DNA of 64,000 bases. Source: Clavelina lepadiformis. Taxonomy: Eukaryota > Chordata > Ascidiacea > Aplousobranchia > Clavelinidae. The position numbers were made by a program, and so were the translations under genes. The stretch is from positions 5,148,501-5,212,500 of the forward strand of contig NC_135243.1 in the NCBI RefSeq assembly GCF_947623445.1. Reading direction: 5' to 3'. Shown here one piece after another: positions 1 through 64,000 of the stretch; position 1 is the first letter of the stretch; each line of letters starts with the position of its first letter. Under the pieces are notes generated by a model. The model was not told the DNA's origin. It ran no database searches and saw only the letters and a list, made by a program, of their open reading frames with translations.

Positions 1-1055
1 CTTTCAAATTTAACGTCGAAAAAGAAGCATCAATGTATACAAGCTAGAATTTTTAAGTAAGATTATTACAAATTTTACTTGTCCTGTATGACTGTATTTA
101 AAGCAGATTTATTAAAAGTAAACAGCTTTTATGAAAAGATTCTATTTTTATAATGTCAAAATTAGGTATTTTACAATTCCGGAACCTAGTTTCTCTCGCT
201 CGTGTAATAAAGGACGGCGTTAAATTGTTCAACCACAATTTATGTATGTCCAAACATGTAGGGTAACATTAGCGGACGTAACTAGAAATTCGAGGGACAA
301 CTTTGAACACAACACGACCAAGATTGTAAAGCTAAATTGAGATTAAGAGGAGTATGATTTTCATTAAAAGTATTAGTATTGTTATCATGATAATTAGGAG
401 AATATTGTTGATTGGAGCATTTTCTCTTCCCTTCTGCTATGACGAAAACAAAAAGCCAAGAACAAATTCTCAATTCAAAGCATGACCCAGGAAAATTTAT
501 GACACTCTAACTTTAATCAATTATTGCTTGTGTGGCATCGCAGCAGTAACTTTATTGAAATCAGCTGATCCTTTTTTGAAGAAATACAGCGATCGAACAA
601 ACCTACGTCGATAAAGAGTAATCCCTATTTAATGGAAGTAACAAGATGACAGCTATCTGGCAAACGTTGGCACAGAGGATCGCGGTTTTAATGAATTTTG
701 AAAGTTTGGAAGTTCCAAGGTCGAACACTAATCCGCGAAAGTGCAGAAATAACAACGCTGATCTGTGGAAGTGAGGAAGTTTCGGAGGTAATTTAGTCAT
801 GAAAAGTGATACTTTGAGTCGGTGAGGATTAGCTGTAGAATAATTTAGTTTTGCGACTTCCTTACGTCGCCAGATTATTGTTGCCTAGTTCAAAAAACTC
901 CAACAATTTTTCACTTATGTTTGCTTTCCAAAGCAAACCATCAGTGTCAATAAAGCGTGTTGAAATTCTATAAGTCCTGTCTAAACACGCTTTGATCAAC
1001 GTTATTAACATGAATTAGTATACGCCGTATTTCCAAGAAAAACATTTACACTCAC
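1..1055. other. presumed intron of the KCNH-like gene
   Basis: This is the downstream side of the PAS exon at 1056-1182 on the minus strand. The continuation expected after the RRDG end of that exon, a conserved PVW/FWCLL-type stretch, is not visible here, so the next coding exon probably lies left of the window. A pyrimidine-rich tract followed by TAG (minus, about 438) opens a 50-residue frame to about 285 that would be in phase. It has no similarity to a channel and is not called as an exon. Confidence 0.35.
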
Positions 1056-1182
1056 CGTCCCTTCTGTACAGGCAAACGTCATTCACTTCCGTCTCCTCAT
1101 CTCTGAGGATCGCTTCCCTTAATAAAATGACGTCACGATCCCGAGTGTCGCTCCCATAAAGAAAATTACAAGCGCTTGAACG
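1056..1182 (-). CDS. KCNH: EAG/ERG/ELK-type potassium channel, N-terminal PAS exon (partial gene)
   Basis: A single internal exon of 127 nt encodes 42 residues plus the first base of a Gly codon. A strong acceptor (CTAACCTTTACAG) precedes it and GTGAGT follows. The translation starts RSSACNFLYGSDT and ends VCLYRRD|G. This matches the second half of the eag PAS domain of KCNH channels, where an SS-T-CSFMYG or CTCDFLHG motif is followed some 30 residues later by YRKDG. From memory, the phase-1 end at the RKDG glycine is also an exon end in vertebrate ERG genes. In these channels the cytoplasmic PAS domain slows deactivation of the voltage-gated pore. The first half of the PAS domain should lie at higher coordinates on the minus strand; I could not find it. 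The pore should lie left of the window. The subfamily is not resolved: SSAC resembles EAG, YRRDG resembles ERG. Confidence 0.6.
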
Positions 1183-4100
1183 CTGTAAAGGTTAGGAACT
1201 AAGTGATAAGAGATTAAAGATGATGTACAGATATGTATTGTATAAAATGCATAAAGATTTTAAAAGTACAGTAAGTAAATATTATAATTTATACACAAGA
1301 CATAATCCTTGCGATGAATAAATCGCTACTATTACCAAGGAATTTTATAAAGATTATTTCGTATTTTATGAAACATTATTCAATCTTTCGGGGTAGATGG
1401 AAGGCAAGTACACGTAACATCAATTATTACATTTACCTGCATCAGCTCAGAGCGCTTGAATCCGGACATGGAGCAAAAGAGGTCGTTGCAATATATTATT
1501 GCCCAATTCCCTTCCTGCGCGTTTGCGATTACGAAGGTTTGATCTATTCAAGAAATAAAGTTACAAATAAATTTCATAAATAAAAGGAACGTCAATGTAT
1601 TTTCCCCATTATCATATTCTGTGGGCAATAAATACTTAATCGTAGAACGGAATCAATAAGGGGAATACTTGTTTAAAATTAAGGACACATAAGTCAAACG
1701 GCCGGAAAACACATACATATACAAGCTCTGTACAAGAGGAAAATTTGGATTATTACAAAAGAGAGAACAGGCCTAAATGAACGCAATGTTTGACCTTAGT
1801 TTGTGCATCAATACAGATTTTGCGAATATATATAGCCGCTTGAAACATTTATTCAAGCGCAAGACGAAAACTTCAAGAAATGTTTATCTGCACTATGCGA
1901 AGATGTTAAAATGATAACCTACAATTTCAATGCACAATGTACGGAATACATTAATATTAGCGAATCATAATTTCTTTACATGCCTTCATCGATTTTTCTT
2001 GCGCATTCCTTCAAAGAAAAAAAAATCGATTTCTGGTTAAGAAAAGTTCCAAATAAAACATATTAGCTGTTGCAAATTTAATTTCATCTTAACAACATTG
2101 CTATCCGACCACATACTTAACGTTGCACATTGTGGGTTTCAGACAGCTTATTTATATCTAACTACAAGAACTGCAAGCGTTAACCATTATAAACATAAAT
2201 CGGATCTTAAAAGTTTGATCAGCTTAAACCATTTTTACAGGAGTTTGAAATGTTTACAGATATTAGCGACATCATATCCGTTGCCCATAAGCCATAACCA
2301 TGAGTTTCTACTGAAATATAATCAAGAGTTTCTACTGTAGCCTACTTACTTAGTTTTTGGAAAATTCAAAAAACTTTATTGAAAAGTTAACACTGAAAAG
2401 ATAATAAGTTATAATACATATGACCAGGGACGTGCCATCGGTCAAGAACTCTTCAAACATGGAGACCCTTTTCTCAAAGACTTGACATGAATACATTTCT
2501 AGTAAACTACATAAAAGACTTGACTCCAGTCAGTTTTTGTTGATTAGGTTTTGGCATTGTAGCAAAACAAATCTCTTATTTGTTCGTCAGATCACAACTG
2601 TAACTTAAGATGAACTTGTTTGTATTATACGAACGCGTACGATGAAACAAAACGAAGCAAGTTTTTTACAAAATGTGAACGTTCCTTGTTAAGAGAAACG
2701 GTGACTTTGCTTTTTGTATGGCTAAGTTTTTAATACAACTTCGCTTCAGTAATTCCTCTCAACAAATTCAATTTAACTAATTTGAGTTTTGAGGATAAAT
2801 TTTTTGACCTGCGACTCCAATTTGACAACCTGGCTCCGAATCTGCCTAGCCCTATAACAACAAAGGTGTACATGTAGCTATAGTTATTTATATTATATTT
2901 AAGATTCGTATTGTCACAATAAATCTATTACAGTAAAATTATCGCATTTAAAAGTTTTCTATTTGAGACAGAGTAAATCTTTGACAAGCAATTTCTTACT
3001 TATGACTACCGTAAATAAATACAAAAAGTTAAGAATCAAATTTCAAAAAGATTGCTAATAAAACAGTTTAAAAGTTAAACAAAAAATAAAAGATAAATAA
3101 ACAGACAATAAGAAACTGTTATGACGATAGCTTAGAATGTTTACAACGTTTTTTTCCTTAACAAAGAAGATTGATGAACATAAGAATATGGATTTTAAAA
3201 AGAAAAATGAAAGCAGAATAAATAAAAAATTCAAATTAAAAATGGAGAGCTTTTAAGTACAAGTACAAATGAGATGATTCGTCCAAGGACACCACAAAGA
3301 ATAATCAATATTCAAACAGATTGTCTATAATTTCATGGAGTAACATAATGGCCTATACATTTTCCATACATAAGACGGTCACCTTCCTTGAAAACGCTTG
3401 TCAAGGCGTCAACGTTAAGGTAAATATGAAGGGCATCTGCTTTATGAAAGTCCCCCTCCAAAGCAAATACAATTTCAAGCTAGATAAAATTCTAACGATT
3501 GATGAATCGGTTCGCGATCAGAAAGTATTTTTAGACATATTGGTTCGAAAATATTTTTCCAGGAACAAATTTTACCTTGAACTGCTTCAGTTCCCTGTGT
3601 GACAATTTATTTCAAAAGTTGTTTTTTTTTCCAAAAACGACGGCCTTATAAGGCTTAGGGTGTGCATAACGCTTTAACGAGCTACACCACAATAGAGCAA
3701 TTATATAGCTGGTATTATTGCTATCAGACAACGTACTTTGTGCAATTTACGGGCAAGGACGCGTTACCCAATACAAACACAGTAACCTACAAAACGAATT
3801 TTAATCACTTCCATATCCTAAAAGGCGCAGTGACATTTCTCTTGAAGACAGTTATAAAACTGACGATAAGATTGTTTATTCACACTACACTAAAATATTC
3901 AAACTACAAGGAAGGATTTAAACGTTTAAAACTACAGAATCTATACTAATAGTTATAGAATATTTTAAAATTCACTAACTTTTTCCGTCGAATTTTCGAA
4001 TGACCGTATCCAAGTAGACATTCCTCGGGGCTATGTGACCACGTCGTATCGGCATTTTCCAAGTCTACTCACAAATTCTTGACTATGCAAATAAGTTTAG

Positions 4101-7100
4101 TTCAAGAAATTCAACTGCAACCTGTAGCTTTTTATAACACATATACATGTCTTTGTTGCAGATATAGAATTTCTCAGTGACTTGTCAAGAAACACTGCAA
4201 CCTTTCAAACATTTCTGATTACCGCCAAGTTACTGCGTTCATCCGTCACTAAGCTATCAAGAGCGCCGATTTAAACACCTTACAAAAGGAAGTTTGTTTT
4301 ACGGCTTTTGAGACTGCGCTATAGCGCTAAAAAGCGTGCATTTAAACGTTTTTGCTTGCTTTGTTATGTACAGCACAGTTCAGCCGTAAACTACGCTAAA
4401 CTGCTATTCTGCATGACTACAGAATACTCACTGACGTCTGCTACAAGTTCAGCATCCGACACGCTTGACTGCTGTAGGCTATCAAAAAAAACAAAAAATG
4501 CTTTGGCTGAAATTAGCTGAGAACCAAGTTACGATCAAACCTGTCGCACAAATTTCTTCCGTCAGACATTTTTAAGTCGCTCAAGATATAACAGTTTAAA
4601 AAGAAACAAATCCCTTTTATGTCCCAAGTTATACCTTGCACTTTCAAAGCAAGACACTACGATTCATAGAAGTACTACTAGCCTACTTATGCTTGCAGAA
4701 AGTTAACCTGTCAATCAAATCCACACATATAAGCCCCCAGTCATAAATCATTTTAACCACGTTGATAATTTTTCATGGAAAAGAATATGTCTTAAAACTG
4801 TGTATAACAAACACTTTTCATTAAAAACTCGTAAAACGCGAAAAAGCCGTGTTGGCGCTTGTTTCTTGGTCATATTGTGAAACATGGGATAATATTCACA
4901 AATACTGTATACTTCATTTCACTTGCTTCGCGACCTGCCATAGTCCACAAACGCTTTCCACTGTACGCGCTGTCAACAAATTTCTTGAAACTGATAAACA
5001 CCAGGCGCTGACAGATTTAATTAGAATATAAATGATGGAAGTCAGAGGCATGATAAACGCTTTCTCTTTATACTAATTAAGTAATATACTGGAAGTGTCA
5101 AAAGGTATTCCCAGCATGCAACAGTCCCCTTGGGGTGACGGATCATTTGCATCCGAAAACCATTACGAAGGTCTGTTATACTAAAAGCAATTCTCGTTGT
5201 TTGTATTGGGTCGCGCGCTGTCAAATATGGCGCATGAATTTTTCATCAATCTAAGAAAATGCGCGGGCTTCGACGAGTACATTATTTCGTCACAACCATG
5301 CTTTTAAAGTCAATTAAGGCAAATGGCAATACTGCCAACAGCAAGGCAGATTCATTTTCGTAGTTTTATGGTGCATAAATTAAACAAAAGACGCTTTAAC
5401 GTGGCATAAAAATTTCCCTTCGTTCTCAAAGCAGTCAATTCCACTCAATTACGGCGAGCTTCAATATTGATTAGCGTAAAATCAGCAGCACCAAACACCA
5501 ATCACAGCGAAAGTAATAATGAAACTTCATGAAAGACAATTTACTTTTCTCTAAACATTTCAGCTACTCAAAACGCCCAAAATGCCTCCACGGTGTAATG
5601 TATAAAATGTTCAATGAATTTGTGCATCAACATAGAAATACAGGTCTGCGCGTAACCTAGGCATGTTTAATTTCAGCAAAGGTCTTCGCAATTCCATTAT
5701 GCGCATTGTGACTATAAGCTAATGGGTTTCTGAATTATTTCACTTGCTATTTGCAAGATACAAGCGTGGGGTCTTGCACTCATTTGGATTCAGGATACGG
5801 TAGAACGATTAGCTTGCAAAACAATGGAGGATGAACCAAAAATAGAAGTTGGTCATACGTTTAACCTACATTTTACATTTGCACAGAGACAGCATATTAC
5901 TTAATAATTAGCAGCCTTAACAACACTCGTTGACGTATAATTTCACCTTTTCGCAGTTAAAACACTAGTTCCTGCGCTGGTGGCAGCCAATTCTTACATC
6001 TACTACCTCAAAAACAAATTGGCGGCAATAGCTGCAAACGAAGCCATGACTACTATCGATTGGGAATCGGCCAGGCAAAGTTAATAGGCTACATATGGCG
6101 GAACGAACAATAATAATGAGATAATTACGGTTAAAGTCAAAAGAACTCAACTATTAATAGTTTATGTTATCGTTATAAAAATTAAAACCAGAAGCAAAAG
6201 TGTGTCTTATTAATAGTCGTAGTCGACGCGATAGGGTTCTGCATGATTGTTATGCATAACTTTTAACAACCACTTGGTTTCTTCCCAATGTATTACAGTA
6301 AAATAAACCACCATTAATATACAATGTTCAGGCCGAAACGGATTAATATGCGGAAACGTAGATAATAATTGACCAGTTGGATAAAGTCTATAACTCTATA
6401 GCTACAAGCTCGCAAAACGAATGAATGTCATAAGTTAACTTACGATGGGATCAATTATTATTCTCTGAACTGAAATATTTTGGTTAGTACAAGAATAAAT
6501 CTTCTGGAAAGATTATGACAACTTCGATTAAACATTACAGGCTGTCAATCTTTCACCAGAAAAAGTTGTACGTTCGAAGTTTTTTTCACAGTTTCTTATT
6601 AATCGAAATTGAATGTTTTTATAACATTGTAAGATAAACTTAACTAAATCTACCATAAATTCTAAAATAACTTCAGTCAAACTCTGAATAGCAAGAGTTA
6701 ACTTTTTCCTATCCTCCAAATCTAACCGCCTATATTTAACAACGAGCTGCATGACCTACTTCTGATAATATGGTCACTGCCTTGATAAAACATTATGGCG
6801 GGATATTGTCCGACAAGAATTTGAAGCCTATCGCAATACGCACGTACACAAAAGAACAGTTTAGTGGTGAAAAAAATACCTTGCTTAAAGTTTTTGGAAC
6901 TTGTGCAAAATTAGCTTTCAACATAAGACAACATACTATTTATAGTATAGACAACATTCCGGTTAAAAGTGGGCTGCAGCAGTTGTAAATTGGCTGATTG
7001 TTAAAACTTTCAAGTGGCTTAGTTCTTTCCATGCCAGTGGTTCGTGTGTTTGCAGAGCGCCGAAAGATTTTAACCGCAAAATAATCTAATTACTAAAATT

Positions 7101-8410
7101 ACAAAATATAATTTAACGAAACGCGGCAATAGAACTCGCAAAGCACGTGCTGACGTTCTTCTTTTCTAAACATAGACATTACAGCACCTACACTTTTGCT
7201 GAGCTTTCACCGAAATCCAAACTTGCCTGATGCTGGACAATGCTTGCTCAGATAAGGGCAGGCACAAAACAAGTCTTTAGCGTCTGTCTTAGTATTGATC
7301 AACAAAATATTTTCGATTGTAATAACATTATTTAGGCTTCTGAGGGATTCAAGCTTATTCTGTTATAGAAGCTAAGGCTTCGTAAGCACAACCTGAACAT
7401 CTTTACCATTGTTTAGCCTAATTTTACAGCAGAATAGGACTGACTTACCGTTTACTGTGATGCTCAACATAATTGAATAATGTTGCCTACATAAGCACGG
7501 TGGTTTTAGCTTTAGAAGCGAGTTGGAAATGTAATTATTGTGTCATGTGTTGGATAAACATAAAGCTTATGTTACTCCTGTATGGCAAAAGCAACTGCTA
7601 CGAAAGGTAATACTCTCTTCTGCTCTTATACATGTGTTTGATTGGAAAATGATTGTACTAGTACGCCAATTATAAGCATGCAAGTTGCGTGAACGTTTTT
7701 ACAACCAAATCAACATAAGTAATTTTAGTCTTAAGCTAGGGCCTGTACGATTTTTATACATTTTGAGCTTAGCACTCGATGCAAGTTTCACATGACAACT
7801 GATTTTAATGTCTGAGACATGCTACGTAAAAATAAACATGAGCCAACAAAGTTTTGTGTCCTCTAAAGATTTTTCAATTAGTTGAACGGAGATTGGTTAC
7901 TCACCAGGACTAAGCCTTTTATCTCAGATAGTGGCACACCACTGATATAAACATCTGCTAAACTCACAGTCACGCGTGTGCTTTTTATCTAATCGTGTTA
8001 TCTCACTGGGAAACCACTAAAAGGCTCAAGTTGTGGCAACGTAAATCTGTTTTTCACACAAACTGAAATAGATAACTTCAAATGATTCGCTTCTGCAATT
8101 GCTATATATATATATCTAGCATGTGTCATCTGCCGACTGCAAGCTATACAAGAGCTAAATAAATTATGCATTGTGGCTTTTCTTTCTTTCACGCCAACGA
8201 CATACTAGACCTAGACTACTGAAGTCTTGTTGCAGTAGGCCTATATTGTTCCTATCTCTAGTCTAAGATTTTGCGGTCTTGATTTGTTTCATCACTCCAA
8301 CAGTGTATAAGCCATTATGACCAACAAAACACTTTGTAATCGAATGTTTCAGAAAAGTTTCCAGATAACTGTTGCAATTTGTTTAGGTACAGTACTTCAC
8401 AATACTGCGA
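1183..8410. other. no gene recognised; probable intron or intergenic DNA
   Basis: AT-rich sequence with only short, non-conserved open frames on both strands. It may be the long 5' intron of the KCNH-like gene, because the PAS exon at 1056-1182 needs upstream exons on the minus strand. Plus-strand frames at 3321-3602 and 3662-3949 (93 and 95 codons) show no recognisable motif. No tRNA, rRNA or transposon ends were seen. Confidence 0.4.
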
Positions 8411-8469
8411 TTTGCGCTGTTTTTTTTTCGTGAAATTTGCGCTGTTTTTTTTTCGTGAAATTTGCGCTC
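8411..8469. repeat. 25-bp tandem repeat, about 2.4 copies
   Basis: The unit begins TTTGCGCTG, runs through a T-tract and ends CGTGAAA. Copies start at 8411, 8436 and 8461, and the two full copies are identical over the 25-bp period. This looks like a recent slippage or unequal-exchange duplication. Confidence 0.85.
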
Positions 8470-11400
8470 TCAGCAAATAGGCATCTTGTTACATGCAGGC
8501 AATTGCACGAAATTACATTGCTTGCCGATTTTCTGGTCGTAATTCTGTCTGCGTCGTTATTATTTATACACTAGTAATCGATCGGGAAACGCATAGTTAA
8601 AATGGGATAGAATCAACAATCTTACTGGGAGAACAGCATAAACAATCAATAATAACATAGGCACAGTTTAGTTCACCTTAGTTTAATTTGCAAAGCAAGT
8701 ACATGTGTTAATAATCTGCAGTATAACAATCTTTTACGATATTATATTTCTGGAAATTCATCAAATGTTGGCAGTAAATAAGAGGGACAACCGGTTAAAC
8801 TTACTGCAGTTATATTTACAACTGCTGACCACTTCCCTTCCGTCAGCTACACTTGACTGATCTGGATGTTTTTGCTGTAGTTTGCAATAGCAGTTATACA
8901 CTGATTATTATGACAAAATAGTCATTGTTGCGTAATAAGTAAAATTGCGCACGACTTGCGGACAAATTTGGTTTGAAATGATTTAATATACAGTTTGCAG
9001 TTTTAGCAAAATTGCATTTAGCCAAACTGTTAAATCGTAAATCAAATTTGTCCGTAAATCGTACGCAGCTTTGCAATTTGTCTGTAAGTGCCCTCATTTT
9101 TACAGTTTCCCATAAGTGAAACATATTTTTTGCGGAACACTGATAGAAAAGAAAAAATGGCAGCACCGAAAATCTAATTTGTGAATATAATTACAGTATA
9201 TCAACGGAGAAATTGGGGCAAATTATGCAAGAACATCACCAAATAGGTTTGATTATGTGGTTTTCTTAAGTTTACAAAAGAATTTCTTCATTAAAGTCCG
9301 TTAGACCTGCGACAATTAAAAGGCGTTTTATTATTTATGAAGAACAGTAAAAAAGCAGCATGAGTTTTTTTCTCTTTCATGTTTGTATTAATCTTACGCA
9401 TCTTAATCTTCTATATGCTTGCTACCGGTGAATGGTACAAGTAGCTTATATACACCTATTGGTCTCAATACAGAAATAGGCGTAGCTGGGGTTTTCATCG
9501 CCGTGTTACAAAAGCAGTTTTTGCGCCACCACTGGTCAAGATAAAGGAAAAAAACGAACAAGAAGGTTTGAGCTAAAGTCGTTCAAATCCCGCATGAAAC
9601 GATCTCGTGCGAAATGCGCAACATTTCGAGGTTTTACGTCTCGAAATTTGCTTTAAATGAAATGTGTTTCTAATATTGATACGGACACTAGCCGTCAATT
9701 TAAAGTATACAATTTTGAAAGGCAGTATAACCCACCAAATAAATATGATTTTCTGGTACCTACTGGTCAAGTCTCATAGCTAGTAAGTAATCGCACACAA
9801 GAAAATGCGATCCACGAAAAAAATAAAGATACGAAATAGCCAATAGCCCTGTGTAAAATTGTGTTTGTGAAAGGGCTTCACCCAAAAATGCCCCGATAAA
9901 TCTGATTGCAGTTATATCGGTTGTCTGGTTGCATATATCACTCAACACGAATGCATTATGACATAAAACAATTCTGGGAATTGATTTCATTGAAACCTGC
10001 CGCTAAATTGTCTGCTTTTCCGAAAAACTCTAAAATTTATAGTTAAGCTTCCCAGCGCCCCTGGCAACTTTCTCCAGCGCACATTTCGGAAACCACCGGT
10101 ATATTTTAATCGAATATTATATAATCGATCCATGTACTTATAACTGCAAACATGTTCTAGTATAAACGTTCCATAATATGTGACATTTTGATCAGCAATT
10201 TGGATTTGGTTATGCAGAGGCTGATTTGTGGAACCCACACCTGGGAAGTCACCCACAAAGGGCGCTATGTTATCGGCTAGAACGTACAAACACAGTTAAA
10301 ATTTTATTAATGAAAGAACCACGAAACTCGGCGGGGCGTCGGGACAGGATTCGACCAGCAATGTCATGGATCGTGCTGTCATCCAAAACTCGCCGACCGT
10401 GTGCATTCCTTGGGCACGGCCGGAGATGCAGCAGTAAGGTAGGATATAAATGAAACGTTTGGATGAAGCGGGCCTACCATATATAGGTTTGTGTTTATTT
10501 CTATTTCCTACACTCTACAGGCATATCAGCAATGGTTATAGCAATGACTATTCATAGCTATATTCTTTGTATCGTTTTTGATGTCAATTTCAGGGAAACC
10601 ACAATTTGGAAACGGAAATATCATACCGATTGGAAAATACACACTCGGTAGCAAGGGACTCGATAACGTAAGACGTCTTCAATTTGTCTTCATTTTGGTA
10701 ACAAAAGTTTTGTTGAAGTTTTAAAAAATACATGGTTTCTTTGGTCGTAAACAATTTTTTTTTGAATTCAGGTTTATAAAAAATTGTGACTTATTAACGT
10801 TGTTATGTCGTTGGAACTTGTAAGCTATTTGAACTATAGGCGATCACACCATCAAGTTACAAAAGAAATAAACACAAGAGCGACACAAAGCGCAAGAGAA
10901 AGGAATATTGTAGCACGTTTAGGAAATTCATATTTTGCGAAAAAAGCAAACATAGTTACTGAGATCACATAACATTACTAAATATTTATTTTATTGTTGA
11001 TTTGCAGTTTGTGGTACCTCTATATGTTATAAAATCATCCGAAATTATTTTATTCGTAGTGACTATTTCGCCGTATATAGGTCACGCAGCCTGTTGTTAA
11101 AGATAAGCGGTCAGGTTAGAAGAATGGGTACGCAAAAAGTTGATGTTAGCTTTTTAAGGTTTTTTGGAGTTAGAGTTAGATTTACACTAGAAGGTAAATA
11201 TAGGTTACTATGCTGTAACATTTAAGTTAGGTGAACAAAAAACTGTGAAAAATGGTTTTGAATGCACGATTTTTTCCGGTGAAATAGTGGCAGCTTATTT
11301 TTGTTTTCGAGTTTGATGATATGGTTACTACGACTGACAACGATGCTTTCCGTACAGCGTACGTTTGCATGGGACGAACAGTCTTCAATCGTGTGAAAGC

Positions 11401-13261
11401 GGACTTGGACTACAGCCAACCGAGCTTTCTTGACCGTTGTCATGACCAAGAGCAATCCAGTCTGACACTGAGAAAAACTCATTTTGATTCCATATTAGGG
11501 TGCATGTCTTTCGTGGCGCACTTTCGCCGAGATCGTTCGGTCAATGTGTGAGAAAATAAAACTGTGGTGCAGACGTTGATGGTAAACAGTGTTTCCTATA
11601 AAAATTACATAATTTATTTTGGATTGATTTTAAGATGCGAATTTTTATCGCAGATAACCAAACTTAGCAACAACAGACATTGTTTTTTATGTCCGCACAG
11701 CAAAAACAATAAAAGAAATGATTTGGGAAATATGGTGATTAAGGCCTCTCCGCAGGTAACCATCTGATTAAGGCTGCAAAGGGTTACGATTGCATCCTAT
11801 TGAATGGAACGCTCACCTGCGGCAAATTACGCAAAATTGACAATCTGCCTTGGATACCACATTTTTGCTTACTCAGTGGAATCCAATACAAACATTGACA
11901 ATATTCAACTATATGTGCTATGTATATTCAATTCATATTCATTTACTAACCACTAGCGTTACTTGTACATAATGCATATGCATATGAATGTAAAAATATG
12001 AAATATTATGTAATTTTATCGAAAAAACAGCAAATAAAAAGTTTAAAAAAACCAGGAAAGTAGAAACATACAATTTATTAAACTGGGAATAAACCAATTG
12101 AAGATAACATTTACGCATATGTTTTTGAACCTGATCAACCTATATCAATCAACAAGAAAAACCTGATAATTTCTAGATTAATTATATTCCTATCTTATTA
12201 AATTATGTATTTTTAATGGAATTACTGTTTAACGCCTATGTCTATTACAGTGATTATAACAAATATCATTTTCAGCTTTTCCGAAATTGTACTGAACTGG
12301 TAACATTGAGTTGGCAAACAGTGAACAGAAATAAAAAAAACAAAGTAATCAACGTTAATTAACTAAAAAGGATGTAAGGAATTTCGTAAATCTAAAAATT
12401 TAAAGAGAATCGGAAGTTACTTGGCGTTAACTTGTTGTCAACCGCCACAGTTGAGTGGTAAACATTGAGCGGTAAACTTGCAACATGAACATAATCAATT
12501 CATATGGATTTTAAGAGTCTACAGTAGTTTTACTTTTGTGGAAGTGCACAACTGCTTTAGGTATATGTACATAGTGACGTCACATATGGACCTGTTCATA
12601 CAGTTTAATTTGAGTAGGCCTATGGCTCTGGACTTTCATTGATACTGGTCAACGAACAGATTGTATTGTTAGCTTATCTGTTTAGGCCAGGCCTAGATTT
12701 ATATAGATCTAGTATAACTGCTTAACCTGCGCTTTAATAACAGACCAAATACTGAAAAACTGTGCTAGTTAGGCAAACTTTTTGTAATGAAAGCAGAAAG
12801 GAATTTTAAATCAAACAGTCATAGCCTCGCTGCCATCCGCATAATTGCATGGAACACCTAGCCCTACTGTAGGCCTATCGCCAAGGATCAGTCGCTCAAA
12901 TTGCGGGCAAACCTCCTTATATGTGTGTATGTGGATTCCATGCTACGGACCAACAGGAAAGTATGGAAATTTTCGATGATAAATCGTTTGTGTAAAGACA
13001 CAAATTTTGGTGTGTTTGCTTGCACTAAAGCCTTAATTTTATGTTGATTTATTATATATGTACCGGTAGCCTATACAGTCTGACAGTAAATCGACATTCA
13101 GGCAATCAACTTTGTCTGGTTTCAGGGAATTCTGGCATCGAACTTTTTTATTTTAAAACGACGTTTTAAACGTGAAAAAGCTTATGGTTCAAATTTGGGT
13201 CTAGTGTGCAAATGCACAACCACATGACATCACAATTTGATTAGCTAGGGTCTAGTATACA
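8470..13261. other. mostly unannotated; one candidate exon pair
   Basis: No recognisable gene apart from the weak exon pair described at 10310-10667. A plus-strand open frame at 11321-11551 (76 codons, of ordinary composition) overlaps an 86-codon minus-strand frame, and neither has a known motif. The rest is AT-rich with no transposon ends recognised. Confidence 0.35.
10310..10667 (+). other. candidate two-exon coding segment, unidentified
   Basis: A locally GC-rich block (10310-10433) begins with ATG and ends at GCA|GTAAGG. A second open block (10594-10667) follows a TTTCAG acceptor and ends at GTAAGA. In phase 1 the join reads LGHGRRCS-RKPQFGNGNI, then a stretch ending LGSKGLDN. Other frames of the first block are also open, so the frame is not secure. 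The Gly/Arg-rich character followed by an FGNGN motif resembles low-complexity arms of RNA-binding proteins, but I recognise no family. Confidence 0.25.
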
Positions 13262-13714
13262 CAGAGGGAGGCAGTAGCGCGGTCCTTTTTCAGAACCGAT
13301 ACCGTCGTTATTTTTGGAAAAAAGTACCGAATCTCTGTACTGAATTAATTTTTTCAAGAAATTTTTGTTGGTCTCCATACTTTTCAAGTGATTATTTCAA
13401 GGTTTTAAGAAGTATGTTTTCAAAAGTTCATTTTAATGAAACCTTAATGCCAACTTTTACCGTTCGCTGTTCTTTTTCAATCTACAAATATCCATCAAAT
13501 TTTCAGAAAGTGAAACCTCATATCTTTTGACGTAGAGTAACCTGTAGCTGGGCCAGAATTGGGATAAATTGCACATGGACCAGCGTCCTTTAAAAAATTA
13601 CCGACAAAGTACCAAACTACTTTTTGAAACAGTAACGCATACTGGCACCGTTGGTACATTTTTTGCCAAGTACGTTACTGATGGTACTTTCAAAGTACCA
13701 ACTGCCCACCTCTA
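13262..13714. mobile_element. hAT-like MITE (453 bp)
   Basis: The left end reads CAGAGGGAGGCAGT. The right end is the reverse complement of TAGAGGTGGGCAGT. The element is flanked by near-identical 8-bp direct repeats, AGTATACA at 13254-13261 and TGTATACA at 13715-13722. The CAGAGGTGGGCA-type ends with 8-bp target duplication are typical of hAT superfamily non-autonomous elements. The interior is rich in GTACC/GGTAC words and has no transposase frame. A relative lies at 31916-32394. Confidence 0.75.
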
Positions 13715-14562
13715 TGTATACAAAGCTATCCTGTGGTTTTGCACTTGTATACTAGACCCAACACGTGGGCTCATGAGGAAGGACATGGTCAATGCCCTCC
13801 TTCACCCCCGAATACCCTAGTGGTCAGGTGGGAGTGTGCTGCAGGAATGATAAAGATTCATGTATATACCATTAACCAGGTATCTATACGGAAACTTTGC
13901 ATGCTACACTGGATATCTCCAGCGTGGCATCACAAAGTCATGTCGCAAAAAACAAGCATACAAAAATTGCAAGTGCAAGCCTACAGCTTACCAATCGACT
14001 CCATTTATTAAACTGAAAATTAAGCTAGGCCTAGTTTTGTAGTTGCTGCGAAAAATAGTGAGAGTTATAATACTGGCGTGACATAAAACGTAGGCTCTGA
14101 TTTTTTCGGCATAAATTTCCCTGTGCTAAAGTGCAAGCTTTTAATACAGGTCCATGTAGGCCTGCCAGTTTCAAACTTGATATTCTATAAACAGTTTGTT
14201 GAAAATCAAGTGTCAGGCTGAAAGGTGTCAAGAATTTGAAACCAACAGATTGGACATTTTGACAGAGAAATATTATAGATTTTGGTGTGATAAATAAATT
14301 CAGCACCTTACAGGCATGTTGAAGAATCTCATTCAAGTGTATGTCTCACTTTCGTCGATGATGACCCACCATTCTGAATTAAGTTTTTACAAACTCCTGG
14401 ATCAAAATAAATTGGGAAAAGCTGTTTTCCATTGTATCAAAATTAAATCATCTCTTGTTCTGACTGCACATGACCTACACAACTTTTCACCATGTAGGAA
14501 ATACAGTTTCTTTCTTTTCTGCAGGTTGTAAAGTGTTAGGGTAATTTAATTTTTTAAATGCT

Positions 14563-15927
14563 ATGTCACAGTCATTGATTCTGAAATCCGCTCGTGATGC
14601 AACAAGAGTTTTTTCAAAAATTGTACAGAAAACACTGCCTATTTCTAAAAATAAACTACCGCCAATTCCACATCTTCCCCATAATGTGCTGAGAAGTTGT
14701 GGATTTCATAATTCTGCACCCAATTATTCCAGTAATGTTATTGATATTTATACATTGCCTGTCTTTTTTCGTTAGATGTTATTACACGCAAGTATTAACA
14801 CAGTACATTTTGCAATACCTGTTACGGGGATGTTCGACATTTGTTGCTTGTGTTGCTACTATATCTTTTATTTATTTATACATTTTCTTTACAGAGTTTT
14901 TGTTTACTGATTCGCATGAATGGATTAAAATTGATGGTGATGTTGGAACTATTGGAATAACAAATTATGCCCAGGTTTTCAAACTATATATATATTTTAA
15001 TCAATGACAGGTTCAAATATAAGCATCAACTATTTAGTCGGTCTTTTGTTGTATTTCTGTCATTAAGTGCTGTTTTGCTAGATGATTTCACTAAAATGTT
15101 TTTTAAGTTCTTTAAAATGAAAACTTGTGAAAAGCTTTATTTTGATAAGTATATACATGCAACTATTTTAATATGGTACTACATGGTCCTGGTCTAAAAT
15201 TATTCTTTTTTGTTTTAAGGAACAATTGGGTGACATTGTGTTTTGCGAATTACCTGAAGTGGCCACTGAATTTTCTAAAGGCGGTAATAATACCTATTCA
15301 TTGTCACAACTCTCATTTGATTTGATTGAGAGCGCTAAAATATTTCATTGCTCATAAATAGGGTTGTAAGCAAATGTTTTGTTATTCATATATATATATG
15401 AAGTATCACTGAAAAGGATAGTTAATATGATTTACCTTCAAATAAGCAAACTGTTTTCCTCCTTTTTCTAGTAACAGTATCTTTGAACACATAGCTGTGG
15501 TGAATATTCTGATAAAACAAGGATTAACACATACACTGAATGTGTATTGCATTCTGACATACACCAGCAGGCCAATATAACTATACATAGCACTTCTATT
15601 TTTTAAGATATTTTTGCCACGGTCGAGAGTGTAAAAGCTGCCAGTGACCTTTATATTCCTATATCAGGCGAAGTTGTGGAGGTTAATGAAAAACTTGTCG
15701 ATACTCCAGCCATAATAAATGAATCGCCCACGGAGGACGGTGAGATGGATTACTAAAGCATCAATCTACTTTTGACTTTAATTTAAAGGTAAAATGATAA
15801 CCAAGTGTCTTACACTATTTTTTTTTGCAAAACAGGTTGGCTTGTAATGGTAAAACTAACCAGCTCAGCTGATGATGAACTATCAGAATTGCTGACGCAA
15901 ACTGACTACGAGAAAACACTCAATTAA
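14563..15927 (+). CDS. GCSH: glycine cleavage system H protein, mitochondrial
   Basis: Five exons: 14563-14731, 14895-14974, 15220-15283, 15608-15739, 15836-15927. All junctions agree in phase and give 178 residues, against about 173 in mammals. GCSH is the lipoyl-carrying shuttle of the mitochondrial glycine decarboxylase complex and passes the aminomethyl group between the P, T and L proteins. The first 55 or so residues are basic and Ser-rich with no acidic run ([20 protein letters not shown]), a typical mitochondrial presequence. The mature domain has [20 protein letters not shown], then [14 protein letters not shown], then the lipoylation motif [20 protein letters not shown] with its acceptor Lys. 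The C-terminus, GWLVMVKL followed by acidic helices, is complete. The gene stands alone on its strand. An AATAAA lies near 16256. Confidence 0.95.
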
Positions 15928-16790
15928 AAGTTCCTTTAGACTAGAATACCTTTGGCTCGCACGAAAAGTGACACTTATTCAAAGAAGATAGAATATTGCC
16001 CCGAGTAATATTGCCTTTACTTTTGCATGTACGTGTTCAAATTTACGCAATCATTTCAAAGTTGTGTAAAGTATTGTTTCTTTAGTACAAGGCGTGTAAT
16101 CCAACTATGATTTTGTTATTTTTTAAATAAGTTGATTTTTGACTGTACACATAAACCACAATAACATCCTAGACGTCACTGTCAACGTGTTGATTTAAAA
16201 GCTATTTGTCTTATTCCAAGCAACATACTTTTAAATTATCCTTGCTATGGAAAATAATAAAAAGTGATGTTATACAGTGCCTACCAAATCGTTAAGCTAT
16301 AACATGCAACATACTAACTTATACAAACCTTATATTGCGAAAAAAATTACAGGCACCAGCACACACATTATGGTTTAACCATAACTGCAGTTTTTTCACT
16401 ATTGTTGTCATCAGGAAACTTTCGTAAAATTATAATAATGCTTTTTTATCTACAGGCTTTTTACAAGAAAACATAGCACAACGCAACATCAAAAAAGGCA
16501 TTTAAAACAAATTTTGTTTAAAGTTCTGCTCTTTACCCACATTAGTTTGTCATTTCAGCAAAACATTATATATTTAACGCAGTGAAAGTGGCTCATTTTT
16601 TATTTCTGCATGATTCCACGTCTGCTATGGCCGTGTCCTGTTTCACAATAAATTGGTGGACAATCACACAATAAAACAAAGGCACATATTTAAAAACAAC
16701 CCACACCAAGACTACAGGTGTTTAAAGAAAGAAAAAGATACCAAGATTTTTTGGTGAAAAACACAAAGGCAAGCGAACAGAGAAGCTTAG
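15928..16790. other. GCSH 3' flank and HERPUD 3' flank (convergent genes)
   Basis: Intergenic stretch between two convergent genes. AATAAA near 16256 (plus) could end GCSH transcripts, and TTTATT near 16600 could end HERPUD transcripts on the minus strand. Nothing else is recognised. Confidence 0.5.
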
Positions 16791-19691
16791 TTAAACAACA
16801 GGAGGGGGTTGGGGAATAAGTGAGGAGAAAAAGGTGGAAACGAAACACCAGGCTGTAGCGAATATCGAAGGTGGCGCGGCTTCCATGGACTAGAAATAAA
16901 AAACGTATAAATTTATAAATCTTAACACAAACCTAAGTTACTATTTACTAATTACATTAATTGGTTTGATGCAAGGTGGATTTTACTCAATAGTGGTACT
17001 TCTACAGAATAAAGGAATATTCACTTTGTATTACCATTTAGCAGATATAAATTTTACTTTGAAACAAAACCTACAGTTTCAGGTGTTGTCCCATCACTGT
17101 TATTGCTATTGTTGTTGTCATCCTGCGGTGTGTTTGGACGTTCAACGGGAGCATTTCCATCGTTCCTGCGCTCAAGGTCATCAGGATGAGGAGGCCTCCT
17201 GGCGGCCCGAAAGACTCCGGCTTGGTAACTGATTGAAAAAAAAAACAAACTTCATCAGCATGTGCAGTCATTTTTGGTGCCTTCATCATTATTTGCTATG
17301 TATCTGTATCGGAAAGCTACTTTGAATTGCCACCATGTTTCAATCATGGTAATCACCGTTTAAACATTGACAAACTATTGCCAACATTTCAAAACTATGC
17401 AAGAATACTTCGAGCATTTAATGGCATGCGATCATGCTCACATGTATATGATGAGAGCCAGAGAAGCAACAAAGAGGAACCTCCACCAATCTGAGTAGAA
17501 ATAAAGAATGCTGAAGAAGAAGAGATATCTAACGAAGACGAAAAGGAGGTCCAGCCAATCCTGCTGCATGTCTTCGTCGTCGAGCGCGGCACCAAACGCA
17601 CCACCTTGTGCGTTCATCTGAATAAACTAGAAGTTGATTCAGGAATAATCAAATAAAAAACAGTGTACTATAGATACAGCCAATTATATACTATCATGAC
17701 AACAAAAACATATAGATTAGGCTTGTCATAAAATCGAAGCACTTAAAATAACAGATTTTATTAGGTTAAAAAGATTAAGAAGTATCCAGCAATAACATAT
17801 CTGGTGCCAGCAGTTCGTAGATCATACTAGCAATTCACTAGGCAACTAATCAACAACAACAGAATTCAGGTAACAAGATATTTATTCTACGTTGCAATAA
17901 CCAATTAACAGCTGTTATGCAGTCAACACTACATACCATGCCTCACTGCCAAGCCTACCAACAACAGTAGCACCATGATAAAATATTTTTCCTTCATATT
18001 TACCGGAGGGTTAGCAGGTGGTGCATTAGCTGGGGCTGCAACGGGAGCATTCTCAGGGATTTGTTCTTGAGCGGGAGGGACGGGTACATCAGACGTTTGT
18101 GAAACACCAGTATTATTGACATGACTCCAGTAGCTATAAAACATATCTTGCAGATTAATTGTGATCATTTTAATAGTTCACAGTGGAAGTTTTAATAATT
18201 TTTTAAGTATATGAATCTAACTGCAGTTTTATTTCATTAGCTCTAAACATCAATGGTCAGGCAAGTTCAATAATTTCAAGTAAAGAGCAAACTATGCGCA
18301 CTGTTGCATGTAATGATTCATCTGTTCCTGATACTGCCTCAACATTTCAGTGTATTGTGGATGCTGATGGGGTTGCTGCATATACCCAGGGTAGGCATGT
18401 TGCTGGTAATATGCCGCTAGCTGTTGCGGCGTCCAATGTGAGCGATTCCTAAAAAAAAACAAATAGAAAGCTTGACATGGAAGAAAACTTAAAATGTCAA
18501 CATAGTTCTAGCAAGAAAAAAATATTGAAGTTTCGGAACAGTAAAAAATGTTCAAATAAACTTTTGCGAAAATCAACTGGAAGAAGCATCTTACGTAGGG
18601 TCACTGGGGGAAGAATTCATACGGCGATGTCTTATCTCACTAGAGGAGGCTTCATTCAATTGGGGTGAGCTCTGTATAAGTAATAAAAATCGTTATGTGC
18701 CAGTGCCTTCTTTTTAGAAATTAAAGGATATTGAAAATCATCTATCAGAGCTATCACTAGACAACAATGATATCAAATCACGACAAGAATGCTTGGGCAA
18801 CTAGTATCTATTGGGGCAAAAAGAAGGGAGAAAGCACAGGTGATGGGCACTTACTTGATTGGTTGTGAGTGTTTCGTGTTGTGAGCTCGATGCTTCTATC
18901 GAGAGCACAAGGTGAACGATTTGCTGGTAATTTGTCTCCTAAAACAACAACCTTGTCAAAACATATTGCCAGACAATATGCTCATAAATACAGTGCCATT
19001 AGAATAATAACCGAAAATGAATCGTTACGTGCACACATGCAGTGCAGTGTAACCACTAAGTACACCGAGACCTGAATAACAACATTGTTGTTTCAGCAAT
19101 CACATTGAACAATCAATTTTACAAGTAAACACGAATTGCTGGTTTACACCATCAGACCAGCGGTGCCATTAAAATGACTGCATGGAAACTTGGGTAAATA
19201 TGACAAAATGTAAACATCAGTAACAACAGCAGCATTTTTCAACAACATGAAAAATAGAAGCTCATATGACTACTCGCCTTTAATACTGTTTTCAAAACGT
19301 CATGGTCCTTCAAATATTTTCCTCCATAAATTAATCTTTGGCTTTTAACTTCCTGTAATGCAAGTTATTTAAGTTTTTAATTATAGTCAGTGTGTTTTTT
19401 TACCTGTAGTCACTTGCACCACAACCATCAACATTATTACATTAGATATACACGGAGAGAGAGCAAGAATAATAATATTAAGATCTCTCTCTCTATATAT
19501 ATATATGTACAATATATGCCTCTAAGTTTTATTCTATATATGGAATAAAATTATCATACCGGTTTTCCAGGATATGATTCGGACAGAATCTGCTTTAAAG
19601 TCAGCACAGACCAATTCGGGTCACAAGCAACAGGGTGATCATTATGATGTGTTGGGGTGCGGATTGTAATAGTAATCCAATTGTCACTCAT
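16791..19691 (-). CDS. HERPUD: HERPUD-type ER membrane ubiquitin-like protein (full-length copy)
   Basis: Nine exons, in order 19560-19691, 19278-19352, 18855-18938, 18595-18671, 18302-18448, 18004-18133, 17442-17617, 17075-17228, 16791-16889. All phases agree; 357 residues. HERPUD proteins sit in the ER membrane and assist HRD1-dependent ER-associated degradation. Residues 1-75 form the ubiquitin-like domain (WITITIRTPTHH, then CDPNWSVLTLKQIL, then QRLIYGGKYLKDHDVL). A Gln/Tyr/Pro-rich linker (YYQQHAYPGYMQQP, then PANAPPANPP) follows. A membrane hairpin starts near residue 235 (DWLDLLFVFVRYLFFF), then YQAGVFRAARRPP. The last exon, AWCFVSTFFSSLIPQPPPVV, matches the conserved C-terminal helix of vertebrate HERPUD2. 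The second intron begins GC rather than GT (AAAG|GCGAGT). A shortened paralogue lies at 30229-31693. Confidence 0.92.
19481..19506. repeat. (CT)n(AT)n microsatellite
   Basis: A CT run passes directly into an AT run, ending TATATATATATATG. It lies in the first intron of the HERPUD gene (minus), close to the exon 1 donor. Confidence 0.8.
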
Positions 19692-22131
19692 GTTCCTACT
19701 TTACTTAATACCAGCTACGCCTTATAATTATAATCACTACCATCAGCTGCTCTTATTCAATAATGGAGTACCTATATATAAAGGAAATGAAATAAACCAT
19801 GCCATACAGTCATATTATTACCGGTGCAGTGCTGGCTTATTCAATACAGCATACACTGACATAGGCTTTCCTGCATGCAGGTGTAAAAATCATGGAGTTA
19901 ATGTTTTCAATAGAAATTTAATGCTGTATTGACTGGGCTTACAAATACACCATCAACTAACATTCATTCAATAACACAGAACACGATATGACTCTAGCCC
20001 AAAATTTACACTTATGTGATTAGTGCATGTTGTTTGCTGTTGCAACAGAACAATTAAATTATTATTGTATAACAGTTTGCAAAGTTGACTGTTTACTAAA
20101 AAAGGACAGTTTAGACACATAATGCAACTATAGATCATCAACTCAAAACTAACCTTTATCAAAAATCAGTCACGCAAATCTATCTGGAGTCTTATGTCCC
20201 TATGCACCATTATATTTTCACATTGCCTGGTTGGTTACACAAACACGGAGGGTCCATGAAAATGTTATTAAAGAAAGTGATCCTTGACATTATACTAGTA
20301 TCATAGATTCTAAACTGTGATCCAAGTGGAGTACCCTGAACATATGTCCAGGAGTCGCTTGATCTGTCAATCTGCTTACTGTAGTGGCTCGCTAGACTTA
20401 ATTGATAGTGTCATTGACTTGACTCGAGTCATGGTATGACCGTTGTGATAGAAAAAGATTGAGCTTTGTAAGTACGCTATTAAAAACAAATAGTTTTTTT
20501 AAAAAAGAATAAAGCTGACAATAATCTGGAGACAGTCATGATAATGAGATAATTAGTTTATGCACAATATTGATCAAAGTGCACGCTGAACTTTCTATCT
20601 TCACAACCATTTATAATATAGCCTATAAGCAAACAATAACTAGTTAATAAAACGCCAATTTATAATAAATAAAGTATTTAGGCTTCAGCGTACACCATCA
20701 CGCCAAAATTTGCGTCTTTTGCACACACGAGTTCTCGTCGGAAACGGCCCAACCTTTTAGTCGGGGTCCTATCGTTAAATTACATACATTTAGAACGTAA
20801 GTCAAAATTAACAACATTTCTTAAAACAAAATACCAAAATATTTCCAAGACACACCGGTAGCCCATCAAAATAAAGACAATTCTTATAAAAATACTGAAA
20901 TAAGACAGCCTACAAGAATAACAACAGTTGAACAAGAAAGCCTTATGGCAGTATGGCTATAGACGCAAGCTAACCGAAGTCTAAAACTGAAAGTAAGGGT
21001 CTACTGCAGTAGATCTTAAAATTAAATAAAACACTCATAAACGACTGCTTTGCTTTAAAACGTCTAAACCCAATAGAGTCTAGACCTAAATGAAACTTGC
21101 CTCGGCTATTATGATGCAACCGATCAAATCAGCCTCTCCAGAAGTACACGTCAGGAAACTGAGCCCGACAATAAAAATAGGTTACTGTGTGTTGTTAAGA
21201 ATTAAATCGACCGTGAAATCACGTGGTGTAAATATCATTATGTAGTTATAAGTTATGCCTGAATACGGCATATCAACAGCTGGTTGCTGGTATGCAAAGA
21301 TTTAGAAGCGAATAATTGATTTTCGAATTGAAGAAAGTCTTTAAAGTGTTTTACTTCATAAGATTTAGCGTAAAAAAATCTGCGGGGCCCTAAATCCTGC
21401 AAACTAATTTAAATACTTCATTAAGCTTAGTGCTAAATAGAGACGTATTTAGGATTGAGTTGATAGGGGCAAAAGCTTTAAAGGCTGAATCTAACATTCC
21501 CGCGTCATCTCACCGCGGCCAAAATATACGAAGCGCAAATAAATAAGTTCTTTTACTCCCAGAAACCACTTTAAAACTTCTTCATATGAAGTGTAGTTTT
21601 ATATTACATCGTATTCCCCTCTATTATATGTTTACCTGTATGTTATAGTTGATGGGTGTTTTTTACAGGAATGACTCAATTTAAAATACTTTACAACATA
21701 TCCTAACATGACCTAACAGTAATGACCCCGTCTCAACTTCAGGTAAGCTTCTGAAGTGTGACAAAACGCATGCTTACTCTTTAAAACTACATTACGTGCT
21801 GCATAAGGGTGCATCGTTTCTTAGACAAAAATAGAACGTATGGTTTCGATGGCGTTTAGCCAATAACAATATACATTTAATCAAATATTATTTATATGTA
21901 CGATGCCTATGCGTTTAAATGGTCGTTCGCAACGAAATGTTATATCTGTAATTCAGTTGGTCAATGAAATAATAACTAAGATTCAATGACTTTCGTCAAG
22001 TTAGTTTCCCTAGGCTCGAGTCAAGTCAAGTCATTTAAAAAAGTGACTCGAGTTATTACAGCACTAGCGGTCAGTGCTTTCACAATGTAAAAATAGCATG
22101 GTGTCACAATTTTTATTCTCGCACAGAGAAA
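19692..22131. other. intergenic; no gene recognised
   Basis: Upstream flank of HERPUD on the minus strand; its promoter should lie here. Short GACTTGACTCGAG words occur near 20415 and again near 22020, next to TTACAGCACTA, as in some MITE ends, but no matching pair with a target duplication could be established. Otherwise nothing was seen. Confidence 0.4.
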
Positions 22132-22440
22132 AGTCTCTGCACAACTTAAACTCGGCAATGATTTTTTCATCGCTTTAACCACCGCTGCCAAGCTCGTCGT
22201 TGTTCACTTTCCAAGAGATCTGGTTTTTTATTTTTTGATGTTGTTTTGCCCAAATTTGGAAACATTCATCAAGTCCACTGAAAAGGAGCAAGTGTAGTTT
22301 AGACCTTGACCAAATGCAGACCACCACACCAATAACAAATCCTACACAAATTTAGAAATCGCTGAAATACAAGTAATCATTTTTTCATTTTCGCCTCGCA
22401 AAGTGCCATAATTTCATGTTAAAGGTGATGGTGGGAATAA
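22132..22440 (+). pseudogene. thioredoxin-like gene remnant
   Basis: The plus-strand translation contains QLKLGNDFFIALTTAAKLVV followed by VHFPRD. This resembles the N-terminal half of thioredoxin (a short helix, then KLVVVDFTATWCGPC). The catalytic WCGPC site is not recognisable: the frame reads LVFYFLMLFCPNLE where it should be. Downstream, FIKSTEKEQV and FRP are separated by in-frame stops. No introns interrupt the match and no start is present, so a decayed retrocopy or exon remnant is likely. The match is short, so the identity is moderate. Confidence 0.45.
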
Positions 22441-23145
22441 AAGGTAAGTTGGTACTTCTATTGCTTGCATTTAAAGACTTAGTTGGTTGAAAAATAAGAA
22501 AACCGTTCGTCTTTTATTTATTTAAAAACAAGTTGCAAAAATAAATGTGTTCATTCTAAAAATATAAAGTAATCTAAACACAGCCACATTATTTTCAAGT
22601 ATGCACATTCAAAACCTGAACAGCACCGACGGAAAATAATATAAATAAACATTGCAAATGATCATGCCAGTAAATATGATATTAGAAAATAGCTTTACAT
22701 AAAAATCATGGACTTATAAATATACATATAACAATAAACTTTACTATGAAATAGGAAAAACTGGAAGCTTTGTAAAAAAACGAAGTATATCATATGTTGT
22801 TCAAACGCACAGTACAAAATCATACATATCATGCCTGTGTCACTTTACAGTTAACTTTAAAACATTACGAAGTGTTGTTAAAAATGAGCAAAGACGGAAA
22901 ATTTGTAATGATAAGTGAACATTTATTACATAAACATTCAGCATAAACAGAACGCTGTATTTTTAAAACATACCTTCTCAATAATATGTTTATTAACAGA
23001 ACTGCCAGAAAAAACTTTAAAAAGTAACAAGCCAAAAAATATATGCTTACATTTTCAAGTTTGAACACTAAGTTTGATTGATAAAATATTCAGACCTGTT
23101 GGCCAATGAAAACATGAATGAAGAACAATTCCATAGCAGAAGGTG

Positions 23146-26100
23146 TCAGTTTACGACATACGTGGCTGTTCCAGCTGGTATCGAAGTGACATCGGACGGT
23201 ATGACGTCATATCCTAATTTCTTCATGTCACGCGTCACCACATTGAAAGAGATCTTAAAAAGTCATTTTTGTTAACAATTACAATTTTATCAATTAAACC
23301 AGGGGCGGGCAACTTCTTCGGTCGGTGGGCCTGATATGAGAAAATGAAGTACTTGGCGGGCCGGATTCCTGAATCGATACATTAATCGTGTATTTATCCA
23401 CCTATGCAATTTATCTATTAATTTATTTATCCACCTATTTATCCATCTTTATGTGACATCACCATTCATATTGTTACACTTCTTCTTAAAGAATAGCTAA
23501 CAATCACTATATTTGACGTAGTAAGCAAGTAGTGAGGGATTGCGGCAGACTGTGGCCGCAGGCCACATTATCATGTAAGACCGGAAACTGTCTGCGGGCC
23601 GGGCCCGGCCCGCGGGCTGTTTGTTGCCCGCCCCTGAATTAAACCTTCAAAAAATTAATTAAACAAATGCACATAAGTTAACTTAAGAGCTACCATCAAA
23701 TGATAAAATATTCATATCAACTAAGAAGTTAAACTTGCATACAAGGATCGATTACTGTGGGATTATTTCCAGTACATTGCAAGTACTTCATGAAACCTCT
23801 GTATGGGTATGTCAGTATTTACTTCACTCAAATACTCCTGAATCTTGATGCAACTGCAGTGGAATCTAATTAACTCGAAGTTGAAAGGACTGATAAGATT
23901 ATTTTATCATATCCAAAGTTGGTGACAAATATTTCAGATAATGTGATTAACATGCGTTATTCCTGTAGGTTTTTTTTTGACAAAAATAGAAAAACCTGTT
24001 CGATCGAAAAGCAGTATTATACAATGTGATAATGGCATTAAACGTAGTAACAGATGTCCAACTTTTGCAGCTGTTTATGCCTAGTACACCAGGTGGTCCA
24101 CAACTAGGTAGTCCTGCTAGGTACCATAACCTTTCTAGCTTCTGGATCACATTACTAGTCTAATTGCTTTTATCTCAATTAGTTCAGTAATATAATTGAT
24201 TTAACATTTATTGATTTATTTAATTTTACACTTAATTCTTTTTACTGTTTCGTGGATCTCTACAATTTTGCAACTACAGGGTCAAGACAGCTTGGGCTGT
24301 TAAATGTTATAGACTGGAGTCCATGAGGTAAGGAAGGTGAGAAGATATTTACTAATTGAACCACAAATTTAACTGTTTGCAAACTTGGCAAACCACCATG
24401 TGATGCTTACATTACAATGAATGAGTTTTCAATTTGTTTCAAGATGATCGGTGTTAGTTATGATATGTGGATCAAAAAACACTTTGCATTTTAATAGACA
24501 ATTTGTTAGGACTGAAGGGTGAAGCAGCTTCGAGTTATACAAAATCACAAATTAAACAAAATTAGGTTAACAAGCTTTTAATGTAACTTGGTCAATTTAC
24601 TATTCAAAACTTAATTTGTATTAATATTAATTAATTTACATTAATATCAATACTGTACAGTGAATTTCAGTGCTACTAATAAGGCAACAAGACATAGTAA
24701 ATTATCACGAAATAGTAAGGCAAAACTGAACAACTGCCTGTTACCTTAACATGACCTTGCGATCGCACTCTGGTCACATCACGCCCTTCTCCTTGCGCAA
24801 CAACTTTCGGGTCGACAAACTCTGGACGTCTTCCCAACAGCCAACTAAAATGCAAAACACACCTTAGGTTACAAAACATACAAATTCTAGGCTGATGCTG
24901 TGCAAATAATACAGTTGAAAAGTTATAGTGCTTTAAAACTTTTACTCCAGTAGTATACTGTACTTTATTTTAGATAATGTATCAATAGCTATTACTGTTT
25001 TGTCTATTTGTCACTCGTTTATAATGACTTGCTGCATACATATGGTTAATTGCACCTGGTAAATTTTTGTAATTTTGAAGTAGAAAGAGGAACGAACATA
25101 GGCACGTCAAGTGTGTGATGTCCAGGCACCATTGGCACATGAACTGCTCCGTAACCACGAACAACATCGTTTCCAAACATGTCTGGTCCATAACAGCTGA
25201 CTACTATTTGTGGCCCTGCATTGAGTATAGTTTCAAAAATACAGATTTGTGATAAAATTTTACAACGTGAATAACACTGGGTCAGTTAGTTTTTATTTTA
25301 CAAATATTTACAATTCGCCAGAATTAACATTATCAGTTTTTGGAGCGTGTGCAAAACTGTAATGAAACTGTAGGCTATAATACTTAAATTTATTTACACT
25401 GTGAGACAATGATTTCAGATATTTAGTCTTATTCTTGTCCACAGAACCTCAAGATATTCCAAGTGAAATAAATTTTTTACGATATTTTCTTTATTTTGCA
25501 ACTGAATTTTGGGAAGTTTTACAATAAATTAGAACAGTCTATAACTTCATCTGGAATTTTAGGCAGAATATTTGGAAAACAATGTACTTATATATAAACC
25601 AGACAGCAGACAATAGTATGTGACATATGATAACGAGCACAAATGACACATAAGTGCATAATTTTCACACATTTAGTATGATCAACAAAATTACAATGGT
25701 TGAATCATTACATATGTTTAATCAATATCTGAGACACAGGCTAATTGTAATCATTATTTACATTTAGTGCCACATAAAAGACATATCAAAACCTACCTAC
25801 GAAAAAATACTTACAGCCATAAGGATTTGTGCTTTTGTAGGTGATTTCTAGCGGAAAATTCCAGACAAACAACTGCCGTTCATCTCTGCTTTTCCTTGTA
25901 ATTTGTGAAATTCCCTCTTCTAAGCCACTTGTCACAACCCAATCTTGTCCATGGACAAAAGAAAATTTGCAATAGAGTTCCTCAAAATCTGGAAACTAAA
26001 AACAAAATATTTACTGTTTAATAGCCAATCGCATTTAAATTATAAACTTTAACTCTATAAGCAAAAGAAATCTTTATCAAATTTACACATAACACCTGAA

Positions 26101-26310
26101 TAATCACGAAGTCTATGTCCATACAAAAGCACTTCAATAGAAATGCCTTGGAGATGCATACCAATATACGAAATAAAACAATGCATAACCAAATACGTAT
26201 ATATATATATAAATATACATTTCTTTAAGTATATTATGTACCACGGCACTTTCAATTTGTCCACTAGCCATCACTAGAAAGACGGAAGGATTTGGAATAA
26301 TTCCAGTCAT
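23146..26310 (-). CDS. B9D1: B9 domain-containing protein 1 (ciliary transition zone)
   Basis: Five exons: 26242-26310, 25815-25995, 25056-25215, 24745-24844, 23146-23253. Phases agree; 205 residues against 204 in human. B9D1 is a component of the MKS/B9 complex at the ciliary transition zone, which gates membrane protein entry to cilia. Diagnostic blocks in order: [138 protein letters not shown] and [13 protein letters not shown]. Nearly the whole protein is B9 domain. The last intron is long (23254-24744) and carries a complete hAT MITE (23300-23636). The gene lies between the two HERPUD copies on the same strand. Confidence 0.95.
23300..23636. mobile_element. hAT-like MITE (337 bp) inside the last B9D1 intron
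   Basis: The ends are perfect inverted repeats, CAGGGGCGGGCAAC on the left and GTTGCCCGCCCCTG on the right. A perfect 8-bp target duplication, AATTAAAC, flanks it at 23292-23299 and 23637-23644. It contains GC-rich GGCCGG/CCGGCC blocks and no open frame. The ends and the 8-bp duplication identify it as a non-autonomous hAT element. The intact duplication suggests a fairly recent insertion, 46 bp from the B9D1 last exon. Confidence 0.9.
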
Positions 26311-27666
26311 GATACAGTCTGGTGTTGGTAAAAAAGGCAGATACCTATTATATCTAAAGCCTACATAAATTAAAGCATGCTACGTATATGTACCGCGACC
26401 ATCATAACAAATGCAATTGCTTTTGTGCATTAAATAAAATAAGTTGTGCATATTGTGATCTTTCAGGAGAAAATTTTGCAAATAACAAAATACCACTTAG
26501 TCAATTCTACAGTGATTTAAATTAATTTGGAATTGTGTCAAGTAGAACAAGATTTTTATGTCAACCCAAATGAAAGGCATGGCAGTTGTTTTACAACAAG
26601 AAATTGGCAACTATGGTAGTTTTTTGTGAGAAATCTTATATGCAAAGATGCAAACTATGGCGTGATGGCGAGCTCTGAACCCTCAAATCTTGGTTAATTT
26701 GTAACAAATTGGCATTCAAACAACCTGTTTTTTTAGTTATTTATTATAAATCGGTGTTCATGTTGATATACCTCATGCGTGCAAGTGCTACACTTTCCAA
26801 TGGATGCAAATTTGTCATGAACTGATGAAAGGCCTTTCAAGTAAAAAGCTTTATTGAAAAACGGAACCTGACTTGAGCCAAAATTAAGTCCTTCTATCTT
26901 TGTTTTATTGCTGGTAGCCTATACAAACAATGCCTTGTCTTCTACATTCTTAAATAAGTAAAGCAACTTGTCATTGTTATGTATGGTAGGCTAGGGTACT
27001 AATGTTTGCAGAACCTCAACTTGAATTAAAAGCGAATTCTCGGCTATAAACAGTAAAAGAAAATGGTAAAATATAGACCTAAGAACATTGCATACCGGCA
27101 TAAAATTCCTTCTGCTTAGTTGTTTATTTTATCCGAAATATAAGCAATTTGCTTTTTGCTTTGTTTCAAAGATTACTTGACTAAGAAATCGAACAATTTA
27201 AAGATTTGAAAACATGATGCTGCCCTCACTCCTTTCAACTTTGCAAAAACACAAAACTCTGAAAATCGTGTCAAAAGAAGAGCAGCATGGATTTGAAGGT
27301 TTTGTATTGTTGCTTATAGTGATACACATTATCTTTTGATGCTTTGCATCATTCAAACTACGGCCTAGCCTACCGGGACATCAACATCAGTGTGATTTGA
27401 GCACCCTCTAGTTTAATTTAGGTAATTGAAGTTGGGATTTGGGAACCAAACTGAAATGTACGACCATTAACATCATAAATTCGACATTAAATCAAAGTTC
27501 GGCGATAAGAAAATACAAATTCAATAAGACACAAAAACAAATATGTTGAAAAGAAACATTTTTCTGATTTTTTATTTATTTTGAACTGAACCCTGTAACA
27601 CGATACTTAAAAGTTTTTTTTTAAATACTAGACGTTTTCGTTAGTTGCAAAGTTAAAGACGGCAAG
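26311..27666. other. B9D1 upstream flank; nothing further recognised
   Basis: The B9D1 promoter (minus) should lie here. No conserved coding block, RNA gene or transposon end was seen. Confidence 0.4.
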
Positions 27667-28030
27667 CAGGGTTGCCATACCGTCCTTATTTCTAAGATTT
27701 GTCCTTATTTTAAAGGTCCGTGTCTTAGAAAATATGTTTGTCCTTTTTTCTAAGAAATGTCCTTATTTTCACTTTCGTCCTTATTTTTAGGGCGGAGGTG
27801 GGCACTTTTGTCCTTATTTTGGGCATTTTGTCACCTTTACGATACCATCTCTTTGGTACTTTACGTACCAAAGAGATACCAAAATTATGAACATGCAGAT
27901 AGTGTCTTGTTTTTTGTTTTTTTTTTTAGGAACATTGGTTGCTTTCTCTTGTTGTACACTGTTTAAGGTGGTATTCCTCGTTCGTTTTCTAGTCGTCCTT
28001 ATTTTTGAGTTAAGACTGATGGCAACCCTG
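27667..28030. mobile_element. MITE with CAGGGTTGCCAT ends (364 bp)
   Basis: Perfect 12-bp terminal inverted repeats: CAGGGTTGCCAT at 27667 and ATGGCAACCCTG ending at 28030. The interior repeats the word GTCCTTATTT about seven times and holds a strong hairpin near 27847-27878 (TCTCTTTGGTAC pairing with GTACCAAAGAGA). The terminal sequence is of hAT type, but I see no convincing 8-bp target duplication, so the flanks have diverged or the ends are slightly misplaced. Confidence 0.7.
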
Positions 28031-28089
28031 GCTGTAGGCCTAGCTTTTTTGGCAGGTTTGGCGTTTTTTTTGCCATGAAAACGACTTAA

Positions 28090-28643
28090 CCCTATTCTAA
28101 CTAGGCTTGGCTTCTCCCGCACACTGTCATAGCAAAACGTGGCGTACAGTTGCATTGTTTGCTGTAGAAACTTGAAATTTGGTGACTTTTCCTAAAAAAT
28201 GTTCAGCTATCTGTCCATGTTTGTTTGATAAAGTTGGATTTTGTAATTTTTAAGATATTGCGATATTTTCATAATTTTCCTCTGCTTTGCTCTGCTCTCC
28301 GCATTGAAGCGTATTACTTATTTACGCACCAATAACTCGACTAACTATTCTCTTTCGTTCTCTTCTCGCGTTCAGCTGGTTTTCCGCACAGCGGGGGCGC
28401 GGCGTTACAAGAAGAATTTCTAGAAATGTGTCACTTTTAGAAATACTTAATTTACACTAAATTCACTTTCTTTAGTTTTACAGTTATGATGTATACAGGA
28501 AGCCAGATGATTTTTCTACTAACCTGTCAAAATCCGATCAGTTTACGACGTATAGTTTTCTAGTAATTAACGATTGAAAATGTGTGTGCGGGGTCGGCCA
28601 CACCTAGTTTTTTAGTAAACTCGCGAGCCTGGTTAGGATAGGG
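28090..28643. mobile_element. piggyBac-like MITE (554 bp)
   Basis: The element begins CCCTATTCTAACTAGGCT and ends with the reverse complement of CCCTATCCTAACCAGGCT. It is flanked by TTAA at 28086-28089 and 28644-28647, the obligatory piggyBac target. There is no transposase frame. It sits 59 bp from the end of the preceding MITE, so this stretch has been a repeated landing site. Confidence 0.8.
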
Positions 28644-28647
28644 TTAA

Positions 28648-29367
28648 ATATGACTGTACACGTCTAGCGACCGTAAGGAAACCAAAAACTATTTTGCTGA
28701 ATATAACAAACATAAATTGCACGAAGGAAATTTTGTAGTAAAAATGTGATTAAAACACACCTTGCAATTTATCCAATGGAGATAAGATAAACAAGTTCAG
28801 TCCTTCATTAAAACTTGCTCATTAATTAAAATTATCTCTAAGATAGAGTATTGTTTCTTTAATGTGTGTCTTTAATGCAATCACCGTCGGTGTTCATAGT
28901 TGTCAAAAGAAAGTCATAAAATCGTTTTAAGTAGGCTAAGTTACTATGACCTATGACCTCAAGTTAGGCTAAGTTAATAAAATAAGCTTACAGTACAAAA
29001 CAATTCTAAACCTTGTGTAAGAAAATCTTGTTTAAGTGTGACGTCAACTTTATGGCCGGAAGAAACAGCGTCCATCAGGTCTAGCCTACTCCACATAAAT
29101 TACAATAAAAAATTATTCAAGTTAGCACTTCGTTTGCAAGGTGGATTTCGAAGCACAAAGGTTCGACCGACTGAATTAGCAATGAGAGAACTCTAAGAAT
29201 TCGTGGTAGAAATGCTGGCCACGGTATTCTAAGAATCTAAGTTATGGACAAATTATATGAGTGAACGATAACTTTACGACTGAAGTGTTGAAAAGTGCTG
29301 ATCGTGTCATAATTAATTAATGTATATTAACAGTAATGGCGATTGTATGTTTCGGCAATATATATCT
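28648..29367. other. no feature recognised
   Basis: AT-rich intergenic sequence between the piggyBac-like MITE and the solo LTR. No coding block or repeat was seen. Confidence 0.4.
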
Positions 29368-30007
29368 TGTTACAATATCGATTACGTTATTGTTTACAAA
29401 CATTAGTAGTGTATGCCCTATGGTAATGTAGTTTTCTGTGACCAATCGGGTGGTTAAACGCATGGTGCCTCTGTTACGTCATACGTACGTATGTTGAATT
29501 AATATTGCTTTCTGTTTAGCCACGAGACGTTTAAATTTTTGGTTAGTTGTAGTAGAAGTGTAAAGAGTATTTTAATTTGAATTAATCCTGGCCAGGCAGT
29601 TATTTTAGTGTAAGTTTAAAGAAACTTATTGAATAAGTGTCTATTTGTTTACATGCAAGTGTGTTTATAATGCTAAACAATTAGGCCTACTGTTAAAGAG
29701 TTAAAGAAAACCTAGCGAAAACGTTTGGTAAATATCGTTCGACATTATAATTGTTGTATCTTTGTACAGTATGTAACTGTCGATCGGTTCGCCAAAAAAC
29801 TTACTATGTTCTCTGTCGCAGGCTAATTAAGTAATTATTCGTATCTATTTTAAAATACCACGACACAACGTGACACTATGGAATTAGACCGTACTGGTAA
29901 TAAAGTCAATATAATAAACAGAATCAATCATTCTGTGCTGTGCGTTTTTAATTGAGGCTACCCCTCTTGTACCGCCCGATAGGCCAGGCAATTCCGCGGG
30001 TGTTACA
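29368..30007. mobile_element. solo LTR of a retrotransposon (640 bp, fossil)
   Basis: The unit begins TGTTAC and ends GTTACA. It is flanked on both sides by the 5-bp direct repeat TATCT (29363-29367 and 30008-30012). An AATAAA lies near 29899, about 110 bp before the end, as expected for R/U5 on the plus strand. No second LTR or internal region is present, so this is a solo LTR left by recombination between LTRs. Terminal TG..CA with a 5-bp duplication fits Ty3/gypsy-type or related LTR elements; the family cannot be decided from the LTR alone. The perfect duplication suggests moderate age. Confidence 0.65.
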
Positions 30008-30228
30008 TATCTTGTACTTTTGCTGCTGGTTGTGCTGTTTTGTTCCAGACGTCAGCAGATGACCGTAAGCGAAATAAGCATTAAACCTAACTGGCAAAAT
30101 TAGAGTCCAGTTCTTGAGGCTCATATTGCGTTAATTAACTATTTACGAGGCAAAATAAACAATCATCAAGTGTGACGTAAACTTTAATAAATGGCCGAAC
30201 AAGAAAAGAGAAAACACAAAAACATTAG

Positions 30229-31693
30229 CTAAATATCTTGGTATATGCTGTTGTTATTTATATCGGGTTGGTTATTGTTGATGTCTTCTTCTTGAAGTAT
30301 CCTGGCGGGCCTGAAAAAGTGGACTTGGTAGCTGATTGAAAAAACATACATACGTGCTGGACCATTTGTAGTCAACTTAAACCGCAAACACTGCTATTGG
30401 GAAAGGTTACATTAAAACGGAAAAACGCTTTTGGTTGCGACACTTGTGTTAAAAATTGACATTTAGTACACATTAATCGGATTAAACTAAATTTAGAATA
30501 GGATACTAGTATATCGAATAGCTTACTATATAGCCTAATGCATATATAGTTGCTGTTTCATTAAATACTTGCATCTCTGTTATTAATATTATAACAAAAT
30601 GTTTTATAGTTATAGCATTCACAAGCATACCTGTCGATTTCGCTTCTGCCTTGGGCGTTTAACTGAAAAAAATAAATTGGTCTACTTAGAATTTAGGAAC
30701 GTTAACCACTAATCGCCAAACAAACAAACTTGGACAACTATTTTTTTAGCTTTTTTAATGAGATGGAAATTATAATTAGATAAGAATTTTAAGAATTTGC
30801 TAAAAGTAGGAACTGGACTCGAATTCTAGATAGGCACGATATGTACAAGCAGCCTTACATGGTTGTGTGTTGATGTTTCGTTTTGCGACGCGTCATCTGG
30901 GAGCTCAAGATGAACAAGTTGCTCTTGTTTTGTTTCCTAAAATAGAATACTTGTTATGATTTGCGATTAAAAGCAAGATACTAAAATATAAACCCTATCA
31001 AAATGGCAATCGAATTTGAGACATTGCTTCCACGTTTGTAACTAACAACTTAACACATCAATATCTAAACAACTTGTTATTTCTGTGGGAGCAATTAACT
31101 TTTAACAAGTTAAATCAGATCGTTGGTAAACTCTATTAACGTTGAGTAAAACAATACGAATTAAAATTCAACGAAATAAACAAGATAAAAACAATTCTAT
31201 GCCAATTCTCTCACTTGCAGTATTGTTTTCAGTACTTCGTGGTCCTGAAGACATCTTTCTTCATACATCAATATTTGATTTCTGATTTCCTGTTAAATTA
31301 TTTATTAAAAGTTTTATCAAATAACTTCAATTTCTTAGATATTAGAAAATATAGGTGGGTAAAGTAAAACTTAGAATTGATATACGGAAGGTTGATTTAT
31401 GCTCTATAGAGAATAATTGAAGTTAAATTTAGTTAAGAAGGTAAAGATTTACGACGATTACTATGTAATACTGTAGCTTTAGTTTAGTGAAATATGGCAC
31501 AACTATACAAACATGCCTAAATTACAGTCTTCATAGAAAATAAAATATCACGCAGTCATACCGGTTTTCCAGGATAAGATTCCGACAAAACCTGTTTTAA
31601 ATTAAACACAAACCAATTCGGGTCACAAGTAACACGATAATCTTCATGAAGTGTTGGTGAACGGACTATGATAGTAAGGCATTTGTTGCTCAT
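30229..31693 (-). CDS. short HERPUD paralogue: ubiquitin-like domain without membrane hairpin
   Basis: Five exons: 31562-31693, 31215-31289, 30859-30936, 30631-30662, 30229-30331. All junctions are in phase and give 139 residues. Exons 1 and 2 have exactly the same lengths (132 and 75 nt) as in the full copy at 16791-19691 and share motifs such as CDPNW, LKQVLSESYPGKP and DHEVLKTIL. Exon 3 (EQLVHLELPDDASQNE) matches HERPUD exon 3. Exon 4 keeps only LNAQG, the start of the hairpin exon, then uses a new donor after EID. It joins in phase 2 to a last exon still beginning YQVHFFRPAR (YQAGVFRAAR in the parent), then an Asn-rich tail to a stop. The Gln/Pro linker, DWLD membrane hairpin and C-terminal helix are absent. 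The product would be soluble or only peripherally bound. The frame has stayed open through five exons, which argues for a functional gene; the role is unknown. Confidence 0.78.
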
Positions 31694-31915
31694 AGTTTTT
31701 TTTTATACTTTATATCAATTATTACAAACTATAAATATTCTCCTTTACATAAAACAGTTAAATGATATACAAAACATGGACGGGTAAACGTTTTCTATCG
31801 GCAATGCTATGGTATTTATGTTGATATGATATTGATAATATAGCTTTCTCTGACTATATACCTGGCTATATGACTCAATTTTCTTAAATTAATGTGTTCG
31901 TTTTCCAAAGGTGTA

Positions 31916-32394
31916 CACAGTGGGTAGCCTACTTTGAAAATATCGTTGCGGTTACAGTACCGGTACGTGGAAAAAATGTACAGACGGTGCTAATATTCGG
32001 TATGAAATTGTTTGAAAAAACGTATTTATATAAACGTATAACACAGTTTATCCCTATTGAAACCCAGCTACGTGTTATTTCTGGTGAAAACAGATATGTA
32101 TCCTCACTCAATGCGACTTTATAAAAGACATTTGTACATAAAAAAGAACAGCGGCTGCTAAATTTGGCGTTAAGTTTAATTAAAATGAACTGCTTGAAAC
32201 ATGCTTTTCAAAATTTTGAAATAATCACTTAAAATGTACCGAGTACCGGAACCGACATAATATTCTTAATAAAAACTCGTTATAGAAATTCACTACTTTT
32301 ATTCAATTGTACCGACAGTTACTGGGTCGGTACTGAAACGTACCGCAGTGCATTAATTCGGTGCTATATAGTACCGCGGTACTGCCCACCTATG
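31916..32394. mobile_element. relative of the 13.3-kb hAT-like MITE, ends approximate
   Basis: The left end CACAGTGGGTAG and the reverse complement of the right end, CATAGGTGGGCAG, are imperfect inverted repeats. The interior is rich in GTACCG/CGGTAC words like the element at 13262-13714. No target duplication could be recognised, so the limits are approximate. Confidence 0.45.
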
Positions 32395-32890
32395 CAATTT
32401 CAGGCCGGAACCCTAACTTCATCATTGCCAAACTTATTGTTGTCCCATGCAAATATCGGAACATGCACGGAAAACCTTAGTCTATCTGCTGTATTCTAAT
32501 AAGTTCTATGCAGTAGAAAAGTCGACAGCATCAACATATTTTCCTATAGATAAATCCAATACCTGGTTAATTATTTCGATTACTCTGCTCTGTCAACCAT
32601 CACTCAACCATTCCACTCTTAAGGGCAGCGTCAAGCAGCAGACTGAGGCATGGTTACTACTGGACCAACCTTATAAACGTTTTCTGAGCTATTGTTTGAC
32701 GTATAATTGATAAGACTTTGCGCGAAGACAAACATTTGCAATGTATAATCATGAACGTAAGAGCATAAAGAGCTCTGTTGACAGCAGACACAACATAAAA
32801 GCAACTAGCAACTGACTTTTAGCTTCTATTGTTATAATTAGACTGCTGGTTGATCACAGCCAATTTCGGTTTTATTTAATTACTTATAAG

Positions 32891-33372
32891 CAGTGCCAGT
32901 TTGCACCTAATCCGTTTAGCGAGAAAATGTTTTTTATTTCTCCTACATGGGACAAATGGCTTCTTCTCACATTCTTTTTTCATTTTAATCGTCTTTGTTT
33001 TTCCCAGTAGGACGTTAATCGTTGCTGCAACTGACAACAAAGAAACAAGATTAAACTCTAAATCGTTTATCCTCAAAATTATGCAACAAAATTGTTTACG
33101 CTCTTACATCGCTTCACCCGCTTTTTTTGATAAGGCTGACAAAGAAAAAGGTGACAAGGTGACTGAAACTTCCTGGAGACCTAATGTCCCGGTCTAGAAC
33201 TTTAGATAATACTGAAGATAAGTTTATTATAAATAAAGTAGTCTACAAGGTAAACCTTATAAACTAATTTTATTTCGCGCAATACAGTAAGAAGAGATTG
33301 CAGTCCAAAAGTAAACATGTTTTCACTAATCGGCTAGGAAGTCACAAGTACACAAGTAATGTATATAATAAT
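32891..33372. repeat. duplicated segment, copy 1
   Basis: Begins CAGTGCCAGTTTGCACC and is repeated, with about 10-15 percent differences by eye, from 33988 onward. Short frames inside are not conserved between copies, so the duplicated DNA is probably non-coding. A second block (33698-33867, containing TTGAAATTGGTTAATTTT) follows it and is itself repeated at 34295-34459. Confidence 0.7.
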
Positions 33373-33987
33373 GTTCTTACTGAACTTTTTCAAAACTTTC
33401 CATGATCAAAGGAAAGGTATTTTTCGTTGTTGCCCAACGGTAAAAGCGCCACTGCAAATAAAACAAACTCTCGTTATGTGGCGCAGTTATGGGTGACATT
33501 TTGGCGGCAAGAAAAATTCTTCTCAATTCCAGCGATACTTGTATTAGGTTTGTTTCAATTTGCTAAGAATCAGTTTAAGGCGGTTTATACTTGCATACAC
33601 TCTGTGTAGCCTACATTCTTTTTTAATACAAAAGTTCAGTATGTCTAATTTAATGTATTTACTATTGTTCTAATTCTTACTCAATAATCTCAAAGTTCTT
33701 TAAGGTCTTCTAAGCACGTGAGGATTAACCGAAAATATATGAGAACTTTGTGTTTTGAAATTGGTTAATTTTAGAAATTTTTCATCTAAACATGATATAT
33801 TTTGAGAATGGTATCAAACAACTGTGGGCGTATAACATAATTGTCATGTTCAAACTATCTATTTAAGATCATGCACAATTAAATTTGCAGTTAAGCACAG
33901 GCACCATCAATATATTACTGATGGTCCGAACAATAGACAATAATCTTGTTACTGCGTTTTAAGTCAATGCTGTTGCATGAAATAATC

Positions 33988-34600
33988 AGTGCCAGTTTGC
34001 ACCAAATCCGTTCAGTGCGATACATATTTTTCTTTCTCCTACATAAGACATAGGGCTTCTTCTCACATTCTTTTTTCATTTTAATCGTCTTTGTGTTACC
34101 CAGTAAAACGTTGTTTGCGGCTGCAACCGACAACAAGGAAACACGATTAAACTCTAAATCGTGTTTTTTCAAAATGATGCAACAAAGCTCTTGACGCTCT
34201 TAGAGCATTTGGCACCCTTTTTCTGATAAGACTAACAAAGTGACTGAAACATCCTGGAGACTTTTTCATCAAGGTCATCTAAGAACTTTTTTCAAGGTCA
34301 TCTAAGCACGTGAGCATTAACACGAAGTATATGAGTACATTGTGTTTTGAAATTGGTTAATTTTTGAAATTTTTCATCTAAACATGATACATTTTGTGAA
34401 TGCTATCAAACAACCGTGTGCGTATAACATAATTATCATGTTTAAACTTATTATTTAAACATCCTGGAGACTTTTTGTCAAAGTCTAGAACTTTAGATAA
34501 TACTGTAGATGAGTTTATCATAAATATTATAGCCTCTAAGGTAAACCTTAAAAGCTAATTTTAATTTGCCCATTACAATAAGAAGAGATTACAGTGAAAC
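33988..34600. repeat. duplicated segment, copy 2, split by the second block
   Basis: Copy 2 of the 32891 segment runs 33988-34262, is interrupted by the repeat of block 33698-33867 (here 34295-34459), and resumes at 34460 (CATCCTGGAGACTTTTTG) to about 34600. The remaining tail (GTCCAAAAGTAAAC and TTTTCACTAATCGGC) reappears at 35715-35750, immediately beyond the transposon at 34834-35701, which therefore inserted after the duplication. Confidence 0.6.
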
Positions 34601-34833
34601 AATGGCCCTTGATTTTCTTTTTAATAACGAGTTTCGAGAAAATGTTCATCTACGACGATTTATCAATGATAAATTGTTGTTTATTGTCATGTAGGTACGA
34701 AAAATCCAGTTTCCAATTTGGCTAAAACTTCATTCGTTACAAATGTAAACTGAAATGAGATAAAGCCGAACAAAGCAGGAAATCACGCACGTTCATAATT
34801 ACTTGAAACGCGCACACGTGGCGCGCTTTAAAG

Positions 34834-35701
34834 GTTCCATGACATATGACCTCGGGAAAATGACCGCGAACAAACTCACCGGGGACAACTGAACGTGACG
34901 TAAATTGACCGCGAACAAACTGACCGTGATGTAAATTGACCGCGAACAAACTAACCGGGAACAGACTTACCGGAATGAAAATTGACCGGGAGGTAAATTG
35001 ACCGTGCAAGTGCTGAATTATTGTGGTTAAGTTGATGGTAGTATATGATATGTAAAGTAAATATTTGTTTGTAACTATTTCCTTTGTTTTTAACAAAATT
35101 TTTTTTTTATTTCAATACACATTGAAACATTTATTGAAATAAACAGAAATATTTCCGGAAATACGAGAAATACGAGTAACAACATTAAAAGAAGTTCACT
35201 GCAAAACACATATGACACTACATAATAAGGGCACTAAAATTTACACAAACTGTTATTTGACAAATAAGGAAGTTTATTGCGCAAATTGTAGGTTGTGGGC
35301 GATGCCTCAGAGAAAATCTAATATGTCACGGTTTGCAAAATCTTCAACGATGGTTTGAAGTCGCGCATCCAGATCCTTGTATTTTCTCCTTTTGGCAGGA
35401 GGCCCTACACCCTACAAGGGGCCAACAAACCCTACGAGTGGCAACCTTGACTGCAATACACATACTAAATTGGCTGGGATTAAAGCTGATGCGCGACTAG
35501 ATAGTGAATTAGAATTTTGACCTTTTGACGGCCAATTTGTCGCCGGTTAATTTGATCGCCGGCCAATTTATCGACGGTTAATTTCATCGCCGGCCAATTT
35601 ACGTCACGGTTAATTTCATCGCCGGCCAATTTGTTGCCGGTCAGTTGACCACTACCAGTTGTCGCCGGTGAATTTGTTCACGGTCATTTCACGTGATCCC
35701 C
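34834..35701. mobile_element. DNA transposon (868 bp) with sub-repeated inverted ends
   Basis: Both arms carry inverted copies of AAATGACCG-GAACAAA-TCACCGG-GACAACTG. Inside each arm a unit of roughly 35 bp (TTGACCGCGAACAAACT, ACCG, TAAA on the left; AATTTGTCGCCGGTTAATTT on the right) recurs several times. GCTTTAAAG flanks it on both sides (34825-34833 and 35702-35710) as a target duplication; because CTTTAAAG is palindromic it could partly belong to the ends. The centre (about 35010-35520) is unrelated AT-rich DNA with no transposase. The superfamily is not identified. Confidence 0.65.
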
Positions 35702-35710
35702 GCTTTAAAG

Positions 35711-37339
35711 GAAGTAGTCCAAAAGTAAACTAATTTTCACTAATCGGCGGGATAAAAAAAAGTCTAGATTACAACTGTACACAAATAATGTGTAATAGTG
35801 CGTTTCTCAAACAAGGTTCGATTTGAGTTTGACATCCCTGCAAGCATGCAAATGCACACCCACATAAAAAAGAGTTAAAATGTCATAATCGTCACCATTC
35901 AACATGTAAAAAGCCGCTTTTCCAAAATAATGCAGTTAAAAGTTGGTTTCTGTAACCAAGTTTTGATATGATCAGACGACAAATACTTCGTATGACTGCC
36001 ATATAAGTAGAGGTTTGAAATATATCTGACGTAAATTGAAAGAAAGAGCACGTAACCATCCATATGGCACCAGCTGCCTATTCACAACACTCATAGACGC
36101 TATGAACAGAAGGATTTACGTTCAGTTTTAGTCAGCACAAATATATTTTTATTTTTAGTTATGCATCTTCTGGTTTGACCTTATTTGCAATGAATGCTTC
36201 TTATCAAATTTCGGAAATTCAACAGACTTCAAAATGTGCTTTTCATTACAAACGACGGGATGGGACGATTGAAAATGGTAATAGAAATTGAAGGTATTGG
36301 AAGATGACGACAATCAGTGTTTCCTTTCCAAACCGTAAAATAAATGAATTTTGAGATTAAACGATATACTTTGCTGGCGATTACCTTTTTCTCTCTGTTA
36401 CTAATTTATAAGCAAAAACTCGGTCTACAGGTATAGGAGCTGGCAGGAAACAACCACGGCTGTTACTCAACTAGGATATGTATAGCCTATATCCAAATGC
36501 GTTGTTGGCACGATAAATCGAAAAATGCTGACGTCCGTATTTATATCACAACACTTACATATGTAAAATATCATCGTTTTATGTGTACAACCCATAGATA
36601 TCTTATATATAATAGCTGTTGACTGTTATTATATATAAGATATCTATGGTACAACCGCCTTAAATTTGCTTTAAAATAAAGTCGCCTGATAATAAATCAT
36701 TGTGGCGTGTGCTAAAAACTCACTACCTCTGTTCGAAATTGACTGTCTTTAATTTTCTGAAGATAACAGCGATAGCATATAACCTCCCAATTTGTGAAGG
36801 AAGAAAACCATACCCATTGACATATTGTAAATAATTGATTATTATTAACTATTTAATAATTGTAATAACTATTTATGATATATTAACTACTATATCATAG
36901 TTTTACATGTATTTTATATTTCGCAATTATGAAAGTAAACACTGATTAAATGCCATTATTTTTCGCGTCCGCCACAAGACATTATTTTCACCAGATGCCC
37001 CCACCTGGAAGCCACTGCGTTGTCATTACCCAAACCACTGAGAGTATGATATGATAACAAAATATTAGCATTTAAAGTCACGCATAATTAAGCTAAGCTT
37101 TAAATAAAAACATTGTTGCATTGCATTGCATTGCAAATATTGCAACAAAACATTGTTCAAGTTTCATTGAAATATGTTCACAGTTCACCGTGAAAACTAC
37201 AGATGTTGAAAAAATTACGTTGAGTTTTTTCCCAAGAATATGTTTAGTGTTGCACCTATACGTAATTATGATATCACAATCAAAATTGTGAAACAATGAA
37301 ATGACAATAGCATTATAAACATTCGAAGTAAATTTTAAA
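35711..37339. other. intergenic; upstream flank of the LC8-like gene
   Basis: Contains the tail of the duplicated segment (35715-35800) and the palindromic insert at 36593-36648. A short GCATT tandem lies near 37116. No gene is recognised; the promoter of the plus-strand gene starting at 37340 should lie at the right end. Confidence 0.45.
36593..36648. repeat. 56-bp palindromic insert flanked by 8-bp direct repeats
   Basis: Two 22-bp arms that are perfect inverted copies (starting CATAGATATCTTATATATAA) surround a 12-nt loop GCTGTTGACTGT. GTACAACC flanks it directly at 36585-36592 and 36649-36656. Arms plus an 8-bp direct repeat fit a minimal hairpin transposon relic, or an end-to-end deletion product of a MITE. 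Confidence 0.75.
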
Positions 37340-38364
37340 ATGGCCAAGCTGGTAAGTACTGTAGTACTGTACTGTAATATGCTGTAGCAGTGTAGCGGAA
37401 TAAATTTTGATGTGTAGAGAATAGTTTTATGATTATATCAGAGCAAAAGAAAGAAAGTAGACATCAAAAAGAAAGAAGTATCACCAACCATTGAAGATGC
37501 CATCTTGACTGTTGCAACAGAAGCAGCAAAACGTTGCAAGGTACTGTAGAATCAAAATTTTCCAATTGATGTTAAAAGCATTACAAAAACTTCAAATGTT
37601 TATTACGAGAAGCCAGAAAATTTACAATTTCAAGCAGAATTTGTGGTAGATTCTTAATATGGTTAATTTACATTTTGCAAATGGTGGTCAATATAATGGC
37701 AGGACAATTGAACCAACAAACTATTAAACCCAAGACAGTTCAACTCATAAATGTTGGTTGGGTCGTTCTGGATTCAATCGAGTGTGGGTTGGATTGACCT
37801 AGAACCGTTGTATAAATGTGCCATAAAGCACAAATCGGCATAAAAATTTGAATGAAAGCCCATCAAAATTTACTTCTCAATAACATAAAACTAAGCCTTA
37901 GAACTAAGAGAACGGTTAAGGTAGGACAAATATGCATCCATTATTATTTGTTAACAGACAGAAAATGAAAGGGCCGAGTACATCAAAATGGATTTGGATG
38001 ACAGGTTTGGTGGTCCATGGAATGTGGTCATAGGAAAAAGGTTTGGAGGAGTGGTAACATACATACCAGGTCAAAATTATAATTTTTTTAAATATTAAAA
38101 TTAGGTTGTGTTTAAATTGGGTTTCTTTTTTATTTAGTAAGCCTTCCAAGTTCCTACAATATGACTAATAAACAATATCGTATGTTATTTATGGGTAATT
38201 GAACCAAAATACTGATACAGATATTGTTAACTTGTTCAGTGTATATATTATTTACCATATGTATTTCAGATCACTTCATCTATTTCAGCCTAAAAGGTCT
38301 GTATCACTTGGTGTATAATACTAAAAATATGAAACCACCGGGCCTTTCCCAAGATTTGTTGTAA
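37340..38364 (+). CDS. LC8-family dynein light chain (DNAL4-like)
   Basis: Four exons: 37340-37351, 37442-37540, 37958-38069, 38270-38364. Phases agree; 105 residues, the same length as human DNAL4 and close to DYNLL (89). LC8 proteins dimerise and hold dynein intermediate chains; DNAL4-type members are axonemal. A basic N-terminus (SKRKKVDIKKKE) is followed by an alpha-helical part (IEDAILTVATEAAKRC). The core reads YIKMDLDDRFGGPWNVVIGK, RFGGVVTYIP, then DHFIYFSLKGLYHLVYNTKN. This corresponds to the LC8 signature KKFGSSWHVVIGEGFG and HFIYFYLG. The C-terminal extension after NTKN is longer than in DYNLL. The first exon has only four codons, but ATG context and splice sites fit. An extra in-phase exon candidate lies at 38612. 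Confidence 0.85.
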
Positions 38365-39433
38365 CTAAACCTCAGCAATGTGTTGCATAATTGTTGAAAT
38401 TTATCCATTAAAATGCAGTTAAAAAGGTATATGACTATATGATTGTTGCATAAGAGGGAGGTATTTACAAACAGAGAAAAGTCACAGTTGAATTACATAC
38501 ATAATGACTACATGACACAAAAACTACCACGTATCAACAACAAGCTATCAGCAACTAACACAATAAACATACATTAATTTATTGCCGAACCACTACTTTT
38601 CTCTTTCGTAGATCGATCTGATACTCTTTTGGCCATGTCATACAATAGTAAGTGAAATGTGAGTTGTGTTTCATCTACTTTTTATTTGTAGCAAATTCGG
38701 TCAGTGTATCAAGCAAAACAAGGTTCCGGCAACAAAGTTTACAAACCTTGTGAACTAACTAGGCTCATTTTGTGTTAAATTTGACTTGATGGAGATGTGT
38801 GGCAACTGTTTCAACAAAATGAAATATACCATACAAGCCTATACAATGTCCACAAATCGCAACAACACGTTATACAGAAATTGTAAATAAACTACAACCT
38901 TAAGGCCAAATACATTCAAAAGGTGTAAGTCAACCTTTTCACGCACCTTTTCAAACACAACATGCAGTTATATATTCTACATTGAGAACAATGACAATGA
39001 GAGATAAGATCTCACGTCCCAGAATATGCCATCGTAAATCTGATGCTATCAGGATGATAGTTTTATGATGATAGTTGCGTGACCATTTTATTACATCTCA
39101 AGTAATTAAAGAGCATTTCGACATTAACAAATATATACTCATTTTAAAAGCTTCTTGTAGATAAATATTTACTACTGCAATGCAACTGTACCAATTTAAA
39201 AGTAACTAATTTTAGCAACAAAAATACGGTAATGATAGGTGTTAGTGTCTGTACGGAAAGCTTGCATTTTAGCACGGGAACATTTACGCAGTAAAAAATA
39301 AGGTCTATGTTTTACACCATGTCAGTTACCTGTATTAAAGGCAAAATTATTTTCCACCACAACTAATTCTCATTTCAATAAATGGTGCCGAAGCTAAAGC
39401 AGTTAGCTTTGCCCTGCTCCTGACTGGAAAGTA
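38365..39433. other. 3' flank of the LC8-like gene
   Basis: Apart from the micro-exon candidate at 38612-38647, no coding block or repeat was recognised between the LC8-like gene and the pogo-type element. Confidence 0.4.
38612..38647 (+). other. candidate 36-nt micro-exon downstream of the LC8-like gene
   Basis: A strong acceptor (TTTTCTCTTTCGTAG) and a strong donor (AATA|GTAAGTG) bound 36 nt. The segment is symmetric phase 1-1 and open (DRSDTLLAMSYN). It would be in phase after exon 3 of the LC8-like gene as an alternative to the terminal exon. No following exon was found, so it may be spurious. Confidence 0.3.
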
Positions 39434-41167
39434 GGGGAGGGTGGGGTAAATCGTTCCAATTCACTGATTTCACCAAAAAATTTTACTTGTTTGTTTTGAG
39501 TGGTAACTCTAAGGTATTTCGCTAATTTTTGAAGTGCCCTTTTATTGATTGCTTGCTTTCTTACATAAATTTTTTTTGATTTAAAAGCTCCTCCAATAGT
39601 CCACTTTACCCCACATGTGTGGGGTAAAATGGACCACCGTAAGTTTTGAGTAAACAAGGCAATTTGTTCCACATCACAATCAATTTATTTACAAATTGTC
39701 ATCATAAGCGAAGTAGTTATGAAAGTAATCGCAGTTCACCATCAATTTTTAAAAACATAATTCACAAATAAAGTTGTCATCCTCTTCATTACACCCAGAG
39801 CAGGCTTCATGCGCCCACCGCATGCATTTGAAGCACTGGATCCACCCATCATTCTCGGATGATTTGGAATACATTTCGTTGCAGTAAAAGCATTCTGCAT
39901 CTACGTTGTTATCACTTTCATCAACAGTGTCCTTCTGCTGCATTGATGAATATGAGATAAGGTGGAACGTAACTTCCTCCAGCAGACATGCAAATCACTG
40001 CAGTGCACAAAGTGCCTCTTTCTGCTGAGGTAATATTTCCAACCTGCTTTTTCTCCTTCAACGCAAGCACCATGGATTGCTTTGTCTGAACTGTCGTAAT
40101 TCCAGTTTCGTCGACGTTGAACACATTGTGATGCTTAAAATGATGCAAGTCAATCACTTCTTCCAGGGGAGCAAAAAACTTGCCGACGCTCACACGATTA
40201 AACCCTCGAGCAGCAGATGTAGGCTCTGTGGTGCGAAGGCTTAGGCCTAATTGTGGATTGCGTTGAAGAAATCCACTTACCCAATCAACACCAGCAAGTC
40301 TCTTTTCCATGTTGAACCTGTGCTTAATATGATTTTTTTTCTGCCAATTCAAATGCAAGTGATTGGAGATGTTTCCTAGTGACCCCAAAGAATCGCCGCT
40401 CAAGTTCGAGCACATGTGCAACTAACTCTTTTTCTTGGGCTTCGGAAAATGTGGAATGAAACCTTCCAAGTCCCTTTTTGCTCCCAGTAGCATTAATATT
40501 ATCTCCTATTATCTCCTTGGACCCTTCTTATGAGTGTCGTTTTGGGAACTCCATACTGTTTGCTTGCTTTATGGTAGCCCATTCTCTTTTCATTTACTGC
40601 CCGAATGGCGATAGTCATAGCCTCTTCGGTCCAAGATTGTTGAGTTGATGTCCTTTGGCGGTTACGAGGCATTCCACAAAACAGGATTACAAGATAAACA
40701 TCACCTAATTCGGTCATGGAACTATAAACAATAAAAAGTTAACGATGGGGTAAAGTGGACCACCACTGGTCCACTTTACCCCCACCCCTTGGTTACTATT
40801 ATTTTGACTGTTGGCCAAATTTTGGCTAGTCAGTAAGCGGAATGAACCTATGTAATGCGTACGTGATACAGTAAAACTCCTTTCTACCATTCAACCAAAC
40901 TTCTACCTTATGCATGTGAAATAAAATCTAAGTTACAAGACATACCTTTCAATAGATCAGAGAGTACAAAAAACGAATTCCGTGCCTTTTCTTGCCTTCT
41001 TTTCCACGTAACCTAGAATAATGGCGTGTGCAACTACGTTATGTCATGCTTCACTAAACTTAGTGGTATCCGCACGGTTAAAGAGGGGTGTGAACTTAAG
41101 AAAAAAAAAAGAAAATAAGAGGGGTGTGCCACTTTACCCCTTTGGTCCGCTTTACCCTACCTTCCCC
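39434..41167 (-). mobile_element. pogo/Tigger-type DNA transposon, internally deleted (1734 bp)
   Basis: Terminal inverted repeats GGGGAGGGTGGGGTAAA (left) and GGGGAAGGTAGGGTAAA (right, reverse complement) are flanked by TA at 39432-39433 and 41168-41169, the Tc1/mariner/pogo target. Sub-terminal words GGGGTAAARTGGACC recur in both orientations near 39600, 40745-40785 and 41130-41150, and may be transposase binding sites. The minus-strand coding remnants inside are described separately. Confidence 0.85.
39749..40672 (-). pseudogene. pogo/Tigger (jerky-like) transposase remnant with PHD-like C-terminus
   Basis: Reading on the minus strand: MPRNRQRTSTQQSWTEEAM starts a psq-type helix-turn-helix (ending KASKQYGVPKTTLIRRV). 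In another frame comes the CENP-B type region (LGRFHSTFSEAQEKELVAHV). From about 40421 an intact stretch reads LAGVDWVSGFLQRNPQLGLS, then RTTEPTSAARGF, then FNVDETGITTVQTK, with the first catalytic Asp, and ends PPYLIF. The second and third acidic residues of the DDE core are missing, because the sequence jumps from PPYLIF to the C-terminal part. That last part (39749-39943) holds CFYC, IQCFKCMRWAHEACSGC and CELC, a PHD-like zinc finger. At least two frame changes and the internal deletion make the copy inactive. Confidence 0.8.
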
Positions 41168-41884
41168 TACAACTGTTTTCGGCAAGAAATCTCGTGGGCC
41201 GAGGTGCCACATTTTTCACTTTCCTGCTTATCTGTGCCACTGCCACTATCAGGTTACAACTATCAAGCGATTAAATTTAAGAAAATTTCACTGCACTTGC
41301 AATCGTGTTTTATTTACACAAGGAGCGTAACGATATTTGTTCTTCCTCCACATCGGACATTTCAAGTGTATCATAACTTTCAATACAGGTATTCCAGGCA
41401 CGCACTACCTGGAAATCTAACTAAATAATCTTTATCCTCGGAATGTCTGAAAATTTTCATATTTGCACTGCGTGGATTTTTGTGGCAATCACGCCTAGAT
41501 GATCGTAATGCTAAGGATTTAATGCATGGAAAATTTTGAAATTGTAAATCCTTTTCGAACTCTGGCCATGTGTATGCCGAAGGTTAGTTTTGCGTGCATT
41601 ATGAATACGCCAATGACGTTATGTCTATGGCGATATCTAATACAAAGGCAGACACCGTGCACTTTTTTGTCTAAACAAAAAAAAGTATAAATATATATAG
41701 GGAAGGGCAGAGTTGCCATCATTGAAAATGTGGAACTATAGAATATAATAGCGATTGTTGTTAGTATTCTATGGGTTGAACTGCCGTTTACAACAGAACG
41801 TAGTCCACCACTCGGTGTTGACCAAGTGTAATAGAATTCACGTTTTACACTTTTGACTCAGCACTATCACCCCATTGTGCACGG

Positions 41885-42234
41885 CAGAGGTTGTCGGAGT
41901 CACGGATTTTAGGCTTCTGCTGAGGCTCCAGCTCTGATGAAGCCACTCCGGTCTCTGCTCCTACTCCAGAAATCTATGAAAGCGCCCATTCCCGCTTTCA
42001 CTAAAAGTCCAAATTTAGTGTTCATCAAGCCAGTTTTTTTGCAATTAGCCTACAATAAAATGAAACCGTATAGGGACTATAGGCTAAGCTTGCTACGTCG
42101 TATCAAGGCTTTCTGGCAACAGCAGATAGTGTTTGCCAACCTATTCATCAACTACCTAGTGAACAGGTTTATATTTTTAATTCTTGCTCCAGCTCCGGTA
42201 AAATATCCAAACTCCGGCACCGTCATCACCTCTG
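41885..42234. mobile_element. hAT-like MITE (350 bp)
   Basis: Left end CAGAGGTTGTCGGAGT and reverse complement of the right end CAGAGGTGATGACGGT form imperfect inverted repeats. Diverged 8-bp direct repeats flank it (GTGCACGG at 41877-41884, GTGCGCGC at 42235-42242). The interior is rich in CTCC/GGAG words. The CAGAGG ends suggest the hAT superfamily. The diverged target duplication suggests an older insertion than the one at 23300. Confidence 0.6.
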
Positions 42235-42928
42235 GTGCGCGCACAAACGGGAATAAGTTGGCCAGCTAATAAAGTATATGGTCTACATACAGTACATGGT
42301 CTATGCTCAAGTGCTGAAAACCGACGGTGTCGACCGATTCCATCCGCCGCACAAGCTTCTCCAATATAAACGAGGTGGCTTTTTCGGAAATGGTGCCTCA
42401 ACAGGAAGAAATAAAAAGTGATACTGCGTCTTTCACTCGGAATCCCACCGCAGCGAGTAGTTTGAACAATGGCTGCGTAGTTGTACGTGTTGTTTACCGC
42501 AATTAAAAGCGGAAGACCAGGTACAGTACAACAGGCGCTGTGGATGGCCGTTGCACTGATGCTTATCAGGCTTTATGCGAGATATTCTGACGAAAATTTG
42601 TAGTTAAATTAATTTAAACTGTCTTTGTTAGCGACTTGACAGCCTTTGAATATTATATCATCTTGCATTAAGCCGTGTACTACATCATTTAGTTTTGTAA
42701 CTTATAATTTATGGTAAAACATAAGAAATCTAATAGCAATGCATGTTACTTAGTTTAGGAAAATTGAAAGTGTTTTTCTCAGTTTTTTACAAAATAGCTT
42801 AGTTTTCAATTAAACGTGATCGCCAATACAAAACGAATGTCATCCCAATTCACAGTTGCACACGTCTGATTTCTACAAATACAACATTAGCAAGCAGAGA
42901 GGTGTGCATATTTCGATGCAGAAAAACA
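42235..42928. other. intergenic; nothing recognised
   Basis: Downstream flank (minus) of the six-exon gene at 42929-44218. No coding block or repeat end was seen. Confidence 0.4.
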
Positions 42929-44218
42929 TCAATGCTCTGTAGGGGAATCCGTGATTCGTGATGGAGCTCGATGCAAAATATTGTCTATTGCGAGTTGAAG
43001 GTCGTTTTTATTAAACTGGGAGTCTTGTTGTGCCTCTGTGCTCGTCTGTCGTATTTTCATCATTGAAGTTTCTGTAATGCAAGGGTACTGGGTAAAGTAC
43101 ACACGTAAGCTGTAAATGACTAAGCATTTAAACAAATTAGACTTACTTAAGCTTAAAATCTCTTACAATTTGTGTAAAATATTGGTACAAATTGTTTTAA
43201 CAACTAGACACAATGCACCTTGATTCTGGTGGGAAGTGTTGAGCATGAAAGTGATTGTAGATCCTTACATTACCACTTTCCCGGATAGAAGGAAGCGTTT
43301 CGAAATTTTCTGGGCTATATAGAAGGAGAAATGTCATTTCCACAAGAACAACAGACAAATTACCCAGTACACTCACCAAACTTCTACATCATCAGATGTT
43401 GAGTTTTGCTCAATAAATTTACAATCCTCCATTTCTGTTAGAAAAAACTTTCGTTTATTGCAAAGCAGTAGGATAAAAGGTATACCTTGATATCTCGCAC
43501 AATATCAGTCTAAATACCTATTATGCAATGGTTTTCTCGGTCAGGTGGGATACAGCTATGTTGACTTGATTCACTTTTATCAAAAGTCACATCACAGCTA
43601 TACAACAACAAAAGAAAAAACAAGCAATGTTTCCGCCAATTCGTTCGATTGTTTCGAAAATGTTTAGCAAGTCGCTTGTAATCGTGAGCACGCGTTATAA
43701 ACAATACAAAAGGCAACATATCGTGTTACGTTATTGTTTATATATAGTCTACTGTATGGTGTATGTTATATGGTGTTATCACACACATCGTTCATTCTTG
43801 AACTATGCGAGCTTACTTTAAAGGCGGTGGTGGGTAGTTTTCGTGCAGATTAGATCTCTCAACATCACTGGCTGTTGCACGAGGGTCTTCCAACTCTTCA
43901 TTTGTTTCCACAGACACCTTGTTGCTTCTGTTTATTCGTGAGACAGCTTCCGTGTCAGTCAGTGATTTTTTCAGACATTTATCATTTTCTTTAATGTTGA
44001 CAGATACGAAACAATAAAACGCATAAGAAATCGGTCATACAATCCCCTTCTTATTGAAACGGATAGATATTACCTCAGCCTATCGATATAGCGTATAAGT
44101 TACCTGACTGGGAATACAGCTTCCTTTTAACCCCAATGTTGCAATCGTCGCAAACTTTGCATGAAGAGAAAGCCATAGAGTTGTTTCCAACGTTTCCATC
44201 ATTGAAATTTCGATCCAT
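42929..44218 (-). CDS. unrecognised six-exon gene, 202-aa disordered protein
   Basis: Exons: 44104-44218, 43817-43988, 43518-43597, 43377-43434, 43274-43314, 42929-43071. Every junction is in phase (1, 2, 1, 2, 1), which is strong evidence that the gene is real, although the acceptor of exon 2 (ATTAAAG) is weak. I do not recognise the family. The N-terminus has a Cys cluster (SSCKVCDDCNIG). The middle is hydrophilic and rich in Ser, Thr, Glu and Asn, ends of exons falling near YPPPPL, and then DVTFDKSESSQHSC. The C-terminus has one amphipathic-looking helix (NKNDLQLAIDNILH) before RAPSRITDSPTEH. There is no signal peptide or membrane segment. Composition suggests intrinsic disorder with a short C-terminal binding helix. 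The exon 4 acceptor (TTTTTTCTAACAG) lies two bases before an ATG, so a shorter product from an internal or trans-splice start is possible. Confidence 0.65.
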
Positions 44219-47200
44219 ATTTGTAGGTAAGAATATTTTTAATCTTGTGAGCAAATGTATAGCACCGTTGACTTCAACGATTTTGCCAAATTTAAAGAAC
44301 TTATTGGAGTTAAAATCTGCTCGAGCCTTGCTTATATAGAACGAAATTTACACAAGGTGTTTTTTAAGAGGAGGATTTTCGGTTCAATCATACCCTAACC
44401 TATCGATTTATGATTTCCACAACGCATACCAACGTAGCGGTATCTATTTTAAAGTATGCGCTTGCGACAGCTTGCGTAATTTACGCGCCACGCGTTAATA
44501 TAGCGTTAATATCTTTTTTGTGCTTGCTAAATTTCACACATATCGCACAAAAAGTGGTACAATAAACTTGCTGCATAGAAAATAGTTTTTTTGTTCATTT
44601 TTTTAAATTTTTTATTTGTTTTCTATGCTAGAAACGTTTCGATGACGAAATCATTAAATTTGTATTAAATCCATCTGGGAATGTACCAGGTATCTTTGAC
44701 GAATGCTTTAGTAAAAGAATAGTCGACTTTCTTGCGTCTTTAGTTTGAAACTTTTATCAGTCGTTCAGTTGAAAAATATGTCGTTACCTAACATGGTGGA
44801 AGATGCGGTGTTTGGTTACCAACGTGTATTGTCAAATGAACGAAGTCGTAATAATTCACCTTCTTCTCATTCTCTCACCCTTTTTCTCCTTCTTCTCTTT
44901 CTCTCCCTTTCTTCACATGAGCGAACCGTGTAAGGCAAGCACCAAAGGATCGTATACCGCGGTTGAAACGCTTTTGAGACATTATCGTTTAACGTAATAC
45001 AGTATACACACATTTTTTTTCATATTTACTTTAAATTTTTGTTTTTCTTTCAAACTTTCAAAAAATTATTCCAAAAAAATTCAACTTTATAAAATATTAA
45101 GCTTGTGTTGGTGGAACCTGAGAGGTTTAGGAGTAAACACTGCTATTGCATTACCAAATAGTTGGAACCATTTTAGGTAGTACCGGTCTTTGGTTTGCAA
45201 CTTTTGTGGTACATGTACTAACACAATTCTTTGGACAATCATAATCTTTTCAAGAATTTCACCTCGAATACAACCGTTTGCGTTTTGAAACATTCCTTGT
45301 TTTTGAATTTCGTTTAACGATGACTCGTGGTAAAAGAAGCTCACGCCCACAGTCCCGTCTCACCTGGACCAACACGACCTTTCCCAAACTGAAGTAAACC
45401 AACAGCGACCTACCAACGTTTTTGCTCCATGGCCAATATCCTTACATACTACCGTTAGTTGGCGCAAAACACCGATCCAATTAATCAGCGTAAAGGTCTC
45501 TCTGACAAGTTCGCCATGTGTCGAGGTACTAGAAAGCAGAAATCAACACTAAACACCAACAGTGCAGCATATGACATGTTCAGATAAAAATCAATAATAC
45601 CTTCCCAAGGGCGTACATTCATTTGATCCAGATACTCATGTGCTGTGCATATGGAATAAACATACGCGGCAATATGCCTAAAATGTGACGGAAAGTGTGT
45701 TAGGTAAACTAAAAATATTTTTGCGAGCTTCAAGATTTCACACCTTTTGCTAATGACAAAGTTTTTTTGCATATATAATACTTAAAAAAGATACCAAAAT
45801 CATCACCAAAAAATCTGATGTATAGCTTAATGTTACCAAGTGTCTTACAAAAGCCACCAAAGCAAAATTTGAACAAGGTAAAGTCTAACTCGATTAATTA
45901 CTTAAAAAAATGTTAAAATAAAATAGGTTTAATTAAGTAGCTTTATACTGAGACTTCAGTCACAAGGGAGCAATATGAGCTGTTTAATCCCAAGATTAGA
46001 CAAAAGGTTGACATGAAGTAAATGAGACGTAACTTAACCTACGGTCAGGTTAACATCGAACTCGTAAGTATGTCAAGATAATTTTCTCCATGGATTGAAA
46101 AAAAGAATCTATATTGATTATTAATTTGTTAACTTGCTTCATAAGCTCATTGCACTGGACAGAAAAGCACAAATTGATTGGTTGTTCCACTTTCTTAAGT
46201 TTTTTTAAAAAGTATGTTAACATTATACAGCATCGGAAAAGGCAAAATTGTACATTAACAGAACTGTTTCACATTGTTGGTTTACGTTAGTCACGCGTGA
46301 GGACCTTCAAACAATGGGCGGTTTCTCACACAGCTGACTTAAAATAGCGTCGTTGGCTCGACTTACCAAAAGGCGCCGTGTTTCTTTAAATTGTTTATAC
46401 GAAAGACGTCACAGGATCATTGTGTACAATCGTTTTAAATGATAGAAGATATAAAGTTACTCCACCAGGTATAAAAACTTGATTAATTCATCATAAATTG
46501 TTTTTTCTATGCCTAAGAGTAGTAAGATAATATAGTTATGCAGCAAGAAAAAACAAACGCACTGTCGCACTAACTAACTAACTAACGACTGTCGTTTTGA
46601 AAAAAACCTAGATATAGGGAATATTGTGGCTCTTGTCGAATTGAGGCTATGAGAGAAAAGCAGTCATTGACAACTTGGAACAAATCAGAAATTGCTAGCA
46701 CTAGCTCGGTTAAACTTCATTTGGAGGAAAAAAGATACAGATACGTTTAGCCGAATTTGAAGTACTGATGTTTAGTTAAATGCGGTTCTTATTCAAGAGA
46801 TGTTGAGAAATCAAAGAATATTTTACTTACAACTTCATAGTCATGCTTCGTTTACCGCTGACACAAATGATAAAAAGTTTTACTTGTTCCAATGAACTGA
46901 GCTGTAGTTTTAAAAAAATTGACAATTATACATGAAAGCTAAGGCGTTTTTGCGTCCGATAATCGCTCGAAAATGCAATCACCATTAGGATCAAGTTCCG
47001 ATAAATGAAATCGAAACAAATAAACCGTAGCGAACAACAGCAAAGAGTGCAGTGACAAAGCTATTTAGAACACACCTTCATGAAGTTGATTGCAGAAAGC
47101 TGCTATGTTGACGTAAAGGTGAAAATATTTGTGAATTTGTTTCTTAATTTGTAAGGTTTCTCTTATCTATATTTGTTTTATAAGACTTGAGCCTGTATTT

Positions 47201-47881
47201 GTAAAGATATTAACGCATTCATGCATTCATGCGCTGCAACCGCATTAATCCTCTATCAAGATTTGAGCCAATCGAGAGCCTTGATTAAAACGAAAGAGCT
47301 ATAGCGAAGGAGAAACCGAATCTTCGCGTTGGCTGACCTGCCATGCGTTACATAAAACCGTGGGAAATCGACGAATTCGACGAAACTGTTTCTTCGTGGC
47401 AAACTACTCGTATCATCAAGGTATTCGGATCCGAATTGAATGCCAAAGAATAGTGCTACCACGCTTTTGAAATCCTATTGTATATTTAGGGCGAGTAGTT
47501 TGTGTTTAATTAGCTATTACGATTCAAGTATTGATTCAATGCACAAATGTAATCAGCTTGAAAGCATGAGTCTAAAGCACTTGAAAGGTTTAACTTGAGT
47601 AGTCTACAGTAGAATAAAACCTTCATCCTAGTATGCGAATAGGGGTGTTATTTCGACTGAGAAACATTGTTGTGTAGTGTACTTTATATTGAACGTAATT
47701 TCAATTCTGTTTTATACTTTTTAATGAGAGGCTATATTCTATGCTTTACGCATCTGTTAAAAAGAACAAAGATGCTATTAATTCATGAAATATTTTACAG
47801 TCCATAGCCTGTGCCCTGTATCTTAGGTCTTCGTAGGTTGATTAGACTTTGCTTGCATATTATGCTTAGCTATATTCAATA
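44219..47881. other. no secure gene
   Basis: Several open stretches exist but none could be assigned. Minus 45364-45528 is bounded by a strong acceptor and donor and is relatively GC-rich. Plus 47341-47420 opens with ATG and reads WEIDEFDETVSSWQ. None has a recognisable domain. A short CTAA tandem occurs near 46571. The serpin promoter should lie at the right end. Confidence 0.35.
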
Positions 47882-49045
47882 ATGTCGAGTAAACCGGCTA
47901 CATTCAACAACTTTGCTTTGAGTATATATCAAACTCTTGCGGAGAACGAAACTGGAAATATTTTTCTATCACCATGCAGTGTGTCAGTGACTATGGCCAT
48001 GGTATTGCTTGGAGCTAAGGATAACACAGCGTTGGAATTAAAAGAAGGTCTTGGACATTGTGATATGGATGATTTAGAAGTTCATTGCAATAACTTGGAA
48101 ATTCTAAAAACGATCTGTGATACTAAAAACAGTATTGTTTTGGAAATAGTACACAAACTCTTTCCTGACATTGCATATAACCTGAAGAAGGAGTTTATAG
48201 AGAACTGCCAGATGTTTTATGAAAGTGAAATTGAATCGAAAAACTTTAAACAAAAATCCGAGCGCTCTAGATTGGAAATAAATCAATGGGTTGAAGATGA
48301 ATCGAATGGAAAATTTAAAGATCTTCTGCCACCAGGATCAATTGACAATCTCACTCGTCTTGTAGTGGTGAATGCTGTATACTTCAAAGGTGATTGGATG
48401 AGAAAATTCTTGCAAAAGGATTCAATGATAATGGACTTTCATATAAATGAAAGGAAGTGTGTCAAAAGTTTTATGATGTCGGTAAAGGACGAATTTAACT
48501 ACTACTATGATTGCGAGTTAAAAGTTCAAGTGTTAGAGTTGCCATATCAAGGGAATGATATTTCATTGGTATTGTTTGTACCAGACAAAATATTTGGTCT
48601 TAAGAAACTTGAGAAACGTTTAACTGCCGAAAAACTGATGTCTCTCATATCTGGCATTTCAAAAAAAGAAGTCGTGATTGCAATTCCAAAGATGAAACTG
48701 GAACTGCAATATGATTTGGTACCTACCCTGGAGAAAATGGGCATTAAAGATGTTTTTGATCAAAATCGAGCCAAATTGCAAAATATTTCTTCTGGACCTG
48801 AACTCTTTATTTCTGCAGTAGTGCACAGAGCAGTTATTGAAGTGAATGAAGAGGGAACTGGAACGGCAGCTACAACTACTTCAATAGCAAAATCGTCCAG
48901 GTTCAAACCCATAAAAGCGGAACCTACAAAGGTAATCTGTAATCATCCGTTTATGTTTGTTATCAAGCATAACACCAGCCAAAATATATTATTCATTGGA
49001 CGATTGTCTACCATGTCGCCTTTGAACGACATTGTAGGCAATTAA
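47882..49045 (+). CDS. intracellular-type serpin, probably inhibitory
   Basis: A single uninterrupted frame of 387 codons, close to the 380-400 of clade B serpins. It starts MSSKPATFNNFALSIYQTL and has no signal peptide, as in intracellular ov-serpins. Family blocks: NIFLSPCSVSVTMAMVLLGA (helix B), LVVVNAVYFKGDW (s3A), VLELPYQGNDISLVLFVP, and IPKMKLELQYDL. The hinge VNEEGTGTAATTTS (from residue 323) keeps E-E-G-T and small residues at P15-P9, the signature of an inhibitory loop that inserts as a strand. The scissile region is near IAKSSRFKP, so P1 is Ser or the adjacent Arg depending on loop length. NHPFMFVI and LFIGRLSTMSP complete the fold. Coding DNA has no introns; an acceptor (TTATGCTTAG) just before the ATG suggests a 5' UTR intron or a trans-splice site. 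It inhibits ser/cys proteases by family inference; the target is unknown. Confidence 0.95.
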   Translation: MSSKPATFNNFALSIYQTLAENETGNIFLSPCSVSVTMAMVLLGAKDNTALELKEGLGHCDMDDLEVHCNNLEILKTICDTKNSIVLEIVHKLFPDIAYNLKKEFIENCQMFYESEIESKNFKQKSERSRLEINQWVEDESNGKFKDLLPPGSIDNLTRLVVVNAVYFKGDWMRKFLQKDSMIMDFHINERKCVKSFMMSVKDEFNYYYDCELKVQVLELPYQGNDISLVLFVPDKIFGLKKLEKRLTAEKLMSLISGISKKEVVIAIPKMKLELQYDLVPTLEKMGIKDVFDQNRAKLQNISSGPELFISAVVHRAVIEVNEEGTGTAATTTSIAKSSRFKPIKAEPTKVICNHPFMFVIKHNTSQNILFIGRLSTMSPLNDIVGN

Positions 49046-49843
49046 AAAGGTCGCTAGTTTTCCAAAAAGATTTTTGCGTTAAAGTATAGCGTACTGGTTT
49101 TCTTCTGGTCAGCTACTGGTTTGCCTCATGTAAAAGCCGTGCAACATTGAAAGCACACGGTAAAAGTAACCAGCGACTCAGATGTTTGTGTTTCGTGTAG
49201 TTAAACGTGATTGGTTTGCTCGTCACATTCTGCTGTTATGTTTCGTATTCATTTTGACAGTGTCTAAATTAATTGGACCTTTGAAGATTGTTACACTTTA
49301 GTTGTAGCTAAATTGTGTTTTAAATTGATGCAAACCTATAGTTAATGCACTTTGCTGACCAGAACCTGCATTTGACATGAACAATTTATACAATTTGTTA
49401 ATTCCAGCCTGTGTGACGACAGTGCTTGGTCAATGGGCGTACAATGAAATCATAATCACTCTTTGTCAACATCAAGTGGTCAACAATGTTAAATACTGAA
49501 TGGCACTTCAGAGATTGATTGATGTATTATTATTGCTATTGATTTGCAGCAAAACCTACTTTGATCATGTTGAGTTGAATGTTTGGCAATAATAAGTTTT
49601 AACGTATCATTATTTATAAAATGTTAAAAGCGTCATTTAGTAAAGAGAAGAGCTCAAGCATGTAATTGCTTAATTTCTGTAATCGTTGTAATAAATTTGT
49701 ACGTTGTAGGTGCTACTCGCTGTGCTTGTGCTTCTATCTTTATTTATGCTGTTATATTAATTCAGTGTTTGTATTAATTTGTTTAAAATCCGGGTTATTT
49801 CAAGTTATGCGTAATTGTAATTATGATATATGGTGATTTGTGG

Positions 49844-49849
49844 AATAAA
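49844..49849 (+). promoter_or_regulatory. poly(A) signal candidate for the serpin
   Basis: AATAAA about 800 bp after the serpin stop, in an AT-rich stretch and followed by a GT-rich segment (GTTGTTTTCATGGTGCG). This would give a long 3' UTR; no earlier canonical signal was noticed. Confidence 0.4.
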
Positions 49850-51094
49850 TTATTTTAACCTAATCGTTGTTTTCATGGTGCGTGATTAACTAAAACTTCT
49901 AAGGTAGCAATAATGATCAGTCTTAAGAGTTAGATCAACTATGGATGCTCAAGCCTTCTAATGAATATGGCCACAATTTCTCATAACAGAATACAACGGT
50001 AAAGTTTAATTAACAACCGTTACGACACCTGCGTAATACTTTTCACTATGCAATGAACATTCTCTTGCTGAAATGTTAGAGGAACTTAACAAGACTACTT
50101 GAAGTTGTGCTAAATAAATCATGACAAATGGCTTAAGATCAGGTCATTTCTCATCATGATTCTCCAACAGATTATTTCTGCTCATGCGGTAACTGATTTG
50201 CTTGTCCTTTATGCTTACAAAAGCGATATTCTTGTACTTTATTTAATTTTAATAAAAACACTAACAACTGGACAGAGCTGACAATCTCGCACTTTTAATA
50301 ACTCACTGTCAGGTCCACAATTTTGAAATGGCGTTTTGCATTTGAGGGATCTCTCGGGGTAATTCTGTCTCCGTCTCATTTGGGAGAAATTTCATTTTCT
50401 TCTAATCTTTTTAAGTTTATTTCCTTTGTAGGTCGTTTTTACACTTTGCAAATCATTATTACAAAGCAACTAAGGCAAAAATAGCACTATAAAGAAGAAA
50501 GAAGTATTTTATCAATCAAAATTAATGTTTAGTACTTTTGAGCAGTATTATAACAGTGTGCGTAAGCATATTGAAAAATTCAACCATAGGTTTTTCTATA
50601 AGTAAACAGCAGTTTTTACCGACGTTTTGAAAATACTGATAATAATTAAAGCTTTGAGTACAAGTAACCTAAACCATAATGGCGGAAACGTTTGCCATCG
50701 TTAGACGATAATTGGTTTTACATGGGTTAGGCTACAAATAAAAAGATGCTCACCATTTTATGAGGATTGAAGGTTGTGACGTTTGAGTGAGTAGGGAAAT
50801 ACCAAATAGATCTTAAATAGTTGTAGCATAGCGCATAAGAGTTGAGATATAACTATAGTGTCGGAAGTGTCAGAATATCAATGAAATATTTCAGTAAGAT
50901 TAAAAAACAAAACGTTTATTTCTGTTAAATAAACAGTGCTTTTAAACTTGTTATAACCTCAGTCTTGTTAACAATTGTTCCGTCTGGTTGAAGATATCTC
51001 AATGCTGTAGGACTTTATTTCAATTCTCAACCAAACGATAATACAGTTTATTATTTGTTTCCTATCCAAAATTTAACAAACGGTTTTTCCCCTG
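49850..51094. other. intergenic; nothing recognised
   Basis: AT-rich DNA between the serpin and the membrane-protein gene cluster, with no coding block, repeat end or RNA gene recognised. Confidence 0.4.
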
Positions 51095-51169
51095 CTCACT
51101 GAAGCGTGAAACCAGTCTTGTTCATCGTGAAAAACTTACTGACCTTAAACCAGTCAGCTGTGCACGTGG
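51095..51169 (+). promoter_or_regulatory. shared upstream module, copy 1 (gene A)
   Basis: Reads CTCACTGAAGCGTGAAACC, then about 45 bp containing TGACCTTAAACCAGT, then CAGCTGTGCACGTG. AGCGTGAAA to CACGTG spacing is 59 bp. The same layout recurs at 54281, 60604 and 62495, and weakly on the minus strand at 59510. It lies about 450 bp before the ATG of gene A. CAGCTG and CACGTG are E-boxes bound by bHLH or bHLH-Zip factors. Confidence 0.7.
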
Positions 51170-51622
51170 TGTGGTGTAGTGTGGTGGAGATTGTAAAACA
51201 TGTTTGGATGCAAAAACTGAGTAATAAGAGTATACCAGTAATATGACTTTCCTATCTTGTAGCGTTAGATGATACCATAAAGGTTAATATAAGATTTCAA
51301 TAATATCACAAGCTAATAATAATCACCTATTTTGAAGTAGAGTGCGCAACTTTCAGCTTTCACTGTTAACGTAGTTAATCTAACCAAAGAATTAAAATAT
51401 TTTTTCTGTGAAGTTTCTCTTTCGTTAAGCAAATCGCATATCTTTTAAAATACATTTTTTTGGAAAAATCGAGGTTATGTAAGCAAATTAAGTCATGTGA
51501 GGTAACTTTTGTTTTATGAACAGCAGACAGATATTTTAGTTTACTTCTGTTTCAATTAATTTAAACCCAAAACAAGATTGTTGACGACGCCAGGCGAAAA
51601 ATCATTGAAATCAAGTCCCAGT

Positions 51623-51922
51623 ATGAAAGAAGCCAAAAACACCGACGGCTGTAAGCTATATTTAAAACGTTGTAAGGTTTTAAAATTAAAACAAAATTTA
51701 TTTTTATGTTGCAGTTGGGTTGTTCCGTTGTTTGATCGTGGTTGTTTTCGTTGTGTGCGTAATTGTGTTTGCAGCAAAGCTTACCTGGGAAATCTTAAGG
51801 TACTTTTTGTTAAGTATAAAAAGTATTGTTTCATGGTTGAAGTTTAAGCTTTAATTGTACAAAGATGCATGAACAAACCTTTCTTTGATATATTTTACAG
51901 GCTCAACGAACTTCTCAACTAG
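51623..51922 (+). CDS. gene A: 44-aa single-pass membrane protein
   Basis: Exons 51623-51650, 51715-51799, 51901-51922, with phases 1 and 2 matching. The product reads MKEAKNTDG, then FGLFRC, a hydrophobic segment LIVVVFVVCVIVFAA, KLTWEILR, LNELLN and stop. The TM exon is entered in phase 1, as in genes B, C and D below. An in-frame stop lies upstream of the ATG (near 51557), which supports this start. I recognise no family; the sequence is too short for domain calls. Its exons 2 and 3 have diverged copies at 53211 and 53415. The module at 51095-51169 probably drives it, with a 5' UTR intron between. An even shorter or alternatively spliced product is possible. Confidence 0.55.
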
Positions 51923-53210
51923 CATGAGTAATCTCATGGAAGGGACACTTGAATGTTTAAAATAAAGGCACCTTTGAAGAATAATACTGTAATTTTTACC
52001 AGCAACGATTGGAAATACTTCCATATTGATGTATTTAAGAAGTTTTCACTAAATATGTTGCGGCATCACAACGTGTTCTTATCTCCAATACTGTATTATA
52101 TAACAGATCATTATGTACAGTATTATTTTGAGGATTTTTTAAAAGTTGATCTCTTAAAACAATTAATTGTAACAGATAATTGTCTGCTTTGGGTTCAAAT
52201 TTGTGCTTGAAAATAAACGGCAAACTACACTTTCAAATCGACGGTTTGTTGCTAATGTAGATATTTGTAGTGATTACGTCATAAAAAAATTAAAACAAGA
52301 AAAATCATCCACTATACTATTAGCATGGAAAAAATTAGCGTTTTAATCTTGTTACATGTGGAAAGGCGCTCGGTAATTTATAAGTGTTATTTATGTTGTA
52401 TTCACGCTTAGATTTATAGGCATATGTTTTATTCAAAGCAGTTAAGTTAAAAGTTGCAATGACACAGCTCATCCCAAGAAATCCAACGTAGAATGATCAT
52501 GGCTATCTGTTGGACACAGGTTGAAAGACACACGTGCTCAATCAAGAACAAAAAAGTGTAATCTGCCGCAAGGGAAAACATCACGAACCACAGAGCAAAA
52601 CATGTGTAACATAACCAAAGAATTGGCAAAACGAATTCTCTCGGTGATTCTAATGTTAAGAGTTGAGTTTCTAACATGCAGTAAAGATGGATTTACATTG
52701 CTGTTAAACCACAGTTTACGGTGGAAATACTGTAAAGGATTGAATTATCTGTTGTCAAAAGGCGGTTCAGTTTAATAATATAATATAACATTTAAGCGAA
52801 TTCAAATTGCCTTTTTGAAAACGTTTTACCAACTCAAGATATTTGTTCAAAAGATCACAAATTATATCGCTACGATGAAAAATAGAATACCAAACACTGC
52901 AAAGACTTTTTTTCATTTTTTCCAAAATTCGATTGCGCACAGAGGGAATGAAACCCTCCCCAACTTGACTTTAGTTTTATGAACAGTTGGCTTTTTAAAA
53001 GACCACTTTTGCTTTTGTTTTGTTTTAAATACTTTAAACCCTGAGCAACAACATTGACAAGGTCAGACAAAAACTTATTGCAAACAAGTGCATGTACAAG
53101 TATAAGGCCAATATTTCTGACGTTTAAATGCTTTGCATCTTGTTGAATTCAGTAAGCTGTAGATACTTTGGAACAAAACGCAATTTTTGTAACTTTGTTA
53201 TTTTTTACAG
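51923..53210. other. gap between gene A and its partial copy
   Basis: No shared promoter module and no secure exon are visible. An ATG at 52874 (MKNRIPNTAK) faintly resembles the first exon of gene A but lacks a clear donor. Confidence 0.35.
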
Positions 53211-53599
53211 TTGTGTTGTTCGTGTGTTTTATCATTACTTTTTTGTGGAATGTGTTGTTTGAAATAGTGCGTTGACTTGTTGGGGTATCTTGAGGAAGAA
53301 TCAGCTTAAATGTTTTGCTGAGTATCAAGCAGCTATTGGTTCACAGGGTGGTGACAACTAATACGTCACTTCTACAGACACTTTAAAATAAAATTTAGTT
53401 GAGATATTTCACAGGCTTGCAACATATCTTAAAAACACAAGTTGCTATAAGGACGAGGAAATCATTAAAGCGAACAAACCTTGTACAGCGTAAAAATTTA
53501 AAGCGAGTTTTGAAATACATTCATAAAAGAACCGTCTTTCATAAAAGGATTCATCAAACAATTTGTGACATTTCAATCTTACATTATCTCCAACAGTGA
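53211..53599 (+). CDS. gene A' : partial duplicate of gene A (TM exon plus basic tail)
   Basis: Exon 53211-53270 follows TTATTTTTTACAG and matches the gene A TM exon at the DNA level (TTGTGTTGTTCGTGTG against TTGGGTTGTTCCGTTG). It encodes VLFVCFIITFLWNVLFEIV. Exon 53415-53599 follows TTTCACAG, aligns with the gene A last exon, and reads on in phase for 61 codons. Its tail is strongly basic (LKTQVAIRTRKSLKRTNLVQ, then KNLKRVLKYIHKR) before the stop. The junction C|GC is phase 1, where gene A uses phase 2. No first exon or promoter module was found, so this may be a truncated copy or alternative 3' exons of gene A. Confidence 0.4.
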
Positions 53600-54280
53600 A
53601 TCATATCACATTTTATCAAGTATAGTATTGTTATCTCCGCTTTTTTCAAAGATTTTATTACAAACTTTCAACGCTGCCAGTTACATGTTAACAGACGTTA
53701 CATATTAAGGCATGAGTTTAAAAGTTGACTCCTGGCTACTGAGAAATAAGTCAAACCGAGAGACGAATCGTCTCAAAATACCTGCTGAAGGGCAGAATAC
53801 AGCTGGACAAAAATTACAATTTAAAAAATCTTCGACAAATTTTTTTTATATGTATATATAAATTAATATAAGGTTTAAGTTGATTAATTACATGTACCTT
53901 GAATCTTTAATAAACCAATAATACCTTTCAAACAGGTTTAGCTTTGTCAAACACAGAAAAAAACGATTTTGTGTAACAGATTATTGAAAGGTAACAAACA
54001 TACAGTTTGTTTCATTGTCAAATATTGGATTTGCAGAAAATTATTTACGCCTCGATAGCATTTCAACCTTACCAAGATTATTTTATTTAAACAACACAAT
54101 GTTGATTGCCATAAGTTAGACTTTAGTTCTAAACATGCTAGCTAGTCTCGAAATCAACGAAAAGTAAAGCAATGCTTATCACAAAGGCTTGTCAAATCTG
54201 TTTTAACCTACACCAAACAAAAGGTAAAGGCATTTGTTTCCCTACACAAAATGTAAATTATATACTCAATATTCTTGTTT

Positions 54281-54356
54281 ACTGAAGCGTGAAACCAGTC
54301 TCGCGCAACATTTAAACTACAGTAGAGTGACCTTCAATCAGGTGGTTGTGCACGCG
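54281..54356 (+). promoter_or_regulatory. shared upstream module, copy 2 (gene B)
   Basis: Reads ACTGAAGCGTGAAACCAGTC (identical to copy 1 over its first 20 bp), then GTGACCTTCAATCAGGTG, then GTGCACGCG. The E-box is CACGCG rather than CACGTG. Spacing is about 64 bp. It lies about 410 bp before the gene B ATG. Confidence 0.7.
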
Positions 54357-54768
54357 CCGTACGTTAGTTCTGTAACTGCTCATAAGCAGATAGTAATTTT
54401 GCATTGCATCATTTTCGCTACTTCAAGTAAGATTAGGTTTGTTCCTGTTTTAGTAATGTGTCAATGAAGTCATAAATGTTATCAATCTAAAGATTTCTTC
54501 TTGTTTAGGCCATATCCTATAGTATGAAATTGATGTACCTGTGGTATGATATCTGTTGGAATAAAACTCTGTGTTGACTAAAAGCGTATGGTCAAGTGTT
54601 TGGCTGTAGCATAGTTAGTTTTGCGAGTCTCTCAAAGCATACTTTTTAACAAAGAAACGTTTTGCAAAATATTTAATGTCACTTCGATTTTGATCAACAG
54701 TTCAGAAATATTTCTTTAGTTAAAACATTTGTTTTTTATTTTGCTTTGAATATTTTCACTCATTTGGT

Positions 54769-55565
54769 ATGGAAGTAAGGTATGATTACCAAATAAGGGA
54801 AGGATCAAGTTCCAGCGAAGACGACAGTAAAGAAGAGCAACAAGTTGTCGACAGTGATTTTAGTATAACATGTTTTTATTTTATTAGTATATGTTGTAAA
54901 AAATCGAAAACTTTCAAATTTTGTTTAATTGTGTTTTGCAGTTGAAGATGTATACGAGATTTCGCACGGTGTATTTTATATGGGGTTTATATGTTTACTC
55001 ATGTGGAGTCTTATACAATTGGTGTACCAGCCAACATGTAAGGTGTGTATGAAGTATAATAAGAGACACTTTGTCATTGACAACAGCAAATTTTACTTTA
55101 ATGAAAGATACTAAATGGTGTTAAACAAAATATACCATTAACAATGTTTCGTGATTTGTTTTTTTCAGGAAAATCTTTTTGAAAACCCAACTACCACGAA
55201 AGCTCACGGGGACATTGAAGGTAAAGACATACTTACAAAATTAACACTTAAAAATAATGTTTGAAACAATTTTGAATTAATTTTGAAGGGGACCAGCTTT
55301 ACATTCTAGATTTTTTTGATATCACTATCTGACATTCCCCGACGACTAGTGGATGAAAACAGAACTATAGCTTTTTATGAAGATTTTAATAAGTTGACAT
55401 GTTTTGTAAACATATCATGATGTTTTGTGTTTTTTGTTCGACATTCGTTTGAAATAAACAGTTTTCGTGATTTTAACAATGTATTTCTTAGGGCTAGTTT
55501 ATTGTGTTTGTATCAGCAATCATCACTATATAAAGGTAAGTAGTGATGCGTTACACCAACGTTAA
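54769..55565 (+). CDS. gene B: 106-aa single-pass membrane protein
   Basis: Exons 54769-54862, 54942-55042, 55169-55220, 55492-55565; phases 1, 0, 1 agree. The cytoplasm-like N-terminus is acidic and Ser-rich (REGSSSSEDDSKEEQQVVDS). The second exon, 101 nt, holds the membrane segment (GVFYMGFICLLMWSLIQLVY) and ends PTCK. The third is hydrophilic (ENLFENPTTTKAHGDIE). The last reads GLVYCVCISNHHYIK and continues to a stop; AAG|GTAAGT inside it is also a good donor, so a longer form is possible. The TM exon has the same length and phases (1 in, 0 out) as that of gene D, though the protein sequences differ completely. With a short N-terminal arm and no signal peptide, a type II orientation is plausible. 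No known family. Confidence 0.6.
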
Positions 55566-56329
55566 GTGACAACACCTGATGTTAAGTGACAATTAAGTTA
55601 TGCAGACAATTTAACCACAATTGTAGGGTAATTTGTAGTAACTCCCAACCCTGTAAGCTTGCAAATGATAATGTAAAAAGGTTTTTAAATCGCAAAAAAT
55701 GATGTTGAAGAAGTTTTAAAAGCATTTTTTCATGTGTGTTTTAACACTCATTAAAAATTTGCAGCCCTAAAGTGCACACACAAACAAACACTTTTGGAGA
55801 ATATTTTTAGATTTCTCTGCAACCTTCGCAGCAGTGATACATCAAAAACCGATGGTTTTTGGTTTATCGTGTTTTATTACAAATGCTATTTTCGAAGTTA
55901 CAGCTTGTTAGTTGTGTATAAAATGTGTATTTGTAAGATTTAATGCGTCTAGAGTTTAGGGTAATACTGGAATCTAATAGAAAATTAACAGTTAAAAGAG
56001 ATGGGTACAAAGATGTACAGTTTGCTGCGCAACATTAAGCTTTGTTTGTACAACATTTTTAATATTTTGCTTCGGCTTTACTTTTAATTTCTTACTTAAC
56101 ACTTTCTAGCCTATTTACAACACAAATGTGAACGTTTACCGCGGTAGTGTTTAAACATAAATTTAAAGTTTGTATATATCTACAGCAAAAAAACACAGAA
56201 ACAGCAAGCATAAAAATAATTTGCAACAAGGCACAAACGAGTTTAAACAGAAACACCCTATACGTAATAGGTAACCACTAGGTCCGTCCAAATAATGGGA
56301 GTATGATCGTCAGGTACAGCAGATAAGTT
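55566..56329. other. between convergent genes B and C
   Basis: No exon or repeat was recognised. The two genes end towards each other here. Confidence 0.4.
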
Positions 56330-58866
56330 TTATAAAAACATTTCTAATATATCTGCTGGTGGAGAGGGAAAGGAATGACTCTAAAAACAAAGCAACAGTT
56401 TATGTTGTTCCTATACCTGGATATATGAAAGTTTTAAGAGAAAAACTAAAAGCTTGTCTTTAACTAACAAACATACCTTGGGGGAATAATGAACTAAATC
56501 GTATATAAGTATACCAATACCCGCGAAAAAAGACACTACCAGAATGAGGAGGATAACACGACAAAACCGTCTCTGCCTTATAGCTGCAAAACGACAAAAT
56601 AGATGGTTAAGGATATGTTGGTTTTGGTTAAAACCTAGGAGAGCTTTGCATTTCATAAAATTTACTTAGTACTTGATAGACCACTTCAGATTCAAAATCA
56701 ATCAAATCGAATGAATATACTGTTGGAAGCCTGATTTCATATGATTTATCCCTATCGAGTCTCGGCAATGGTGCTCGTGCTGTGAAGTAAAAAGAATTAT
56801 ATTCGGAAAACGTTTGAACCTGTTAACTACAGAATTGTTTACAAATATCTTTAATAACACCAAAACAATTAAAAAAAACAACTTAAAAACAAAGCAAAGC
56901 CATGTGCAAAATGTGGAGCAAAATGAATTTTCGCTTCAACATCATGCAAAGTACAGAAGTTTGTCACTTTTACTGGAGAGGTTGCTGCTGTAAAACTGCC
57001 TATTGATCACTTTAAAGGTAAAATAATGTTAAGTGTCGTATTAAAAAGCATTTCACAAAAATTTACATCTGTCTTCGTTTTCTGGGTTGTAGCTTGCTGA
57101 CATCTCTTTGAATAGTTTCGATGCCGTTGTTGGTGATGCTGGTGCTGGTGCTTTAAAAAAACGAAATTTTCCAAAGTTGAATTCGTTAAGACCTAACATT
57201 AGAGATGTATTAATGTTACCATACGTACAGTAGTTGCAACATTATTACTTCGTTACTGTTATGAAACAATTGCTTGTAAATGTGTTGAAATTTGCGAAAA
57301 ATTTCATTCTCCTGAAAACATTCAGCTCAGGTTTTGTGAGAAACCAAGCTTTTAGTATCAACGTTCGTGCAAGTTTGTACCCAGCCCATAACAAAAATTT
57401 CGTTTTTTCACAAATCTAAAGAAACAACATTTAATCGCAGGTTTTGAGTGCGTCAGAATTGACAGTATATGTGAACAGATTTACCTTCATCAACGTTTTC
57501 TTCAGTGTCTTCCTGTTCGTTGTTGACAGAACATGTTTCTGTTTTATTGACTGGCATCGTCAAGGCTGACAAATTGTTAGTTAAACTGTTAGACGCCAAT
57601 AAAGATAAATTCTGGGACATTATACAATAGCTCTGTGAAATACTGTATAAAACACGTGTTAATACACCGAAATTTCGTGGAATTAATCTATTTTCACACC
57701 TTCAAACTTATAAAAAACGATAAAAAAGTTTCTGTAAATTCTGCAGCTTCCGCAGATCTTTTTGTAAACCAAAGAAAACCTGGGAAATATTTTACAGAAT
57801 TTATATTATTTTGCAAAACTTACGTTCTTCAACGTTTTCTTCGTCTCTCTTGGCGTTGACACTTGATACCATCGTATTGACAACTGGCACTGTCTCTTTT
57901 GGGGCTTAAAAAATGAAAATGTTTTAAACTTTTTTAACTAGAAAACATTCTTTTTAAATTTAGTTAACATATTATAGGCATAACCTACCAAGGTGTTCCC
58001 ACATGATGTGGCAGAATAATTGTTATCATTTAGGGTAATGAAATAGGTTTTGACGGCAATTTGATGATTTTGGAAACAATTAACATTCTGGACAGCGTAA
58101 GTTCTTTAAAAATTATCAGTTTCAGAACGAACATATGTCAGTTCATTACAATTTTCTTAACTTACTTAAGTACATTGTCAATTGGTTTGTGACTGATTAG
58201 AGGGAGAACTTGTTAATCCATCCAAAAAGCTTTTCTCAAGTTTAAATTTTTTGCGCATGCTAATAGTAATGAAACAATATCATAAAAACTTTTAGTCATT
58301 TTATGAATGCTACAAAGAAGCAAAGTGTATAAGCTCATTGTTTTTTTTATTTGCAATAACCAGTACAGCATATAACATAATAAACCTTTTTCGACCTTTT
58401 TGTTGTCTTCGTCGTCGATAAACTTCAAGTTAGTCATATCCATGCCTAACATTTGACCTATTAATATTAACTGGTGGCTTAAATATAGGAAATAAAAAAA
58501 CACTCGATAAATTGAACTTTTTTTCGTTAAAATTGTTTCAAATTTGAGACATCAACGTTTTTTTGATTTTCTTTGATGCTGAAGCTTGATTCTGTATTGG
58601 CCACTGGCAATGTCGTGGCTTATGCTTCTGGTGGTAATTAAATTGTTCAAAACATTTGCTAAAATTAAATTGCGATAAGCACTAACATAACACTAAAAAT
58701 TTAAAGCTAAAGTTAAAGGTTTAACTTTAAGGATATAAAATTTTCTTGCTTATGTTCAATACTTTAATATTAAACCTTGCAGAGACCTATTGGTCTTACC
58801 TTCAAGGGCCTTTACATCATCATGCTCGTAGCCTAAGCTCGTTTCCATTGTATTGTTGTCTGACAT
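56330..58866 (-). CDS. gene C: 194-aa membrane protein built from symmetric cassette exons
   Basis: Exons: 58800-58866, 57824-57904, 57485-57565, 57067-57150, 56666-56779, 56477-56583, 56330-56380. All junctions are phase 1 until the TM exon leaves in phase 0. Exon 1 gives MSDNNTMETSLGYEHDDVK. Exons 2 and 3 are both 81 nt and related (VVNTMVSSVNAKRDEENVEE; TETCSVNNEQEDTEENVDE). Exon 4 reads APAPASPTTASKLF. Exon 5 reads ARAPLPRLDRDKSYEIRLPT followed by an acidic stretch. The TM exon has IRQRRFCR, VILLILVVSFFAGIGILI, then YDLVHYSPK. The last exon is SHSFPSPPADILEMFL. Positive residues before the TM and no signal peptide suggest N-in topology with a very short outer tail. Cassettes of phase 1-1 can be skipped or added without a frameshift, so alternative splicing is likely. 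A dead cassette lies at 58551. Exons 5-7 have an inverted paralogue, gene D. No known family. Confidence 0.65.
58551..58624 (-). pseudogene. dead cassette exon of gene C
   Basis: Matches the 81-nt cassettes of gene C: TLPVANTESSFSIKENQKNV followed by D, against PVVNTMVSS...ENVEE in exon 2. It has a TAA two codons into the frame and lacks the GT donor after AACGTTGATG. It lies between exons 1 and 2. A further degenerate stretch at about 58380-58470 (DMTNLKFIDDEDNKKVEK) may be another cassette with a weak GTTTAT donor. Confidence 0.55.
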
Positions 58867-59424
58867 TCTTGTTTTGGCAATTTGTGGTTTAAAACATTTA
58901 AAGTAAAAATAATGATTTTATAACTTAAAGTTATATTTGTTTCCTTTCCTGAAAAAACGTCAGTCACTGTATAGGCAAGTGGTGGTTACTAAACATGGTT
59001 GGCAACTAGGAAAAAACTGATAGGACTTTAACTAAAACACCTGTTCAAGCAAAGCGCTTATATTATACATAGATCTGTATCAGCTCTTACGAAACATTGG
59101 TTAATAATTGGTAAAATAGAAATGTTAAACTTTAGGCTGACACTATTTCATAGGAAAATCAGTTCGAAGCTACTTTTCAGATTAGCTTGTTAACCTAACA
59201 TAAATTTTATGACATAGTAAACTAAAGCTATCCTAAATCTTTATTTTAATCTAAATCTAACTCAAATAAAATCCTAGTTAGCTCTAAACAACCTTTACTT
59301 TCCTATTCTCCACACCTAGCCGCTTATCTTTTACAACAGGCGGCGTTACCGACATATGGTGTTATAATCACTTTGTAAATTGTAATCAAATTAATCGCAA
59401 GGTAGCCATTCCAAAACTATTTCA

Positions 59425-59457
59425 GAAAATACGATAGAAAATACGATAGAAAATACG
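59425..59457. repeat. 12-bp tandem repeat, about 3 copies
   Basis: ATAGAAAATACG repeats just downstream (minus direction) of the gene C promoter module. A palindromic AAAATACAAA-TTTGTATTTT pair occurs nearby at about 59735-59760. Confidence 0.7.
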
Positions 59458-59509
59458 TCGTTTGCCAAGCACTCACCTCTCAGTAGTTTCAAACAAGACT
59501 GCTACTCGC

Positions 59510-59561
59510 CACGTGCGCTAAGGAAGGAGGTCTTCGTCAAGCAAGGTTGTTTGCACGCTCC
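59510..59561 (-). promoter_or_regulatory. shared upstream module, diverged copy (gene C)
   Basis: On the minus strand it reads GGAGCGTGCAAAC, then GACGAAGACCTCC, then GCGCACGTGG. The order AGCGTG then CACGTG matches the plus-strand copies, but spacing is about 43 bp and the CAGCTG box is missing. It lies about 640 bp before the gene C ATG. Confidence 0.4.
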
Positions 59562-60603
59562 ATCGAACACAGACAATTTTTATTTTTAAAGCATTGAAGG
59601 GAAATAAAAGTATATGCATTTGAATGGGGAGGAGTTTAAAAATAGAAAAATAACATGAACAATAACAACGATATGTATTTGACAACTTTACATTCAATAA
59701 AATACAAAGCTTGTATTTACAGCTTTTATTTACTTGTAAAATACAAAGTTTGTATTTTATTAGATTTTTATCCGGTTTAGTTGATCAACCTCCAAGTTTT
59801 CATTGGTTACGTACTAGTAGTATAAATAGCATACATTCCTTAATAATAGCAACCTCAAGGAAATTGGTGATTGACGCTTGAAGAAATGACACCTTTTGCT
59901 ATATACGCTACCTAATGACGTATCATTTAAAATCAATGCAATTTCTGTCTCACGCTATTGATACGCTGACAAGTCGGTTGCAGCATGAAGTTTTTCATTA
60001 AAAAATCTAAAAAGATTGTTGATTTCTAGTATTACTACAAATTAAAAATAATTTCGAAAAACTATTTTTAGATAACTATTTGCATTCCAAAAAATAATTC
60101 CAGTGGTGTTATTGATTTAACGTAAAAATCACTCAGTTAACAATCATAACTATTAGACTAAAAATGTGTGACATTCACTTAAAATCGAGATAATCAATTC
60201 ATTTCTATACACCAAGGCATTTGAAACAGTTTTTGGACTCGGTGTAATTTTATCTCATTTCTTTCAGTTTTTTACATGTTTTATTTAACTTTATAAAAAC
60301 GGTTTTGATTTTGTATATTTTTTGCGCTTATGTTTTAAATTTTAATCTAAAACAAGTAAAAGAGAAATTAAAGGGAGGCATGTGCACATATATTGTGGAA
60401 AAATATTTCTAAATATATAACAAGATAACAATTATACAACCTGATGACAAGTAACCAAAGAACAAGCAACTAACCCTACTTTACTCTACTATCTTGTTGG
60501 AGAAAGATTCGTGCGAGCTTGGATGCCTTGCAAAACATGATTTTGTAATAAAAAAGCAGTAATTATTCTCCCCATCAAAAAATTTTGATTTTTTGCTCGT
60601 GCT

Positions 60604-60676
60604 TATTGGAGCGTGAAAGGAATTTTGATTGACCAATGAACTTTGCTGACCTTCGCTCAATCAGCTGCGCACGTGA
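60604..60676 (+). promoter_or_regulatory. shared upstream module, copy 3 (gene D)
   Basis: Reads ATTGGAGCGTGAAAGG, then GCTGACCTTCGCTCAATC, then CAGCTGCGCACGTG. AGCGTGAAA to CACGTG spacing is 59 bp, as in copy 1. It lies about 335 bp before the gene D ATG and about 0.95 kb from the oppositely oriented gene C module, so genes C and D are divergent. Confidence 0.7.
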
Positions 60677-61010
60677 TGTGAGATCTCTTTAGGCTGTTCA
60701 GAAACAACTAAACAAGCTGTCGGTATGCAACTTAGTCGACGTAAGATTGCTTAAATTTAAAGTGATCAATTGGCAGTTTTACAGCAGCAACCTCTCTAGC
60801 GAAAGTGACAAATATCTGTATTTTATACTTCGTTTTGCGCCACACTTTGCACGTGGCTTTGCTTTGATACTTGCTTTTACTTAAATTGTTTTTATAACCG
60901 CTTTAAAATTATCCAAATTGATTTATTCAGGGCATTCGTAAACATTTCTTTAGTTAGAGGTTGAAAGGTTTTCCGAATATAATTCTATTTACTTCACAGC
61001 ACGAGCACCA

Positions 61011-61433
61011 ATGCCGAAGGTCGATATGGAGGAAGCATATACATACAAACGTCGAAGAAATGTCAGTCAATTTAAACCGATGCGTTTTCCAACAGGTAAA
61101 TTTCATGAAATGCAAAGATCTCCCAGGTTCTAACTAAAAGCAACATATTCTCAACCATCTGTTTTCTCTTTTAACAGATTCAGGACTTACAGAGTGGCAT
61201 TGTATGTACTTTCTCGTGCTTTCGCTTGTTTTAATGATTGTGGGTTTCTGTATTCATATGTCAATGCATTATTACCAGGTATATTTGCTAATTGGTGACA
61301 AGCTTTCAGCTTTTGTCCAAAAACTAGAAATTGATAATTTAGGCCTATCATGGTGATAGAAAAAGATAAACTTTTGTCTTATTTTTAGATTCATTCCTAT
61401 CTCTTTCCACCAAAGGCCTCGTTTGACCCATGA
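61011..61433 (+). CDS. gene D: 76-aa single-pass membrane protein, inverted paralogue of the 3' part of gene C
   Basis: Exons 61011-61095, 61178-61278, 61389-61433; phases 1 and 0 agree. The first exon follows TTTACTTCACAG and reads ARAPMPKVDMEEAYTYKRRR across the acceptor, against ARAPLPRLDRDKSYEIR in gene C; here an ATG replaces the Leu codon. The TM exon (101 nt) has TEWHC, MYFLVLSLVLMIVGFCIHM, then SMHYYQ. The last exon, IHSYLFPPKASFDP, aligns with SHSFPSPPADIL of gene C. The upstream intron (60757-60890) is also clearly related to the gene C intron at 56870-57015, in the opposite orientation. So part of gene C was copied in inversion and joined to its own promoter module. TM sequences have diverged strongly. 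Confidence 0.65.
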
Positions 61434-62494
61434 ATATATTATAGGTAAAGACACCTCTTCAAGATGGCAAAATTTTCTTATCGTTTTAAATCTTTGAAAT
61501 ATGTTTCTAAATTTCATTTACCTTAAGCCCATACCCAAAGGTTTTTGTAACATGGCGGTGTTGTAAGTCTAAAGCTCTATTTCGTTGGGCTTGGGGTTAA
61601 CTTATAATGTACAGGGTGCTTCTATTGATTTAAATTCTGTTGTGCAGTGTTGCAAATAATTTTCGGCCTGTCTGTTTATAGTTATAAACATAAGCATAGT
61701 CAAGCTTTGATGTTTTGCTTAAACCTTACAGCAATAAACGCTCACATTTGTGCTGTAATCTGACAACACTATTCTTCTGTCAATTATAAAACCTTAACAC
61801 AGTGCTAAATGAACTTCAAGTCATGAACAATGTTTTGCATTATTTGTATGTGTAGCTCTTCGAGTATAACTCTTAGTTGCCAAATTATTAAGTTAATTGT
61901 TTCGTTTTTTGTCATGAAATTTATTGATAAATATTACAATCTTAATATAATTTTCTACATGGTCAATAAAATGTCCTGCTTGGAAAGGTAACATCTTCGA
62001 AATACTTGGAAGAGTGGGTTTCAGTTTGATTAAAATTATGACAATACTTCACAGTTAAAGCTCATAAAGTTTGGTCCCTTATCTTATATCTTTATCCTTT
62101 AAAGTTTTGCGCATTATTGATTCCTCTAATGGGGTGTTTGATGATATAGTATTTATGTGTTTCATGTAATCAAACCAATGCAAAACATTTGAATTTATGA
62201 GTAGATGTCAACTTAGATCAAAGTTTTCTTTGTAACTTCTATGCATGAGATAAAAAATGGTTTAAGAATTTTGTCACAGTAGCGACATTGTTAAGAAATT
62301 TTGAATGGAAAACGATCTCGATCTAACTTCCCTTTTAGTATTTCAGTAAAATCACACAGAAATTTCGTTTAATTTTCCTTATAAATTAATTAGCTGACAA
62401 AGGTTTGTCAACACTCTGTAATGTCTTTTATATTTATTACTCAATAACAAACATTTCTTGTCTCCAACTAAATTTTAAAAATAAGTTAGCATTT
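61434..62494. other. 3' flank of gene D; nothing recognised
   Basis: AT-rich sequence between gene D and the fourth shared module. No exon, repeat end or RNA gene was seen. Confidence 0.4.
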
Positions 62495-62567
62495 CTCACT
62501 GTAGCGTGAAATTAACCTTCTCCAATAACGTTGTCTTGACTGGCTTTTACAATCAGCTGAGCACGTG
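62495..62567 (+). promoter_or_regulatory. shared upstream module, copy 4 (no gene assigned)
   Basis: Reads CTCACTGTAGCGTGAAATTA, then TTGACTGGCTTTTACAAT, then CAGCTGAGCACGTG. AGCGTGAAA to CACGTG spacing is 58 bp. No matching exon set was found between here and the window end, so its gene is either beyond the window, degenerate, or too diverged to see. Confidence 0.65.
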
Positions 62568-63714
62568 TTCAGCAATAGATTTAGCAAAGGCAAACAGTTT
62601 AAAGTAACGATTTTATTATCATTTGATTATTAATGCGTGATTTTGTTTTAGTAATCTACTGAGCAGCTAGCAGTAGAAGTAGCAATAACTGTTTTTATTC
62701 GAACAGAAAAAGATTAAAAAAAGATTTTCTAGTTCATGAAGCCAGACTTAATTTCACGTTTACGGTGAACCGCAACACCCTTAATTTTGAGTAACTATAG
62801 ACAGTGCAGCGTTGTCACTTTAATAAAACAAACCGATTGTTATCTTTAAAAAACACCATTTAATGGTCACAGCCAGACACCGACTAAAAACCCTCTCTCT
62901 CTAGAAAAAAGCGCACCATCTTTATATTTAGCGAGGGTGCCAAATCATGTGATCAAAATAGATAAGAACAAACATGCAAAGGTACTAATTGGTAAAATTA
63001 TGTACATAAAAAAAAAAAAATAATGAAATCAATCAACTAACATCTGGATAATTTCAGCAAACTTTCTGTTATCTGTTATCTATACCTATCGATTATATTT
63101 TCTTACTAAGCAGGAGCCAACGCAAAAATATTTCTTTCCATGACATTCACGCTTAGCATTTCAATAGCAACAGCAACGTCTTAGGCATAAGTATTTCAAG
63201 AAAAACTACTTGGGTTACATTAAAACTTGGTTTATTTGCAGACATTAACTTTTACAAGAAATAACATATACATAACAAGAAATTAATTCAAATGTATCAA
63301 ATACCAAACTCTCCAAAACCGATAAAATATTTTAACCTTTTAAATTGTTTAAATTGGTGATTTCACAAAAAAATGATGTCACAAAAACAACATTTTTGCA
63401 TATCACGAAAACAATTGACTCACAATGGAGCCTGTGCGGCTACGTAATTGATCTGAGTTTTTGTGCGAAAATATTTCATAAGAGACACTCCAACAATCCC
63501 AGGTAACTTTTTCGCTTCATTGCTTTTCGATTATCTCATCTATATAAGAACACATGAAGACAATGTTATCACTGAATGATAACAACATGGCTTGTCCCTA
63601 ATTACTTTGGCATTATTTGCTACGACAAAAATGTTACCTAAAAAGGTTTTTTAAAATTTATATTTAAAAACACACAAAAAATTAGCATCTTGAAAAGATA
63701 TCTTCTATACTTAC
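62568..63714. other. no gene recognised downstream of module copy 4
   Basis: A TTTTGTTTTAG acceptor-like site near 62652 resembles the one after module copy 2 (near 54455), but no open TM exon follows. There is a CT run near 62894 and a poly-A tract near 63010. Confidence 0.4.
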
Positions 63715-63998
63715 TGGATTTTTGAATCAGCAGAAAATTTCAAGATCAGGATCAGGATGCTGCAAAACATGCTGCAGTATAAATTCAGTCTAATAATTTC
63801 GGCTATTGACCCGATAAAAACATCGGGGCAAACACCCGTGAATATTTGTGTGCCTATCTGCGGCAACACGGCCCAATGCAATGCAGCGGCGTATTTTGGG
63901 AAAAATGGATAAAACATCATCGTTGGTTGGTTATCATATAAATTAAACGTACCTTTGGTGACTAAGTGGTGGATAAGTATAGCGGACCAAACACAAAA
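63715..63998 (-). CDS. multi-pass membrane protein, partial exon at window edge
   Basis: An open frame runs from the window edge to AAATCCA|GTAAGT at 63715, leaving in phase 2. It encodes at least 94 residues with SAILIHHLVTKG, then MMFYPFFPKYAAALHWAVLP, then GVCPDVFIGSIAEIIR, and LYCSMFCSILILILKF. Hydrophobic stretches alternate with short polar ones, as in a polytopic membrane protein. The start and the upstream exons lie right of the window. A second donor-like site (CACCAAAG|GTACGT) occurs near 63951 but is not needed. The family is not recognised. Confidence 0.45.
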
Positions 63999-64000
63999 AG

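Follow-up and report, generated by a model that had tools for sequence, protein, structure and literature searches.

Conserved introns beside divergent coding sequence in a cluster of predicted small membrane-protein genes sharing an upstream module in Clavelina lepadiformis

In MHC genes, introns are homogenised and are more alike than the exons, which are under diversifying selection. Unlike those genes, the gene models described here contain no immunoglobulin or MHC domain. In snake venom genes, the pattern known as ASSET joins similar introns (>85%) to unrelated exon segments, by a mechanism that is given as unknown (PMC2711939), and the toxins are described there as secreted and cysteine-framed, with a conserved signal peptide and many isoforms. 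For the aphid bicycle genes, a large family with salivary-gland expression, PMC9168663 describes a gene structure that outlives the protein sequence, with families recognised through coding-independent features. In Ciona, the self-incompatibility genes s-Themis and v-Themis encode variable self-recognition proteins (PMC7344649).

The locus analyzed here lies in a 64,000-nucleotide stretch of Clavelina lepadiformis DNA (64 kb, the window) and holds four predicted single-pass membrane genes, A, C and D on the plus strand and E on the minus strand, each oriented with its copy of a repeated module (4/4); one of the five modules has no gene in view. D and E form an inverted duplication, visible in the introns, that the preliminary description did not mention. 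As in the ASSET pattern (PMC2711939), the introns of this pair are highly similar (79-88%) and unrelated coding segments, restricted to exons, stand beside conserved ones, with frame and fold type kept. This likeness concerns one pair and not a set of isoforms, as D/E is the sole alignable pair and the related sequences A and A' show no exon-intron reversal. Unlike the venom toxins, the pair consists of small membrane proteins with no recognised domain, in which the membrane segment itself changes. Neither of the features that were looked for places the models in a toxin family: none of the four has a Pfam match above the curated cut-off (the best sub-threshold match being DUF2244 to gene A, E 0.042, 14 bits against a cut-off of 27) or, as judged by eye, a signal peptide at its start. 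The bicycle genes (PMC9168663) are alike in that structure outlives sequence and differ in family size, since here four predicted genes are linked by a promoter module and introns. The s-Themis and v-Themis genes (PMC7344649) offer a possible setting only, from which the present models differ in their length of 44-218 aa and in having no recognised domain. A keyword search of literature titles and abstract starts returned no description of the module or the family, which is not proof of absence. Pattern searches for a conserved intron stretch in genome contigs and for the module in viral contigs, two collections not intended for animal sequence, gave 0 hits and carry no weight.

The gene models were built by eye from the sequence and should be considered as predictions, each with one membrane helix. 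Gene A (51623..51922, plus strand) has exons at 51623-51650, 51715-51799 (or to 51813) and from 51901 onwards, giving 44 or 63 aa; gene C (54769..55565, plus) has exons at 54769-54862, 54942-55042, 55169-55220 and 55492-55565, giving 106 aa; and gene D (60725..61433, plus) has exons at 60725-60740, 61000-61095, 61178-61278 and 61389-61433, giving 85 aa. Gene E (56330..58866, minus) is longer, with 218 aa from exons at 58866-58800, 58457-58386, 57904-57824, 57565-57485, 57150-57067, 56779-56666, 56583-56477 and 56380-56330. The sharing of exon phases, as had been proposed, holds in that the membrane exon is entered in phase 1 in all four models; of nine distinct candidates for membrane exons on both strands between 49 and 64 kb, however, six are entered in this phase, so that the phase by itself is weak evidence. 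A gene finder based on codon usage, with one serpin gene as its training set, lacked the power to add further genes.

The exact sequence AGCGTGAAA occurs four times in the window, on the plus strand only (51103, 54286, 60610 and 62503), against an expected mean of 0.58, four being reached in one of 100 shuffles. On the minus strand, a weaker copy, GGAGCGTGCAA, is found at 59562-59510. When a head was defined as TGNAGCGTGAAA with up to one mismatch and a tail as a GCACGTG-like sequence 40-75 bp away, all five heads in the window were followed by a tail, while 300 order-3 Markov simulations gave a mean of 0.037 pairs, with one pair in 11 of 300 and two or more in none; this test is post hoc, as the head-tail pattern was derived from the same data. 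The interval between the first bases of AGCGTG and CACG measures 60, 65, 60 and 59 bp in the four plus copies, against 44 bp in the minus one. The copy ahead of gene A (51100..51168, plus) consists of the head CTGAAGCGTGAAA, TGACCTT, CAGCTG and GCACGTG; the copy ahead of gene D (60607..60675, plus) has the exact head and the same three elements; the copy ahead of gene C (54283..54355, plus) has the exact head and TGACCTT with a degenerate tail (CAGGTG, GCACGCG); the last plus copy, F (62500..62567), has the exact head, TGACT, CAGCTG and GCACGTG; and the weaker copy ahead of gene E (59510..59562, minus) has a GCACGTG tail 44 bp on. The repeated module of the preliminary description, with four plus copies and a weaker minus copy, is thus real, although some of its details fail. 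Its TGACC/TGACT-TT element is found in the plus copies as TGACCTT in three and TGACTGGCTTTT in the fourth. The E-box pair is present in plus copies A, D and F, but the copy at 54283 (CAGGTGGTTGTGCACGCG) lacks both CAGCTG and CACGTG and the minus copy lacks CAGCTG. The A or T said to precede TGN was not borne out, as the plus copies carry C (three) or T (one) and only the minus copy carries A. Nor was a small membrane gene seen behind every plus module: after copy F, no membrane exon was found on the plus strand in the 1.4 kb that remain in the window.

Both module ends are conserved while the flanks are much less so, with an identity of 0.95 for the head and 0.94 for the tail, compared to 0.2-0.5 in the spacer and most flanking bins. 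The module may act as a shared promoter-proximal switch, for which we weighed MHC class II-type, T-box, AhR-type and Su(H) sites as conceivable readings. In three of five module copies, a GTRAG donor pattern follows the tail at a distance of up to 75 bp, compared to 301 of 3456 arbitrary points. Similarity upstream of the genes, including the module, extends over 279 columns for A-C and 92 columns for A-D, so that the module copies may share an origin in a single duplicated segment, and one could regard the module as the best-kept remnant of such duplicated upstream DNA, with no regulatory role. Given the contrast between the two ends and their surroundings, and a spacing that stays near 60 bp in four copies, we consider such a passive origin very unlikely.

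The D/E duplication runs from 60739 to 61758 on the plus strand, where introns are conserved and most coding sequence is not, with its counterpart at 56115..57034 on the minus strand. Intron identity is 79-88% (65/74, the intron-1 block; 129/150; 69/82; 75/95), though the value for intron 3, 78.9%, is barely above the best shuffle at 78.2%, and introns 1 and 3 contain stretches with many gaps and little conservation. The first 42 bp of exon 2 are also alike (33/42), while the rest of exon 2 (32/54), the membrane exon (62/95) and the last exon (28/45) are at the level of shuffled DNA. Over the pair, identity is 0.554 in exons and 0.793 in introns, a difference equalled or bettered in one of 749 rotations of the exon mask. 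Between conserved introns, most of the coding sequence has been rewritten or replaced from splice site to splice site, a combination that points, if only as a hint, to rapid selection acting on the proteins. Conserved control with fast-changing membrane proteins, the interpretation first offered for the locus, is accordingly supported in part, and the support comes from this one gene pair.

Codon comparisons give a mixed picture. In 27 edge-anchored D/E codons, chosen by us as gap-free, 19 differences are replacements and 2 are synonymous (dN 0.40, dS 0.11), and replacement exceeds intron change with p = 0.005; replacement against synonymous change gives p = 0.068 for these chosen codons and p = 0.22 when all 78 paired codons are taken. 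For the membrane exon, dS (0.81) is higher than dN (0.68), which is contrary to what base-by-base selection on amino acids predicts. This dS also greatly exceeds the intron distance (about 0.13-0.25), as it would if the exons were simply older, and precedent for this exists in MHC genes, in which homogenised introns lie beside diverse exons. Gene conversion between D and E could thus have kept the introns alike while conversions touching exons were purged by selection, making the coding change old and not necessarily fast. However, conversion tracts would have to break off close to each of the two splice sites of an 82 bp intron, and the dS of 0.11 in the gap-free codons matches the intron rate, so that this stretch of exon is no older than the introns; we regard conversion as a serious but somewhat unlikely account. 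Third-position conservation in the membrane exon, suggested by eye in one alignment, was dropped, since codon positions 1, 2 and 3 match in 16, 20 and 16 of 32 cases and the third-position value is reached by 36% of shuffles.

The exon parts at shuffled level would also be expected if the modelled coding exons had been exchanged by recombination, as whole segments and not base by base, with unseen family members; exon-segment switching, of unknown mechanism, is described for venom genes (PMC2711939). No donor copy is present within the window, however, and divergence sets in inside exon 2 and not at its border, which makes such exchange quite unlikely. The conserved intron-1 block (65/74), together with low codon-usage scores of the modelled exons and the lack of a recognised domain, could further be taken to speak against a coding role of the exons, with noncoding elements as the conserved parts and unconstrained spacer as the modelled exons. 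Spacer of that type should diverge like the introns and not to shuffled level, D and E agree in splice sites, in phase and in the position of a hydrophobic segment, and no Rfam family reached its gathering score in the window; a noncoding origin is therefore highly improbable.

Among 28 pairwise comparisons of the DNA downstream of the modules, with a control stretch and the two strands that follow module F among the sequences compared, only D-E (z 126) and A-A' (z 18) are clear relatives, and no similarity of A, C and D/E to one another was detectable. The next highest value, for D and the minus-strand sequence following F (z 4.4, with a score of 20 where the best of 40 shuffles scored 18), was treated as noise because the control stretch itself gives z 2.5 with D. 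A' (52968..53688, plus) is a diverged copy of 51505-52183 (60%) that looks broken and has no clear module ahead, and in this pair exons do not change faster than introns, so that the reversal seen in D/E does not extend to it. A, C and D/E may nonetheless form one family.

The reading that we favor, if tentatively, is a gene family that diversifies fast behind a promoter-proximal module common to its members. The locus would then be an animal cluster of small single-pass membrane-protein genes that has partly grown through tandem and inverted duplication. Each modelled gene sits behind a module of 53-73 bp whose two ends are fixed: AGCGTGAAA at the front and, about 60 bp later (44 bp in the weaker copy on the minus strand), a GCACGTG-like E-box. 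TGACCTT and CAGCTG usually lie between these ends. E-box (bHLH-type) and other factors would bind the module, transcription would start just behind it, and diversifying selection for new protein faces would act on the coding exons, including the membrane segment. Such diversification would fit a role in recognition or conflict, and the earlier label of a recognition, defence or secretion family could apply. A bolder extension, which we hold to be doubtful, is a genome-wide family of tiny membrane proteins in an invertebrate, linked only by promoter module and intron sequence, whose coding exons, even that of the helix, change over to unrelated sequence once a gene has been duplicated, yielding a diversifying repertoire under one switch. 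Should further pairs behave in the same way, family membership would be easier to read from control DNA and introns than from the proteins, and what has been described for venom proteins would apply to small membrane proteins as well. It would then become possible to test where orphan membrane microproteins come from, as these could be rapidly rewritten old genes and not new ones.

As for minor features of the models, gene C has an acidic N terminus and the N-terminal exons of gene E are acidic; the donor site of the gene E exon at 58457-58386 is weak, so this exon may be skipped.

The sequence AGCGTGAAA occurs four times exactly in the window, each time on the plus strand, which bears out the four plus-strand copies of the repeated control module claimed in the preliminary description. 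When TGNAGCGTGAAA was searched for on both strands with up to one mismatch, five heads were found in the window, all five of them followed 40-75 bp later by a GCACGTG-like tail (one mismatch permitted). Sequences simulated from the window with an order-3 Markov model averaged 0.037 such head-tail pairs (one pair in 11 of 300 simulations, two in 0 of 300), a figure that is post hoc, as the pattern was derived from the same data. Start-to-start spacing from head to tail is 60, 65, 60 and 59 bp in the plus copies and 44 bp in the minus copy. Mean pairwise identity reaches 0.95 in the head (first 8 bp) and 0.94 in the tail (7 bp), with 0.60-0.61 in the bins beside the head, 0.53 in that preceding the tail and 0.2-0.5 in most remaining bins. 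The E-box pair (CAGCTG, CACGTG) ascribed to each copy does not extend to the plus copy at 54283, where both are without an exact match, or to the minus copy, which has no CAGCTG. A GTRAG donor pattern, picked after inspection of the data, follows the tail by no more than 75 bp in three of five copies, as compared to 301 of 3456 arbitrary points. These donors, together with the orientation of the module, fit, but do not prove, a promoter-proximal element ahead of a short first exon.

On both strands of 49-64 kb, a search for exons that have splice-like borders and encode a strongly hydrophobic segment yielded 20 rows, corresponding to nine distinct places. Four are the membrane exons of the modelled genes A, C and D (plus strand) and E (minus strand), while the other five are unused in the models. 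These gene letters need not correspond to those of the preliminary description. The models, drawn by eye from DNA alone, each follow a module pointing the same way and had no Pfam match above the cut-off; when spliced, they encode 44 or 63 amino acids for A, 106 for C, 85 for D and 218 for E. Entry of the membrane exon in phase 1, previously described as shared by the genes, is found in all four models but is common to six of the nine places overall. Basic residues were noted by eye on the N-terminal side of the helix, adjacent to it in E and at a greater distance in D; by the positive-inside rule this suggests that the N terminus of both proteins is cytosolic. Two acidic exons of gene E sit in mutually similar stretches (68% match). 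Behind module F, the last plus copy (62500-62567), no plus-strand membrane exon was found in the last 1.4 kb of the window. At 63715-63802 (minus) there is a candidate membrane exon with phase 1 entry, which may be part of a further gene past the window; its ORF had no Pfam match.

Among 28 pairs of module-downstream stretches, a control stretch included, the standouts were D against E (z 126) and A against A' (z 18), the diverged copy of the gene A region at 52968-53688 (plus). The comparison of D with the minus-strand sequence behind F scored z 4.4, and in the same set A-C (z 0.3), A-D (z -0.3) and C-D (z 0.7) showed no downstream similarity. Upstream, A matches C over 279 columns (60.6%) and D over 92 columns (70.7%), the module lying within both matches. 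A common ancestry of A, C and D/E would thus rest on the module and the architecture.

The arms of the inverted D/E duplication are 57034-56115 (minus) and 60739-61758 (plus); they align in two pieces of about 68%, and the duplication starts approximately where D has its first splice donor. Identity is 65/74 and 129/150 in intron 1, 69/82 in intron 2 and 75/95 (78.9%) in intron 3, the last only slightly above the best shuffle (78.2%); introns 1 and 3 contain portions with many gaps and poor conservation. In the exons, exon 2 aligns gap-free over its first 42 bp, with 33/42 identical, whereas the rest of exon 2 (32/54; shuffled mean 62.7%), the membrane exon (62/95; 64.3%) and the last exon (28/45; 61.8%) resemble shuffled DNA. 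In this piecewise comparison base 56666, the last of E exon 2, sits in a gap column and was tallied as intron. Along the whole alignment, exons were 0.554 and introns 0.793 identical, a contrast equalled by one of 749 exon-mask rotations, which lack independence; three MAFFT settings gave identical figures. For A/A' there was no such reversal (exon pieces 0.65, 0.58 and 0.53 vs introns 0.59 and 0.65), with the qualification that A' appears broken.

The most likely reading, put forward tentatively and from one informative gene pair, is that coding exons change diversifyingly under a conserved switch. Its main rival, homogenisation of the D/E introns, we consider less likely. In 27 gap-free codons selected as such from conserved edges (19 in exon 2, 8 in exon 4), there were 19 replacement and two synonymous differences (dN 0.40, dS 0.11); comparing the replacement rate with introns gave p = 0.005, and with the synonymous rate p = 0.068. 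All 78 paired codons gave dN 0.61 and dS 0.45 (p = 0.22), and in the membrane exon dS (0.81) exceeded dN (0.68); either the alignment there is meaningless, or segments were replaced, or these exons are older than the introns. Both results tell against simple positive selection and slightly lower our confidence in diversifying change. Of the patterns described elsewhere, the closest is ASSET of snake venom proteins, in which introns are >85% similar and exon segments have turned unrelated (PMC2711939); in aphid bicycle genes, gene structure outlives sequence (PMC9168663). The protein function of the cluster we can at most infer.

A conserved block at 60751-60824 in D intron 1 (57021-56948, within an intron of E; 65/74) may act in regulation or be an exon that has gone unrecognised. 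At 61096-61131 and 56665-56630 the frame stays open for about 11 codons into intron 2 of D and E, with closing peptides that look similar by eye; read-through could possibly give a soluble alternative form, or be chance. A dispersed, by eye MITE-like repeat of about 240 bp is present in three copies (64-71% alike: 59125-59372, 11297-11058 and 6528-6778), one of which separates module E from gene E's first coding exon.

The DNA of the window looks animal-like, with G+C of 0.32-0.40 (4 kb steps) and short introns. It includes a single-exon serpin gene at 47882-49042 (PF00079, E 5.5e-107; best solved relative, leukocyte elastase inhibitor) and, around 14.9-15.75 kb, exons of a glycine-cleavage H-protein. 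An ORF at 17932-18177 (minus; no Pfam match) has a Pro/Ala-rich stretch and then a hydrophobic end. A transposase-like ORF at 39752-40421 (minus), by eye of Tigger/pogo type and with no Pfam match, adjoins a weak, under-cut-off PHD-finger match (E 0.0043). Tandem arrays of ~15-31 bp units occupy 34857-35643, with opposite orientations at 34857-35004 and 35529-35643.
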